Below, piece after piece: positions 1 to 64,000 of a stretch of DNA of 64,000 bases. Source of the stretch: Ascidia mentula (lineage: Eukaryota; Chordata; Ascidiacea; Phlebobranchia; Ascidiidae); NCBI GenBank assembly GCA_947561715.1, contig OX387204.1, positions 501,001 through 565,000 of the forward strand. The letters run 5' to 3'. The notes below the pieces were generated by a model. That model searched no databases and was not told where the DNA came from. It was given only the letters and a program-made list of their open reading frames with translations. Every line of letters begins with the position of its first letter. The stretch's first letter is position 1. The translations under genes were made by a program, and so were the position numbers.

Positions 1-2093
1 CATGTGTTAAAACCACCAACTCCATCCAATATATTCTCACAACCACTTATTGTCTGACAACCTTTTCTTTCCTCCGCAAAATAAATATGTACGGGATCAC
101 ATGACCTCAATGAGCCTGAGTTTTATGGTTGCCGGGCAACAATGACTTGAGGGCGGATCTTTACTTGAATCGTTGTGACGGAAGCTGGCGCGTTTGTACC
201 GAAATATAACAAATAGACGCACGAACTACAAACTTGAATTAATAAAACCCTAACTCCGTCTGGGTCAATTGTTAATAATGGCGCCCTTAGTGGTTTTGAG
301 AAACGCGTGGTTATTGCATTGACACAGACGGGAGCAACTACTAGTTGTTTTGCGAAACCGTTCAGATTCCTTGGTTTCCAAGTCCTGTTTTTACCTGATC
401 CCAACTCCTGCTAAACTTCACTACGAGCTGTTCCTTGTTGGCTGCATTCCAAACTAAGCAACAGAATTTACTTACAGATCTTCGAGGCTTTTTTTGAATC
501 ATAGCCAATCATTTAAAAGCGCATGTTGAATGCGAAATGTTGCCCTGAAAATTTGTCCTGTTTAGATTGGAAAGCTCAAACTGGTTAACGCTGGTGGCCA
601 CATTGACTGCAGACTGTGGATATTTACGAAGCAGAATTCGTATTATAACTTCCTGACCAGGTTGGTAATGATTGCCCCAGGCTGTGACCTGTAGAACCTA
701 TGCCGCCTTCGCCCATGTTAAACAAGTCGAGGTGCTTGGCCTAATTATCGCGCAGTCATAAATTAATGTCTGATGACTGTGGACATATACTGGTTGTTAA
801 AACTTAAACCATAATTGGCGATTGTCCATTCACAAATACCATCAGGTTAGGTTTTAATACCACTTATATTTTAGGAAAATTGGGATTTATTGCAATCTCA
901 TCTATATTTGTGGGTTCTTCGACATTGAATTGGATAAACCTGCTGCAGAAATTGACATTTTCAAACCCGAGTGTGGCCACGGCCTAAGTGGAAATCTTAT
1001 TCATGACTCAGCAAAGTTTCTAACCCCCAAATTTTTGTAAAGTCATGATTTATCGATCATTATGAAACCACAAAACAAATTTTGTACCATGGGACTGAAA
1101 ATATAGAATACAAAGCAAACAATACTGAACAAACTTACCGTGCTAGCCCTGTGTATCAAATAATCCATTATGTTTGAGTTTTATTAAAGATCAAACAATT
1201 CAACAATTCTGACGTCACGAGAGCGCCAAAAATACGCCTTTATGATATCTAATGCAAGCGTGATGCAACAGTCACCTGCTCCAGCTCAAGACAAATAAAC
1301 TCGACGAAATGATTTTATGAAATATCATGCTTCGGGCATTCGTCGGCGGTGTTTGCATTTCTCACAGCAGACCAACTTTGCTTTGTCAGATTAAATAGTT
1401 TCCAAATCACATGACTGGACGACTTTGTTGTAAATCAGTTTGAGAATAATCCTGGGCGGACACTTTAATCAACTTAAAATTTTGGTTCTTGGTCGAATGA
1501 AAGGCGTTTTGTCATATTTGCGAACATAATGTTCGATTTTTACATTTCCACACTTGTTTTGCATTCAACGCTTTTGATACAACAACAATTTGTTTGTGAC
1601 AAGACACTGCATTAATGACGTAACAGACCCGTGAAACACAAAGTTTATTCTTAACAACTGATATATGTCATGGTTTTCATACTTTTTCCATACGAATTTT
1701 CCTTGACATATCCGGGGATTTTCCTGTACAAATTTGCGTCAGGGTCAAATGCCAAAAAGTGTCCGAACATTCGAGGTTTGACCATTGAACCAATGAGAGG
1801 CAGTGACCACACAAAAGATGTCATTAACGATAAATGACCATAAAAGACTACTTCGGACGCATTTATCGACATATATCCATCGGGGATTTGCTATTTAAAT
1901 TATATCTCCATTTTAAAGCCGATGTAGTCGAAATTATATTTTTGGGGCATTTTTGGTGTGAGTGTTTTTATAAGACAGTAATTTTTCTATTTTCACCCTG
2001 TCAGCAATTTCCATAGAAATCACTGCGCACATCACAGAACGTTAAAAAACTTAAGCACGACTGAGCTGCTTTATGACGTCTTCGATTTTGGCT
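1..2093. other. unassigned flank, no supported gene
   Basis: This stretch is somewhat richer in CG dinucleotides than the receptor array and shares no repeated block with it. Open frames on both strands are short, lack matching splice borders and read like chance frames. I see no RNA gene or repeat here. Confidence 0.5.
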
Positions 2094-2771
2094 TCATCCG
2101 GTTTGGGGCGCTCGAAACATTTCGCATTTTCGCATTTCGCCGCAGTCATCGCACTCTTCAGCTTCACCGCGCAAATCATTTAAACGTGTTACCTGTTCTA
2201 CCTCAGATCACACTCTTTCCCAAAATTCGCAATTCGCAACACCATTATTATTCACGTTATCTTCAGCTCTTTCATCCTCGACAATTATTATTTCGGATTC
2301 AATTTCGCTTTTGACTTCACACCCGCGATCATCGGGAAGAGGTTTTATTATTTCCGGTTCATTACGTGACCAAAAGTTTTTGAGGTTTCGAATTTTGTTG
2401 CGACGTTGTAAAGCTATCAAATGTTTGTTGTAAAAAAAGCTTGACTTAAGCATGCCAAGAAAATGAGGTGTGAGGATCAAATGTTGACAACGTGGATAAT
2501 GCTTTTACAAACACGTCTATTGTTAGTTTACCTTGAGAATTCTGCTTACGGGACAGAGGTGACACGGTCTCCATGGCTTCGGGCTTGCGCACTTTATCGT
2601 GGGCGAGTCGGTCTTATTGGCGTCGGCCGTCTTCTTCTTTTTCTTCAGTGGGGTGGTGTTGTGGTCAGGTGTTTGGGTGGTCATCTCAGTTTCCTCAGGT
2701 GTTGGGATTGGCTGGAACTCCTTGCTGCTCGAGTACCCCGACTCTCTTCCTCCTCGTCTTGTTATAACCAT
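2094..2771 (-). CDS. possible small minus-strand gene, unknown product
   Basis: Two adjacent minus-strand frames look like coding exons but match no family I recognise. The upstream exon starts with ATG at 2771, just after an in-frame stop. It encodes a polar, Pro/Thr/Lys-rich stretch (MVITRRGGRESGY..., then KKKKK) and could end at a GTAAGC donor near 2551 or a GTAAAC donor near 2533. The downstream exon encodes a basic segment (ALQRRNKIRNLKNFW) followed by a Glu/Asp-rich segment. An AG just before its SSFFYN codons keeps phase 0 with either donor. A TGA at 2208-2210 closes that frame, yet the same frame stays open for 37 more codons to 2094 and holds a CX2CX4C motif (CDDCGEMRKC). The start is plausible; the splice model is weak. 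It could also be a decayed mobile-element gene. Confidence 0.25.
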
Positions 2772-4687
2772 CCTTCCGGACTCCGATGGTTATGATTAAT
2801 ATTCGGTTGATTTTACTATGCGTCCCCAGGAAATCAAGTAAAGTTTGGTATCATTGGAAAGCGGGGCTTTATGAGATTGTATGATGCAAAGTATTTGTCG
2901 GCTCACCTAGTATGTTTCGAGTTATGAGAAAGTATAAATACCATATTCATACTCAAATATAAATTAGATTTTTTTTAATTTGGAAAGTTCAGCGTGTAAA
3001 CTATTACGTGTAAAAAATCAAGCCGCTACCTCGTTGGCAAGGGGAGTTACCCGCGTTAAAGTTTTGTTAACTGGCGTTTTTTTTGTCTAGCTTTCCTCTG
3101 GTATAACGGATATATCTATTGACTCAAAACAGTCGGCATTGTCAAATATAAATATAATTTACAAAAAATATTTGCATCGAGTAAAATCGCATGTCAATAG
3201 ATTTTTTTCTGTCCAGCGAAATTACGAATTTGGCGCCAAACAGGTTACGAACTATTGGATTGTCAACTTTGGTCTATTTCCGTTTGTGTCCTAATTTGCA
3301 AATTTAAGTTTCATGTCAACACAAAGTTCCTCAGTTTACCGTTTTATTTTTTACTTCTGTTGCATTACTTATGTTTACCAGTTTGGATTGACATGCAGGA
3401 GCCCAGGGTCCCTAACTAGGCTAACTAACATATATGGCCTGTGAAGGAAATTGATTCATCAAATCAAAAAAATGTGAGTATTTTCTTTTAGTTGAAGCTT
3501 CCTGAAATGTCAACATAATACATTTATTTGGCAAATATGGAAGCACATGTGAATAACTGTTAATCTTCTGTTATCATTCCTAAAACAACATATTATTAGT
3601 TTATGTTCATGTATCTTTAAATGTTTTTTTTGATACATTATTATTGAAACAATTTCATGAAATGATGTTAAAGTGTGTTTCAAACATGTAAAGATTATAA
3701 TTTCTATTACAACTTGGTTTGCAATATACAGCATTAGTGACAGAATTATGAAATTATTTGCTTTCAATTCAACATCATAAACAAATCATCTCATTTTTGA
3801 ATGATAATTTTAATTTATTTCCTTTTTTATGACGGTAATTTTTACCTGAACCTCATATAAAGTACCGGATCACACATATAGGTAAATATTATTTTTATTA
3901 CTATGTTATTAAAATTGCTACCATATGTCTTAAGATAAAGGATGCATATTGGTATTTCTATGAAAATAAGGTTCGGTGGTGGGAAAAAATGTTACAATGG
4001 AAAGAGTATGTCACAGAGCAAACCAGTAATGCATTGGGGTCAATTGTACGGTTGAATAAGCGCACATGCATGTGCTGTTGCTGGGGCGAATTTATGCCAG
4101 TTTTTTCAGTTTTCGTGTGGTTTGGGGCGCTTTCAATCAGGAAGCTACTTTGTGCCTGGTGCTGTAAAAAATTAAACTAAAAAGGCTGCTAAAAGAAAAA
4201 TGAATCGATTCATTTGTCGTTTTGTAAATGATCCCTTAGGTAAACATTCTGATTAAATTGGTTGCCAGACTAGTGCATTTTTGCAAAGCCCGCTACACAA
4301 TAGCACCAAAATTTGTTGCTGAAAAAGTGCTTCAAACCCCCTGGGACTGTTTATGCCCCCCAGTAGGTCACAAGATCTTCCAAAAGGCTCAACAAGTCCT
4401 TCCTCTGTACAGTCTCATCCAGGGGCAATACCTTTTTTTACTCTGAAGAATATTAGGTCCCTATAGAAGTCACGAGATCCGTCAACAATCATTGGAAAAC
4501 AAGCGGAACGGTCGCTAGATGCATTACAGCAGAGGGCCTTGAAAACAGGATTTCTCTGATTTAATACCCATATAGGTCCTAAACTTGTAAAGACATTTAA
4601 CTGTACTTTTTTTAATTCAACCAAGTGTTTTAACATTAATCAAAATGAATAACTTATGTTAAATACCTTCTAATTTAATTTCATTTG
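2772..4687. other. intergenic DNA upstream of the array
   Basis: AT-rich DNA without a convincing exon. The short open frames have no domain resemblance and no partner exons. Homology to the upstream parts of the other family members starts only near 4688. Confidence 0.5.
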
Positions 4688-4745
4688 TGATGCATGTGGA
4701 GGTGTTTGTGCAAAAGGAAGTCATTTCAGTGTAGGTGGCATAAAC
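4688..4745 (+). promoter_or_regulatory. conserved upstream block of copy 0
   Basis: This block (GTGGAGGTG, then GTGTAGGTGGCATAA) recurs upstream of the signal-peptide exons of gene A and, more loosely, B, D and E, although the DNA around it differs. It lies about 75-130 bases before the ATG. Position and conservation suggest a core promoter or 5' untranslated element; no TATA box is clear. Confidence 0.4.
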
Positions 4746-5639
4746 AAGTTTATCATTAAGACTAGTTGTTAGCATACAGTATTTAGGAGTTGTTGTTTTG
4801 TGTGAACAAAAACTTGATATGCTTACATATCTTGCTTATCTAGTTGCCTTCAGCCTAATAACTAAAATTGCTGGTAAGTTTCGATTTATTGTATTGGTTG
4901 GTGGAGATTGGGTAAATATGAGATTACTTCAACAATGCTGGCACTTACATGGGTGTTTTAAAGTATACCATTTACTATGTCATAGATGGATCAGCATGTC
5001 AAGGTCGTTATTATGTTCTTTCCACCACAACTGCAACATATACAAATGCTCAAACAGCTTGTACGGATGGAGGTGGGGAACTGACAAGTATTCCTGATGA
5101 AGAAACTCACAACCAACTTGTGACACAAGTTAATGGGAAGGTTGGAAATGGATGGGACACTAGCGGGATAATTAGTAAACCCTGACATTCACTGAATTTA
5201 TCTGTTGTACTTAATGTATGTTTTCACAGCTGCTTATACTGGAGGTCATAAAGTGGGGAATCAATTTCAATGGCAAGATGGAACTGTGTATGCCAGTATG
5301 AGCATTGGTATGTTTGAACTCGGGATAAAGATAAAATTGATTTTAATTCAAACAGATTTTGAAGCACATTTTACTGCCACCAAAGAGCATGTTTTTGTGT
5401 TATATTGTGCCATGTTTGCCTGTGGCGTACTAGTTGTTTGACAACTAGTTAATGTTTCAAGGAACTTGGAGAACTACTAGATATGCAATTTGGTTCACTG
5501 ATGATACCCACAATACAAATACACCATCAGGTGGTGGAAATTGCATGACATTTCAAGGAATATACCAAAGTGGGGTTCGTATTTGGTCATGGCGAGATTT
5601 TCAATGCAATGTCCAACGTTATTACATTTGTTCACACAC

Positions 5640-5905
5640 CCTGGGTTTTTTTTTGTGTCATTTGTCGGTCATTGACACAATTTTTTTAGAAATGACACAA
5701 AAAACAAAAGCCGTTTCGGACATAATGTCCGAAAGGAAATTGACTGGTAGATTATTCGAGCGTCTCATGGGTAGGCGAAAATTCCCGTTGTGTTGCCCCG
5801 GACGTCGCTTTTGTGATTCTCGGCGAATCGTTTTCGAGCTGTTATTTCTTTGTGTGTGTGTATGCCCCATTCGTTTTATATATGAAACCACTTATCCTGA
5901 GTTAG
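5640..5905. other. foreign insert at the end of the copy 0 lectin exon
   Basis: Homology to the other copies stops at the last lectin codons (YYICSHT) and resumes only in the next intron or exon. The intervening DNA is more GC-rich than its neighbours and carries a short inverted word pair (TGTCATTT / AAATGACA) near its left end and a TG run near 5850. I cannot assign it to an element family. It removes the normal splice donor. Confidence 0.5.
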
Positions 5906-6493
5906 TAGGTTGCTAAACAGATCTAGGTATTTGACAAAATGCAATGTAATTTTTTTAAACTTTGAATAATTTTACTAAAAAAACATTGATTATGTAAGAT
6001 GGTAGATAAAATAATAAACACGACACTTTGGTATCTGCATCTAAATCTGTTTTTTTGATAGGTGACAGAGTGATTTCTTTGGACAAACCAACAAACAGTG
6101 CTGTACCTGGGCAGCAGTTTACAATCGTAATATCAATATCCTACCTACATATACAACCACTTAATCTATATTACAAGTTTAATGATGGAAGCAAAACCTT
6201 AATTACAAGTGGTTTTACTGGAACAAATCATACTTATACTCTCACTATGCCTTCAAGTTCTAATTCAATCACTATCAGTGGTGAAAGTTCTGTAACATCA
6301 TGTACTATATCTGCCACCAGTCAACTTAAACAAGGCATGTTTATATGTTTGGTTTGAATTTACAGCAAGTTTTTTGAAAATTTAAACCTTTATTTAGTGC
6401 CTTGATTTCTTTTGTGATTTAGCCCTGGTTTTAAATCTTATAGAAAACCAGTGGAAACATAGACTTGAATACAAATTAATCAATTCTATGTTT

Positions 6494-7065
6494 AAGGCCC
6501 TATCTCACACTTCAATCCTAAAAATTGAGTTTTAGAGGTCAATTGCCTTCATGCACCTGGTGACAGTCTGCAAAAATAATTGTTAGGTCTGATGACTCAT
6601 GAACTTCTGCTGCCTAACAGTAAAAATAATTTTTGCAGCTGCGCAATGCGAGGTTTTGCAAAGGCTTACCTTGAAACTGCCAGTCCTATGGTGGGTATAA
6701 ACAGCCCTGGGGGTGGCCCAAAAAGAGTTACAAGGCATCTACTGGAGGCTACTTTCTATCACTCTTTTTCCTACAAAATCCACCTCAATATTTCGGCAGT
6801 TTTATAACCAGATTTTCAACAGCACCCTCTACCAATTGACTGCCCGACTAAACACCCTAAAAATCAGACTAAAACTGCCTGAAACACTCTGAAAATCGCC
6901 GGTCTGTGCATCTGTCTATCTGTGCTCATTCAACCAATACACTAGCACCCATGCATAACCCATTGCATTGTTACACACAATTAACTCTGTTATGCAGGAG
7001 TTGAAGAAGCACATTTCCCGACCAAGAAACTCTTTTCAATAGAAATGCAGACATGGGGTCTTAAG
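6494..7065. repeat. copy 0-specific insertion in intron 5
   Basis: The equivalent intron in gene C (36958-37275) is 318 bases; here it is 769. The two introns align at both ends, up to about 6494 and again from the block GCAACTATTCACAT. The extra roughly 570 bases are absent from every other copy in the window. A short TTAAGG-like word lies at each edge. Probably an inserted element of unknown family. Confidence 0.45.
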
Positions 7066-7640
7066 GCAACTATTCACATGAACATTATTTAAATTTTTTT
7101 TAGCTAAAACAACATTATCAACATCATCAATAGTGGCAACTTCCAGTTCAACCCAACAAGTAACTTGTACAGTAACTGGTTACTCAAACCCACAAGCAAG
7201 ATGGTTCAGGTAACAATCCTTACCTTGTTATAACAAGTTCTGTGAGTTTATCTGTTACAGAGAAACAAACCAAGTTACCACATCATCATCATCCAACATT
7301 TACCAAAGTACCAACATAAATGTTGATTCTTACACTTCTCGATCAATTCTCTACATACAACGTAGCACTGTAGGAAGTGATGGGGGACAATATGTGTGTA
7401 GAGCAACAAACTGGAATGGTGGTGGAAATACTGACATCGCATTAACTGTTAATGATGAGAAAATCGAAACTTCAATGACTTTTATGTGCATTCCCATTAA
7501 CATCAAAGGTACAACTTGTTTAAAGTTTTTGCAAGCATTCAAACATCTCCATCTCAACATGTTGCTACAATTGGAGTTCAGCAAATATTCACATGTACTT
7601 CATATGGTTACCCAATACCAACTCAAATAACATGGATGAG

Positions 7641-8306
7641 GTGAGATGTCTCATAGACGCATGTTTTGACCTTGGTCATATATTTGTGTTGCCATCACCT
7701 CAGCTATGTTTGATCAATTTCACATCACAATGCTGATTGCAATAAGTTGTCTCCACTATGAGTGTCCAAAACCAGTGGATTACACAACAAATTTCACGAT
7801 TTTGCTTCAATTTTAAGTCTCCTGGCTTACCCAAAGTTTTTATAAACTTTACTGTGTTAAATCGATGTTTAATGAGAATAAATGGCACCAGCACTAGCCA
7901 AGAATTACATTTACGCATCGATCAAACACAAAGTTTGTAAGGCATGGCTTTCTTGTATGTTACCAACTTTTAGTAAAATTAATCAAAAAGATTGGCTTCC
8001 CTGACACTTTGTCTTGATGATGCTAGCGCAATGAGTCTCGTTAGTCTTGTTCAAAATAGAATAGAATCGAATAGAATCAAATAGAATAGAATAGAATGAT
8101 CAGAAAGGCGAAAGCGTTGCTCTATAAACCGGAAGTCATGTGATGTGCGATATTGTAAGAGAAAGGCAGTGTGTTCGTAAATACCATGTGGATAAGTCTC
8201 TTGGGGCATTATTTAAAGATAAAGTGCCCCTGTCAAACAAAAAATCCCCCAATGATGGAAAACGGAAAAAGTTCTTATCAAAACAGTTCTAATTTGGTTT
8301 ATCATA
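7641..8306. other. spacer between copy 0 and gene A
   Basis: No exon of the family is found here, although all intact members continue with a second Ig2 exon within about 350 bases. Apart from the pentamer repeat near 8055, I see nothing functional. Confidence 0.5.
8055..8098. repeat. (AATAG)n microsatellite
   Basis: Tandem AATAG units with a few substitutions. It lies beyond the point where copy 0 is cut off and may relate to the deletion or recombination that truncated it. Confidence 0.8.
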
Positions 8307-8365
8307 TGATGCATGCGGAGGAGTTTGTGTACAAGGAAGTCATTTTAGTGTGGGTGGCATAAGCA
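8307..8365 (+). promoter_or_regulatory. conserved upstream block of gene A
   Basis: Matches the copy 0 block closely (GATGCATG.GGAGG, then AGTGTGGGTGGCATAA) and the B, D and E blocks in its core. It ends about 83 bases before the gene A start codon. Proposed promoter or 5' untranslated element on conservation alone. Confidence 0.4.
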
Positions 8366-8447
8366 TTGTTCTTATTGCACCAATATCATTATTTCCTATT
8401 ATATGGTACATAGGTGTCATTGTTTTGGTATGACAAAAACTTATGAT

Positions 8448-8502
8448 ATGCTTTCATATTTTGCTTACCTAGTTACCTTTAGCCTAATAGCAAAAATCTC
8501 TG
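8448..8502 (+). CDS. gene A signal-peptide exon
   Basis: Encodes MLSYFAYLVTFSLIAKIS plus the first base of the next codon: a hydrophobic core and a small residue before the cut, as in secretory signal peptides. It resembles copy 0 (MLTYLAYLVAFSLITKIA) but not B, D and E (MYGM..C..), so two leader types exist in the array. Confidence 0.75.
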
Positions 8503-11500
8503 GTAAGTTTTGATGTATTGTATGTATATACATATATGCTTGGGTAAATATTAGACTATCAATGAATTTGCATGTGTATTATCAATTATACCAATTTATT
8601 ATGTCATAGATGGATCAGCATGTCAAGGTCGTTATTATGTTCTTTCCACCACAACTGCAACATATACAAATGCTCAAACAGCTTGTACAAATGGAGGTGG
8701 GGAACTGACAAGTATTCCTGATGAAGAAACTCACAACCAACTTGTGACACAAGCAAATGGGAAGATTGGGAATGGATGGGGCACCATTGTAGTCATCAGT
8801 AAACCCTGACATTCACTGAATTTATCTGTTGTACTTAATGCATGTTTTCACAGCTGCTTATACTGGAGGTCGTAAAGTGGGGAATCAATTTCAATGGCAA
8901 GATGGGACAGTTTATGCCAGTATGAGCTCAGGTATGTATTTTATTTTCTCTTTTTTGAGGTACCAATTGCAATGAGGTTTTTGGGCTTGCAGGCAATGTT
9001 ATATGCAGTAGAACTTGTTCAATCCTGAATTTGTCTGACAAATTTGTTTGGATAAGGCTACTGTCCTAATTTTGTGAAAGCCTAAACATTGTAATATTTT
9101 TTTTAATTGTGTGCAGTAAGTTATAGCACATGTTACGTGCCTATTACCCAAAGAGCAGTGGGCAAATTGTCTGTCATGTGCAGAATAATAACATCTGTAG
9201 CTCAATGTAACTAATCTGAATCCACCAAAATACAGATTACAAGATGTTAGCAAAAAAACTTTATTTGAAAATAATGAAGATCTGGATTAAATATTTGTTA
9301 TATCTTAAGATTTTTGTTAAGAAAGGAATATGAATAATTTCTTCCTCCATCTTCAAACATATCAAGCAAATTTCTGGATAAACTGAATCTGGATTAACCA
9401 AGCTCTATTTTATACATTTTTCTCCCCAAAAATTGCCTATTAATTACTTAAAAGATTACAGTAAAATAAACTTAGGACAGTGATTCCCAACTTGAATTCT
9501 ATCGCATACCACTTCAAATTCCTGCACAGTTGCCACGGACCACCTAATCATTTCATCTAAAAAAAAATTATGGCACAACTGAGTACCATCTTTGAGCCTT
9601 GTTTTGATACCAATGTTTGAGTAACAGCCTAATATGAGTGTATAATTTCTAAATTATTTTAAACTGTTTAGTTTATAGGCTATATTGTTAGTACCAAACA
9701 CATTTGTCAAATGTTCTCGTGTACCACCTGGATGACTTTAGCATACCACCGGTCAGGAACCACTAACCCTGTTTGCATGGCCAAGTCGACTTGATGTTCA
9801 ATTCAATTTGTAAACTGGTCATGTGATTTTCAAATTCGACGCCGAAAACAACAAATTTACATGGGCTTTTAAGTCAGCTTTAGTTAAGCTGTCTAGAGCT
9901 GACAGGATGTATCAATATTTGTGATATTAGCTTCAAAGAAAAGTTATTGCCAGTTAGGTTACCTTAGTATAGTTTTTGCAAATATATCTTTAACAATCTA
10001 AAAATCCAAGTGAGTTTTGTTGCCAGATATATAATAGTTGATTTAACTGGAAGCTGTCCTAAACTATCAGTTAAACTGGGTTACTGACTTAGGCGATGTA
10101 ACATCCATCCCAATAAAGAAGGCAAAATAATGTGGGCATATTTTAGGTAAATGTGCCACACAAAAAAGGTTTGAGAACCAGCGACTTATAATAGTAATGC
10201 AGCCCCATTTTTTGGATGATCAGTACCTATGATGAGAAAAACATGCTTAAATGCTTTTTTGGGTCTTCTGATTCCAAGATGATTTAATTGTGTACAACCA
10301 CTGTTTTTTACCAAAACAGTTTTTTAATCAAATTCAGATTAACCCAAATTCTACTGCTGTAAATTTCATGTTAATATTAGGGATGCACCGAAAGTTCGGT
10401 TTGCCGAATTTATTCGGCCGAAACTAAGGTTTTCGCAATTATTCGGTTTCGGACGAATATTTCTGCAAAATTCGGCCGAAACCGAAACTTTCTTACTGCA
10501 TGTTAAGCTGATACGCAAAGTTTAGAAAATGTTAGAATCCTTGTTTAAACTGTACAAATGTCTTCGTTTCATTTGTTTATTTTCAAAGAATGGATAAAAA
10601 TCAAGTTATAGCAGTTGGAACAAGACGAGGTTATTCTTTAAGCGCCAAAAAAGGCTGTATGATAGGATAAGATCTAATCCAGTACATCATGTTTTGTTTA
10701 AATTTATTGCGTTGAAAGAGATGGATGCCAAAATTAGTTTCGGTTTATTCGGCCGAATTAATTCGGCAACTTTTGCCGAATATTCGGTTTCGGCCGAATA
10801 TAAAAATAGCTGTTTCGGTGCATCACTAGTTAATATGACATTAAACTATTTGTATAATTGATTGATAGTTGAAATATGTGTTGTGCAATGCACACCTGAA
10901 TTAATGGTGATGTTTAAAAAGCACACTGATTAAATGGTGATGTTTTAGTGTTTCAACCACCAAGCAAAAATAATGCATTGTATTTTTCCTAGGTTCATGG
11001 AGCACTACTGGATATGCAAATTGGTTTACTGATGATACCCACACAACAAATACACCATCAAATGGTGGAGATTGTATGACATTTTATGGATTGCGCCAAA
11101 GTGGGGTTCATATGTGGACATGGCGAGATCTTCAATGCAATGTCCCACGTCATTATATTTGTTCACATACAGGTATGTGTTAATCCGATGTTTTGCCAAA
11201 ACATAATTTATATGCTGTACTGATATCTGGGTATAAAGGGATCATATTTATTGGTAGGGAATAAAAACATTCTAAAGCAGGGAATAGTTTTTGTTTTAAC
11301 TACTTTGTGGATTTTCAATAATCCAGTTGTTGGTCAGTATTTGCAGTAATTCTTATTTTCAAGCATTTTTTAATGGTTTTCTTTCCGAATCTGGGAGTTG
11401 CAAAGGTTTTTTCAAAAGATCACATAGACTTAAACAAGAGGAATTGAAGCTCATAATCAAACAATATGATTTAAATGCAGTTTGTTAGAAATTAAGTAGT

Positions 11501-14500
11501 AGTAGTGCAAAAATGCAGTGAAACAATGGAATGAACGTTTTAAATTTACTAAATTTGGTTCTCACTATCTTTAAATTTTGACCTCTTTTTTAGTTGTTTC
11601 AGTTAGAGTTGCTATGTGGACTTGGTAGGTTTATTTGTGGTGACATTTATCATAATATTTTTTCTATATTAGGTGACAGAGTGATTTATTTGGACAAACC
11701 AACATACAGTTCTGTACCTGGGCAACAGTATTCTATAATAATATCAATATCCCACCTACATATACAACCACTTGATCTATACTACAAGTTTAATGATGGA
11801 AGCAAAACCTTAATTACAAGTGGTTTTACTGGAACAAGTCATACTTATACTCTCACTATGCCTTCAAGTTCTAATTCAATTACAATCAGTGGTGAAAGTT
11901 CTGTAACATCATGTTCTATATCTGCCACAAGTCAACTTAAGCAAGGTAGAGTTTGCAATAAATTTCCAACAACTAAACTTTGTGATTATTATCATTATAG
12001 ATTTTTCAAGCGCAATCTTAACCATAACCGTAAGTTTTTTTGTGCCTTAATTTCTGATAATTGTAGCCTTCTTCTGTAATCCAGGTAAAATTCCTGACAG
12101 TATTTTTAGCCTTAATTTTGAAACAGAAACTAATTAGGAACACAACTCACGAGTTTTCTCATAATTCTGAGTATAAATAGACTGGCCCATATTGTTATTA
12201 ACACTGTCATGTTAAAATAAGACGTTCGACAAAAACTTACTGATGATGGCATAAGTTTTTGTCGAAACGTCTTTTTTAACATGACAGTGTTAATAACAAT
12301 ATGGGCCAGTCTATTTATACTCAGAAACTAATTAAAAATGAGATTTAAAATCAACTATTAAAATTAATTTCAACTATTCATGTAAACATTCTTCATATTT
12401 TTAGTCAAGACAACATTATCAACAACATCAATAGTGGCAACTTCCAGTTCAACCCAACAAGTAACTTGTACAGCAACTGGTTACTCAAACCCACAAGCAA
12501 GATGGTTAAGGTAACAATCCTTACCTTGTTATAACAAGTTCTATGAGTTTATCTGTTACAGAGGAACTAACCAAGTTACCACATCATCATCATCCAACAT
12601 TTACCAAAGTAGCAGTGTCACTGCTCAATCAATTTTCTACATACAACGTAGCACTGTAGGAAGTGATGGGGGACAATATGTGTGTAGAGCAACAAACTGG
12701 AATGGTGGTGGAAATACTGACAGTACACTAACTGTAAATGGTGAAAAAACCAAAACTCCCATCTGATTTTGTATCCTTTCTCACTGACATCATCATCCTA
12801 AATTTCATTAATGTTTTTTGTAGTTGCTGCAAGCATTCAAACATCTCCATCTTCACATGTTGTTACAATTGGAGTTCAACAAATATTTAACTGTAATTCA
12901 TATGGTTACCCAATACCAACACAAATAACCTGGATGAGGTGAGATGTGGGGTGGATGCATTGGTTCGAACTCTTGATGAAAGCATGAAATGCCACACTTT
13001 TGTGACAAGACTTTGTCCTAATGTTATGTGATGCACAAAATGCACTTTTGATTAGCTGCATTTTTTTTAATTATGCACATCTAATGGCTTTGCTCTAAAA
13101 GTTTATGACATGGATCAAAACAAAAACATTTTAGTTTGAATCAAGAATGTGTTTGGGTTTTTCTAAGGTGTTCTCTTTGACAAATAGTATAAAAGATATC
13201 AAATTTCCTTAAAATGAGAACGATTGGTTTAATTGCCCATCAGCTTATTGATGATGTTGTTGTTGTTTCAGAAATGGAGTCCGTGTAAGTTCCAGTGGAA
13301 ATATTCACCAAACATCACAAGTAACAACATCATCACAAAACAAAGTAGAAAGAAAACTTTATGTCACACTTCAAGATATTAGTGAGGCTGGACAATATAC
13401 ATGTAAAGTTTCAAGTAATGTTGCTGGTGGAAGTGACAAAACAAGTAACATACAAGTTCAAGGTATGTTTGGCAAATTATTGAAAATATATAAAAACTAC
13501 ATTAATTTTTTTCTCTCAGTTGGTGCCAACATTGCAACAACTCCTGTGTTGGTATTAACCACAGTTGGTGAGCAGAAAATATTCACATGTATTTCATATG
13601 GATTTCCTACATCTCAAATAACATGGCAGAGGTAGGAGAAAGATCATGTAGCATTTTGTCATGAAAAGTTATTTATGATTCAAAACAGAACATAAGTGAG
13701 TCTAGTATTGTTTTGATATAAATAAATTGTTATTTTACATGAAGGATTTAATATATCTAAAGCCAATTATTGAATAAATACATTGGGTAGCCTATTACTA
13801 AATACTCATTAGGTTAAGACTAATCCAAAAAAGCCAATATATCATAAATAAAGTTTGTATGTATTGAAGCAAGATTACAGCTCTGTGTTGGGTCAATTTG
13901 AAATATATTTTATTAATTGTGTATTTAATTTCATTGCAGGTGCTTGGTCACTATATGTATAACTGTTGCATGTATAATACTTCAGTGGATCATATCAGTT
14001 AATATTTTTTTAAATTAGTTTTTAAAAATCCTGTCTGTTACTGTAGAAATGGAGTCAGTGTAAGTTCCAGTGGAAATATTCACCAAACATCACAAGTAAC
14101 AACATCATCACAAAACAAAGTAGAAAGAAAACTTTATGTCACACTTCAAGATATTAGTGAGGCTGGACAATATACCTGTAGAGTTTCAAGTAATGTTGCT
14201 GGTGGAAGTGATAAAACAAGTATCATACAAGTTCAAGGTATTGTTTGTTTTGCTATTTCGAAACTAGTTGAAAATTTGTTATCAGTCACAGTTTAAATAG
14301 AATTTCAACACTGCCACCAACTATGAAAAAATTAGACATTTTAAGTTTATTTGTTTCATTTTTGGGTATTTAAGGAAAAACGAAATATTTTTTATGCACT
14401 CAACATCATAGTTTGTAACATGGGACACTGATTGTGTTTCAGTTGGTTCTTCTATCAATACATCTCCAACCTCACTTGTAGCAACGCTTGGAGTTCAACA

Positions 14501-17500
14501 AATATTTACATGTACTTCTAATGGATCTCCTTTGCCACAAGTTACTTGGTTGAAGTAAGTAAACATGATTAGTTGTTGAAATTTGGTTATGTAATAATAT
14601 CATGTTTTCCAGCATTATATTTTTAGTTGTTATTTAAAGGTAAATTAAGCAATATTTCCCAAGTGCAGGAACATAATTTATTTGTTTTTATTTAAGCTTC
14701 TTTATTTCATATTGGTGTTTGCATGGATATTTTAACAAAAATGTTTTGAAACTGAACTAAACTAGGGTGTTTTTTCATAAAACTCTAGAGATACAGTTTC
14801 AGTTGGTTCAAGTGGAAATATTCAACAACAAACAACAACATCACAAAATACAAAAACTGTAAAACTTTATGTTACACTTCAAGATATTAGTGAGGCTGGA
14901 CAATATACATGTAAAGTTTCAAGTAATGTTGCTGGTGAAAGTGATAAAACAAGTAACATACAAGTTCAAGGTGAGATTAAAAGAATTAATCTATCACTTT
15001 TATTTGTGCAACTAATTATTTATGATTAGTTGCTGCAAACATCATCACATCACCAACCACACATATTTTCACATCTGCAAGTCAACAAATATTCACATGT
15101 ACTTCATATGGTTATCCCACACCTCAAATAACATGGATGAGGTGAGATGCAAATAAATAACAGACAATCAGTTTACTATTGTTTGGAATTTACTAAAAAA
15201 TCTACTAATATGCCAGTATGGAATTCTAATAATTAAATGTGATAAGTAATGCATCTTTTGTGGCCTTGATGACTTTTGTTTGTGAAGAAAAAAAAAGTAT
15301 CTTACACAATTCCACTTAAACTGTTAAACACTCAATCATATTTTTTGAGTTGATCTCCCACCAACTTACTAACAAGTTGTTGGCTTTTCTAGAAATGGAG
15401 CTAGTGTAAGTTCCAGTGGAAATATTCACCAAACATCACAAGTAACAACATCATCACAAAACAAAGTAGAAAGAAAACTTTATGTTACACTTCAAGATGT
15501 TAGTGAGGCTGGACAATATACATGTAAAGTTTCAAGTAATGTTGCTGGTGGAAGTGATAAAACAAGTAACATACAAGTTCAAGGTGAGATAGTGTATTGC
15601 TTACTAGATAAGTAGTGGAAGCAATGATAGTTGGTCATGGTTTGTTTACTTGAAATTGTGTTTGTTTACATCAGGTTCAGAAATTATCACCACTGCTCCA
15701 AAATTGCTAGTTTTTGCGATGCATGAAACGAAAACTTTCACTTGTAATTTTACTTCTTATCTCAGCTTAAAGATCAATGCTGTGGTTTGGATGAGGTAAT
15801 CTTGTAATGGACTTTTTTGTTGGTTTTGTTAACTTTCAAAATTATTTTCAATTGTTATTTGCAATTAATTTTGCAGGAATGGAGTGAACATAAGCACTTC
15901 ATTAAATGATGGAATTTACCAAACTACTGAAGTTAAAGTGGAAAGAAATATTACCAGAAAACTTTATGTTAAACTAAACCATGTTAGTGAGGCTGGTAAT
16001 TATGCTTGTACCACCATAGCAACTGACAGTGGACCAAATCTAAGCAGTAACGTACAAGTCCATGGTAAGTAATGTTGTGTGTTTTTTTGTGAGCTTGTGT
16101 TCTAACAAAAGCCTTTTCCACAGTTGCTGCAAACATCAGCACATCTCCATCTTTACATATTTTTACTCCACGAGACAAACAAATATTTACATGCACATCA
16201 TATGGTTTCCCTATACCTCAAATATCATGGTTTAGGTTTGTTAACATTGCAACATGTATATGTGCTTGTTTAGTTTCAATGCAAAAATACTGCATACATT
16301 TGTAGAGGTGCATATCCTCAGGAATTAAGTTCTACAAATATTTACCAAAAACCACAAGTAGACTTACTTTCACTTAACAAAGCTGTGAGAGAACTTGATG
16401 TTACTTATCAATATATTGAAGATGCAGATATTTATACATGTAAAGTTTCAAGTAATGTTGATGGTGGAAATGATAAAACAAGTAACATACAAGTTCAAGG
16501 TAACAAATATGTACTGTGTGAAATAATCCTGTGTTAGGTTTTAACATGAAAGAAAACCAAGAACCATTTGGCAAAACTTTGCAGAGCATTCAAAGTTGGC
16601 TTTAAGTTCTTAACTTTAAAGATTCACAACAAAAAGGGTAAAAAGATTTTCCCAATGTGCTCAAAATATTTTTCCCTTCACACAAAATGATAGCAGTGTG
16701 TCATAAGATGGAGTTAAATATCCTTTCTTTTTGTCACTGATATTATATTTCTTGTTTAAAGTTGCAACAAACATAAGCACTTCACCAAAGAGTCAAGTTG
16801 TTACCTTTGGAAAACCAACAATATTTGAATGTTCAACATATGGATTTCCAAGGAGAGTACCAAACTGGTTTAGGTGTGAAAATTTGTTACTGTGAAATAG
16901 GGGCTCTAGGTTTATGTTTTGTTTTTGAAGAAATGGAAAACAAATGGGTTCTGATGTTGGCAACATTTATGCAATTTCGCCACTGGAAAAATATTGGTCA
17001 ATTCAAAAGTATGTAAGAAAACTTAACATTACACTTCAACATATTAATGAGAGTGGAAATTACACATGCCAAGTTGACAGTAACCTTGGTGGTGGATTGA
17101 TATTGTATGAAAATATTCAAGTTCAAGGTGAAATTGTGGTTTGTATGTGACCTTGTAAAGTTGTAATGTGCATTCTTTTCATAAGTTGCTGCAAACATCT
17201 CGATTTCAACACACAAGATATTGGTTAATGAATACAATGATGTGTTTACAGTTGAGTGTGTTTCTTATGGATTTCCTACACCCACTCTTAGCTGGATCAG
17301 GTAACTTCCTGACTATTAATAACTCGTAGGTGTAATGTTGCACAGTGCATAATATTACTGGCACTGTCTTTTAATGATAAGTAACACTGTTGTTAATTTA
17401 TCAATCTATAAAAATTACTATTTCAAAATATACCAATGCTATAATGCTGTTATTAACAGACACAATAAAATTTGTAAGTTGTGTAAAGTATTAGTTTGTT

Positions 17501-20500
17501 GCGTATAGTCATTAAATTTCTTTTGTTTAGGTGCTAATTTGTGTTATGAAACATTACATACATTTGTCATACAATAACTAAGTTTGTGCTTTGCCACTTG
17601 ACCTACAAAGTTTACTGCGTTAATTTAATTTTGTTTTTATATTCAAATAAAAACTTACTACACTAATTATCTTTTTGTGTTTATAGAAATGGTGTTGTAT
17701 CAAACACAATTTCATCACCTGTACATCAAACAACATCTACTACTGGAAGTTACAAGACAACATCAACACTGACTTTAACACAAATAGGTTCTTCACAAGC
17801 TGGGCAATATAAATGCATTGCATCCAATATTCCTGGTGATCCTGTTAGGGAGGCAATACTGTTGATTATATGTGAGCTTGTTTGGAATATTTTTCACTAT
17901 AACCAGTGTAGATTTGCCATTGGGACATTTTTTTATTAAATTACACTGTTTCTCATGAAATCATTTTTAGTAAAATATGTTCACTTTAGCTTTGAATTTA
18001 TTTAAGTAACTGCTGATGACATGCCTTTTGTTGCAGCAAAGGTTCCAGGTGTCGAGGAACACAATGGCCAATATTATGTTGTTTACAATGCAACACAAAA
18101 TTATTCCTCCGCATTCAAACAATGTAATACCAGAGGCGCAAGTTTGGCAAACCAGATATTTCTGAACAACTTCCTGTTAACGCAAGGAAAATGGATTAAA
18201 GGTCATTTAAATTGACTTTTTTTTACCTCTAAAAGCAAATTTACAACTTTAGCAATAATTAGGATTCCGATTACTAAAAACTTTGTTTGCAGAAGTTGTC
18301 TTCTATAAAAACAGCTTTTTTTAAACCAAACAAATGGCAAATATTACACAAACCTGATATTGATACAAACGTTACTTCATCTCCAGATGTTGGTAAAGTT
18401 TTCAATCAATCTTTGTGTAGAGTTTATGTTGGAATTAACCAAACTATCAACACAAGCTGTAATGAATTGCATCCATTTGTGTGTTTATTATCAGGTATTT
18501 TCACAAGATAGATATCTGTGTTGATGACATTTTTAATGCTGACATTTGTAGGGGTTGAGATTATTGAAACAAGCAAGTGTTATTATGACAAAGTTGTTGT
18601 AAAGTGGAGAGATGGGACAAAATACAATGGAACAATAACTTACACCTTATCTGTGTTTAACTCCAACATGTCAGTTAACATCAGCAAACAGATCACACAA
18701 AACTCAACATCAAACTATGAATATTCAACATATGTTGAAAATCTTCCAACTGACACAAACTTTACAGCAACGGTAAGTGAGTGGAGGTTGTCCAAAAATT
18801 ACCTTGTGCAATGAAAATATTTTTGTTATTTCAGGTTAAACTGCTTTCCACATATTTTGGATACAATCCAACCTTTCAAAAACCAGCACTTACTTCAAGT
18901 TTGACACAAAACTTGTCTGGTGAAATGATTTTACTGTCATCAGTTTGCAGAATTCAAATTAATATTTCTGAAAGTTCTTTGGCATCCATAACACGCATAC
19001 AGGTTAGATTTATTCAAGTGCAAGATGTTTTTTATTGTGGTTTTAACTGTCTCCTTTCAAACCTAACCTTTTCAGCTGTTTGTTACAATGTATAGAAGAA
19101 ACAATGTAACAAATACATCGCTTACTGTAAAACCATCATCCTCTATAACACATGATGTGAATGTTACTGAAATTGAAAGTTCGAAAGTAACTTTACAAAT
19201 TTCATCTGTTGATTGTGAAAACTTAAAGTTTGAAATTAAAGGAAATTGTTCAAAGCCAGAAGGTGAGATAATTTTGACTTTGCTTGACAATTTTTGCTTG
19301 ACGTTCGTTTGATAGAAATTTTGTTCAGAAAAAGAAAACAATTTTAACTCTAATAGTTTTGCCGGCACTGGGGTTATTGCAGCATCAATTGGATCTGTTA
19401 TGTTGTTTCTTGTTATTGTTCTAATTGTGGGATTTATTTACATAAAACGGTCAGTATGTATTGACTAAGGTTGACAAAATAAAAATCTTCCATGCAACTC
19501 TATATTATGTGCTGTATGAACCTATCTAATTATATGTTATAGTTTTTTTGTTTATTTAATACTGGATAATTTATTCAGGAACAAGTTGCAGAGTTTGTTT
19601 GTCAGAAGTTCAACATCCAAGAAAAATGTTGGAAAAACTGATGAAATTGAATTAAATGACGAAACTCAAATAAGTGAAAAACAACTTGAGGAATTTTATA
19701 TAAACAGCAAGAAAACTGGACACAAAAAACTACAAACACAATTTCAGGTTGTCTATCTATTAAAAAATCCTGTTACCTTCTTGTTTTTATGTTGTTTATT
19801 CAGGTTATACAAGAAAGTAAAGTCTTGAAAACAGTGAAAACATCATCCATAGAAATAGTGGAAAATCCTTATGAAATTGTGTCAAGTATGTTTTCGAGTT
19901 TTATTAATTGCCTTCTTTGCATTTAACTGTTGATTTGCCCAAAGGCTCATCCAGGAATGTAAGAAAAGTAACACCAACCTTTGCTCACACAAGTGGAGAT
20001 TACATTGATTTTACTTTTAAACAAGTAAAGAATTAGATTTAGTTGATCACATATCAACTTTACTGAAAATATTACCTAAATTCCAGGAAAAATCTGAAAT
20101 ATCTGATAAATGGAAAGTTGTTGAAAATCCAACTTATGAAAACATGGGTCAGTTCTGGACAATGGTTTGGAATGAAAATGTCCATGTAATAATTTGGTTG
20201 GACGATCGTAGTGGAAGGAAGGTTAGGTTGGATTGTGACATCACAATTCATATTTCTTTAGACAATATAACAGATACTTTTCTGTTGTATAGAATCCATG
20301 TGTCCAATATTGGCCTCAAAATGGTCGGACTAAAGAATATGAAACCACCAGAGTGTGTTGCAATGATGTCATTAACTGTGGTTGTTACATCATAAGGAAA
20401 TTTAGTGTTGAAGAATCAGTTGGAGATTATGCAACGGTTTGTGAATATTAGTTGTTTGATTGTTCATAACATGTTTTATGATATGTTATTTGATATCAGA

Positions 20501-22582
20501 AAGTAATTTTTTGATTTATATGTTAGGAGTTACGTCACATCACACAATATCACTTCTACGAGTGGCCAGCATACAGCACTCCTACGACATCTAGTGGTCT
20601 TGTGCATCTGATTCGACAAGTTAAAATCAATATGAAAGAAATTCAATCAGGAAGTGGAAAGATATTTCCTGTTGTAATTCACTCAACGTAAGAATGTTGG
20701 TTTTTATTCAAGTGTTGAGTTGTTTTATTTTTTACTTTGATGCAGACGTGATTGTGGACGAACTGGAACATTTATCGGACTTGATTATTTGATCGACCAA
20801 ATGAATGAAACACAAACTATTGACGTTTATCACTTGGTCTACCACATGAGGGAGCAAGGGATGGAGATTGTTAAAAATGTGGTAAAATGACATAACTGAT
20901 ATGCAGCAGTCTATGTTGTATGAAAATACCTGGTATAGCATTCCTAGTAAAAGAATCATATTTAATTACCGTTCAACAGCCATATATGCAGCAAGTTTTA
21001 AAAAAAACAAATGATATTTTTGCAAAAATCACTTTTTCAAAATGAGTTTAAGTTTATTTTTTTGTGTTCAGAGAAATTGTTTTGTTTCAGGAACAATACA
21101 TATTTCTGCACAAAGTAATGGCAGAGTTATCAGTGTTTGGAGATACTGACATGAATGTAGAACAATTCAAATCTGTCATTGATGGAATAAACAGGTTAAA
21201 AAAACAACTTTCATTTATTTTTGTCCATTTTTTTTAACCAAGCCTTCAAATTTTAGATCTCCACAGCAAAACACAGTTACAACCCAGTTTGAATTGTTGC
21301 AACACTCATTGGATGAAGGAAATGTTTCTCCTGTTACATGTGATACGACCCAACAAGATAACACATGTGAGTAATAATTGAAGTTTTGCATTGGTTTTTA
21401 TTTTAGTGTTAAAAAAAAAGATTGCAATAAAATGTTTTCATGCAGATGAGACGTTTACAAACACACAAAATTATGAAAACATCTCAACCAACACAAACCT
21501 TGCATACAAACTAAAAGTAAGTTTTATTTGAACATTTCCTGCAAATGGTATTTGCAACTATAGAAAGACTTGTTTCAATCACTAAATGTTGTGGTGTGAA
21601 AACAATTTATGTTTGTTACACTTCGTTGCTAAAATAATTACTTGTTTTTTAATGAAAGCGATATTTTAGGGAAACAGAGGCCACACTATTCTCCACGATG
21701 CAACTCATGGAAATTCCAATCAATTCTGGAAGCTAATTTTGAATCAAAATGTTGAACTGATTATTATAGTCGGTCAAGCTGGTGTAAGTTTGTGTTTTCT
21801 TTAAAAATTACACAAAAGCTTCATCATGAAGTTCTAAGTTTTTATCAACAAAACCAAGTTCTTGTTACAGAATCGTGGATTAATCCCAAGTAGTTTAAAT
21901 ATAGAGAAGCAGTATGGAGTTACTTGTGTGACACTTATAAGTAAAGATTATCAAGCTGTTCAACATGGAATCAGCAAGTTTATTGTGGAAAATGTGGACA
22001 ACACTAAGAAGGTAAACAGTTTAGTTTTCATGAAATCCTTGTTTTCTCTGCCCTGTGTTGCACTAAAATTGACATTGTCAAAATCACAATTGTGTTTTAA
22101 CATGTGTAACAGTAAACCTATCTTTGCAGATTGAAACCAAACTTGTTTGTTTTGATTCTTGGGAATCCAGCCAAAGTTATTGTGAAGCAAATCATCTCAT
22201 GCAGTTTGTAAATCTCATTGAAACTTTGATTGGGGAAAATAAGAATGGAAATGTTCTCATTTACTCAAGGTGGAAGACTTGTTTTCTCAAAGATGTGTAA
22301 GAAATGACGTTTATTAATGTTTAGTGATGGATTGACAAGATGTGGAGTCTTGTGTTGTTTGTGGAATCTTGTTTCTCGGTTTAAAGCGGAGAATATGATT
22401 GATATTTTCACAACATTCAAAGATGTGAAGGAATCACTTCCAAGTTTTAATATTGACCTGGTAAGTTTGTTGTTGATTAAAAGTGTTGGAACTTCCTTAT
22501 TAAGTTCTGTTTGTTTTAGGAAACTTACAAGGCTTGTTATCACACGGTGGATGGAGTGGTGAAATCTCATGAGAATGTTTAA
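8448..22582 (+). CDS. gene A: lectin/9-Ig/FN3 receptor with two dead phosphatase domains
   Basis: Predicted 2105-residue type I membrane receptor. Exons: 8448-8502, 8610-8798, 8854-8931, 10993-11172, 11673-11945, 12405-12510, 12562-12740, 12824-12938, 13272-13462, 13520-13631, 14047-14237, 14443-14554, 14789-14970, 15030-15141, 15393-15583, 15675-15795, 15877-16064, 16124-16235, 16306-16499, 16762-16873, 16931-17127, 17186-17300, 17687-17871, 18037-18201, 18315-18494, 18552-18772, 18835-19002, 19076-19262, 19329-19449, 19579-19747, 19804-19885, 19945-20024, 20087-20221, 20293-20436, 20527-20687, 20746-20881, 21091-21194, 21257-21366, 21446-21516, 21670-21783, 21871-22011, 22130-22269, 22325-22460, 22520-22582. 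The lengths sum to 6318 with consistent phases. Outside the cell: CTLD, beta-rich domain, nine Ig, second CTLD, FN3-like pair. Inside: tyrosine motifs and tandem PTP folds without catalytic residues. The ATG is chosen because it opens a signal peptide. Two unusual borders: a GTCATT donor at 18202 and an internal acceptor before 18315. Likely a surface recognition receptor; the ligand is unknown. Confidence 0.85.
8610..11172 (+). CDS. gene A CTLD1 (three exons)
   Basis: Exons 8610-8798, 8854-8931 and 10993-11172 encode one long-form C-type lectin domain of about 149 residues. Visible landmarks are CQGRYYVLSTTTATYTNAQ, the TAC..GGGELTSIPDEETH helix-2 region, FQWQDGTVY (the WxWxDG motif) and C-terminal Cys residues (GGDC, LQC, YIC). 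The usual Ca-site-2 EPN or QPD triplet is replaced by TPS and WND by WRD, so classical Ca-dependent mannose or galactose binding is not predicted. The 55-base intron between the first two exons is conserved in all copies. The third intron is enlarged by mobile elements. Confidence 0.8.
9478..10183. mobile_element. hAT-type element remnant in gene A intron 3
   Basis: Begins CAGTGATTCCCAAC and ends GGTTTGAGAACCAGCG, imperfect inverted ends of the hAT class. ACTTA-like words flank both sides as a decayed target duplication. An internal stretch ending GGTCAGGAACCACTA looks like another hAT terminus, so the element may be composite. No transposase frame is seen. The same element sits at the same intron position in gene D, so it predates the A/D duplication. 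Confidence 0.55.
10378..10828. mobile_element. non-autonomous hAT element (451 bp) with 8-bp target duplication
   Basis: The ends are TAGGGATGCACCGAAA and the complement of TTTCGGTGCATCACTA, with further CGAA/TTCGGCC-rich inverted stretches inside. The 8-base word GTTAATAT directly flanks both sides (10370-10377 and 10829-10836). Gene D keeps an empty site at the matching intron position (CATGTTAACATAAC near 47229). No protein frame exists, so this is a MITE-like passenger. Confidence 0.85.
11673..11945 (+). CDS. gene A beta-rich domain exon
   Basis: A single phase 1-1 exon of 91 codons (GDRVIYLDKPTYSSVPGQQ..., then GTSHTYTLTMPSSSNSITI). It is Ser/Thr-rich with alternating hydrophobic residues, as in a beta sandwich, and has one Cys (VTSC). 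It is present and nearly identical in all six copies. I cannot assign a named family; a divergent Ig or FN3-like fold is the best guess. It links CTLD1 to the Ig row. Confidence 0.6.
12137..12321. mobile_element. foldback element with about 72-bp near-perfect arms
   Basis: Two inverted arms (about 12167-12238 and 12249-12324) can pair almost completely; the loop is the short GATGATGG region. The 13-base word CAGAAACTAATTA flanks the insertion on both sides (12124-12136 and 12322-12334). The matching intron of gene D lacks the insertion. The arms differ at only about two places, so the insertion is young or kept similar. Family unassigned. Confidence 0.75.
12405..17871 (+). CDS. gene A row of nine Ig domains
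   Basis: Each Ig domain is a pair of exons. Domains: Ig1 12405-12740, Ig2 12824-13462, Ig3 13520-14237, Ig4 14443-14970, Ig5 15030-15583, Ig6 15675-16064, Ig7 16124-16499, Ig8 16762-17127, Ig9 17186-17871. The inner intron falls in phase 2 just after the conserved Trp of strand C (W-M-R or W-F-R). The outer introns are phase 1, so each pair is a movable module. First halves carry FTCTSYGYP-type strand B Cys; second halves carry the GQYTCKVSSN-type DxGxYxC motif. Ig2 to Ig5 second halves are very alike, which points to internal duplication. Likely a stalk and/or ligand-binding region. Confidence 0.85.
18037..18494 (+). CDS. gene A second CTLD-like domain
   Basis: Two exons (18037-18201, 18315-18494) encode VEEHNGQYYVVYNATQNY...KQCNTRGASLAN and, further on, NTSCNELHPFVCLLS. 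This is a shortened C-type-lectin pattern (Cys in helix 2 and paired C-terminal Cys) without WIGL or EPN/WND, so sugar binding is doubtful. The second exon keeps frame only from an AG at 18313-18314; the AG at 18291-18292 would lead to a stop. The donor GTCATT is weak but shared with gene D. Confidence 0.6.
18552..19262 (+). CDS. gene A FN3-like membrane-proximal region
   Basis: Three exons (18552-18772, 18835-19002, 19076-19262). The first half reads as an FN3 domain (KVVVKWRDGTKYNGTITYTL, then VENLPTDTNFTATV). The second half (about 115 residues, with CRIQINIS and SVDCENLKFEIKGNC) is a further beta-rich segment, perhaps a divergent FN3 or the membrane-proximal domain seen in many receptor phosphatases. 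Many N-x-S/T sites suggest heavy glycosylation. Confidence 0.6.
19329..19449 (+). CDS. gene A transmembrane exon
   Basis: One exon encodes a polar spacer, then a helix of about 23 hydrophobic residues (SVMLFLVIVLIVGFIYI) and a KR stop-transfer pair at the exon end. Genes B, C and D have the same exon with the same GTCAG donor. Confidence 0.85.
19579..19885 (+). CDS. gene A juxtamembrane tail with ENPYEIV motif
   Basis: Exons 19579-19747 and 19804-19885. The tail is Lys/Glu-rich (KKNVGKTDEIELN, KTGHKKLQTQFQ), matching the helical region before a PTP domain. It ends in VENPYEIVSS at the place where active PTPs have the KNRY substrate loop; ENPY replaces KNRY. YEIV could also serve as a phosphotyrosine docking site. 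Confidence 0.65.
19945..21194 (+). CDS. gene A PTP domain 1, catalytically dead
   Basis: Exons 19945-20024, 20087-20221, 20293-20436, 20527-20687, 20746-20881, 21091-21194. Fold landmarks follow classical PTPs: SGDYIDFTF (for SDYINA), GQFWTMVWNENV, NPCVQYWP, EQYIFLHKVM. The WPD loop is WPAYSTP (20563-20571 codes WPA). The P-loop reads HSTRDCGRTGTF across the intron 20688-20745, so Ser stands where the nucleophilic Cys belongs while the Arg is kept. The Q-loop Gln is also missing (KNVEQY). Loss of both Asp and Cys predicts no phosphatase activity, with phosphotyrosine binding possibly retained. YENM just before FWTMVW could be an SH2 site. Confidence 0.85.
21257..22582 (+). CDS. gene A PTP domain 2, catalytically dead
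   Basis: Exons 21257-21366, 21446-21516, 21670-21783, 21871-22011, 22130-22269, 22325-22460, 22520-22582. It aligns along its length with membrane-distal D2 domains: NQFWKLILNQNVELIIIVGQ for the FWRM..VMLT strand, IDIFTTFKDVKESLPSF for VDIFQTVKMLRTQRP, ETYKACYHTV at the C-terminal helix. The P-loop is IYSSDGLTRCGV: the His is Tyr, the Cys is Ser, the Arg is kept. The WPD loop is gone (DSWESSQS). Stop TAA at 22580-22582. Confidence 0.8.
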
Positions 22583-23245
22583 TTGTGTTGACCTTGTTAT
22601 TTGGCTTTTGTATTCTCTTGTATTGTGATTAGCTTTTCTGATGTATATCCTGTATTTCCAGATTATTCATATTTTATTCTTGTTACTGCACGAGCTGTGG
22701 TAAAACATTATAAAAATATTTAGTTTCTTTTGATCATAGATAGTTTTAGAGGAATGAGATTGTTATTTTCCGATTCTTTCCGTGTGCTTTGTTCACCTTA
22801 TCTGGTTGGTATTTTGAAACCAAGCTCCAATCTTTCTTTTATATATATCTCACAGCTGTTTGTGACATAAATTTAAAAAGGTTTCACTTGGAGACCCAAA
22901 GATTTCTGTGTTGTTAAAACTTTTCCCTCACAATTCTTGATTATTTTCTTATCATTGAAATTATGTTAAATCTTGTGTTTGTTCTGACTTCATGTAAAAC
23001 CACTCACTGACATCTGTGTTTTTATTGTGTTAGTTGTGTATATTTTAAGCTTTTTCCGAAAAATTTAGGACAGATTTCAACAATATTGGACATGAATTAT
23101 TTCTCAGTTATTATTCCCACAGGTCAGAATGTAAATTGTAACAGGAGTGGGAATCAATTATTCCCTGAAAGCCTTAACACAGACTTTTTGAACAGTTTTA
23201 TTATTAAGTTACAGCTTTATATAGAATGGGCATTGCTAAATGCAG
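22583..23245. other. A-B spacer with conserved 3' flank
   Basis: The first 120 bases (TTGTGTTGACCTTGTTATT onward) recur after genes C and D, so they are probably the shared 3' untranslated region. No exon is seen. The whole spacer aligns with the C-D and D-E spacers. Confidence 0.6.
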
Positions 23246-23345
23246 AGCAAATATGTTTTTGGTTGTCTGTGGAGGTGGAAATATTCCTGGATGCTTTGGT
23301 GTGGGTGCCATAATCATGGTTATTTTGGCCACATTGTTTTAGACA
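23246..23345 (+). promoter_or_regulatory. conserved upstream block of gene B
   Basis: Almost identical to the E block (59755-59855) and close to the D block. It contains the GTGGAGGTGGAAATATT and GTGTGGGTGCCATAATCATG words whose core is shared with copy 0 and gene A. It ends about 45 bases before the start codon. A promoter or 5' untranslated role is inferred. Confidence 0.4.
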
Positions 23346-23388
23346 ACTTGGTATAGCCAGGTTCTACTTATTTTGTTTTTGAAGTGAA

Positions 23389-26300
23389 ATGTATGGAATG
23401 TATTCCTGTTTTGTTTTCTTAATTTTGTTTAGTCAAATAAAAAGAGATGCTGGTAAGCTTTGTACATTTGAATGGGATGATTATTATGTGTCCTTATTTA
23501 TCTTATCTGGTGATTGTCATTATCATATTGTTGTAGATGGGTCAGCATGTCAAGGTCGTTATTATGTTCTTTCCACCACAACTGCAACATATATAAATGC
23601 TGAAACAGCTTGTACAAATGGAGGTGGGGAACTGACAAGTATTCCTGATGAAGAAACTCACAACCAACTTGTGACACTAGCAAATGGGAAAGTTGGAAAT
23701 GGATGGGGCACCAGTGCAACAATCAGTAAACCCTGACATTCCCTGAATTTATCTGTTGTACTTATGTATGTTTTCACAGCTGCTTATACTGGAGGTCATA
23801 AAGTGGGGAACCAATTTCAATGGCAAAATGGAACTGTTTATGTCGCTCTGGCTGGAGGTACTGAGGTTTTTTTCAAAGTTGTAATGAGGTTTTTGGGCTT
23901 GCAGGCGATGTTGCATATAGTAGAATTTGTGTAATTGTGCTTTGACTGACAAATTTATTCAGTTAAGGCCACTATCCTATTTGTGCATAGACCATGCTTC
24001 AAGCCTAACATTATATAATTTTTTTCATCATTCAATTTGAAAAAAGTCATTGTGCAACCTAGCGAACCCAAAAGCATCATAACACTTTTTTACATGCTGA
24101 TTACCCAAAAAGCATTGCACAAATTGACTTTTATCTGTTATTCGATTGATGTTGCAACTAATCCACTCAAGCACAGGCATTTATTTAAAAAAAATTAAGA
24201 TTTGAATTTAATATTTAAGATTTTTGTTAGGAAAGGAAATGAATCAATTCTACCTTCATCTTCAAATGTTTAATCAAATTTCTGGATAACTAAATCCATG
24301 AACCAAAAAAAAAAAATAATGTTGGCAAACTTTTCTTGTTTTCAGCAAATTTTGAAGTCAAATCCAGATTAACCCAAATCTACTGTGTTTATTCCATGTC
24401 AATATGACAATAAATTATATTTGTATGATTTATTGATATTTATTTTACAATTATGTTCTGGAATGCATTTTGTTCCTGACAGTTGTTTAAATTATTAAAT
24501 ATAATATATTTGTTATCTCTGTTACTCACATTTCATTAACTGTAATTATCATATCTTATTGTGATGTTTCTTATCTGCATGATAATGGATAACGATAGGT
24601 CAGACATTTACCCTTAATGCAAAGTTATGCATTGTATTTTTATCAAGGTACTTGGATCAACACTGGATATGCAAATTGGTTTACTGATTCTGCCCACAAA
24701 ACAAATACACCATCAGGTGGTGGAAATTGTATGACATTTCATGGATTATACCAAAGTGGGGTTCGTATTTGGACATGGCGAGATCTTCAATGTGATGTCC
24801 AACGTTATTACATTTGTTATCATACTGGTAAGTGTTTTAAACCAAAATTGTTTTTCCAGAAAATGATTTATTCATTTTATGATGATATCCCAGCATAAAG
24901 GGATTGTATTTATTTGGTGGTGAATTAATGCACTCTAAAGCAAAGAGTAGTTTTTCGTTTAAACTAATTTATAGATTCTAGTTTTTCGTAGCTGGGGATG
25001 GATATCTTGTCAGACAGATTGTTTTACTTTGTGGTAAAATTTCAGCCCCCTGAACAAGATTATTTGTGGTGGCTTTTATGATAATATTTATCCACCTCAG
25101 GTGACAGAGTGATTACTTTGGACAAACCAACATACAGTGCTGTACCTGGGCAACAGTTTACTATCACAATATTAATATCCTACCTATACATACAACCACT
25201 TGATCTATACTACAAGTTTAATGATGGAAGCAAAACCTTAATTGCAAAAGGTTTTACTGGTACAAGTCATACTTATACTCTCACTATGCCTTCAAGTTCT
25301 AATTCAATCACAATCAGTGGTGAAAGTTCTGTAACATCATGTTCCATATCTGCCACCAGTCAACTTAAACAAGGTAAGGAGGTTTTCATTATCATTCTAA
25401 TGCCCTAATGTTTTTTGTGATCTGGCCCTGGCTTTTAATCCTATTGCAACCAGAATACAATTTCTTAATTTCATGGTTAAAGCAGCTATTCACATAAATG
25501 TTCTTCAAAAGTTTTGGTTAGAATAACCTTATCAACCCATCAATAGTGGCAATACATAATTTTCTTTTGTAGTGAAGCATGCACGCAAATAAAAATCTGC
25601 AAGTATTTCTCAGCACCGAAAAATAAAATGGTTTAAACCTCTTTCTTAAACCTCCAAATCTTTTAAGTTAAAACAACATTATCAACAACATCAATTGTGG
25701 CAACTTCCAGTTCAACTCAACGAGTAACTTGTACAGCAACTGGTTACTCAAACCCACAAGCAAGATGGTTCAGGTAACAATCCTTTCCTTGTTATAACAA
25801 GTTCTATGAGTTTATCTGTTACAGAGGAACTAACCAAGTTACCACATCATCATCATCATCCAACATTTACCAAAGTACCAACATAACTGTTGATTCTTAC
25901 ACTTCTCGATCAATTCTCTACATACAAGGTAGCACTGTAGGAAATGATGGGGGACAATATGTGTGTAGAGCAACAAACTGGAATGGTGGTGGAAATACTG
26001 ACAGTACATTGATTGTTAATGGTGAGAAAACTAAAACTTCCATCTGATTTTGTATTCTCTCACAAACATTAACATTTTAACTTTGGTGAAATATTTGAAT
26101 CATTTGTGTTATAAAATGTGTTTCTTTACACCAGGTTCAGATATTGTCACCACTTCTCCAACCTTTCAAGTTTTTGCAATGCATGAAACAAAAACTTTCA
26201 CTTGTAATTTTACTTCATATCTCAGTTTAAAGATCAATGCTGTAGTTTGGATGAGGTAATCTTGCAATGGACTCTTTTGTTGGTTTTGTTAACTTTCAAA

Positions 26301-29300
26301 ATTATTTTAAATTGTTATTTGCAATTATTTTTGCAGGAATGGAGTGAATGTAAGTACTTCATCAAATGATGGAATTTACCAAACTACTGAAGTCAAAACT
26401 GAAACAACTATAACCAGAAAACTTTATGTTAAACTAAACAATATTAGTGAGGCTGGAAATTATACTTGTACCACCATAAGAACAGATGGTGGACCAACTC
26501 TAAGCAGTAACATTCAAGCCCATGGTAAGTATTGATGTGTTGTAGTTTTTTGTGAACTTGTGTTCTAACAAAAGCCTTTTCCACAGTTGCTGCAAACATC
26601 AGCACATCTCCATCTTCACATTTTTTTACTCATGGAGACAAACAAATATTCACATGCACATCATATGGTTTTCCTATACCTCAAATATCATGGTTCAGGT
26701 TTGTTAATATTACAACGTGTATATCTGCGTGTTTTGTGTTAATTTAAGCATACTATATTTGTTTATAGAGGTGAAAATAATCTTAGTGATTCGAGTTCTA
26801 CAAATATTTACCAAAAACCACAAGTTGACTCACTTTCACTTAACAAAGCTGTGAGAGAACTTGATGTTACATATCAATATATTGAAGATGCAGATATTTA
26901 TAAATGTAAAGTGTCAAGTAATGTTGATGGTGGAAGTGATAAAAGACGTCCTATACAAGTTAAGGGTAAGAAATATGTACTGTGTGAAATAATGCTGTGG
27001 TAGGTTTTAACATGAAAGAATACCAAGAACCATTTAGCAAAACTTTGCAGAGCATTCAAAGCTGGCTTTAAGTTCTATACTCTAAAGATTCACAACAAAA
27101 AGGGTATTTTTTTTTTCCCAATGTGCTCAAAATATTTTTCCCTTCACACAAAATGATAGCAGTGTGTTATAAGGTGAAGTTAAATATATTTTTAATTTTT
27201 CACTGATATTATATTTCTTATTTAAAGTTGCAACAAATATTAGTACTTACCCAAAGCGTCAAGTTGTTACTTTTGGAAAACCAACAATATTTGAATGTTC
27301 AACATTTGGATTTCCAAGAAATATTCCAAACTGGTTTAGGTGTGAAAATTTGTCACTGTGAAATAGGGGCTCTAGGTTTATGTTTTGTTTTTGAAGAAAT
27401 GGAAAACAAATTGGTTCTGATGATGGCAACATTTATGCAATTTCGCCACTGGAAAAATATTGGTCAATTCAAAAGTATGTAAGAAAACTTAACATTACAC
27501 TTCAACATATTAATGAGAGTGGAAATTACACATGCCAAGTTGACAGTAACCTTGGTGGTGGATTGGTTTTGTATGAAAATATTCAAGTTCAAGGTAAGAT
27601 TGTGGTTTGTATGTAACCTTGTAAAGTTGCAATGTACATTCCTTGTATTAGTTGCTGCAAACATCTCAATTTCAACACACAAGATATTGGTTAATGAATA
27701 CAATGAGGCGTTTACAGTCGAGTGTGTTTCTTATGGATTTCCTACACCCACTCTTAACTGGATCAGGTAATGCATGTTTGGCTGAAGTTTGTAAAAACTG
27801 AAATTAAATACTTTCTGCTATGATAGCATAGATGTTATGATGATAGAATTATCACCAAAATAAATATGTTTAGAGATGGAAGTAATGTTGGCACCCGTTG
27901 GACATCCCAAGTAAACCAAGAAGTTGTTGTGGAAAACATTTACAAAGTGTCAGCTGTACTAAATTTTTCTTACAAAAGTATCTTCTATGCGGGAAAATAT
28001 GAATGTGTGGCAAGTAATGTTTACAACATCCAATCCAACGCAACAGTTTTAATTGAAGGTGTATTGAAGTAATTTATTTGAAACTATATATAACTCGAAG
28101 CAATACCTTCGGGGTTGATTTTTTTAGAAAGCTTTTGTTAGTGTGGTATGTTTTGGTCAAAGCATAATTAAGGTTAATTTTTTTCTCTATTTAAATCTTG
28201 AAAAGGAAACAATCTGTTAATAATAATGAATTGGTAACTTAGCAGGTATTGTTCTCTTGTCTACAATGATTACTTTTTATGCAGTTGCACTAAACATATC
28301 TCTAAGTAGCAGTGAGGTAACTGTGAAAGATGGAGGGACAAATGTAACATGCACTTCATTTGGTTTTCCAGCCCCTTTTGTATATTGGAGCAGGTTTGTT
28401 TTTTTTACTTTCAAAAATAATGTGTTTTAGGAAATGATATTGTTTACTGTGAAAACAGTAAGTATGACATTGTTTTGCAAGCACATAATAAAGTTTTGAA
28501 GAAAAAATATTTTCAGAAATGGCAGAAATATTTCCAGCACACAGAATACTCACATTTATCAAACAATCTTCAATTCAACACAATTTAAAACAACTTCTAC
28601 ATTGTTTTTTACATCAGTTTTTTTAAAGGATCTTGGTCAATATGTTTGTCATGCAATTCAAACACGTCAAAATGAAATATACATCAGTGTTTCAAAAATA
28701 TTGCAAATCTATGGTGGGTTTTGAGCATTTATCATAACCTAACATATTTGAAACTGTGTATTAGGTAATTATAGGCTGGGAAAATTAAAATTTTAATGTT
28801 GACAACTTACATTTCTTCCATGCACTTCTCAGATATATTTAGTGCAACATCAATTTTGTTGTTGCAGTTGGCCCTATTTACAACGGCTCCAGTGCACCAA
28901 TGGAGTTTGGCCAATCACAAACATTTAGTTGTTCATTTGTTGGTGATCCCACACCTGTTGTAAAATGGAGAATTAATGGCCAGATTATAGAAGGAAATAG
29001 CAACGACCCAGCAGAAATATCATCATTTAGTATAAGCACAACTGAAACATCCACGTTGTCTATAAGAAGTGCTTCTTTATTTGGGGCTAATTCCACAATA
29101 GAGTGTTGGTCAACAAATAAAGTAGGAACGTCCGTCACAAAAACATTTAAGTTGAACTATGGTAAGATTGCTTTTAATCATCATGTATTTTCAGAGTGGT
29201 TTCTAAGTAATATCTCCCTTATCATAATCAAATGTTTACAGATCTACATGAGAGCAATGCTATGTATTATACTTGGGGAGCATCACAGAAAAACCTCTCA

Positions 29301-32300
29301 GATGCTTTGCATGAGTGCATTGATAAAGGAGGAATTCTACCTTCACTGACATTTCTCAATAATTCAATGTTAAAGGGAAAATGGTGGAATGAGTTTAGCA
29401 ATAGTGTCTGGTTTGATGGTAGGAATATTGAACTAATAAAAGTGCTATAAAAATAATGTTTTTTTAACATTTTTCAAGTAATTGTTTTTGCTTACGTTCA
29501 TTACTAAATTAAAATATCTCTGTGAATTTATTTTTCTCACATACAATTTAGGGGGTGATAATACAGTAAACGACACCTTGCTTGATGCAAATTCATCTAA
29601 ATGCAGTACCATCGACCATATGGGCCAAATTATAAATAAAAGCTGTGAAGAAAAGTTTGTTTTTTTGTGCATATTTCCAGGTGTGTTTTGTGTACAAATA
29701 CTTCTTTATTTAACCTATGATGAAATTTCAAAAGGTGTAGAGATTATTGAAACAAGCAAGTGTTATTATGATAAAGTTGTTGTAAAGTGGAGAGATGGAA
29801 CAAAATACAATGGAACAATAACTTACACCTTATCTGTGTTTAACTCCAACGTGTCAGTTAACATCAGCAAACAGATCACACAAAACTCAACATCAAACTA
29901 TGAATATTCTGCATCTGTTGAAAATCTTCCAACTGACGCAAAGTTAACAGCAATGGTGAGTGAGTGAAGGTTGTTGTTCAATAATTGCCTTGTATTATCG
30001 TAGTATTTCTGTTATTTCAGGTTAAACTGTTTTCCAAATATTTTGGATATAATCAAATGTCACAAAAAACAGCACTTATTTCAAGTTTGACACAAAACTT
30101 GTATGGTGAAATGATTTTATTGTCATCAGTTTGCAGAATCCAAATTAATATTTCTAAAATTTTAATGGCATCCATAAAACACGTTCAGGTTAGTTTCATT
30201 TAAACGGAAGAATATTTTAAGTCTAGTTTTAAAACTTTTTCTTCTATTCCAACCAAACATTTTAGCTGTCTATTGCAAAGTATGGAAGAAACAATTTTAC
30301 AAATACATCCCTTACTGTAAAACCATATTCTTCCATAACACATGATGTGAATGTTACTGAAGTTGAAAGTGTGAAAGCAACTTTACAAATTTCATCTGTT
30401 GATTGTAAAAACTTAAAGTTTGAAATTAAAGGAAATTGTTCAAAGCCAGAAGGTGGGAAATTGTGATTTTGCTTGACAATTTTTGCTTGTACGTTATATA
30501 GAAATTTGTTTTCAGACAAAGAAGACAATTTTAACTCTAATAGTTTTGCCAGCACTGTAGTTATTGGAGCATCGGTTGGATCTGTTATGTTGTTTCTAGT
30601 CATTGTTCTAATAGTGGGATTTATTTACATAAAACGGTCAGTAAGTGTTATTTTGAGGTTGATAAAATAAAATATTTAATACATTTCCATGTTACTTGCT
30701 GTATGAGTTTAGTTATATGTTCATAAAACAATATTTTGTTCGTTTAATATCAATTTATTAAACAAATTAGAAAGAGAAACAAGTTGCGGAGTTCATTTAA
30801 CACAAGATCAACATCCAAGAAAAATGGTAAAACTAATGAAATTGAATTAAATGAAAAAACTCCAATAAGTGAAAAACAACTTAAGGAATTTTACTTGAAC
30901 AGCAAGAAAACTGGACACAAAAAACTACAAACACAATTTCAGGTTCTTTGCATAAGTTTTCTCTCTATTTCAAAATCCTGTTACCTCATTGGATTTATGG
31001 TTTTTTTTCAGTTGCTACAAAAATGTAGACCAGTGAAATCGTCATCAGTTGAAATGATGGAAAATCCTTATGAAGTTTTGTCAAGTATGTTTTTGAGTTT
31101 TGTCAATTGTCTTTTTTGCATTTAACTGTTGATTTGCTCAAAGGCTCATCCAGGAATGTAAGGAAAGTAACACCAACCTATGCTCACACGAGTGGAGATT
31201 ACATTGATTTTACTTATAAACAAGTAAAGAATTAGATTTAGTTGATCACATATCAACTTTACTGAAAAAATAACCTAACTTTCAGGAAAAATGTGAAATA
31301 TCTGATAAATGGAAAGTTGTTGGAAATCCAAGTTATGAAAACATGGATCAGTTTTGGACAATGGTTTGGAATGAAAATGTCCATGTAATAATTTGGTTGG
31401 ACGATCGTAGTGGTCGGAAGGTAAGGTTGGATTGTGACATCACAAATCTCATTTCATTTGATGGTACTTTTGTTGTGTAGAATCCATGTGTCCAATATTG
31501 GCCTCAAAATGGACGGACTAAAGAATATGAAACCACCAGAGTGTGTTGCAATGATGTCATTGACTGTGGTTGTTACATCATAAGGAAGTTTAGTGTTGAA
31601 GAATCGGTTGGAGATTATGCAACGGTTTGTAAATATTGCTTTTTTGATTGTTCATGAAAAGTTTTGTAATAGGTAATTTGATATCAGAAAGTAATTTTTT
31701 GATTCTTATGTTAGGAGTTACGTCACATCACACAATATCACTTCACCGAGTGGCCAGCATACAGCATTCCTGCGACGTCTAGTGGTCTTGTGCGTCTGAT
31801 TCGAGAAGTTAAAATCAAAATGAAAGAAATTCAATCTGGAATTGGAAAGATATTTCCTGTTGTAATTCACTCAACGTAAGAATGTTGGTTTTTATTCAAG
31901 TGTTGAGTTGTTTTAATTTTTTACTTTGATGCAGATGTGACTGTGGACGAACTGGAACGTTTATCGGACTCGATTATTTGATCAACCAAATAAATGAAAC
32001 ACAAACTATTGATGTTTATCATATGGTCTACCACATGAGGCAGCAAGGGATGGAGATTGTTAAAAATGTGGTATTATGATGTAACTGATATGTCAAATCG
32101 AGAGGCATTTTGTACAAAATTACCATGGATGTTGTTTCTTTTAAAATTTGGTATTTAAGTATCATTCGCCAACCATGCATGCAGCAGATCTTTAAATTCA
32201 CATTTTCAAGTTTTGCCCAAAATCACTTTTTCAAAATGAGTTTTAGTTTAATTTTTTTGTGTTCAGAGAAATTGTTTTGTTATAGGAACAATACATATTC

Positions 32301-33745
32301 CTTTATAAAGTAATGGCAGAGATATCAGTGTTTGGAGATACTAACATGAATGTAGAACAATTTAAATCTGTCCTAGATGGAATGAACAGGTTTAAAACAA
32401 ATTACGTTTTTTATTTTGCCCATTTTTTTTTTAACCAAGCCTTCAAATTTTAGATCTCCGCAGCAAAACACGGTTACAACCCAGTTTGAATTGTTGCAAC
32501 ACTCATTGGATGAAGGAAGTGTCTTTCCTGTTACATCCGATACGACCCAACAAGATAACACATGTGAGCGATAATATAGCAGTTTCATTGTTTTTTTATT
32601 TAAAGACATAAAAAAATGTTTTTTTAAAGATGAGACTTTCACAAACACACAAGATTATGAAAACATTTCAACCAACACAAACCGTGCTTACAAACTAAAA
32701 GTAAGTTTTAATTAAACAATCAATTTTTTGGTTTAAAAACAATTTATATTCTGACTGTTTCCTTATGAGGGTTTTAAATAGGACTAAAATAATGTTTTTT
32801 AATAAAATCCATGTTGTAGGGATACAGAGGCCACACTATTCTTCATGATGCAATCAATGGAAATTCCAAATCATTCTGGAAGCTGATTTTGAATCAAAAT
32901 GTGAAACTGATTATTATAGTCGGTCAAGCTGCTGTAAGTTTATGTTTTGTTTAAAATAGACACAAAAGAGTCTTTATCAACAAAACCAAGTTGTTCTCAG
33001 AATCCTAGATTAATCCCAAGCAGTTTAAGTATAGAGAAGCAGTATGGAGTTACTTGTGTGACACTTATAAGTAAAGATTATCAAGCTGTTCAACATGGAA
33101 TCAGCAAGTTTAGTGTGGAAAATGTGGATAACACCAAGAAGGTAAAGTACCAGTTTGGTTTTCATGAAATCCTTGTTTCTCTGTCCTGAGTTACATTAGT
33201 TTTGACATTGTTGTTATTATGGGGTTTTGAATTGAGTTTTAACATGTTTAATAGTAAGGGTATGTATGCAGATTGAAACCAAACTTGTTTGTTTTGATTC
33301 CTGGGAATCCAGCCAAAGTTATTGTGAAGCAAATCAACTCATGCAGTTTGTAAATCTCATTGAAACTTTGAATGGAGAAAATAAGAATGGAAATGTTCTC
33401 ATTTACTCTAGGTAGAAGACTTGTTTTCTCAAATATGAAGCAATTTTTCTCAAAGATGTGTAAGAAATTACGTTTATTAATGTTTAGTGATGGATTGACA
33501 AGATGTGGAGTCTTCTGTTGTTTGTGGAATCTTGTTTCTCGCTTTAAAGCAGAGAATATGATTGATATTTTCACAACATTCAAAGATGTGAAGGAATCAC
33601 TTCCAAGTTTTAATGTTGACATGGTAAGTTTGTTGTTGATTAAAAGTGTTGGAACTTCCTTATTTAGTTTTGTTTGTTTTAGGAAACTTACAAGACTTGT
33701 TATCACACGATGGATGGAGTGGTGAAATCTTATCCAAATACTTAG
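23389..33745 (+). CDS. gene B: lectin/7-Ig/FN3 receptor with two dead phosphatase domains
   Basis: Predicted 1896 residues. Exons: 23389-23452, 23537-23725, 23780-23857, 24648-24827, 25101-25373, 25668-25773, 25825-26021, 26135-26255, 26337-26524, 26587-26698, 26769-26965, 27228-27339, 27397-27593, 27652-27766, 27874-28058, 28285-28393, 28517-28713, 28868-29161, 29242-29418, 29552-29680, 29735-29955, 30021-30188, 30266-30452, 30516-30636, 30777-30942, 31012-31084, 31144-31223, 31286-31420, 31481-31624, 31715-31875, 31935-32070, 32286-32389, 32454-32563, 32630-32700, 32820-32933, 33001-33141, 33272-33411, 33488-33623, 33683-33745. Phases are consistent throughout. The leader is MYGMYSCFVFLILFSQIKRDA. 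Compared with A it lacks Ig2-Ig5, has a different second half in its fifth Ig, and adds two Ig domains of its own, the last a single exon. D1 has WPAYSIP (31751-31759) and HSTCDCGRTG; D2 has YSSDGLTR. Confidence 0.85.
25668..29161 (+). CDS. gene B row of seven Ig domains
   Basis: Modules: Ig1 25668-26021, an Ig6 type 26135-26524, an Ig7 type 26587-26965, an Ig8 type 27228-27593, an Ig9 first half joined to a divergent second half (27652-27766 with 27874-28058, RDGSNVGTRWTSQVNQE), a new two-exon Ig (28285-28713, strand B Cys in NVTCTSFGFP), and a single-exon Ig (28868-29161, QTFSCSFVGDPTPVVKWRIN) shared only with gene C. All module borders are phase 1. Confidence 0.8.
29242..29680 (+). CDS. 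gene B second CTLD-like domain
   Basis: Exons 29242-29418 and 29552-29680. Landmarks are ALHECIDKGGILPSLTFLN and, at the end, KCSTID...NKSCEEKFVFLC, so the Cys pattern of a C-type lectin is clearer than in A. The following intron (29681-29734) is only 54 bases, a multiple of three, and has no stop in frame, so its retention would still give an open protein. Confidence 0.65.
31144..33745 (+). CDS. gene B tandem dead PTP domains
   Basis: D1 exons run from 31144 to 32389, D2 exons from 32454 to 33745. The D1 P-loop codons are CAC TCA AC (31868-31875) joined to A TGT GAC TGT GGA CGA after the intron. The Cys codons fall at the wrong places for HCx5R; Ser holds the nucleophile position. D2 ends its P-loop exon in TAC TCT AG (33411). 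The D1 Q-loop reads KNVEQYIF. Stop TAG at 33743-33745, giving a tail (SYPNT) unlike that of A, C and D. Confidence 0.8.
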
Positions 33746-34945
33746 TTTTCTTTTGTGTCAAACTTGAAAATTGAAATTTTATTATATCAATCTATTCTGA
33801 TGATTGTTTAATTTCTGGAGTAGTATAATATAAAAATTAAAATTTTGAAATGTTGTAAAAAACTAGTTTTTGTTTTTTATCTGTGTATTTTTCACATATA
33901 GAAATTTGTTTTTAAAGCTGATTACTTTTGTTTGTTGTTGCTATTTATTCGGTTTTGTTATATTGTCGTTTATTTCACAAACCTTGTTTGAATATAAAAT
34001 TGATCATATTATGGATGGAATGGTATTTAGTAAATATCATGTAGTAAGCACATATCAGAACATTCCATAGTTATCTATTTGTTGTAACATACCCTGGTGG
34101 GAAGTTTTAAAGGGTTTATTTCTTCTTGAACCCCTCAAGTTAATTCCAATGAATCATCCAACATTGCGAATATTTTAAAAAAAGCTTCTTGGAATTGTAG
34201 TAAAAATATTGGTGTAGTTCGCAGTAGGTTTTGGGCCGTAAATTTGACGGGTAAATTGCTATATTCTATGTTGAATCTGTTAGTACTGTGACATTTTGTC
34301 TTATTGACAGCAAGCTACATCAATATTGACTGTGCTTTGGTTCAGTGGTTTCCAACCCAGAACAATTATTATACATTTGGCCACTATTACCAGGCCGGAA
34401 GGGTCTTCATAGGTTTGAAAAGAGCGAATTTCTATGTTGTTGGTTGTTTTGCATTGTATTTGTGTATCAGGCCAGTTGTCAGACCTATATACAACAGGTC
34501 AATAAAGGGACAAACCTGACCCATTGAGCCAACATGAAGAGGCAGTCCCAGTCCCACTTTATGTGGGTTGAAAGGAAATATTTATGTATATGCGTATATA
34601 TGTGTGCATTTGTTGTAATATATCTGTTTGTCTACTGTTGTAAAGTATAGTGACTATATTATTTACTGTTGTATGTAAAATGATGTAAATATTTTTGGAA
34701 AAAGACTATATTATTTAAATGTCTGCAAATGGAAGACAAGTATTTATTTATTTTGTTAGTTTGTTTCACTATTGGAGAATGTGGTAGGTCTTTGCCATTT
34801 TGCTGTTGAATATAAGATTTTATGTGTTCAGTGAGTTCACATTTTTGTGAACAGTTTCTTATATTGGTCTTTTTTGCAATATATCTATGTTGCACAATTT
34901 TAACGCTAATCAAACTTCTGTTATTTCAATGATGCTTTGTTATAG
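33746..34945. other. B-C spacer, unrelated to the other spacers
   Basis: It shares no block with the A-B, C-D or D-E spacers and lacks the conserved upstream block and leader exon. A CAGTGGTTTCCAACCC word at about 34344 resembles a hAT end, but no partner end is seen. The DNA joins the gene C lectin exon at an AG with no family homology before it. Confidence 0.55.
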
Positions 34946-37900
34946 ATTGCTCAGCATGTCAAGGTCGTTATTATGTTCTTTCCACCACAACTGCAACATA
35001 TACAAATGCTCAAACAGCTTGTACAAATGGAGGTGGGGAACTGACAAGTATTCCTGATGAAGAAACTCACAACCAACTTGTGACACAAGCAAATGGGATT
35101 GGGAATGGATGGGAAACCAGCGCGACAATTAGTAAACCCTGACATTCACTGAATTTATCTATTGTACTTAATGTATGTTTCCACAGCTGCTTATACTGGA
35201 GGTCATAAAGTGGGGAATCAATTTCAATGGCAAAATGGAACTGTTTATGCCTCTCTTGTTAGAGGTACAAATTGCAGTGAGATTTTTGGGCTTGAGGGTG
35301 ATGTTATATACAGTAGAACCTGTTTAATTCTGACTTTGTCTGACAATTTTATTTAGATAAGGCTACTATCCAAATTGTCTGAAGATGAATGTTGCCAGTG
35401 ATCTGTGTAACCTAAAGACACAGAAAGCACTGTAACACATGTTTACATGCAGATTACCTAAAGATCAAAGGGCAAATTAACTGTCATAAGCAGAACAATG
35501 ACATCTGTTACTCAATTGATGTTGCAATGTAACCAATTCACCCAAATACAGGTTATAAGATGTCAACAAAGAAACTTTTATTTCCTCCCCCACCTTTGAA
35601 CGGATTAAGCAAATTTCCAGATAAACTGAATCTGAAAAAAATTGTTTTTTTGATTACTGAAAAAATCAAATCATCTTAGGTGATGTGATATCCATCCAAA
35701 CAAAAACAAAGACTTAAACATGTTACAATGATTATTTGGATTTTCACTTTACAACCCCTGTTTTTTTACCAAACTTTGCTTATTATGAACAAATTTATCT
35801 GACAAGTCAAATCCCTGGTTAACCCAATTTAACTGTGTTTATTCCATGTTAATATGACTTAGTATAATTTAATAGTATTTAACGTTTGTGTTCTGCAATG
35901 CATTTTTGATTATTAGCTGTTGCATCACTGCTGGCAATTGTTTCATTGCTGAAAAGGTCATAAGTACTAAGTACACAATATGTTTGTTATCTCAGTAACT
36001 CATGTTTTTCGACTGTGATTATCATATAGCATACTTGATTAAATGGTGATTGTCTGCATCATAATGGATCACGATAGCTCAACCACCAAGTAAAAATAAT
36101 GCATTGTATTTTTGTCAAGGCACTTGGAGCAACACTGGATATGCAAATTGGTTTACTGATGATGTCCATGCAACCAACACACCATCAGGTGGTGGATATT
36201 GTATGACATTTCATGGATTATACCAAAGTGGGGTTCATATTTGGACATGGCGTGATCTTCCATGCAATTTTCAACGTTACTACATTTGTTCACATATGGG
36301 TAAATGTTAATCACTATCTTGTGTGTAAAGATTACCACAATTTTTTTCAATGCCAGGCATTGTATTTTTAAAGAACAGTTTTTTAACACAAATTTAGATG
36401 CTAGCCACTCAGTTGCAAAGCAATAATGCTATTCCTTGACTATTTTTCTTTGAAGAGAAAATTCAGTCTGTGTTCAATTAGGTATAGAAGTAGGTGCAAG
36501 CCACATAAAACCTTTGAATTGTTGAATTGACCATCCTCTGTCAGTATGCACAGGCTATAACCTACATATTATTATTGACTCAGATGCTTTTACTGTATTG
36601 TATTGATATGATGATTAGCTTTGCAATATGGACTTAATAGCGGTGACATTTATCATAATATTTTTTCTGCATTAGGTGACAGATTGATTTCTTTGGACAA
36701 ACCAACATACAGTGATGTAACACCTGGGCAACAGTTTACCATCATAATATCAATATCCCACCTATATATACAACCACTTGATCTATACTACAAGTTTAAT
36801 GATGGAAGCAAAACCTTGATTACAAGTGGTTTTAATGGAACAAGTCATACTTATACTCTCACTATGCCTTCAAGTTCTAATTCAATCACAATCAATGGTG
36901 AAAGTTCTGTAACATCATGTTCTATATCTGCCACCAGTCAACTTAAACGATTTGAAGGCATGTTGATAAGTTTGGTATATATTTCCAACAAGAAGTTTTT
37001 TTCAAGTGTAAACCTATATTTTTATGCATTGATTTTTGTTGTGATTTAGCCTTGGCTTTAATTTTATAGCAAACAGAATACAAATTCTTACTTCTTGTTT
37101 ACAGCAACTATTCACATAAATGTTATTTTTCATGAAATTTGTTGTTAAAACAACCTCACCAACATCATAAATAGTTACACTGCACAGTTTCGTATTGTAG
37201 TGAAGCATGCATGTATATATAAATCTGGAAGTATTTCTCAGCAAGGAAAATATAACCAACGTCAAATCTTTTCAGTGAAAACAACATTATCAACAACATC
37301 AATAGTGGCAAGTTCCAGATCAACTCAACAAGTAACTTGTACAGTAACTGGTTACTCAAACCCACAAGCAAGATGGTTCCGGTAACAATCCTTTCCTTGT
37401 TATATTAAGTTCTATGAGTTTATCTGTTACAGAGTAACTAACCAAGTTACCACATCATCATCATCATCCAACATTTACCAAAGTACCAACATAAATGTTG
37501 ATTCTTACACTTCTCGATCAATTCTCTACATACAAGGTAGCACTGTAGGAAGTGATGGGGGACAATATGTGTGTAGAGCAACAAACTGGAATGGTGGTGG
37601 AAATACTGACAGTACATTAACTGTTAATGGTGAGTTAACCAAAACTTCAATTTGATTTTTGTGTCATTGTTCATTAAAATATTGTTTTGTGATTAGTTGC
37701 TGCAAACATCAGCACATCACCAACCACACATATTTTCACATCTGCAAGTCAACAAATATTCACATGTACTTCATATGGTTATCCCACACCTCAAATAACC
37801 TGGATGAGGTGAGATACAAATAAATAACAGACAATCAGTTTATTAATTTTTGAAATTTACTGACTTTATTGTTGGAAACTTTGAACTATCAATCCTTTTT

Positions 37901-40900
37901 CTCAATATTTTTTAAAATAAAAACTAATTTGCCAGTATGTTGTAATATACATCAAGTGATAAATACAATGTGACTATTTTTTGTTCGTGAAGAAAAATTT
38001 TGCTGTTAAATTTTAGTACTGTGGATTGCAGTGATATTGTAAACTAATTACCAGTTGTTTGTGTTGCAGAAATAAAGCTAACATTGATATCAAGGGAAAT
38101 ATTCTCCAAACATCACAAGAAACAACATCATCACAAAACAAAGTAGAAAGAAAACTTTATGTTACACTTCAAGATATTAGTGAGGCTGGACAATATACAT
38201 GTGAAGTTTCAAGTAATGTTGCTGGTGGAAGTGATAAAACAAGCAACATACAAGTTCAAAGTAAGAATCAAAAACATTAAAAATCTGTAAGAAAGGAGCT
38301 GTTGGTTTTGAAACTTGTCTTATTTGACGCTTAGATCACAATGTCGATTTTTATTACTTCAGACTCTGAAAACATCAGCACTTCTCCAACATCCATAGTT
38401 TTCAAAAATGAAGCAAAAATATTCACTTGTACTTTTACTTCCTATTTGAGTTTGCAGATTGACAATGTGATTTGGATGAGGTTGTCTTGTATGCCTTTAA
38501 TATAAAACTAAGATAATAGTATTAACATTTAAACAGGAACGGAGTGAATATAAGTACTTCATCAAATGATGGAACTTACCAAACTACTAAAGTCAAAACT
38601 GAAACAACTATTACCAGAAAACTTTATGTTAAACTAAACCATGTTAGTGAGGCTGGAAATTATACTTGCACCACCGTAAGAACAGATGGTGGACCAACTC
38701 TAAGCAGTAACATACAAGCTCATGGTAAGTAATTTTGTGTGTTAGTTTTTTGTGAAATTATTGTGTTTTGACAAAAAGCCTTTTCCACAGTTGCTGCAAA
38801 CATCAGCACATCTCCATCTTCACATATTTTTACTCCAGGAGACAAACAAATATTCATATGCACATCATATGGTTTTCCTATACCTCAAATATCATGGTTC
38901 AGGTTTGTTATAATTGCCAGACATATATACAAATATATTCTTTTTTTTTCTTTCCAATGTTTATATGTACGTTTATATGTTTAGTTTTGATGCAAAATTA
39001 CTTTTTGTATTTGTAGGAGTGAAATTATTCTTCAGCAATTGAGTTCTACAAATATTTACCAAAAACCACAAGTAGACACACTTTCACTTAACAAAGCTGT
39101 GAGAGAACTTGATGTTACATATCAATATATTGAAGATGCAGATATTTATACATGTAAAGTTTCAAGTAATGTTGATGGTGGAAATGATAAAACAAGCAAC
39201 ATACAAGTTCAAGGTATAAACTATATACTGTGTCAAATAATCCTGTGGTGGATTTTAACATGAAAGTAAACCAAGAATCTTGTAGTAAAACTCAGCAGTA
39301 TAAATACCTGCACCAAATATTAGTTGGAATTTTGGATGACATTTTTCAAATGATTCTTTATTTGAAGTTTTTGTTTATTTATTTGAATAACAGAAGTCCA
39401 CTAACTTTTTTCTAGCTCTCAAAACTTTTTTAAAAGATGGATTGTATGTAAGGCTTGACTGTTAAAAACTATAACAACTGCCTTGTTTATAGTTTGGCCA
39501 ATTTACAAAAACTCCACTGCACCCAAAACCTTCAGTCAGCTTCAAAACTTCACCTGTACATTTGTTGGACGACCAACACCTGTTGTGAGTTGGAGAATTA
39601 ATGGAAAGATAATAGAAGGAGATAACAGTAACCCAGCTGTTATATCATCATCAAGCAGTGGACATCAAATTGTTTCAACACTTTCCTTACAAAGTTCTGT
39701 GATATTTGGTCCAAACTCAACTATTGAATGTTGGGCTTCAAATGATTTTGGAATTTCAAAGTCAAATTACTTGATATTTAACAATGGTAAAAAATATGTT
39801 GTTGTTTTAAAAGTGTAGTTTCACCAAACTTTATTTCACTTAACGTACAAAATGTGTTTTAAACTTGAAAATTACCAATTTCTTTTTTGTTTAATAATTT
39901 AGGGCTGCAATGGCACAATGGTCAATATTTTGTGGTGGGAAGTTCTGAGAAAATATTCACAGAAGCATTGAATGAATGCAGGGAGAACGATGGGGTCCTT
40001 CCATCACTCATATTCATCAAGAGTTCAAGTTTGCGAAAAGAAAAATTTTTAAAAGAAACTTGGGTTGATGGTGAGATTTTAACAATAAAAACAATTTTGT
40101 CTGAAGTAAAACATTGAGGTGGTTAAGTTATACTTGTGTAAGCATGCCAAAAAATTTACTTCAAGCAAAACTGTCCTAATCCAAACTAAGAATAAACTTT
40201 TTCATTTCAGATTTTCATTTCAAAATTTTCATTTCAGTTGGTCATTCAGTGTTTGTTTGAGTTAATTGAACATAAATAAATGTTATTGGCAATAATTTTT
40301 ACCACACAGGTGTTGACACTGCAACTAATAGGACTTTATCAAATCTCCAGTCAATGAAATGCACTGCTGTTGATGGGAGTGGTCAAATTATAAATAAAAG
40401 TTGTGATTCAACAAATATATTTCTGTGCACATTTCCACATGTGAATAAAGATATCAAGATTATTGAAACAAGCAAGTGTTATTATGATAAAGTTCTTGTA
40501 AAGTGGAGAGATGGGACAAAATACAATGGAACAATAACTTGCACCTTATCTGTGTTTAACTCCAACATGTCAGTTAACATCAGCAAACAGATCACACAAA
40601 ACTCAACATCAAACTATGAATATTCAACATCTGTTGAAAATCTTCCAACTGACACAAACTTTACTGCAACAGTGAGTTGGTAGAGGTTGTTCAGTAATTG
40701 CCTTGTATTATTATAATATTTGTGTTATTTCAGGTTAAACTGCTTTCCACATATTTTGGATACAATCCAACCTCTCAAAAACCAGCATTTACTTCAAGTT
40801 TGACACAAAACTTGTATGGTGAAATGATTTTATTGTCATCAGTTTGCAGAATTCAAATTAATATTTCTGAAATTTTAATGGCATCCATAACACATGTACA

Positions 40901-43900
40901 GGTTAGATTTATTTAAACGGAAGAATATTTTAAGTCTAGTTTTAAAACTTTGTCTTCTATTCCAACCAAACATTTTAGCTGTTTATTACAAAGTATGGAA
41001 GAAACAATTTTACAAATACATCCCTTGCTGTAAAACCATCTTCTTCCATAACACATGATGTGAATGTTACTGAAGTTGAAAGTGTGAAAGCAACTTTACA
41101 AATTTCATCTGTTGATTGTGAAAACTTAAAGTTTGAAGTTAAAGGAGATTGTTCAAAGCCAGAAGGTGAGATAATTTTTTATCAGTTAGCATTTTACAGA
41201 AAGGTACTAAAACCATTTGTTCTAGACAAAGAAGACAATTTTAACTCTAATACTTTTGCCAGCACTGTGGTTATTGGAGCATCGGTTGGATCTATTTTGT
41301 TGTTTCTTGTTATTGTTCTAATTGTGGGATTTATTTACGTAAAACGGTCAGTAAGTGTTATTTTGAGGTTGATAAAATAAAACATTTAGTACATTTCCAT
41401 GTTACTTGCTGTATGAGTTTAATTAAATGTACGTATAATAATATTTTGTTCTTTCAATACCCAATAATTTATTCAGAAATAAGTTGCGGAGTTTGTTTGT
41501 CACAAGTTCAACATCCAAGAAAAATGTTGGTAAAACTGATGAAATTGAATTGAATGAAAAAACTCAAATAAGTGAAAAACAACTTAAAGAATTTTATATG
41601 ATCAGCAAGAAAACTGAACACAAAAAACTACAAACACAATTTCAGGTTCTTTGCATAAGTTTTTCCTCTATTTTAAAATCCTGTTACCTCATTGCTTTTA
41701 TGTCTTTTTCAGTTGTTTCAACAATCTGAATTGTTGAAGCCAGTAAAATTGTCATCCATTGAAATGGTGGAAAATCCTTACGAAATTGTTCCAAGTATGT
41801 TTTTGAATTTTGTCATTTTTTTGCATTTAACTGTTGATTTGCTCAAAGGCTCATCCAAGATGGTTGAAAAACTTTCACCAACCTTTTCTCACATAAGTGG
41901 AGATTACACTGATTTTACTTTTAAACAAGTACATAATTATTTCATTGTTTTATCAGATATTAAAACTTTCCTAAAAAAGCTGATTTTACTTCCAGGAAAA
42001 ATCTGAAATATCTGATAAATGGAAAGTTGTTGAAAATCCAACTTATGAAAACATGGGTCAATTCTGGACAATGGTTTGGAATGAAAATGTCCACATAATA
42101 ATTTGGTTGGACGATTGTAGTGGAAGGAAGGTTAGTTTGGATTGTGACATCACAATTCTCAATTGTGTAAGCTGCATACAGATGGTCACTGCTTTGACCT
42201 ATAAGGTCTCATCACTGCAGTTTGCTTATCACAATTCTCAATAAATTTGATGGTACAACAGGTAACTTTCTGTTGTGTAGAATCCATGTGTCCAATATTG
42301 GCCTCAAAATGGTCGAACTAAAGAATATGAAACCACCAGAGTCTGTTGCAATGATGTCATTGACTGTGGTTGTTACATCATAAGAAAGTTTAGTGTTGAA
42401 GAATCGATTGGAGATTATGCAACGGTTTGTGAATACTATTCATGAAAAGTTTTGTAATAGGTTATTTGATATCAGAAAGTGCTTAAAAACTGCTTCTTAT
42501 GTTAGGAGTTACGTCGCATCACACAATATCACTTCACCGAGTGGCCAGCATACAGCACTCCTACGACATCTAGTGGTCTTGTGCATCTGATTCGAGAAGT
42601 TAAAATCAATATGAAAGAAATTCAATCAGGAAGTGGAAAGATGTTTCCTGTTGTAATTCACTCAACGTAAGAATGTTGGGTTTTATTCAAGTGTTCAGTT
42701 TTATTTTTTACTTTGATGCAGATGTGATTGTGGACGAACTGGAACATTTATCGGACTTGATTATTTGATCGACCAAATGAATGAAACACAAACTATTGAT
42801 GTTTATCACATGGTCTACCACATGAGGGAGCAAGGGATGGAGATTGCTAAAAATGTGGTATTATGATGTAACTAATATGTCAAATCCTGAGGCATTTTGT
42901 ATAAAATTACCAGGGAATGTTTTTTCTTGTAAAATTTGGTATTTAAGTATCATTCGCCAACCATGCATGCAGCAGGTCTTCAAATTCACATTTTCGAGTT
43001 TTGCCAAAAATAACTTTTTCATGATGAGTTTCAGTTTAATTTTTTTGTGTTTGCAGAAATTGTTTGTTTTGTTATAGGAACAATACATATTCCTTTATAA
43101 AGTAATGGCAGAGATATCAGTGTTTGGAGATACTGACATGCATGTAGAACAGTTCAAATCTGTCATTGATGGAATCAACAGGTTTTAAACAAATTTCATT
43201 TATTTTTGCCCATTTTTTTTTAACCAAGCCTTCATATTTTAGATCTCCACAGCGAAACACGGTTACAACCCAGTTTGAATTGTTGCAACACTTATTGGAT
43301 GAAGGAAATGTTTTTCCTGTTACATGTGATACGACCCAACAAGATAACACATGTGAGTAATAATTTAAAGTTTTACATTTGTATTTTATTCAAGTGTCAA
43401 AGAAAGAAATTTAAAAAATATTTTCATTCAGATGAGACTTTTACAAACACACAAGATTATGAAAACATCTCAAGCAACACAAACCTTGCATACAAACTAA
43501 AAGTAAGTTGTAATTAAATATTGGCTGCAAATAGTTTTTCAATTTTTTGGTTTAAAAACAATTTATATTCTGACTGTTTCCTTGTAAGGGTTTTAAATAG
43601 GGCTAAAATAATGTCTTTTTTTAATAAAAGCCATATTGTAGGGATACAGAGGCCACACTATACTTCACGATGCAACTCTTGGAAATTCCAAATCATTCTG
43701 GAAGCTGATTTTGAATCAAAATGTTGAACTGATTATTATAGTCGGTCAAGCTGGTGTAAGTTTGTGTTTTGTTTAAAATTGACACAAAAAAATTCATCAT
43801 GAAATTCGGAGTCTTTATCAACAAAACCAAGTTTTTATTCTCAGAATCCTGGATTAATCCCAAGTAGTTTAAATATAGAGAAGCAGTATGGAGTTACTTG

Positions 43901-44563
43901 TGTGACACTTATAAGTAAAGATTATCAAGCTGTTCAACATGGAATCAGCAAGTTTACTGTGGAAAATGTGGATAACACGAAGAAGGTAAACAGTTTAGTT
44001 TTTATGAAACCCTTGTTTTCTCCGTCCTGCGTTACATTGAAATCGACATTGTTGTTATTATGTTTTTTTTTCAATTTAGTTTTGACATGTGTAACAGTAA
44101 AGGTATCTTTACAGATTGAAACCAAACTTGTTTGTTTTGATTCCTGGGAATCCAGTCAAAGTTACTGTGAAGCAAATCAACTCATGCAGTTCGTGAATCT
44201 CATTGAAACTTTGAATGGAGAAAATAAGAATGGAAATGTTCTCATTTACTCAAGGTGGAAGACTTGTTTTCTCAAATATGTGTAAGAAATTAGGTTTATT
44301 ATTGTTCAGTAATGGATTGACAAGATGTGGAGTCTTCTGTTGTTTGTGGAATCTTGTTTCTCGCTTTTATGCAGAGAATATGATTGATATTTTTACAACA
44401 TTCAAAGATGTGAAGGAATCACTTCCAAATTTTAATGTTGACCTGGTAAGTTTGTTGATTAAAAGTGTTGGAACTTCCTTATTAAGTTTTGTTTGTTTAG
44501 GAAACTTACAAGGCCTGTTATCGCACAGTGGATGGAGTGGTGAAATCTCATGAAAATATTTAG
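34946..44563 (+). CDS. gene C: lectin/5-Ig/FN3 receptor with two dead phosphatase domains, first exon not found
   Basis: Thirty-three exons in consistent phase, about 1677 residues after the leader: 34946-35131, 35187-35264, 36120-36299, 36676-36957, 37276-37381, 37433-37629, 37697-37808, 38070-38260, 38363-38480, 38537-38724, 38791-38902, 39017-39213, 39493-39786, 39903-40070, 40310-40671, 40734-40901, 40979-41165, 41226-41346, 41477-41645, 41713-41794, 41849-41928, 41996-42130, 42281-42424, 42506-42666, 42722-42857, 43078-43181, 43243-43352, 43432-43502, 43642-43755, 43845-43985, 44115-44254, 44310-44445, 44501-44563. No leader exon ending in phase 1 is seen upstream. The beta-rich exon ends with a GC donor and a small in-frame change (LKRFEG). 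Exon 40310-40671 fuses the end of the second CTLD to FN3, an intron loss. D1 has WPAYSTP (42542-42550) and HSTCDCGRTG; D2 has YSSNGLTR. Confidence 0.8.
37276..39786 (+). CDS. gene C row of five Ig domains
   Basis: Modules: Ig1 37276-37629, Ig5 type 37697-38260, Ig6 type 38363-38724, Ig7 type 38791-39213, and a single-exon Ig 39493-39786 matching the last Ig of gene B (TFVGRPTPVVSWRINGKIIEG). Ig2, Ig3, Ig4, Ig8 and Ig9 of the A/D pattern are absent. This is the shortest ectodomain among the full genes. Confidence 0.8.
39903..40671 (+). CDS. gene C second CTLD-like domain fused to FN3 exon
   Basis: Exons 39903-40070 (HNGQYFVVGSSEKIFTEALN) and 40310-40671. The latter reads from the C-terminal lectin Cys pair (KSCDSTNIFLCTFP) straight through HVNKDIKIIETSKCYYDK into FN3 with no intron. 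In A, B and D an intron lies exactly here. Confidence 0.7.
41849..44563 (+). CDS. gene C tandem dead PTP domains
   Basis: D1 exons 41849-43181, D2 exons 43243-44563. D1 keeps FWTMVWNENV and QYWPQNGRTKEYE but has WPA, HS-x5-R and a Q-loop without Gln (KNVEQY). D2 has YSSNGLTRCG and SWESSQS for the WPD loop. Ends in TAG at 44561-44563. Confidence 0.8.
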
Positions 44564-44825
44564 TTGTGTTGACCTTGTTATTTGGTTCTTGTATTCTCTT
44601 GTATTGTGATTAGCTTTTCTGACGTATACATTTATTTCCAGATTCTTCATATTTTATTCTTGTTACTTCACGAGCAGTAAAACCATAAAAATATTTAGTT
44701 GTGTTGACCTTGTTATTTGGTTCTTGTATTCTCTTGTATTGTGATTAGCTTTTCTGACGTATACATTTATTTCCAGATTCTTCATATTTTATTCTTGTTA
44801 CTTCACGAGCAGTGATAAAACCTTT
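44556..44825. repeat. 135-bp tandem duplication over the gene C stop codon
   Basis: Two nearly identical 135-base units (44556-44690 and 44691 to about 44825) start inside the last codons (ATATTTAGTTGTGTTGACC) and cover the conserved 3' flank. The other spacers carry one copy. A recent slip or unequal exchange is likely; the stop codon is unaffected. Confidence 0.8.
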
Positions 44826-45360
44826 TAAAAATATTTAGTTTCTGTTGATCATAGATAGTTTTAGATGAATGAGATTGTTATTTTCCGTTTCTTTTCATGT
44901 GCTTTGTTCACCTTATCTGGTTGGTATTTTAAAACCAAGCTCCCATCTTTCTTTAATTAGGAATCTCACAGCTGTGTGTGACATCAATTAAAAAGGTTTC
45001 ACTTGGAGACCCAATGATTACTGTGTTGTTAAAACTGTAATTTCCCTCACAATTCTTGATTATTTTCTTATCATTGAAATAATGTTAAACCATGTGTTTG
45101 TTCTGACTTCATGCAAAACCACTCACTGACATCTATGTTTTTCTTGTGTTAGTTGTGTATATCCTTCTTAATCTTAAAGTCAGGACAGTTATTTCAGCAA
45201 TAGTGGACATAAATTATTTCTCAGTTAATTTTCCCACAGGTCAGGATTTAAATTTTATCATGAGTGGAGATTAATTATTCCCTGAAAGCCTTAAAGACCG
45301 ACTTTTTGATCAGTTTTATTATTAAATGACAGCTCTATATCGAATGGGTATTGCTGAATA

Positions 45361-45460
45361 CAGAGCAAATATGTTTTTGGTTGTCTGTGGAGGTGGAAAT
45401 ATTCGTGGATGCTCTGCTGTGGGTGTCTTAATCATGGTTATTTTGGTAACATTGTTTTGA
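45361..45460 (+). promoter_or_regulatory. conserved upstream block of gene D
   Basis: Aligned with the B and E blocks (GTGGAGGTGGAAATATTCG, GTGGGTGTCTTAATCATGG), with a few more changes. It ends about 45 bases before the ATG. Confidence 0.4.
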
Positions 45461-45506
45461 CCAAGTTGGTATAGCCAGTTTCTATATGTTTTATGTTTGA
45501 AGCGAA

Positions 45507-48500
45507 ATGTATGGAATGCATTCCTGTGTTGTTTTCTTAATTTTGTTTAGTCAAATAAAAAATGATGCAGGTAAGTTTTATACATTGGAATGGGATGATG
45601 ATTATATATCTTATTCATCTTGTCTGGTGATTGGCATTATCATGTTGTTGAAGATGGCTCAGCATGTCAAGGTCGTTATTATGTTCTTTCCACCACAACT
45701 GCAACATATACAAATGCTCACACAGCTTGCACAAATGAAGGTGGGGAACTGACAAGTATTCCTGATGAAGAAACTCACAACCAACTTATGACACAAGTTA
45801 ATGGGAAGATTGGAAATGGATGGGGCACCAGCGCAACAATTAGTAAACCCTGACATTCCCTGAATTTATCTGTTGTACTCAATGTACATTTTTACAGCTG
45901 CTTATACTGGAGGTCATAAAGTGGGGAATCAATTTCAATGGCAAGATGGAACCGTTTATGCCAGTACGAGCACTGGTATGTATTTTGATTTCTCTTTTTT
46001 GGGTACATATTGGAATAAGGTTTTTTGGCTTGCAGGCAATGTTATATGCAGTGGAACTTGTTCATGCCTAGATTTGTCTGACAAATTTATTTGGATAAGG
46101 CTACTGTCCTGATTTTGTGAAGAAGCCTAAGAGTTTAATAATTTTTTTATTACATGCAATAAGTTATCTGTGTAACCTAAGGACCATAAAGCATGATAAC
46201 ACATGTTACGTGCCTATTTCCCAAAGAGCAGTGTGCAAATTGACTGTCATGTGCAGAATAATAACATCTGTAACACAATGTAACTAATCTGAATCCACCA
46301 AAATACAGATTACAAGATGTTAACAAAGAAACTTTATTTGAAAATAATGAAGATCTGGATTAACTATTTGTTATATCTTAAGATTTTTGTTGAGAAATGA
46401 ATATGAATAATTTCTTCCTCCATCTTCGAACATATTAAGCAAATTTCTGGATAAACTAAATCTGGATTAAACAAGTTTTTGATACATTTTTCTCCCCAAA
46501 AATTGCTTATTAATTACAGAAAAGATTTCAGTAAAATCAACTTAGGACAGTGGTTCCCAACCTGAATTCTATCGCATACCTCTTCAAATTCCTGCACAGT
46601 TGCCACGAACCACCTACAAAAAGGCATAACTGAGTGAAATACCATCTTTAAACTTTGTTTGTTTTCATTGTTTGAGTAACAGCCTGATATGAGCGTATAA
46701 TTTCTAAACAATTTTAAATGTTTCATATATTGGCCTATATTGTTAGCGCCAAACACATTTGTCAAATGTTCGGGTGTACCACCTGGATGAATTTAGCGTA
46801 CCACCGGTCGGGAACCACTAACCCTGTTTACATAGCCAAGTTGACTTGATGCTGAAGTCAATTAGTAAACTGGTCATGTGATTTTCAAATTCGACACACA
46901 ATAGCAATGCATTTATGTAGGCTTTTTAGTCAGCTTAAGTTAAGCTGTTTTGGACTGACAAGTAAATTTATATAAATGCGCCACACAAAAATGGTTTGAG
47001 AACCACTGACTTATAGTAATATTTAATAGTAATGCAGACGCATTCCTTTTTTGAATAATTAATGCCTAAATAATTAAAGTTAAGAAAAACATGTTAGAAT
47101 GCTTTTTTGGGTCTTCAGATTGTGAGATGATTTACATGTGTTCAGCCACTGTTTTTTTTACCAAACTTTTTACCAAAAAATGTTTAAGTCAAATCCAGAT
47201 TAACTCAATTACTGCTGCATATATTCCATGTTAACATAACTTCAAACTGTTTGTATAAATATTGATAGTTTGACATAAAATATGGGTTGTGCCATGCATT
47301 TTTTTTGTTATTAATTGTTTACATCATTGGTGTCAGTTGTTTGAATGAATTAAATATAATATGTTTGTTAGCTCAGCAACTCATATTACATTAAATGTGA
47401 TTATTATAAAGCACACCTGATTAAATGGTGATTGTCTGCATCATAATGGATCACGACAGCTCAACCATTCAACCACCATGCATAAATATTCCATTGTATT
47501 TTCGTCAAGTTACATGGAGCACTACTGGATATGCAAATTGGTTTACTGATGTTGCCCACACAACAAATACCCCATCAAATGGTGGAGATTGTATGACATT
47601 TTATGGATTATTCCAAAGTGGGTTTCGTACTTGGACATGGCGTGATATTAAATGTGATGTCCAACGATATTACATTTGTTCACATACGGGTAAGCTTTGA
47701 TCCATTGTTTTGTCAGAAAATTATTTATATTTTATCCTGATATCCTGGCATAAAGCGATTGTATTTATTGATAGTGAATAAACACTTTCTTATACAGGGA
47801 ATAGTTTTTTGTTTAACTACTTAAGATTTCCGATATTGTAGTTGTTGGTCGATATATGCAGTGATTTTTATGTTCAAGCATTTTCCAATGTTTTTTTTCC
47901 CAACCTGGGAGTTGCAAACGTTTTTATCAAAAGACCACAAAGACTTACATGAGGAATTTAAGCTCATAATATATGATTTAAATGCCTTTTGTTAGCATTT
48001 AAGTAGTAGCAAGTGCAGACAGTTGCTGTGAAGCAAGGGAATGAACCTTTCAAATTTACAAATTATTTTTTGCATTTTTTTGAGTTAACTCAAATTTCCG
48101 CCTCATTTTCAGTTGTTTTGGATTAAACATTGCAATATGGACATAATAGGACTATTTGTGGTGAGCTTTATTTCTACTTTAGGTGACAGAGTGATTTCTT
48201 TGGACAAACCAACATACAGTGCTATAACTGGGCAACAGTTTACCATCATAATATCAATATCCCACCTATATATACAACCACTTGATCTATATTACAAGTT
48301 TAATGATGGAAGCAAAACCTTAATTACAAGTGGTTTTACTGGAACAAGTCATACTTATACTCTCACTATGCCTTCAAGTTCCAATTCAATCACAATCAGT
48401 GGTGAAAGTTCTGTAACATCATGTTTTATATCTGCCAGCAGCCAATTTAAACAAGGTAACAATAGCACACTTATACAAGGTAAAGAGATGTTAGCAATAA

Positions 48501-51500
48501 ATTATCATCAATTAAACTTTGTGATTATTATCATCATAGATTTTTTTAACGCAATCTTAATCATAATCATGAATTTTTTGTGCCTTAATTTCTGCTGATT
48601 GTAGCCTTTTTCTGTAATCTAGGTAAATTCCTGACATTTTTTTTTGTTTAGCCTTGATTTTGAAACAGAGACTAATTAGAAATGATATTTAAAAGCAATT
48701 ATTAAATTCATTTCAACTGTTCATGTAAACATTTATTATTTTGTTTAGTCAAAACAACATTATCAACAGCATCAATTGTGGCAAATTCCAGTTCAACTCA
48801 ACAAGTAACTTGTACAGCAACTGGTTACTCAAACCCACAAGCAAGATGGTTCAGGTAACAATCCTTACCTTGTTATAACAAGCTCTATGAGTTTATCTGT
48901 TACAGAGGAACCAACCAAGTTACTACATCATCATCATCATCCAACATTTACCAAAGTACCAACATAATTGTTGATTCTTACACTTCTCGATCAATTCTCT
49001 ACATACAACGTAGCACTGTAGGAAGTGATGGGGGACAATATGTGTGTAGAGCAACAAACTGGAATGGTGGTGGAAATACTGACAGTACATTAACTGTTAA
49101 TGGTGAGAAAACTAAAACTCTCATCTGATTTTGTATTCTCTCTCATTAACATTAACATTGTAACATTTGTAAAAGTTGCTGCAAACATTCAAACATATCC
49201 CTCTTCACATGTTGTTACAATTGGAGTTCAACAAATATTCACATGTACTTCATATGGTTACCCAATACCAACTCAAATAACATGGATGAGGTGAGATGCG
49301 GGAGTGGATGCTTAGGTTCCAACCCTTGCTGAAAGCATAAAAGGCAAAACTTTTGTGAAAGGATTTTGTCCTCATGTTGTGTGATGCACATCAAATGGCT
49401 TTTCTCTAAAAAACTATTACATGGAACAAAACAAAATAATTTTTGTTTTAAATCAAGAATGTGTTTTGGTGTTTCTGAGGTGTTCTTTTTGGCAAATAGT
49501 ATGAAACGTATCACATTTTGTTAAAATGTGATCAATTGTTTTAGGTGCCTATCAGCTAATTAATGATGTTGTTGATGTTTTAGAAATAATGCTAGTGTAA
49601 GTTCCAGTGGAAATATTAACCAAACATCACAAGTAACAACATCATCACAAAACAAAGTAGAAAAAAAACTTTATGTTACACTTCAAGATATTAGTGAGGC
49701 TGGACAATATACATGTAATGTTTCAAGTAATGTTGCTGGTGGAAGTGATAAAACAAGCAACATACAAGTTCAAGGTATTGTTTGTTTTGCTGTTTTGAAA
49801 CTAGTTTAAAATTTGTTATGAGTCACAGTTTAAATAGAATTTCAACGCTGCAACCAACTAAAAAAATTAAATATCCCTTAAACCATTTGGATATATTTAC
49901 ATTTTAAGTTTATTTGTTTCATTTTGGGGTATTTAAGGAGAAAGGAAATATTTTTCTTTTGCACCCACTACAATATATTGTAACATGGGACACTGATTGT
50001 GTTTCAGTTGCTGCCTCTATCAATACATCTCCAACCTCAATTGTTGTCACACTTGGAGTTCAACAAATATTCACATGTACTTCTAATGGATTTCCTTTAC
50101 CACAAGTTACTTGGATGAAGTAAGTAAACATGATAAGTTTTCAAAATTGGGTGATGTAATAATATTATATTTTCCAGTATTATACTTTTAGTTGTTATTC
50201 AAAGGTAAATATACTCAACAGTCATTCAGCAATATTTCCCAAGTGCGGGAACATTAATTTATGTAAGCTTCTTAATTTGATATTGGTGTTTGCATGGATA
50301 TTTTGTCAAAAATGTTTTTTGAAACTGAACTAAACTAGGTGTATTTTTTCATAAAACCCTAGAGATACAGTTGCAGTTGGTTCAATCGGAAATATTCAAC
50401 AACAAACAACAACATCACAAAATACAAAAACTGTAAAACTTAATGTTACACTCCAAGATATTAGTGAGGCTGGACAATATACATGTAAAGTTTCAAGTAA
50501 TGTTGCTGGTGGAAGTGATAAAACAAGTAACATACAAGTTCAAGGTATTGTTTGTTTTGCTATTTCGAAACTAGTTTAAATTTTGTTTTGAGTCACAATT
50601 TAAGTAGAATTTCAGCACTGCCACCAACTAAACAAAAAAATATCCATTCAACCGTTTGGACATATTTACATTTTTAGTTGATTTATTTCATTTTTGGATC
50701 TTTAAGAAAAAGGGAAATATTTTTTATTCACCCAAAACCATAAGTTGTAACGTAGGACACTGATTGTGTCTCAGTTGCTGCTTCTATCAATACATCTCCA
50801 ACCTCACATGTTATGACACTTGGAGTTCAACAAATATTTACATGCATTTCCAATGGATTTCCTTTTCCACAAGTTACTTGGTTGAAGTAAGTAAACATGA
50901 TTAGTTTTTGAAATTTGGTTATGTAATAATATGGCATTTTCCAGCATTATAATTTTTATTTTTGATTCGAAATAAATATACTTTACACTTCTTAGGGAGT
51001 CATTCCCACATGCAGCAACATGCATTTTATATTTTTTTTTTTACTTGATTTTGGTGTTTGCATGGATATTTTTACTTAAATGATTTAAAACTGAACTAAA
51101 GTAGGGTGTTTTTTCATGAAACCCTAGAGATAGAGTTGCAGTTGGTTCTGAAAATATTTATCAACAAACAACAACATTACAAAATATAAAAACTGTAAAA
51201 CTTTATGTCACACTCCAAGATATTAGTGAGGCTGGACAATATACATGTAATGTTTCAACTAATGTTGCTGGTGGAAGTGACAAAACAAGTAACATACAAG
51301 TTCAAGGTAAAATTGAAATATTATTCTTAACTGACTGTTTGTGCAACTTATTATTTATGATTAGTTGCTGCAAACATCATAACATCACCAACCTCACATA
51401 TTTTCACATCTGCAAGTCAACAAATATTCACATGTACTTCATATGGTTATCCCACACCTCAAATATTATGGATAAGGTAATATACAAACAACTATCAGAC

Positions 51501-54500
51501 AAACTGTTTATTAATGTTTGGAATCTAAACATCAATCCTTTATTATGAACCTTCTATTAAAATGAAATATAATTTTTTACCATGTTGTTATAATATTGCA
51601 TAAAGTGATAAATCCAGTATGTCTTTGATGACTTTTTGAAAAAATAAAAAACAAACCAAAACTGTCAAACACCCAATCATGTTGTGGTAAACTCATGCAA
51701 TTCAAAATGTATATTTACCATTTTGGGCCAATATGAAATATATTTTGTTAATTGTGTATTTAATTTCATTGCAAGTGCTTGGTCACTATATGTATAACTG
51801 TTGCATGTATAAAGCTTCAGTGGATCATATCAGTTGATTTTTTTTAAATTAGCTTTTTAAAATCCAGTTTGTTTTCAGAAATGGAGCCAGTGTAAGTTTC
51901 AGTGGAAATATTTACCAAACATCACAAGTAACAACATTACCACAAAAAAAAGTAGAAAGAAAACTTTATGTTGCACTTCAAGATATCAGTGAGGCTGGAC
52001 AATATACATGTAAAGTTTCAAGTAATGTTGCTGGTGGAAGTGATAAAATAAGCAACATACAAGTTCAAGGTAAGTATCAATAACAACCATGTGTTATTCA
52101 AAAATGGAGCTGTGGTTTTAAAGCTTGTTTGTTATTTGACGCTTAGCTCACAATGTCAATTTTATTTAATTCAGGTTATGAAAACATCACCACTTCTCCA
52201 ACATTTCAAGTTTTCAAAAGTGAAGCAAAAAAATTCTCTTGTACTTTTATTTCCTATTTAAATTTGCAGATTGACAATGTGATGTGGACGAGGTTATCTT
52301 GTATCTTTCCAAACTATAAACTAAGATAATAACAGTAACATTTATACAGGTATGGAGTGAGTGTAAGCACTTCATCAAATGATGGAAATTACCAAACTAC
52401 TGAGGTCAAAACTGAAACAACTATTACCAGAAAACTTTATGTTAAACTAAACCATTTTAGTGAGGCTGGAAATTATACTTGCACCACTGTAAGAACAGAT
52501 GGTGGACCAACTCTAAGCAGTAACATACAAGTGTATGGTGAGTATTGTTGTGTGTTAGTTTTTTGTGAACTTGTGTTCTAACAAAATCCTTTTCCACAGT
52601 TGCCGCAAACATCAGCACATCTCCATCTTCACATGTTTTTACTCCAGGAGACAAACAAATATTCACATGCACATCATATGGTTTCCCTATACCTCAAATA
52701 TCATGGTTCAGGTTTGTAAACAATACTTAGCCAATAGGACTCTTCATTCCAACATATTTATGTGCTTGTTTAGTTCAATGAAAAATTACTGTACATTTTT
52801 CCAGAGGTGAAAATAATCTCCGGAAATTGAGTTCTACAAATATTTACCAAAAACCACAAGCAGACTCACTTTCACTCAACAAAGCTGTGAGAGAACTTGA
52901 TGTTACATATCAATATATTGAAGATGCAGATATTTATACATGTAAAGTATCAAGTAATGTTGATGGTGGAAATGATAAAACAAGTTCTGTGCAAGTTCAA
53001 GGTAGGAAATGTGTACTGTGTGAAATATTGCTGTGGTAGGTTTTTCAAGAAAGAAAGTGAACTCTAAACTTGTTTTTACCTTTAAACTTTGATAAACAAC
53101 AAGAGTAAAATAATTATCATTTTCCAATTGTGCTCTGAATATTTAAATTTCAATCATAAGATTGGCAGTGTGTTATAAAATGAAGATGAAAATATTTGTT
53201 ATTTGTTACTGATATTATATTTGTTTAAATTAAAGTTGCAACAAATATTAGCTCTTCACCAAAGAGTAAAATTGTTACTTTTGGAAAACCATTAATATTT
53301 GAATGCTCAACGTTTGGATTTCCAAGAAAACTTCCTAACTGGTTCAGGTGAGAAACTGATAAAGAGCATCAAAAAGGGGCTCTGTATTTATGTTTTGTTT
53401 TTAAAGAAAAGGAAAACAAGTGACTTATGATGATCGCAACATTTATGCTTTCCTGGAAAAATATTGGTCAATTCAAAAATATGTGAGAAAACTTAACATT
53501 ACACTTCAACATATTAATGAGAGTGGAAACTACACATGTCAAGTTGACAGTAACCTTGGTGGTGGCTTGATTTTGTATGAAAATATTCAAGTTCAAGGTG
53601 GGATTGTGGTTTGTATGTAACCTTGTAAGGTTGTAATGTGCATTCCTTATATTAGTTGCTGCAAACATCTCGATTTCAACACACAAGATATTGGTGAATG
53701 AATACAATGAGGTGTTTACAGTTGAGTGTGTTTCTTATGGATTTCCTACACCCACTCTTAACTGGATCAGGTAACTTCCTGACTATTAATAACTCATAGG
53801 TGTAATGTTGCACAGTGCCTAATATTACTGGCACTGCCTTTTAATGATAAGTAACGTTGTTGTTAACATATTCATCTTCATAAATTACCATTTCAAATTA
53901 TACCAGTGCTATAATGCTGTTATTAACAGATACAACAAAATTTGTAAGTTGTGTAAAGTATTTGTTTGTTGCATATAGTCATTTAATTTCTTTTGTTCAG
54001 GTGCTAATTTGTGTTATGAAACATTACATACATTTGTCATACAATAACTAAATTCGTGCTTTGCACAGACTTTTGCCACTTGACCCACAAAGTTTACTGT
54101 GTTAGTTTAATTATGTTTTTGTATTTAAATACAAACTTACTACACTAATTATCTTTTTATTATGTTTATAGAAATGGTGTTGTATCAAACACAAAATCAT
54201 CTCCTGTGCATCAAACAACATCCACTACTGGAAGTTACAAGACAACATCAACACTGACTTTAACACAAATAGGTTCTTCACAAGCTGGTCAATATAAATG
54301 CATTGCATCCAATATTCCTGGTGGACCTGATAAGGAGGCATCACTGTTGGTTATATGTAAGCTTCTTTGGAATATTTTCACAATAACTTGCTTAGTGTAG
54401 ATTTGCCATTTGGTCATTTCTTTACTAATCCTTGCAAAAGCATTTTTAGTAAAATATGTTCACCTCAGCTTTGTTGGATCTTTGACCAATTGACTGCTGA

Positions 54501-57500
54501 TAAAATATTTGGAAATTAATTACAAACCTTATGTTGTAGCAAAGGTACCAGATGTCAAGGAACATAATGGTCAATATTATGTTGTTTACAATGCGACACA
54601 AGATTATTCCTCTGCAATAAAACAATGTAATGCCAGAGGAGCAAGTTTAGGAAACCAGACATTTTTGAATAAACTGTTTGTACAAGGGATATGGATTCAA
54701 GGTCATTTATATTCTGGATTTTTTACCTCTAATTTTACAACTTTAACAATAATTAAGCTTCCAAGACCTGCTTGAAGATGTAGCCTTCTATAAAAACAAC
54801 TTGTTTTAAACCAAACAAATGGCAAATATTACACGAACCTGATTTTGATGCAAATGTTACTTCATCTCCAGATGTTGGTAAAGTTTTCAATCAATCTTTG
54901 TGTAGAGTTTATGTTGGAATTAACCAAACTATCAACACAAGCTGTGATGAATTGCATCCATTTGTATGTTTATTATCAGGTATTTTCACAAGATAGATAT
55001 CTGTGTTGATGACATTTTTAACACTGATATTTGCAGGGATTGAGATTATTGAAACAAGCAAGTGTTATTATGACAAAGTTGTTGTAAAGTGGAGAGATGG
55101 GACAAAATACAATGGATCAATAACTTACACCTTATCTGTGTTTAACTACAACATGTCAGTTAACATCAGCAAACAGATTACACAAAACTCAACATCAAAC
55201 TATGAATATTCAACATCTGTTGAAAATCTTCCAACTGAAACAAACTTAACAGCAATAGTGAGTGAGTGAAGGTTGTTCAGTAATTGCCTTGCATTATCGT
55301 AGTATTTCTGTTATTTCAGGTTAAACTGCTTTCCACATATTTTGGATACAATCCAACCTCACAAAAACCAGCATTTACTTCAAGTTTGACACAAAAGTTG
55401 TCTGGTGAAATGATTTTACTGTCATCAGTTTGCAGAATCCATATTAATATTTCTGAAAGTTCTTTGACATCCATAACACGCGTACAGGTTTGATTTATTC
55501 AAGTGCAAGATGATTTTGATTGTGGTTTTAAATTTCCTCTTTTCCAACCTAACCTTTTTAGCTGTTTATTGCAATGTATGAAAGAAACAATTTAACAAAT
55601 ACATCGCTTACTGTAAAACCATCATCCTCTGTAACACATGATGTGAATGTTACTGAAGTTGAAAGTGTGAAATCAACTTTGCAAATTTCATCTGTTGATT
55701 GTGAAAACTTAAGGTTTGAAGTTAAAGGAAATTGTTCAAATTCGGAAAGTGAGTTAATTTTGATTTTGCTTGACTATTTTTGCTTGTGCGTTTTATAGAA
55801 ATTTCTTTTCAGACAAAGAAGATAATTTTAACTCTAATACTTTTGCCAGCACTGTAGTTATTGGAGCATCGGTTGGATCTGTTATGTTGTTTCTTGTTAT
55901 TGTTCTAATTGTGGGATTTATTTACATAAAACGGTCAGTATGTATTGGTTGAGGTTGACAAAATAAAAATCTTCCATGCAGTTCTGTATTATGTGCTGTA
56001 TGAGCTTATCTAATTATATATCATAATATTTTGTTCATTTAATACTGGATGAATTATTCAGAAACAAGTTGCAGAATTCGTTTGTCACAAGTTCAACATC
56101 CAAGAAAAATGTTGGAAAAACTAATGAAATTGAATTAAATGAAGAAACTCAAATAAGTGAAAAACAACTTAAGGAATTTTACTTGAACAGCAAGAAAACT
56201 GGACACAAAAAACTACAAACACAATTTCAGGTTGTCTGTCTAAAAATCCTGCTAGGTTGTTTTTTATGTTCTTTATTTAGGTTATACAAGAAAGTAATGT
56301 TTTGAAAACAGTGAAAACATCATCCATAGAAATAGTGGAAAATCCTTATGAAATTGTGTCAAGTATGTTTTTAAGTTTTGTCGATTGTCTTTTTTGCATT
56401 TAACTGTTGATTTGCTCAAAGGCTCATCCAGGAATGTAAGAAAAGTAACACCAACCTTTGCTCACACAAGTGGAGATTACATTGATTTGACTTTTAAACA
56501 AGTAAAGAATTAGATTTAGTTGTTCACATATCAACTTTACTGAAAAAATAACCTTAATTCCAGGAAAAATCTGAAATATCTGATAAATGGAAAGTTGTTG
56601 AAAATCCAAGTTATGAAAACATGGGTCAGTTCTGGACAATGGTTTGGAATGAAAATGTCCATGTAATAATTTGGTTGGACGATTGTAGTGATAGGAAGGT
56701 AAAGTTGGATTGTGACATCACAAATCATATTTCATTTGACAGTACAACAGTTGTTTTTCCATTGTGTAGAATCCATGTATCCAATATTGGCCTCAAAATG
56801 GTCGTACTAAAGAATATGAAACCACCAGAATCTGTTGCAATGATGTCATTAACTGTGGTTGTTACATCATAAGGAAATTTAGTGTAGAAGAATCGGTTGG
56901 AGATTATGCAACGGTTTGTGAATTTTGGTTTGAATATTCATGAAAAGTTTTGTAATAGGGTTCTTTGATGTCAGAAAGTAATTTGTTGCTTCTTATATTA
57001 GGAGTTACGTCACATCACACAATATCACTTCACCGAGTGGCCAGCATACAGCACTCCTACGACATCTAGTGGTCTTGTGCGTCTGATTCGAGAAGTTAAA
57101 ATCAATATGAAAGAAATTCAATCAGGAAGTGGGAAGACATTTCCTGTTGTAATTCACTCAACGTAAGAATGTTGGGTTTTATTCAAGTGTTGAGTTGTTT
57201 TCATTTTTTACTTTGATGCAGACGTGGGTGTGGACGAACTGGAACATTTATCGGACTTGATTATTTGATCGACCAAATGAATGAAACACAAACTATTGAT
57301 GTTTATCACTTGGTCTACCACATGAGGGAGCAAGGGATGGAGATTGTTCAAAATGTGGTAAAATGATGTAACTGTCAAAATCTAAGATATATTGTATGAA
57401 AATACCTGGTTTCTTGCAAAACTTGGTTTTTAAACAGCGTTCACCAACCATGTACGCAGCAAGGCTTTAAATCCGATACAACTTTTTTGTCATAAATAAC

Positions 57501-59046
57501 TTTTTTCGAAATGAGTTTTATTTTCATATTTTGTGTTTGTGGAAATTGTTTGTTTTGTTATAGGAACAATACATATTCCTTTATAAAGTAATGACGGAGA
57601 TATCAATGTTTGGAGATACTGACATGAATGTAGAACAATTCAAATCTGTCATAGATGGAATGAACAGGTTCAAACAACAAATTTTTTTTTTATGGTCCAT
57701 TTTTTTCAGCCAACCTACCTAATTTTAGATCTCCGCAGCAAAACATGGTTACAACCCAGTTTGAATTGTTGCAGCACTCATTGGATGAAGGAAATGTTTT
57801 TCCTGTTACATCCGATACGACCCAACAAGATAACACATGTGAGTAATAATTTAAAAGTTTTGCGTTGGTTTTTATTCAAGTGTCAAAGAAAGATATTGTA
57901 AAAAAATGCTTTCATGTAGATGAAACTTTTACAAATGCACAAAATTATGAAAACATCTCAACCAACACAAACCTTGCATACAAACTGAAAGTAAGTTTTA
58001 ATTAAACATTGGCTGCAAATGGTATTTGCAATAATAGAAAGATTGTTTTAATCACTAAATGTTGTGGTGTGAAAACAATTTATGTTTGTTACACTTTGTT
58101 GCGAAAATAATTAATTGTTTTTTTAATGAAAGCCATATTATAGGGATACAGAGGCCACACTATTCTTCATGATACAATTCATGGAAATTCCAATCAATTC
58201 TGGAAGCTGATTTTAAATCAAAATGTTGAACTGATCATTATAGTCGGTCAAGCTGCTGTAAGTTTGTTTTTTCTTTAAAAATGGCACAAAAGTTTCATCT
58301 TGAAATTCTAACAAAACCAAGTTCTTGTTACAGAATCCTGGATTAATCCCAAGCAGTTTAAATATAGAGAAGCAGTATGGAGTTACTTGTGTGACACTTG
58401 TAAGTAAAGATTATCAAGCTGTTCAACATGGAATCAGCAAGTTTAGTGTGGAAAATGTGGATAACACTAAGAAGGTAAACAGTTTAGTTTTCATTCTTTT
58501 CTCTGTCCTGTTTTACACTAATATTTGCATTGTTGTTATGATGTTTTTTTTTCAATTGAGTTTTAACATGTGTAACAATAAAGGTATCTTTGCAGATTGA
58601 AACCAAACTTGTTTGTTTTGACTCCTGGGAATCCAGCCAAAGTTATTGTGAAGCGAATCAACTCATGCAGTTCTTGAATCTCATTGAAACTTTGAATGGA
58701 GAAAATAAGAATGGAAATGTTCTCATTTACTCAAGGTGGAAGACTTGTTTTTTCAAATATGTGTAAGAAATGACGTTTATTAATGTTTAGTGATGGATTG
58801 ACAAGATGTGGAGTTTTCTGTTGTTTGTGGAATCTTGTTTCTCGGTTTAAAGCAGATAATATGATTGATATTTTCACAACATTTAAAGATGCGAAGGAAT
58901 CACTTCCAAGTTTTAATGTTGACCTGGTAAGTTTGTTGTTATTAAATTATTGGAACTTCCTTATTAAGTTTTGTTTGTTTTAGGAAACTTACAAGGCTTG
59001 TTGTCACACAGTGGATGGAGTGGTGAAATCTCATGAAAATATTTAG
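45507..59046 (+). CDS. gene D: lectin/9-Ig/FN3 receptor with two dead phosphatase domains
   Basis: Exons: 45507-45570, 45654-45842, 45898-45975, 47510-47689, 48183-48455, 48749-48854, 48906-49102, 49176-49290, 49584-49774, 50008-50119, 50363-50544, 50775-50886, 51128-51306, 51365-51476, 51879-52069, 52175-52292, 52350-52537, 52600-52711, 52805-53001, 53236-53347, 53407-53597, 53656-53770, 54172-54356, 54540-54701, 54784-54979 (problem exon), 55037-55257, 55320-55487, 55562-55748, 55813-55933, 56062-56230, 56281-56362, 56422-56501, 56564-56698, 56770-56913, 57002-57162, 57222-57357, 57564-57667, 57729-57838, 57920-57990, 58144-58257, 58334-58474, 58596-58735, 58791-58926, 58984-59046. All phases agree except the problem exon: the AG that gene A uses is AA here (54798-54799). 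Skipping that exon keeps the frame (2047 residues). D1 has WPAYSTP (57038-57046) and HSTRGCGRTG; D2 has YSSDGLTR. Confidence 0.8.
46548..47008. mobile_element. hAT-type element remnant in gene D intron 3
   Basis: Starts CAGTGGTTCCCAACCTG and ends ATGGTTTGAGAACCACTG: good inverted ends of the hAT class, with ACTTA-like flanks. A second terminus-like word (GGTCGGGAACCACTA) lies inside near 46819. It corresponds to the element at 9478-10183 in gene A but is about 245 bases shorter. No transposase frame. Confidence 0.6.
48749..54356 (+). CDS. gene D row of nine Ig domains
   Basis: Modules: Ig1 48749-49102, Ig2 49176-49774, two Ig4-type copies (50008-50544 and 50775-51306), a hybrid Ig5/Ig3 (51365-52069), Ig6 52175-52537, Ig7 52600-53001, Ig8 53236-53597, Ig9 53656-54356. 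Compared with gene A, Ig3 is gone as a separate domain and Ig4 is doubled, so the count of nine is kept by different means. Confidence 0.8.
54540..54979 (+). CDS. gene D second CTLD-like domain with a splice-frame problem
   Basis: Exon 54540-54701 (VKEHNGQYYVVYNATQDY...QCNARGASLGN) matches gene A. The next exon keeps the A-like frame (FKPNKW, NTSCDELHPFVC) up to 54979, but its only nearby AG (54782-54783) gives the wrong phase. Exon skipping, an unusual acceptor, or a poor alternative donor (TTT/GTACAA near 54678) could restore it. As drawn, this domain is doubtful in D. Confidence 0.5.
56422..59046 (+). CDS. gene D tandem dead PTP domains
   Basis: D1 exons 56422-57667, D2 exons 57729-59046. 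The D1 P-loop is HSTRGCGRTGTF: the Gly normal for HCSAGxGR is present, but the nucleophile position is still Ser, and the loop before it is WPA. D alone keeps the Q-loop Gln (IVQNVEQY). D2 has IYSSDGLTRCG. Stop TAG 59044-59046. Confidence 0.8.
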
Positions 59047-59754
59047 TTGTGTTACAATAACTTTGTTATTTGGTTTTCTTGTATTGTGAATAGCTTTTCT
59101 GATGTACATCCTGTATTTTCAGATTATTCATATTTTATTCATGTTACTGCACAGGTAGTACATACTTGCTTAGTTTTATGCAGATTTAGACCATGGATAG
59201 TTTTGGAGGAATGAGATTTTCATTTCCGATTCTTTCCTTGTGCTTTGTTCACTTTGTCTGGTTGGTATTTTTAAACCAAGCTCCAATCTTTCTTTTATTA
59301 GGAATCTCATAGCTGCTTTTGGGATGAATTAAAAAGGGTTTTGCTTGGAGACTCATTAATTCCCCCCACAATTATTGATAACTTTCTGATTGATATGAAA
59401 TTCCTGTTGCTGCCAGGCATATTGTAATTTAAAATGTTCTGCTCTTCTGGCAACTTTCTGATTGTTGAAGTGTTGTTAAATGTTAAATCTTGTGTTTTTT
59501 CTGACATCATGCAAAACCACTCACTGACATCTGTGTTTTTCTTGTGTTAGTTGTGTATTTCCTCTTTAAGCTTTTTCCAAAAAAATCTGGACACATATTT
59601 CAGCAATATTGGACATGAATTATTTCTCAGTTATTATTCCCACAGGTATATTGTAACATGAGTGGGGATTAATTATTCCCTGAAACCTTCACAGACTTTT
59701 TGATCAGTTTTATTATTAAGTTACAGCTTTATAAAGAATGGGCATTGCTAAATG
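59047..59754. other. D-E spacer with conserved 3' flank
   Basis: Aligned with the A-B and C-D spacers along its length, with a few small insertions and deletions. No coding exon is visible. Confidence 0.6.
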
Positions 59755-59855
59755 CAGAGCAAATATGTTTTTGGTTGTCTGTGGAGGTGGAAATATTCCT
59801 GGATGCTTTGGTGTGGGTGCCATAATCATGGTTATTTTGGCCACATTGTTTTAGA
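59755..59855 (+). promoter_or_regulatory. conserved upstream block of gene E
   Basis: Near-identical to the gene B block, including GTGTGGGTGCCATAATCATG, and placed at the same distance from the start codon. Confidence 0.4.
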
Positions 59856-59900
59856 CAACTTGGTATAACCAGGTTCTACTTATTTTATGTTGGAAGTGAA

Positions 59901-62900
59901 ATGTATGGAATGCATTCCTTCGTTGTTTTCTTAATTTTGTTTAGTCAAATAAAAAGAGATGCTGGTAAGTTTTATACATTTGAATGGGATGATTATTATG
60001 TGCCCTTATTTATCTTATCTGGTGATTGGCATTATCATATTGTTGTAGATGGCTCAGCATGTCAAGGTCGTTATTATGTTCTTTCCACCACAACTGCAAC
60101 ATATACAAATGCTCAAACAGCTTGTACAAATGGAGGTGGGGAACTGACAAGTATTCCTGATGAAGAAACTCACAACCAACTTGTGACACTAGCAAATGGG
60201 AAAGTTGGAAATGGATGGGGCACTGGCTCTCCAATTAGTAAACCCTGACATTCCCTGAATTTATCTGTTGTACTCAATGTATGTTTTCACAGCTGCTTAT
60301 ACTGGAGGTCATAAAGTGGGGAATCAATTTCAATGGCAAAATGGAACTGTTTATGCCGCTCTGGCTGGAGGTACTGAGGTTTTTTTCTAAGTTGTAATGA
60401 GGTTTTTGGGCTTGCAGGCGATGGTACATATAGTAGAATTTGTGTAATTGTGCTTCAACTGACAAATTTATTCAGTTAGGGCCACTATCCTATTTGTGCA
60501 TAGACCATGTTTCGAGCCTAACATTGTATAATTTTTCTCATCATTCAATTTTTGTCAAGTCATTGTGCAACCTAGGGAACCCAAAAGCATAACACTTATT
60601 TACATGCTGATTACCCAAACAGCATTGCACAAATTGACTTTTATCTGTTATTCGATTGATGTTGCAACTAATCCACTCAAACACAGATTACAACCACAAA
60701 TACATTTATTTAAAAAAAAAATAAAGATTTAAATTAAATATTTGAAGATTTTTGTTAGGAAAGTAATATGAATCAATTCTACCTTCATCTTCAAACATGT
60801 TTAATCAAATTTCTGGATAACTAAATCCTTAAAATTCCGGATAACTAAATCCAGTTGTTTAAATTATTATATATGATATATTTGTTATCTCTGTTACTCT
60901 CATTTCATTAACTGTAATTATCATATCTTATTGTGATGTTTCTTATCTGCATGATAATGGATAACTGAGACATTTACCCTTAATGCAAAGTTATGCATTG
61001 TGTTTTTGTCAAGGTACATGGATCAATACTGGATATGCAAATTGGTTTACCGATAATTACTACAGAATAAATACACCAACAAATGGTGGAGATTGTATGA
61101 CATTTTATGGATTATATCAAAGTGGGGTTCGTATTTGGTCATGGCGAGATCTTCAATGTGATGTCCAACGATATTACATTTGTTATCATACTGGTAAGCG
61201 TTTTAAACCAAAATTGTTTTTCCAGAAAATGATTTATTCATTTTATGATGATATCCCAGCATAAAGGGATTGTATTTATTTGGTGGTGAATAGATGCATT
61301 CTAAAGCAAAGAGTAGTTTTTCGTTTAAACTAATTTATAGATTCTAGTTTTTCGTAGCTGGGGATGGCTATCTTGTCAGACAGATTGTTTTACTTTGTGG
61401 TAAAATTTCAGCCCCGTTGATCCATTTTGTATTGTAGTAAGTACAAACAACTTTAAAACACTATCTGGCCAAATGACACAACAGTCCGCTGTCAGCTAAT
61501 GGATTAAAAAAACATGCACAAGTTGCAAACTATTAACCTAATTGCTTCTACTGGATTGTATTGATTTGATGATCATGTTTGCAATGTGGACTGAACCAGA
61601 CTATTTGTGGTGGCTTTGATGATAATATTTATCCACTTCAGGTGACAGAGTGATTACTTTGGACAAACCAACAGTCAGTGATGTACCTGGACAACAGTTT
61701 ACCATCGTAATATCAATATCCCACATGTACATACAACTACTTGATCTATACTACAAGTTTAATGATGGAAGCAAAACCTCAATTACAAGTGGTTTTAATG
61801 GAACAAGTCATACTTATACTCTCACTATGCCTTCAAGTTCTAATTCAATCACAATCAGTGGTGAAAGTTCTGTAACATCATGTTCTATATCTGCTACCAG
61901 TCAACTTAAACAAGGTAAAGAGTTGTTTGGTGTATTTGCAAAATGGTTTTAATGTTGCATTTTGTTTTGTGAAAAAATCTGGTAGTTGTCTGATGTTATT
62001 TTCGTCATGACTCTAAGTACCGCAGCAACCAGTTAAGAATGAGATTTAAATGGAGATTGGTAAAAAAAATTTTGAGGCAACTATTCATATATAGGTTTTC
62101 TCATGTTCTTTAGTCAAAACAACATTATCAACAACATCAATAGTGGCAACTTCCAGTTCAACCCAACAAGTAACTTGTACAGTAACTGGTTACTCAAACC
62201 CACAAGCAAGATGGTTCAGGTAACAATCCTTACCTTGTTATAACAAGTTCTATGAGTTTATCTGTTACAGAGGAACTAACCAAGTTACCACATCATCATC
62301 ATCCAACATTTACCAAAGTACCAACATAAATGTTGATTCTTACACTTCTCGATCAATTCTCTACATACAAGGTAGCACTGTAGGAAGTGATGGGGGACAA
62401 TATGTGTGTAGAGCAACAAACTGGAATGGTGATGGAAATACTGACAGTACATTAACTGTTAATGGTGAGACAACTGTTATGTCCGTTAATATTGTTCATA
62501 CATATAAAAATGTTAGGTCCCTTTCAGAAAAATCTAATAACTTAACTTTTAACTATGTTACAGTTGCCGCAAGCATTCAAACATCTCAATCTTCACATAT
62601 TTTTAGAATTGGTGTTAAACAAATATTCACATGTACTTCATATGGTTACCCAATACCTCAAATAACATGGATGAGGTGAGATGTTGATACATGTAGTAGG
62701 TGCTCACTTGTTCAAACGCATGGGGAGCCCAAACTTTTGTGAAATGATTTTGTGATCATGTAAAGCAATGTCACAAACTTAGCTGCATTTTTCTATGTAT
62801 TTGTGCACACCTAATGACTTTGCTCTAAAAATTTAAACATGTAATTTAAATATTATCTGGACCAAGATTTTTGCATCTCCTCGACAAATCGTATAAAACA

Positions 62901-64000
62901 AACCGAGCTTTAGGTTTCATTAAAATGTTAAAATTGGTTTAATCACCCATAAGCTTGTTAATAAATCTGTTGGTGTTTTTTAGAAATGGGGCCAGTGTAA
63001 GTTCCAGTGGAAATATTCACCAAACATCACAAGTAACAACATTATCACAAAATAAAGTAGAAAGAAAACTTTATGTTACACTTCAAGATATTAGTGAGGC
63101 TGGACAATATACATGTAATGTTTTGAGTAATGTTGCTGTTGGAAGTGATAAAACAAGTAACATACAAGTTCAAGGTGAGTTTTAAAAAAGACATAATTAC
63201 TCATTCATTTATATGCATTTTTTTCTTTTAGTTGCTGCAGACATTACCACAACTCCTGTGTGGGAAGTAACCACAGTTGGTGTGCCAGAAATATTTTCAT
63301 GTACTTCATATGGATTTCCAACACCTCAAATAACATGGCAAAGGTAATTTACTACATTAAAGAAAATAACCGATAATGCACTGTTTTGCCTGGCTACTTG
63401 ATCAATTAGTCCAGAGTCAGTCACATGCTGCATCCCTAAGGCTTTTCAGGTTTAAATCATGTGCACTACTGTCTGAACCACACAAAATTAATACAGTTGT
63501 CCAATTACACTGAGAATTGTGATGCAGTATGTGAAACATTAAATTTTATGTTGTTTCAGGTCATGAATAACTACTGTATTGGTTGTTGTCATTTATGATG
63601 TGGTCCTTATTTTCTTGAGCATATGCTATTTATTGTTTTATCAGAAATCTTTTTTTATTTTGAAATACTGATCAACAATAATAAAATAAAAATTAATTGC
63701 AAATGAGAATATTTTTGCCATTTTTAGAAGTGAAAATCATGTTAGTACCCATGGAAAAAAAGCAGAATATCATTTTGCAAGAAATGAAACTGCTCTTACA
63801 CCATGTTACATAACAGTTCTTTTCATGTAGAAATGGAGCCATTGTCAGTTCCAGTGGAAATATTCTCCAAACATCACAAGTAACAACATCATCACAAAAC
63901 AAAGTAGAAAGAAAACTTTATGTCACACTTGAAGATATTAGTGAGGCTGGACAATATACATGTAAAGTTTCAAGTAATGTTGCTGGTGGAAGCAAAACAA
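59901..64000 (+). CDS. gene E: 5' part of a further lectin/Ig receptor (cut by the window end)
   Basis: Exons: 59901-59964 (leader MYGMHSFVVFLILFSQIKRDA), 60049-60237, 60293-60370 and 61014-61193 (CTLD1), 61642-61914 (beta-rich domain), 62114-62219 and 62271-62464 (Ig1), 62564-62675 and 62984-63174 (Ig2), 63232-63343 and 63831 to beyond 64000 (Ig3 type). All phases agree. CTLD1 has NTPTNGGDCMTF where others have TPSGGG. The 5' end through intron 4 is nearly identical to gene B, while the Ig2 and Ig3 modules are of the gene A type, so E is a mosaic. Membrane and cytoplasmic parts lie outside the window. Confidence 0.8.

Follow-up and report, generated by a model that had tools for sequence, protein, structure and literature searches.

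Why would a genome keep, copy after copy, receptor tyrosine phosphatases that have lost their catalytic residues? The question is raised by a 64,000-nt stretch of chromosome 8 of Ascidia mentula (C72:501001-565000; PMC11109543), referred to here as the window, in which receptor genes follow one another on the plus strand. Within the window, a tblastn domain map places an orphan 5' receptor fragment (4985-7641), with lectin exons, a domain that we call GDRV and an Ig1 exon and without a tail of its own, directly before gene A. The gene A ectodomain and transmembrane segment (TM; 8609-19450) comprise C-type lectin exons, the GDRV domain, an Ig array, remnants of a second lectin, an FN-like piece and the TM, as read from the same map and from Pfam matches in the homologous gene D ectodomain. 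A cytoplasmic tail of 15 exons follows (19579-22582) which, according to the exon model, Pfam and matches to receptor protein tyrosine phosphatases (RPTPs) in the PDB, runs from a juxtamembrane segment through a dead first phosphatase (PTP) domain (D1), a linker and a dead second domain (D2) to the stop codon. Three further units have an ectodomain and TM on the domain map (supplemented by Pfam in gene D) and, in the exon models, a tail with dead D1 and dead D2: gene B (23536-30637 and 30777-33745), gene C (34945-41347 and 41477-44563) and gene D (45653-55934 and 56062-59046). The 5' part of the gene E ectodomain extends from approximately 60048 to the end of the window at 64000, and the domain map and a reading of the arm place its dead tail outside the window, at about 569.2-572.3 kb of chromosome 8. 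Judging by order, strand and the repeated unit, ectodomain, TM and PTP tail putatively form one receptor gene. The best PDB matches of the tail are tandem RPTPs and the TM exon adjoins the tail, as in a two-domain receptor PTP. In Pfam, the GDRV domain matches no family, and the families returned for the FN-like piece are all spurious.

The preliminary description of this locus was anchored at 19945-22582, which corresponds to exons 3-15 of gene A only. We modelled the same 15 tail exons in each of genes A, B, C and D, with borders inferred from DNA only; AG/GT borders and open frames are found in all 60, the last exon of each tail closing with the stop codon, and exon lengths are equal across the four genes except for in-frame deficits of 3 nt in exon 1 and 9 nt in exon 2 of gene B. 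A gene finder trained on these exons, and hence no independent proof of them, called the same inner tail exons in all four genes, but missed exon 1 of gene B and fused the genes into a single model, from which we took the exon calls alone. The Pfam Y_phosphatase family matches gene A over both D1 (1.3e-56) and D2 (9.8e-17).

The D1 WPD loop reads WPAYS in genes A to D, and the P-loop reads HSTRDCGR (A), HSTCDCGR (B and C) or HSTRGCGR (D). In gene A, exon 6 (20527-20687) encodes the WPA loop and the first half of the P-loop (H-S-, with Ser at the nucleophile position), and exon 7 (20746-20881), identified from the exon model and dS comparison, encodes the second half (-T-R-D-C-G-R-T-G). The D2 P-loop, encoded in gene A by exons 13-14 (22130-22460), reads YSSDGLTRCG in A, B and D and YSSNGLTRCG in C, and there is no WPD in D2. 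Alignment with phmmer to PTPRE (2jjd), PTPRA (6uzt) and LAR (1lar) chains fixes the register, setting WPAYSTP onto the WPD loop, HSTRDCGRTG onto the P-loop HCSAGVGRTG and, for D2, YSSDGLTRCG onto the D2 P-loop of PTPRA 6uzt. Motif reading and these alignments agree with the preliminary description, which had reported WPA for WPD and a Ser nucleophile in D1 of A to D, and YS-x5-R without a WPD in D2 of all four.

Relatives of these genes were found by searching the 195.8-Mb genome with the D1 core and by reading the chromosome arm, which together gave seven further close genes. Two are dead: gene E, the following member of the tandem array (plus strand, ~570 kb), with WPAYS and HSTRGCGR, and R762 (760-775 kb, minus strand), with WPASG and QSKRDCGR. 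The claim that every full gene of the array carries the lesion thus extends to five of five tandem genes, gene E included, although the latter runs off the window. The remaining five, R653, R670, R694, R715 and R736, lie on the minus strand at 651-752 kb, inverted relative to the array. All five have WPDHG, HCSAGAGR, TQGP and QT in D1, KNRY in open frame and a hydrophobic, TM-like stretch; their D2 reads LDR(N/T)GL(T/K)RSG, likewise lacking the Cys. A motif table of the 11 genes therefore has WPA and Ser in 6/6 dead genes and WPD and HCSAGAGR in 5/5 genes that we refer to as active, since their D1 looks intact and is predicted to be a phosphatase. In our spliced alignments gene A, as a control, was returned at 595/595; the models of the active genes are poor in exons 2, 3 and 9-11 (with a stop within these in R653 and R736), and exons 3-4 of R762 are merged. 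An active classical PTP has a Cys nucleophile and a WPD Asp in D1, and genes A to E and R762 have Ser and Ala at these positions; because the lesion is common to A to D and, beyond the window, to E and R762, it is not a chance event. With a PTP fold, lost catalytic residues and a tail under selection (see below), the six would be classed as receptor pseudophosphatases.

The genome as a whole contains at least 211 PTP-domain stretches (150 of 532 candidates were scored), mostly in tandem clusters on C1, C2, C67, C71, C72 and C73, which amounts to a very extensive expansion of receptor PTPs. It also has two GH6-domain stretches, against none in 14 control genomes, as would fit a tunicate; tunicate cellulose synthase carries GH6. 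We read by eye a non-random sample of 20 short stretches from the other clusters, picked for spread. The nucleophile is Cys in 17 of these (16 HC, one LC), Ser in none and unread in three (L035, L045 and L048), and the WPD loop is WPD in 11, WPG in six and unread in three. Among the loci read, Ser at the nucleophile occurs only in A to D, E and R762. Since no Ser was seen in the 20 sampled stretches, the double catalytic loss seems to have arisen in this clade. A cluster at C72 16.9-17.4 Mb and C73 4.46-4.50 Mb has many D1 domains with WPG(C/Y)G and a retained Cys (six of the 20 sampled, as well as L027 and L028); the general acid has been lost separately there. Four loci (L036, L037, L041 and L042) combine a D1 P-loop of the form HC/SDGAGRTG (LC in L042) with WPDH(G/E/K); we take this SDGAG form to resemble PTPRN. 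Pairs of matches with equal or near-equal scores lie ~22-24 kb apart at C73:4463435 and 4485881, C1:9558833 and 9581172, and C72:670664 and 694356, and suggest recent duplication of PTP blocks.

Dead and active genes share one series of ectodomain exons on the tblastn domain map, and synonymous divergence in the four outermost exons that were used for the ectodomain tree is no greater between the classes than within them. Values of dS within dead genes, within active genes and between classes are 0.04, 0.08 and 0.06 for CTLD_a, 0.26, 0.25 and 0.25 for CTLD_b, 0.10, 0.13 and 0.11 for GDRV, and 0.09, 0.09 and 0.08 for Ig1b, repeated Ig exons having been paired by best match, a procedure biased towards low dS. 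By contrast, 13 of the 15 tail exons have a dS between the classes that is saturated or at least 1.2; exon 15 (1.03) and exon 7 (0.24) fall below this. In the tail tree (819 columns), a single branch splits dead from active genes with 100/100 support, whereas in the ectodomain tree (786 columns) the classes are interleaved, the label changing five times; the dead genes do not form one group in any of 200 bootstrap trees, and the AU test rejects the best ectodomain tree in which they form one clade (p 0.0017). Inner branches of the ectodomain tree are weak, as expected after sequence exchange, none being strongly supported; the bootstrap is unsettled. The GDRV exon has 12 close copies genome-wide, all on this arm, corresponding to the 11 genes and the orphan fragment. 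It begins GDRVISLDKPT..., looks beta-rich and lies at 11672-11944, 25100-25372, 36675-36950 and 48182-48454 in the window; 12 further, weak copies (26-33% identity) are found elsewhere on chromosome 8.

These patterns argue that the outer ectodomain has been homogenised across the tail classes by gene conversion, a signal that recent swaps of whole 5' halves would mimic. Homogenisation is uneven. The second lectin exons have dS of 1.38 and 1.20 within dead genes and 1.31 and 0.79 between classes; those of gene C, for example (39902-40024 and 40309-40449), are diverged amid homogenised exons and could be a variable spot. The FN exon of active R694 is 99.5% identical to that of dead A, 98.1% to that of dead C and 99.0% to that of dead E, and FN dS is 0.11 within dead genes versus 0.39 between classes. 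FN2 and the TM have no match in the five active genes on the tblastn domain map. Sequence exchange thus seems to stop short of the membrane, the point from which the members of a receptor pair need to differ. Linked genes, highly similar ectodomains and distinct tails, the properties of paired receptors, are all found here, with the exceptions of CTLD2 and FN2/TM.

A second difference between the classes lies in the D1-D2 linker, which in gene A is encoded by exons 9-10 (21257-21516 in the exon model) and contains YETF and YENI. YE(T/L)F is present in 6/6 dead genes and YEN(I/M) in 5/6 (R762 has HENI); a three-frame scan found neither in the corresponding linker stretch of any of the five active genes. 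YxN resembles Grb2-type sites and YxxF resembles sorting signals, and by consensus such linker motifs may have SH2-docking roles.

The best-known paired receptors are those of vertebrate immunity, in which the members of a pair differ in short tyrosine motifs, with ITIMs in short tails opposed to activating motifs or adaptors. Tails that appear phosphatase-active or phosphatase-dead behind a shared ectodomain suggest the signature of paired receptors, and we think it fairly probable that the array makes up one half, the phosphatase-dead one, of a family of paired receptors with a shared sensor and active or dead tails. Eleven genes on one chromosome arm display one kind of lectin-GDRV-Ig-FN ectodomain. 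The five with an intact-looking D1 should strip phosphate when engaged; the other six, A to E and R762, lack catalytic residues in D1 and D2. Exchange between the two halves would keep the outer ectodomain alike while the tails stay apart, and both halves should consequently see the same kind of ligands. The dead receptor would most likely be a competitor of its active counterpart for both ligand and partners, in the way that PTPRU competes with PTPRK, and it may also signal itself through the linker tyrosines YE[T/L]F and YEN[I/M], which would be beyond the reach of dephosphorylation by its own tail. The paired reading would thus have the genes expressed, the ligands shared, the five phosphatases truly active, the linker tyrosines docking partners and the two classes producing opposite outcomes. 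A more specific version, which is possible and which we advance tentatively, is an ascidian immune or self-recognition system of paired receptor phosphatases, in which a lectin-Ig ectodomain is shuffled between dephosphorylating tails and dead tails that act in docking, activation or as decoys.

Searches of the open-access literature yielded no account of receptor phosphatases that act as pairs, or of this receptor family. If the paired reading is correct, a tunicate pairs its receptors by turning their own phosphatase catalysis off or on, with the sensor kept alike by exchange; if the immune or self-recognition version is also correct, paired-receptor logic would reside in the phosphatase itself rather than in ITIM and ITAM motifs. 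One cluster with six dead and five intact-looking D1 domains is also a natural set for asking what pseudophosphatase receptors do. The nearest evolutionary precedent is CD300A/CD300C, and the nearest biochemical one PTPRU, a vertebrate precedent for a dead D1 beside active paralogues with an ectodomain of a different type (the R2B architecture). PTPRN and PTPRN2 (IA-2) are also receptor PTPs with an altered WPD and PTP loop, but they keep the Cys, act in secretory granules and have a different ectodomain.

As described in the source cited, which also names PTPRN and PTPRN2 as inactive, both PTP domains of PTPRU are dead, active paralogues exist, and PTPRU binds substrates of its active paralogue and is proposed to be a decoy or scaffold that competes for them (PMC7320164). 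Unlike A to E and R762, with their Ser and WPA, PTPRU keeps the active-site Cys (with WPE, GSRQ and a Thr in the PTP loop; PMC7320164), and it is a single gene, whereas here six genes carry the lesion and have an ectodomain homogenised with that of the active genes. CD300A/CD300C and other vertebrate paired receptors are likewise described as linked genes with similar ectodomains preserved by gene conversion and with divergent tails (PMC12447643; PMC3533184). The opposition proposed here is instead between a catalytic and a non-catalytic PTP pair in the same receptor. The fester and FcoR allorecognition receptors of Botryllus also form an ascidian family in which one locus encodes both putatively activating and putatively inhibitory tails, but the account cited describes ITIM, hemITAM and core tyrosine motifs with Ig and sushi domains, and mentions no PTP domain in the tail (PMC12065747).

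The preliminary description proposed instead that the tail binds or protects phosphotyrosine. In this form, the dead D1 would be a natural trap that holds phosphotyrosine sites and shields them from phosphatases, like laboratory trapping mutants. Indeed, the changes that define substrate trapping, Asp to Ala and/or Cys to Ser, are both present in 6/6 dead genes, which also retain the P-loop Arg, the pTyr-loop Tyr (in NPY or SPY) and the Gln of QY. The rest of the pocket speaks against a trap: the QGP motif is gone in 6/6 dead genes, KNRY is cut to NPY or SPY, T/K-R/C-D/G-C-G replaces S-A-G-A-G in the P-loop interior, and in genes A, B and C the Q loop has Lys in place of its first Gln. The PTPRU pocket is described as abolished by fewer changes (PMC7320164). 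We therefore consider a trap unlikely; the loss of catalysis in both domains and the retention of the fold under selection stand, and phosphotyrosine binding is one possible role.

The dead tail is maintained under purifying selection. Genes A to D have 132.5 non-synonymous changes in 1396.7 sites and 90.5 synonymous changes in 376.3 sites, a dN/dS of 0.39 (binomial p 3.1e-11, a rough value, since changes common through conversion are non-independent), and mean pairwise dN/dS is 0.58 in the juxtamembrane region and exons 1-3, 0.36 in D1, 0.22 in the linker and 0.32 in D2. This ratio and the unbroken exon frames uphold the argument that retention of the fold reflects function rather than decay. 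Selection across the whole tail is also consistent with a plain scaffold or decoy, in which surfaces of the tails away from the pocket hold partners, and the dead genes neither oppose their active neighbours nor signal in their own right; PTPRU is described as binding substrates of its active paralogue although its own pocket does not work (PMC7320164). A scaffold alone would, however, leave unexplained both the sharing of an ectodomain with active genes while the tails stay apart and the confinement of the linker tyrosines to the dead class, and we regard it as quite unlikely.

Alternatively, A to D could be redundant copies in slow decay, their frames preserved by gene conversion and the youth of the array. 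Sequence exchange is evident, and a truncated orphan unit lies within the same array, but the introns of A to D have diverged by 0.13-0.24 with 16-30 indels per pair, against 0.05-0.08 with 0-2 indels, all in frame, in the exons, so that intron divergence is two to four times exon divergence in most pairs. The frames of dead E and R762 are still open at a tail dS of about 0.5-1.5 from A to D. Together with the dN/dS, these observations make decay very improbable.

A further possibility is that true transcripts use other exons, with the Asp and Cys. WPD(H/F/Y/E)G and KNRY do not occur in any of the six frames of the 64-kb window, and, apart from weak noise, exons 6 and 7 of an active gene have no matches in the window beyond the four copies of each already identified; a scan for HCxxGxGR is no test for an intact P-loop, since the P-loop is split by an intron. 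Thus, no alternative exon in the window offers a Cys, and although the exon borders come from DNA only, the agreement of six genes and an assembly QV of 64.9 (PMC11109543) make a splicing or assembly artefact hardly credible.

Lastly, exon 7 is the sole tail exon with DNA similarity across the classes. It starts with different codons in the two (ACGTGATTGTGG in gene A, which is dead, and TGCTGGTGCGGG in active R670), and its tree still sets dead and active genes apart (97/95). If this likeness reflects conversion, the dead P-loop has survived beside it; otherwise, it may reflect constraint on synonymous sites. Both exon 7 (20746-20881, 31935-32070, 42722-42857 and 57222-57357 in A to D) and exon 14 (22325-22460, 33488-33623, 44310-44445 and 58791-58926), each 136 nt long in every copy, are low in synonymous divergence relative to their surroundings, and outside A to D the introns flanking them are unalignable by eye. 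Exon 14 has a dS of 0.12 within dead and 0.20 within active genes, and for both exons the low dS would fit either exon-sized conversion or synonymous constraint.
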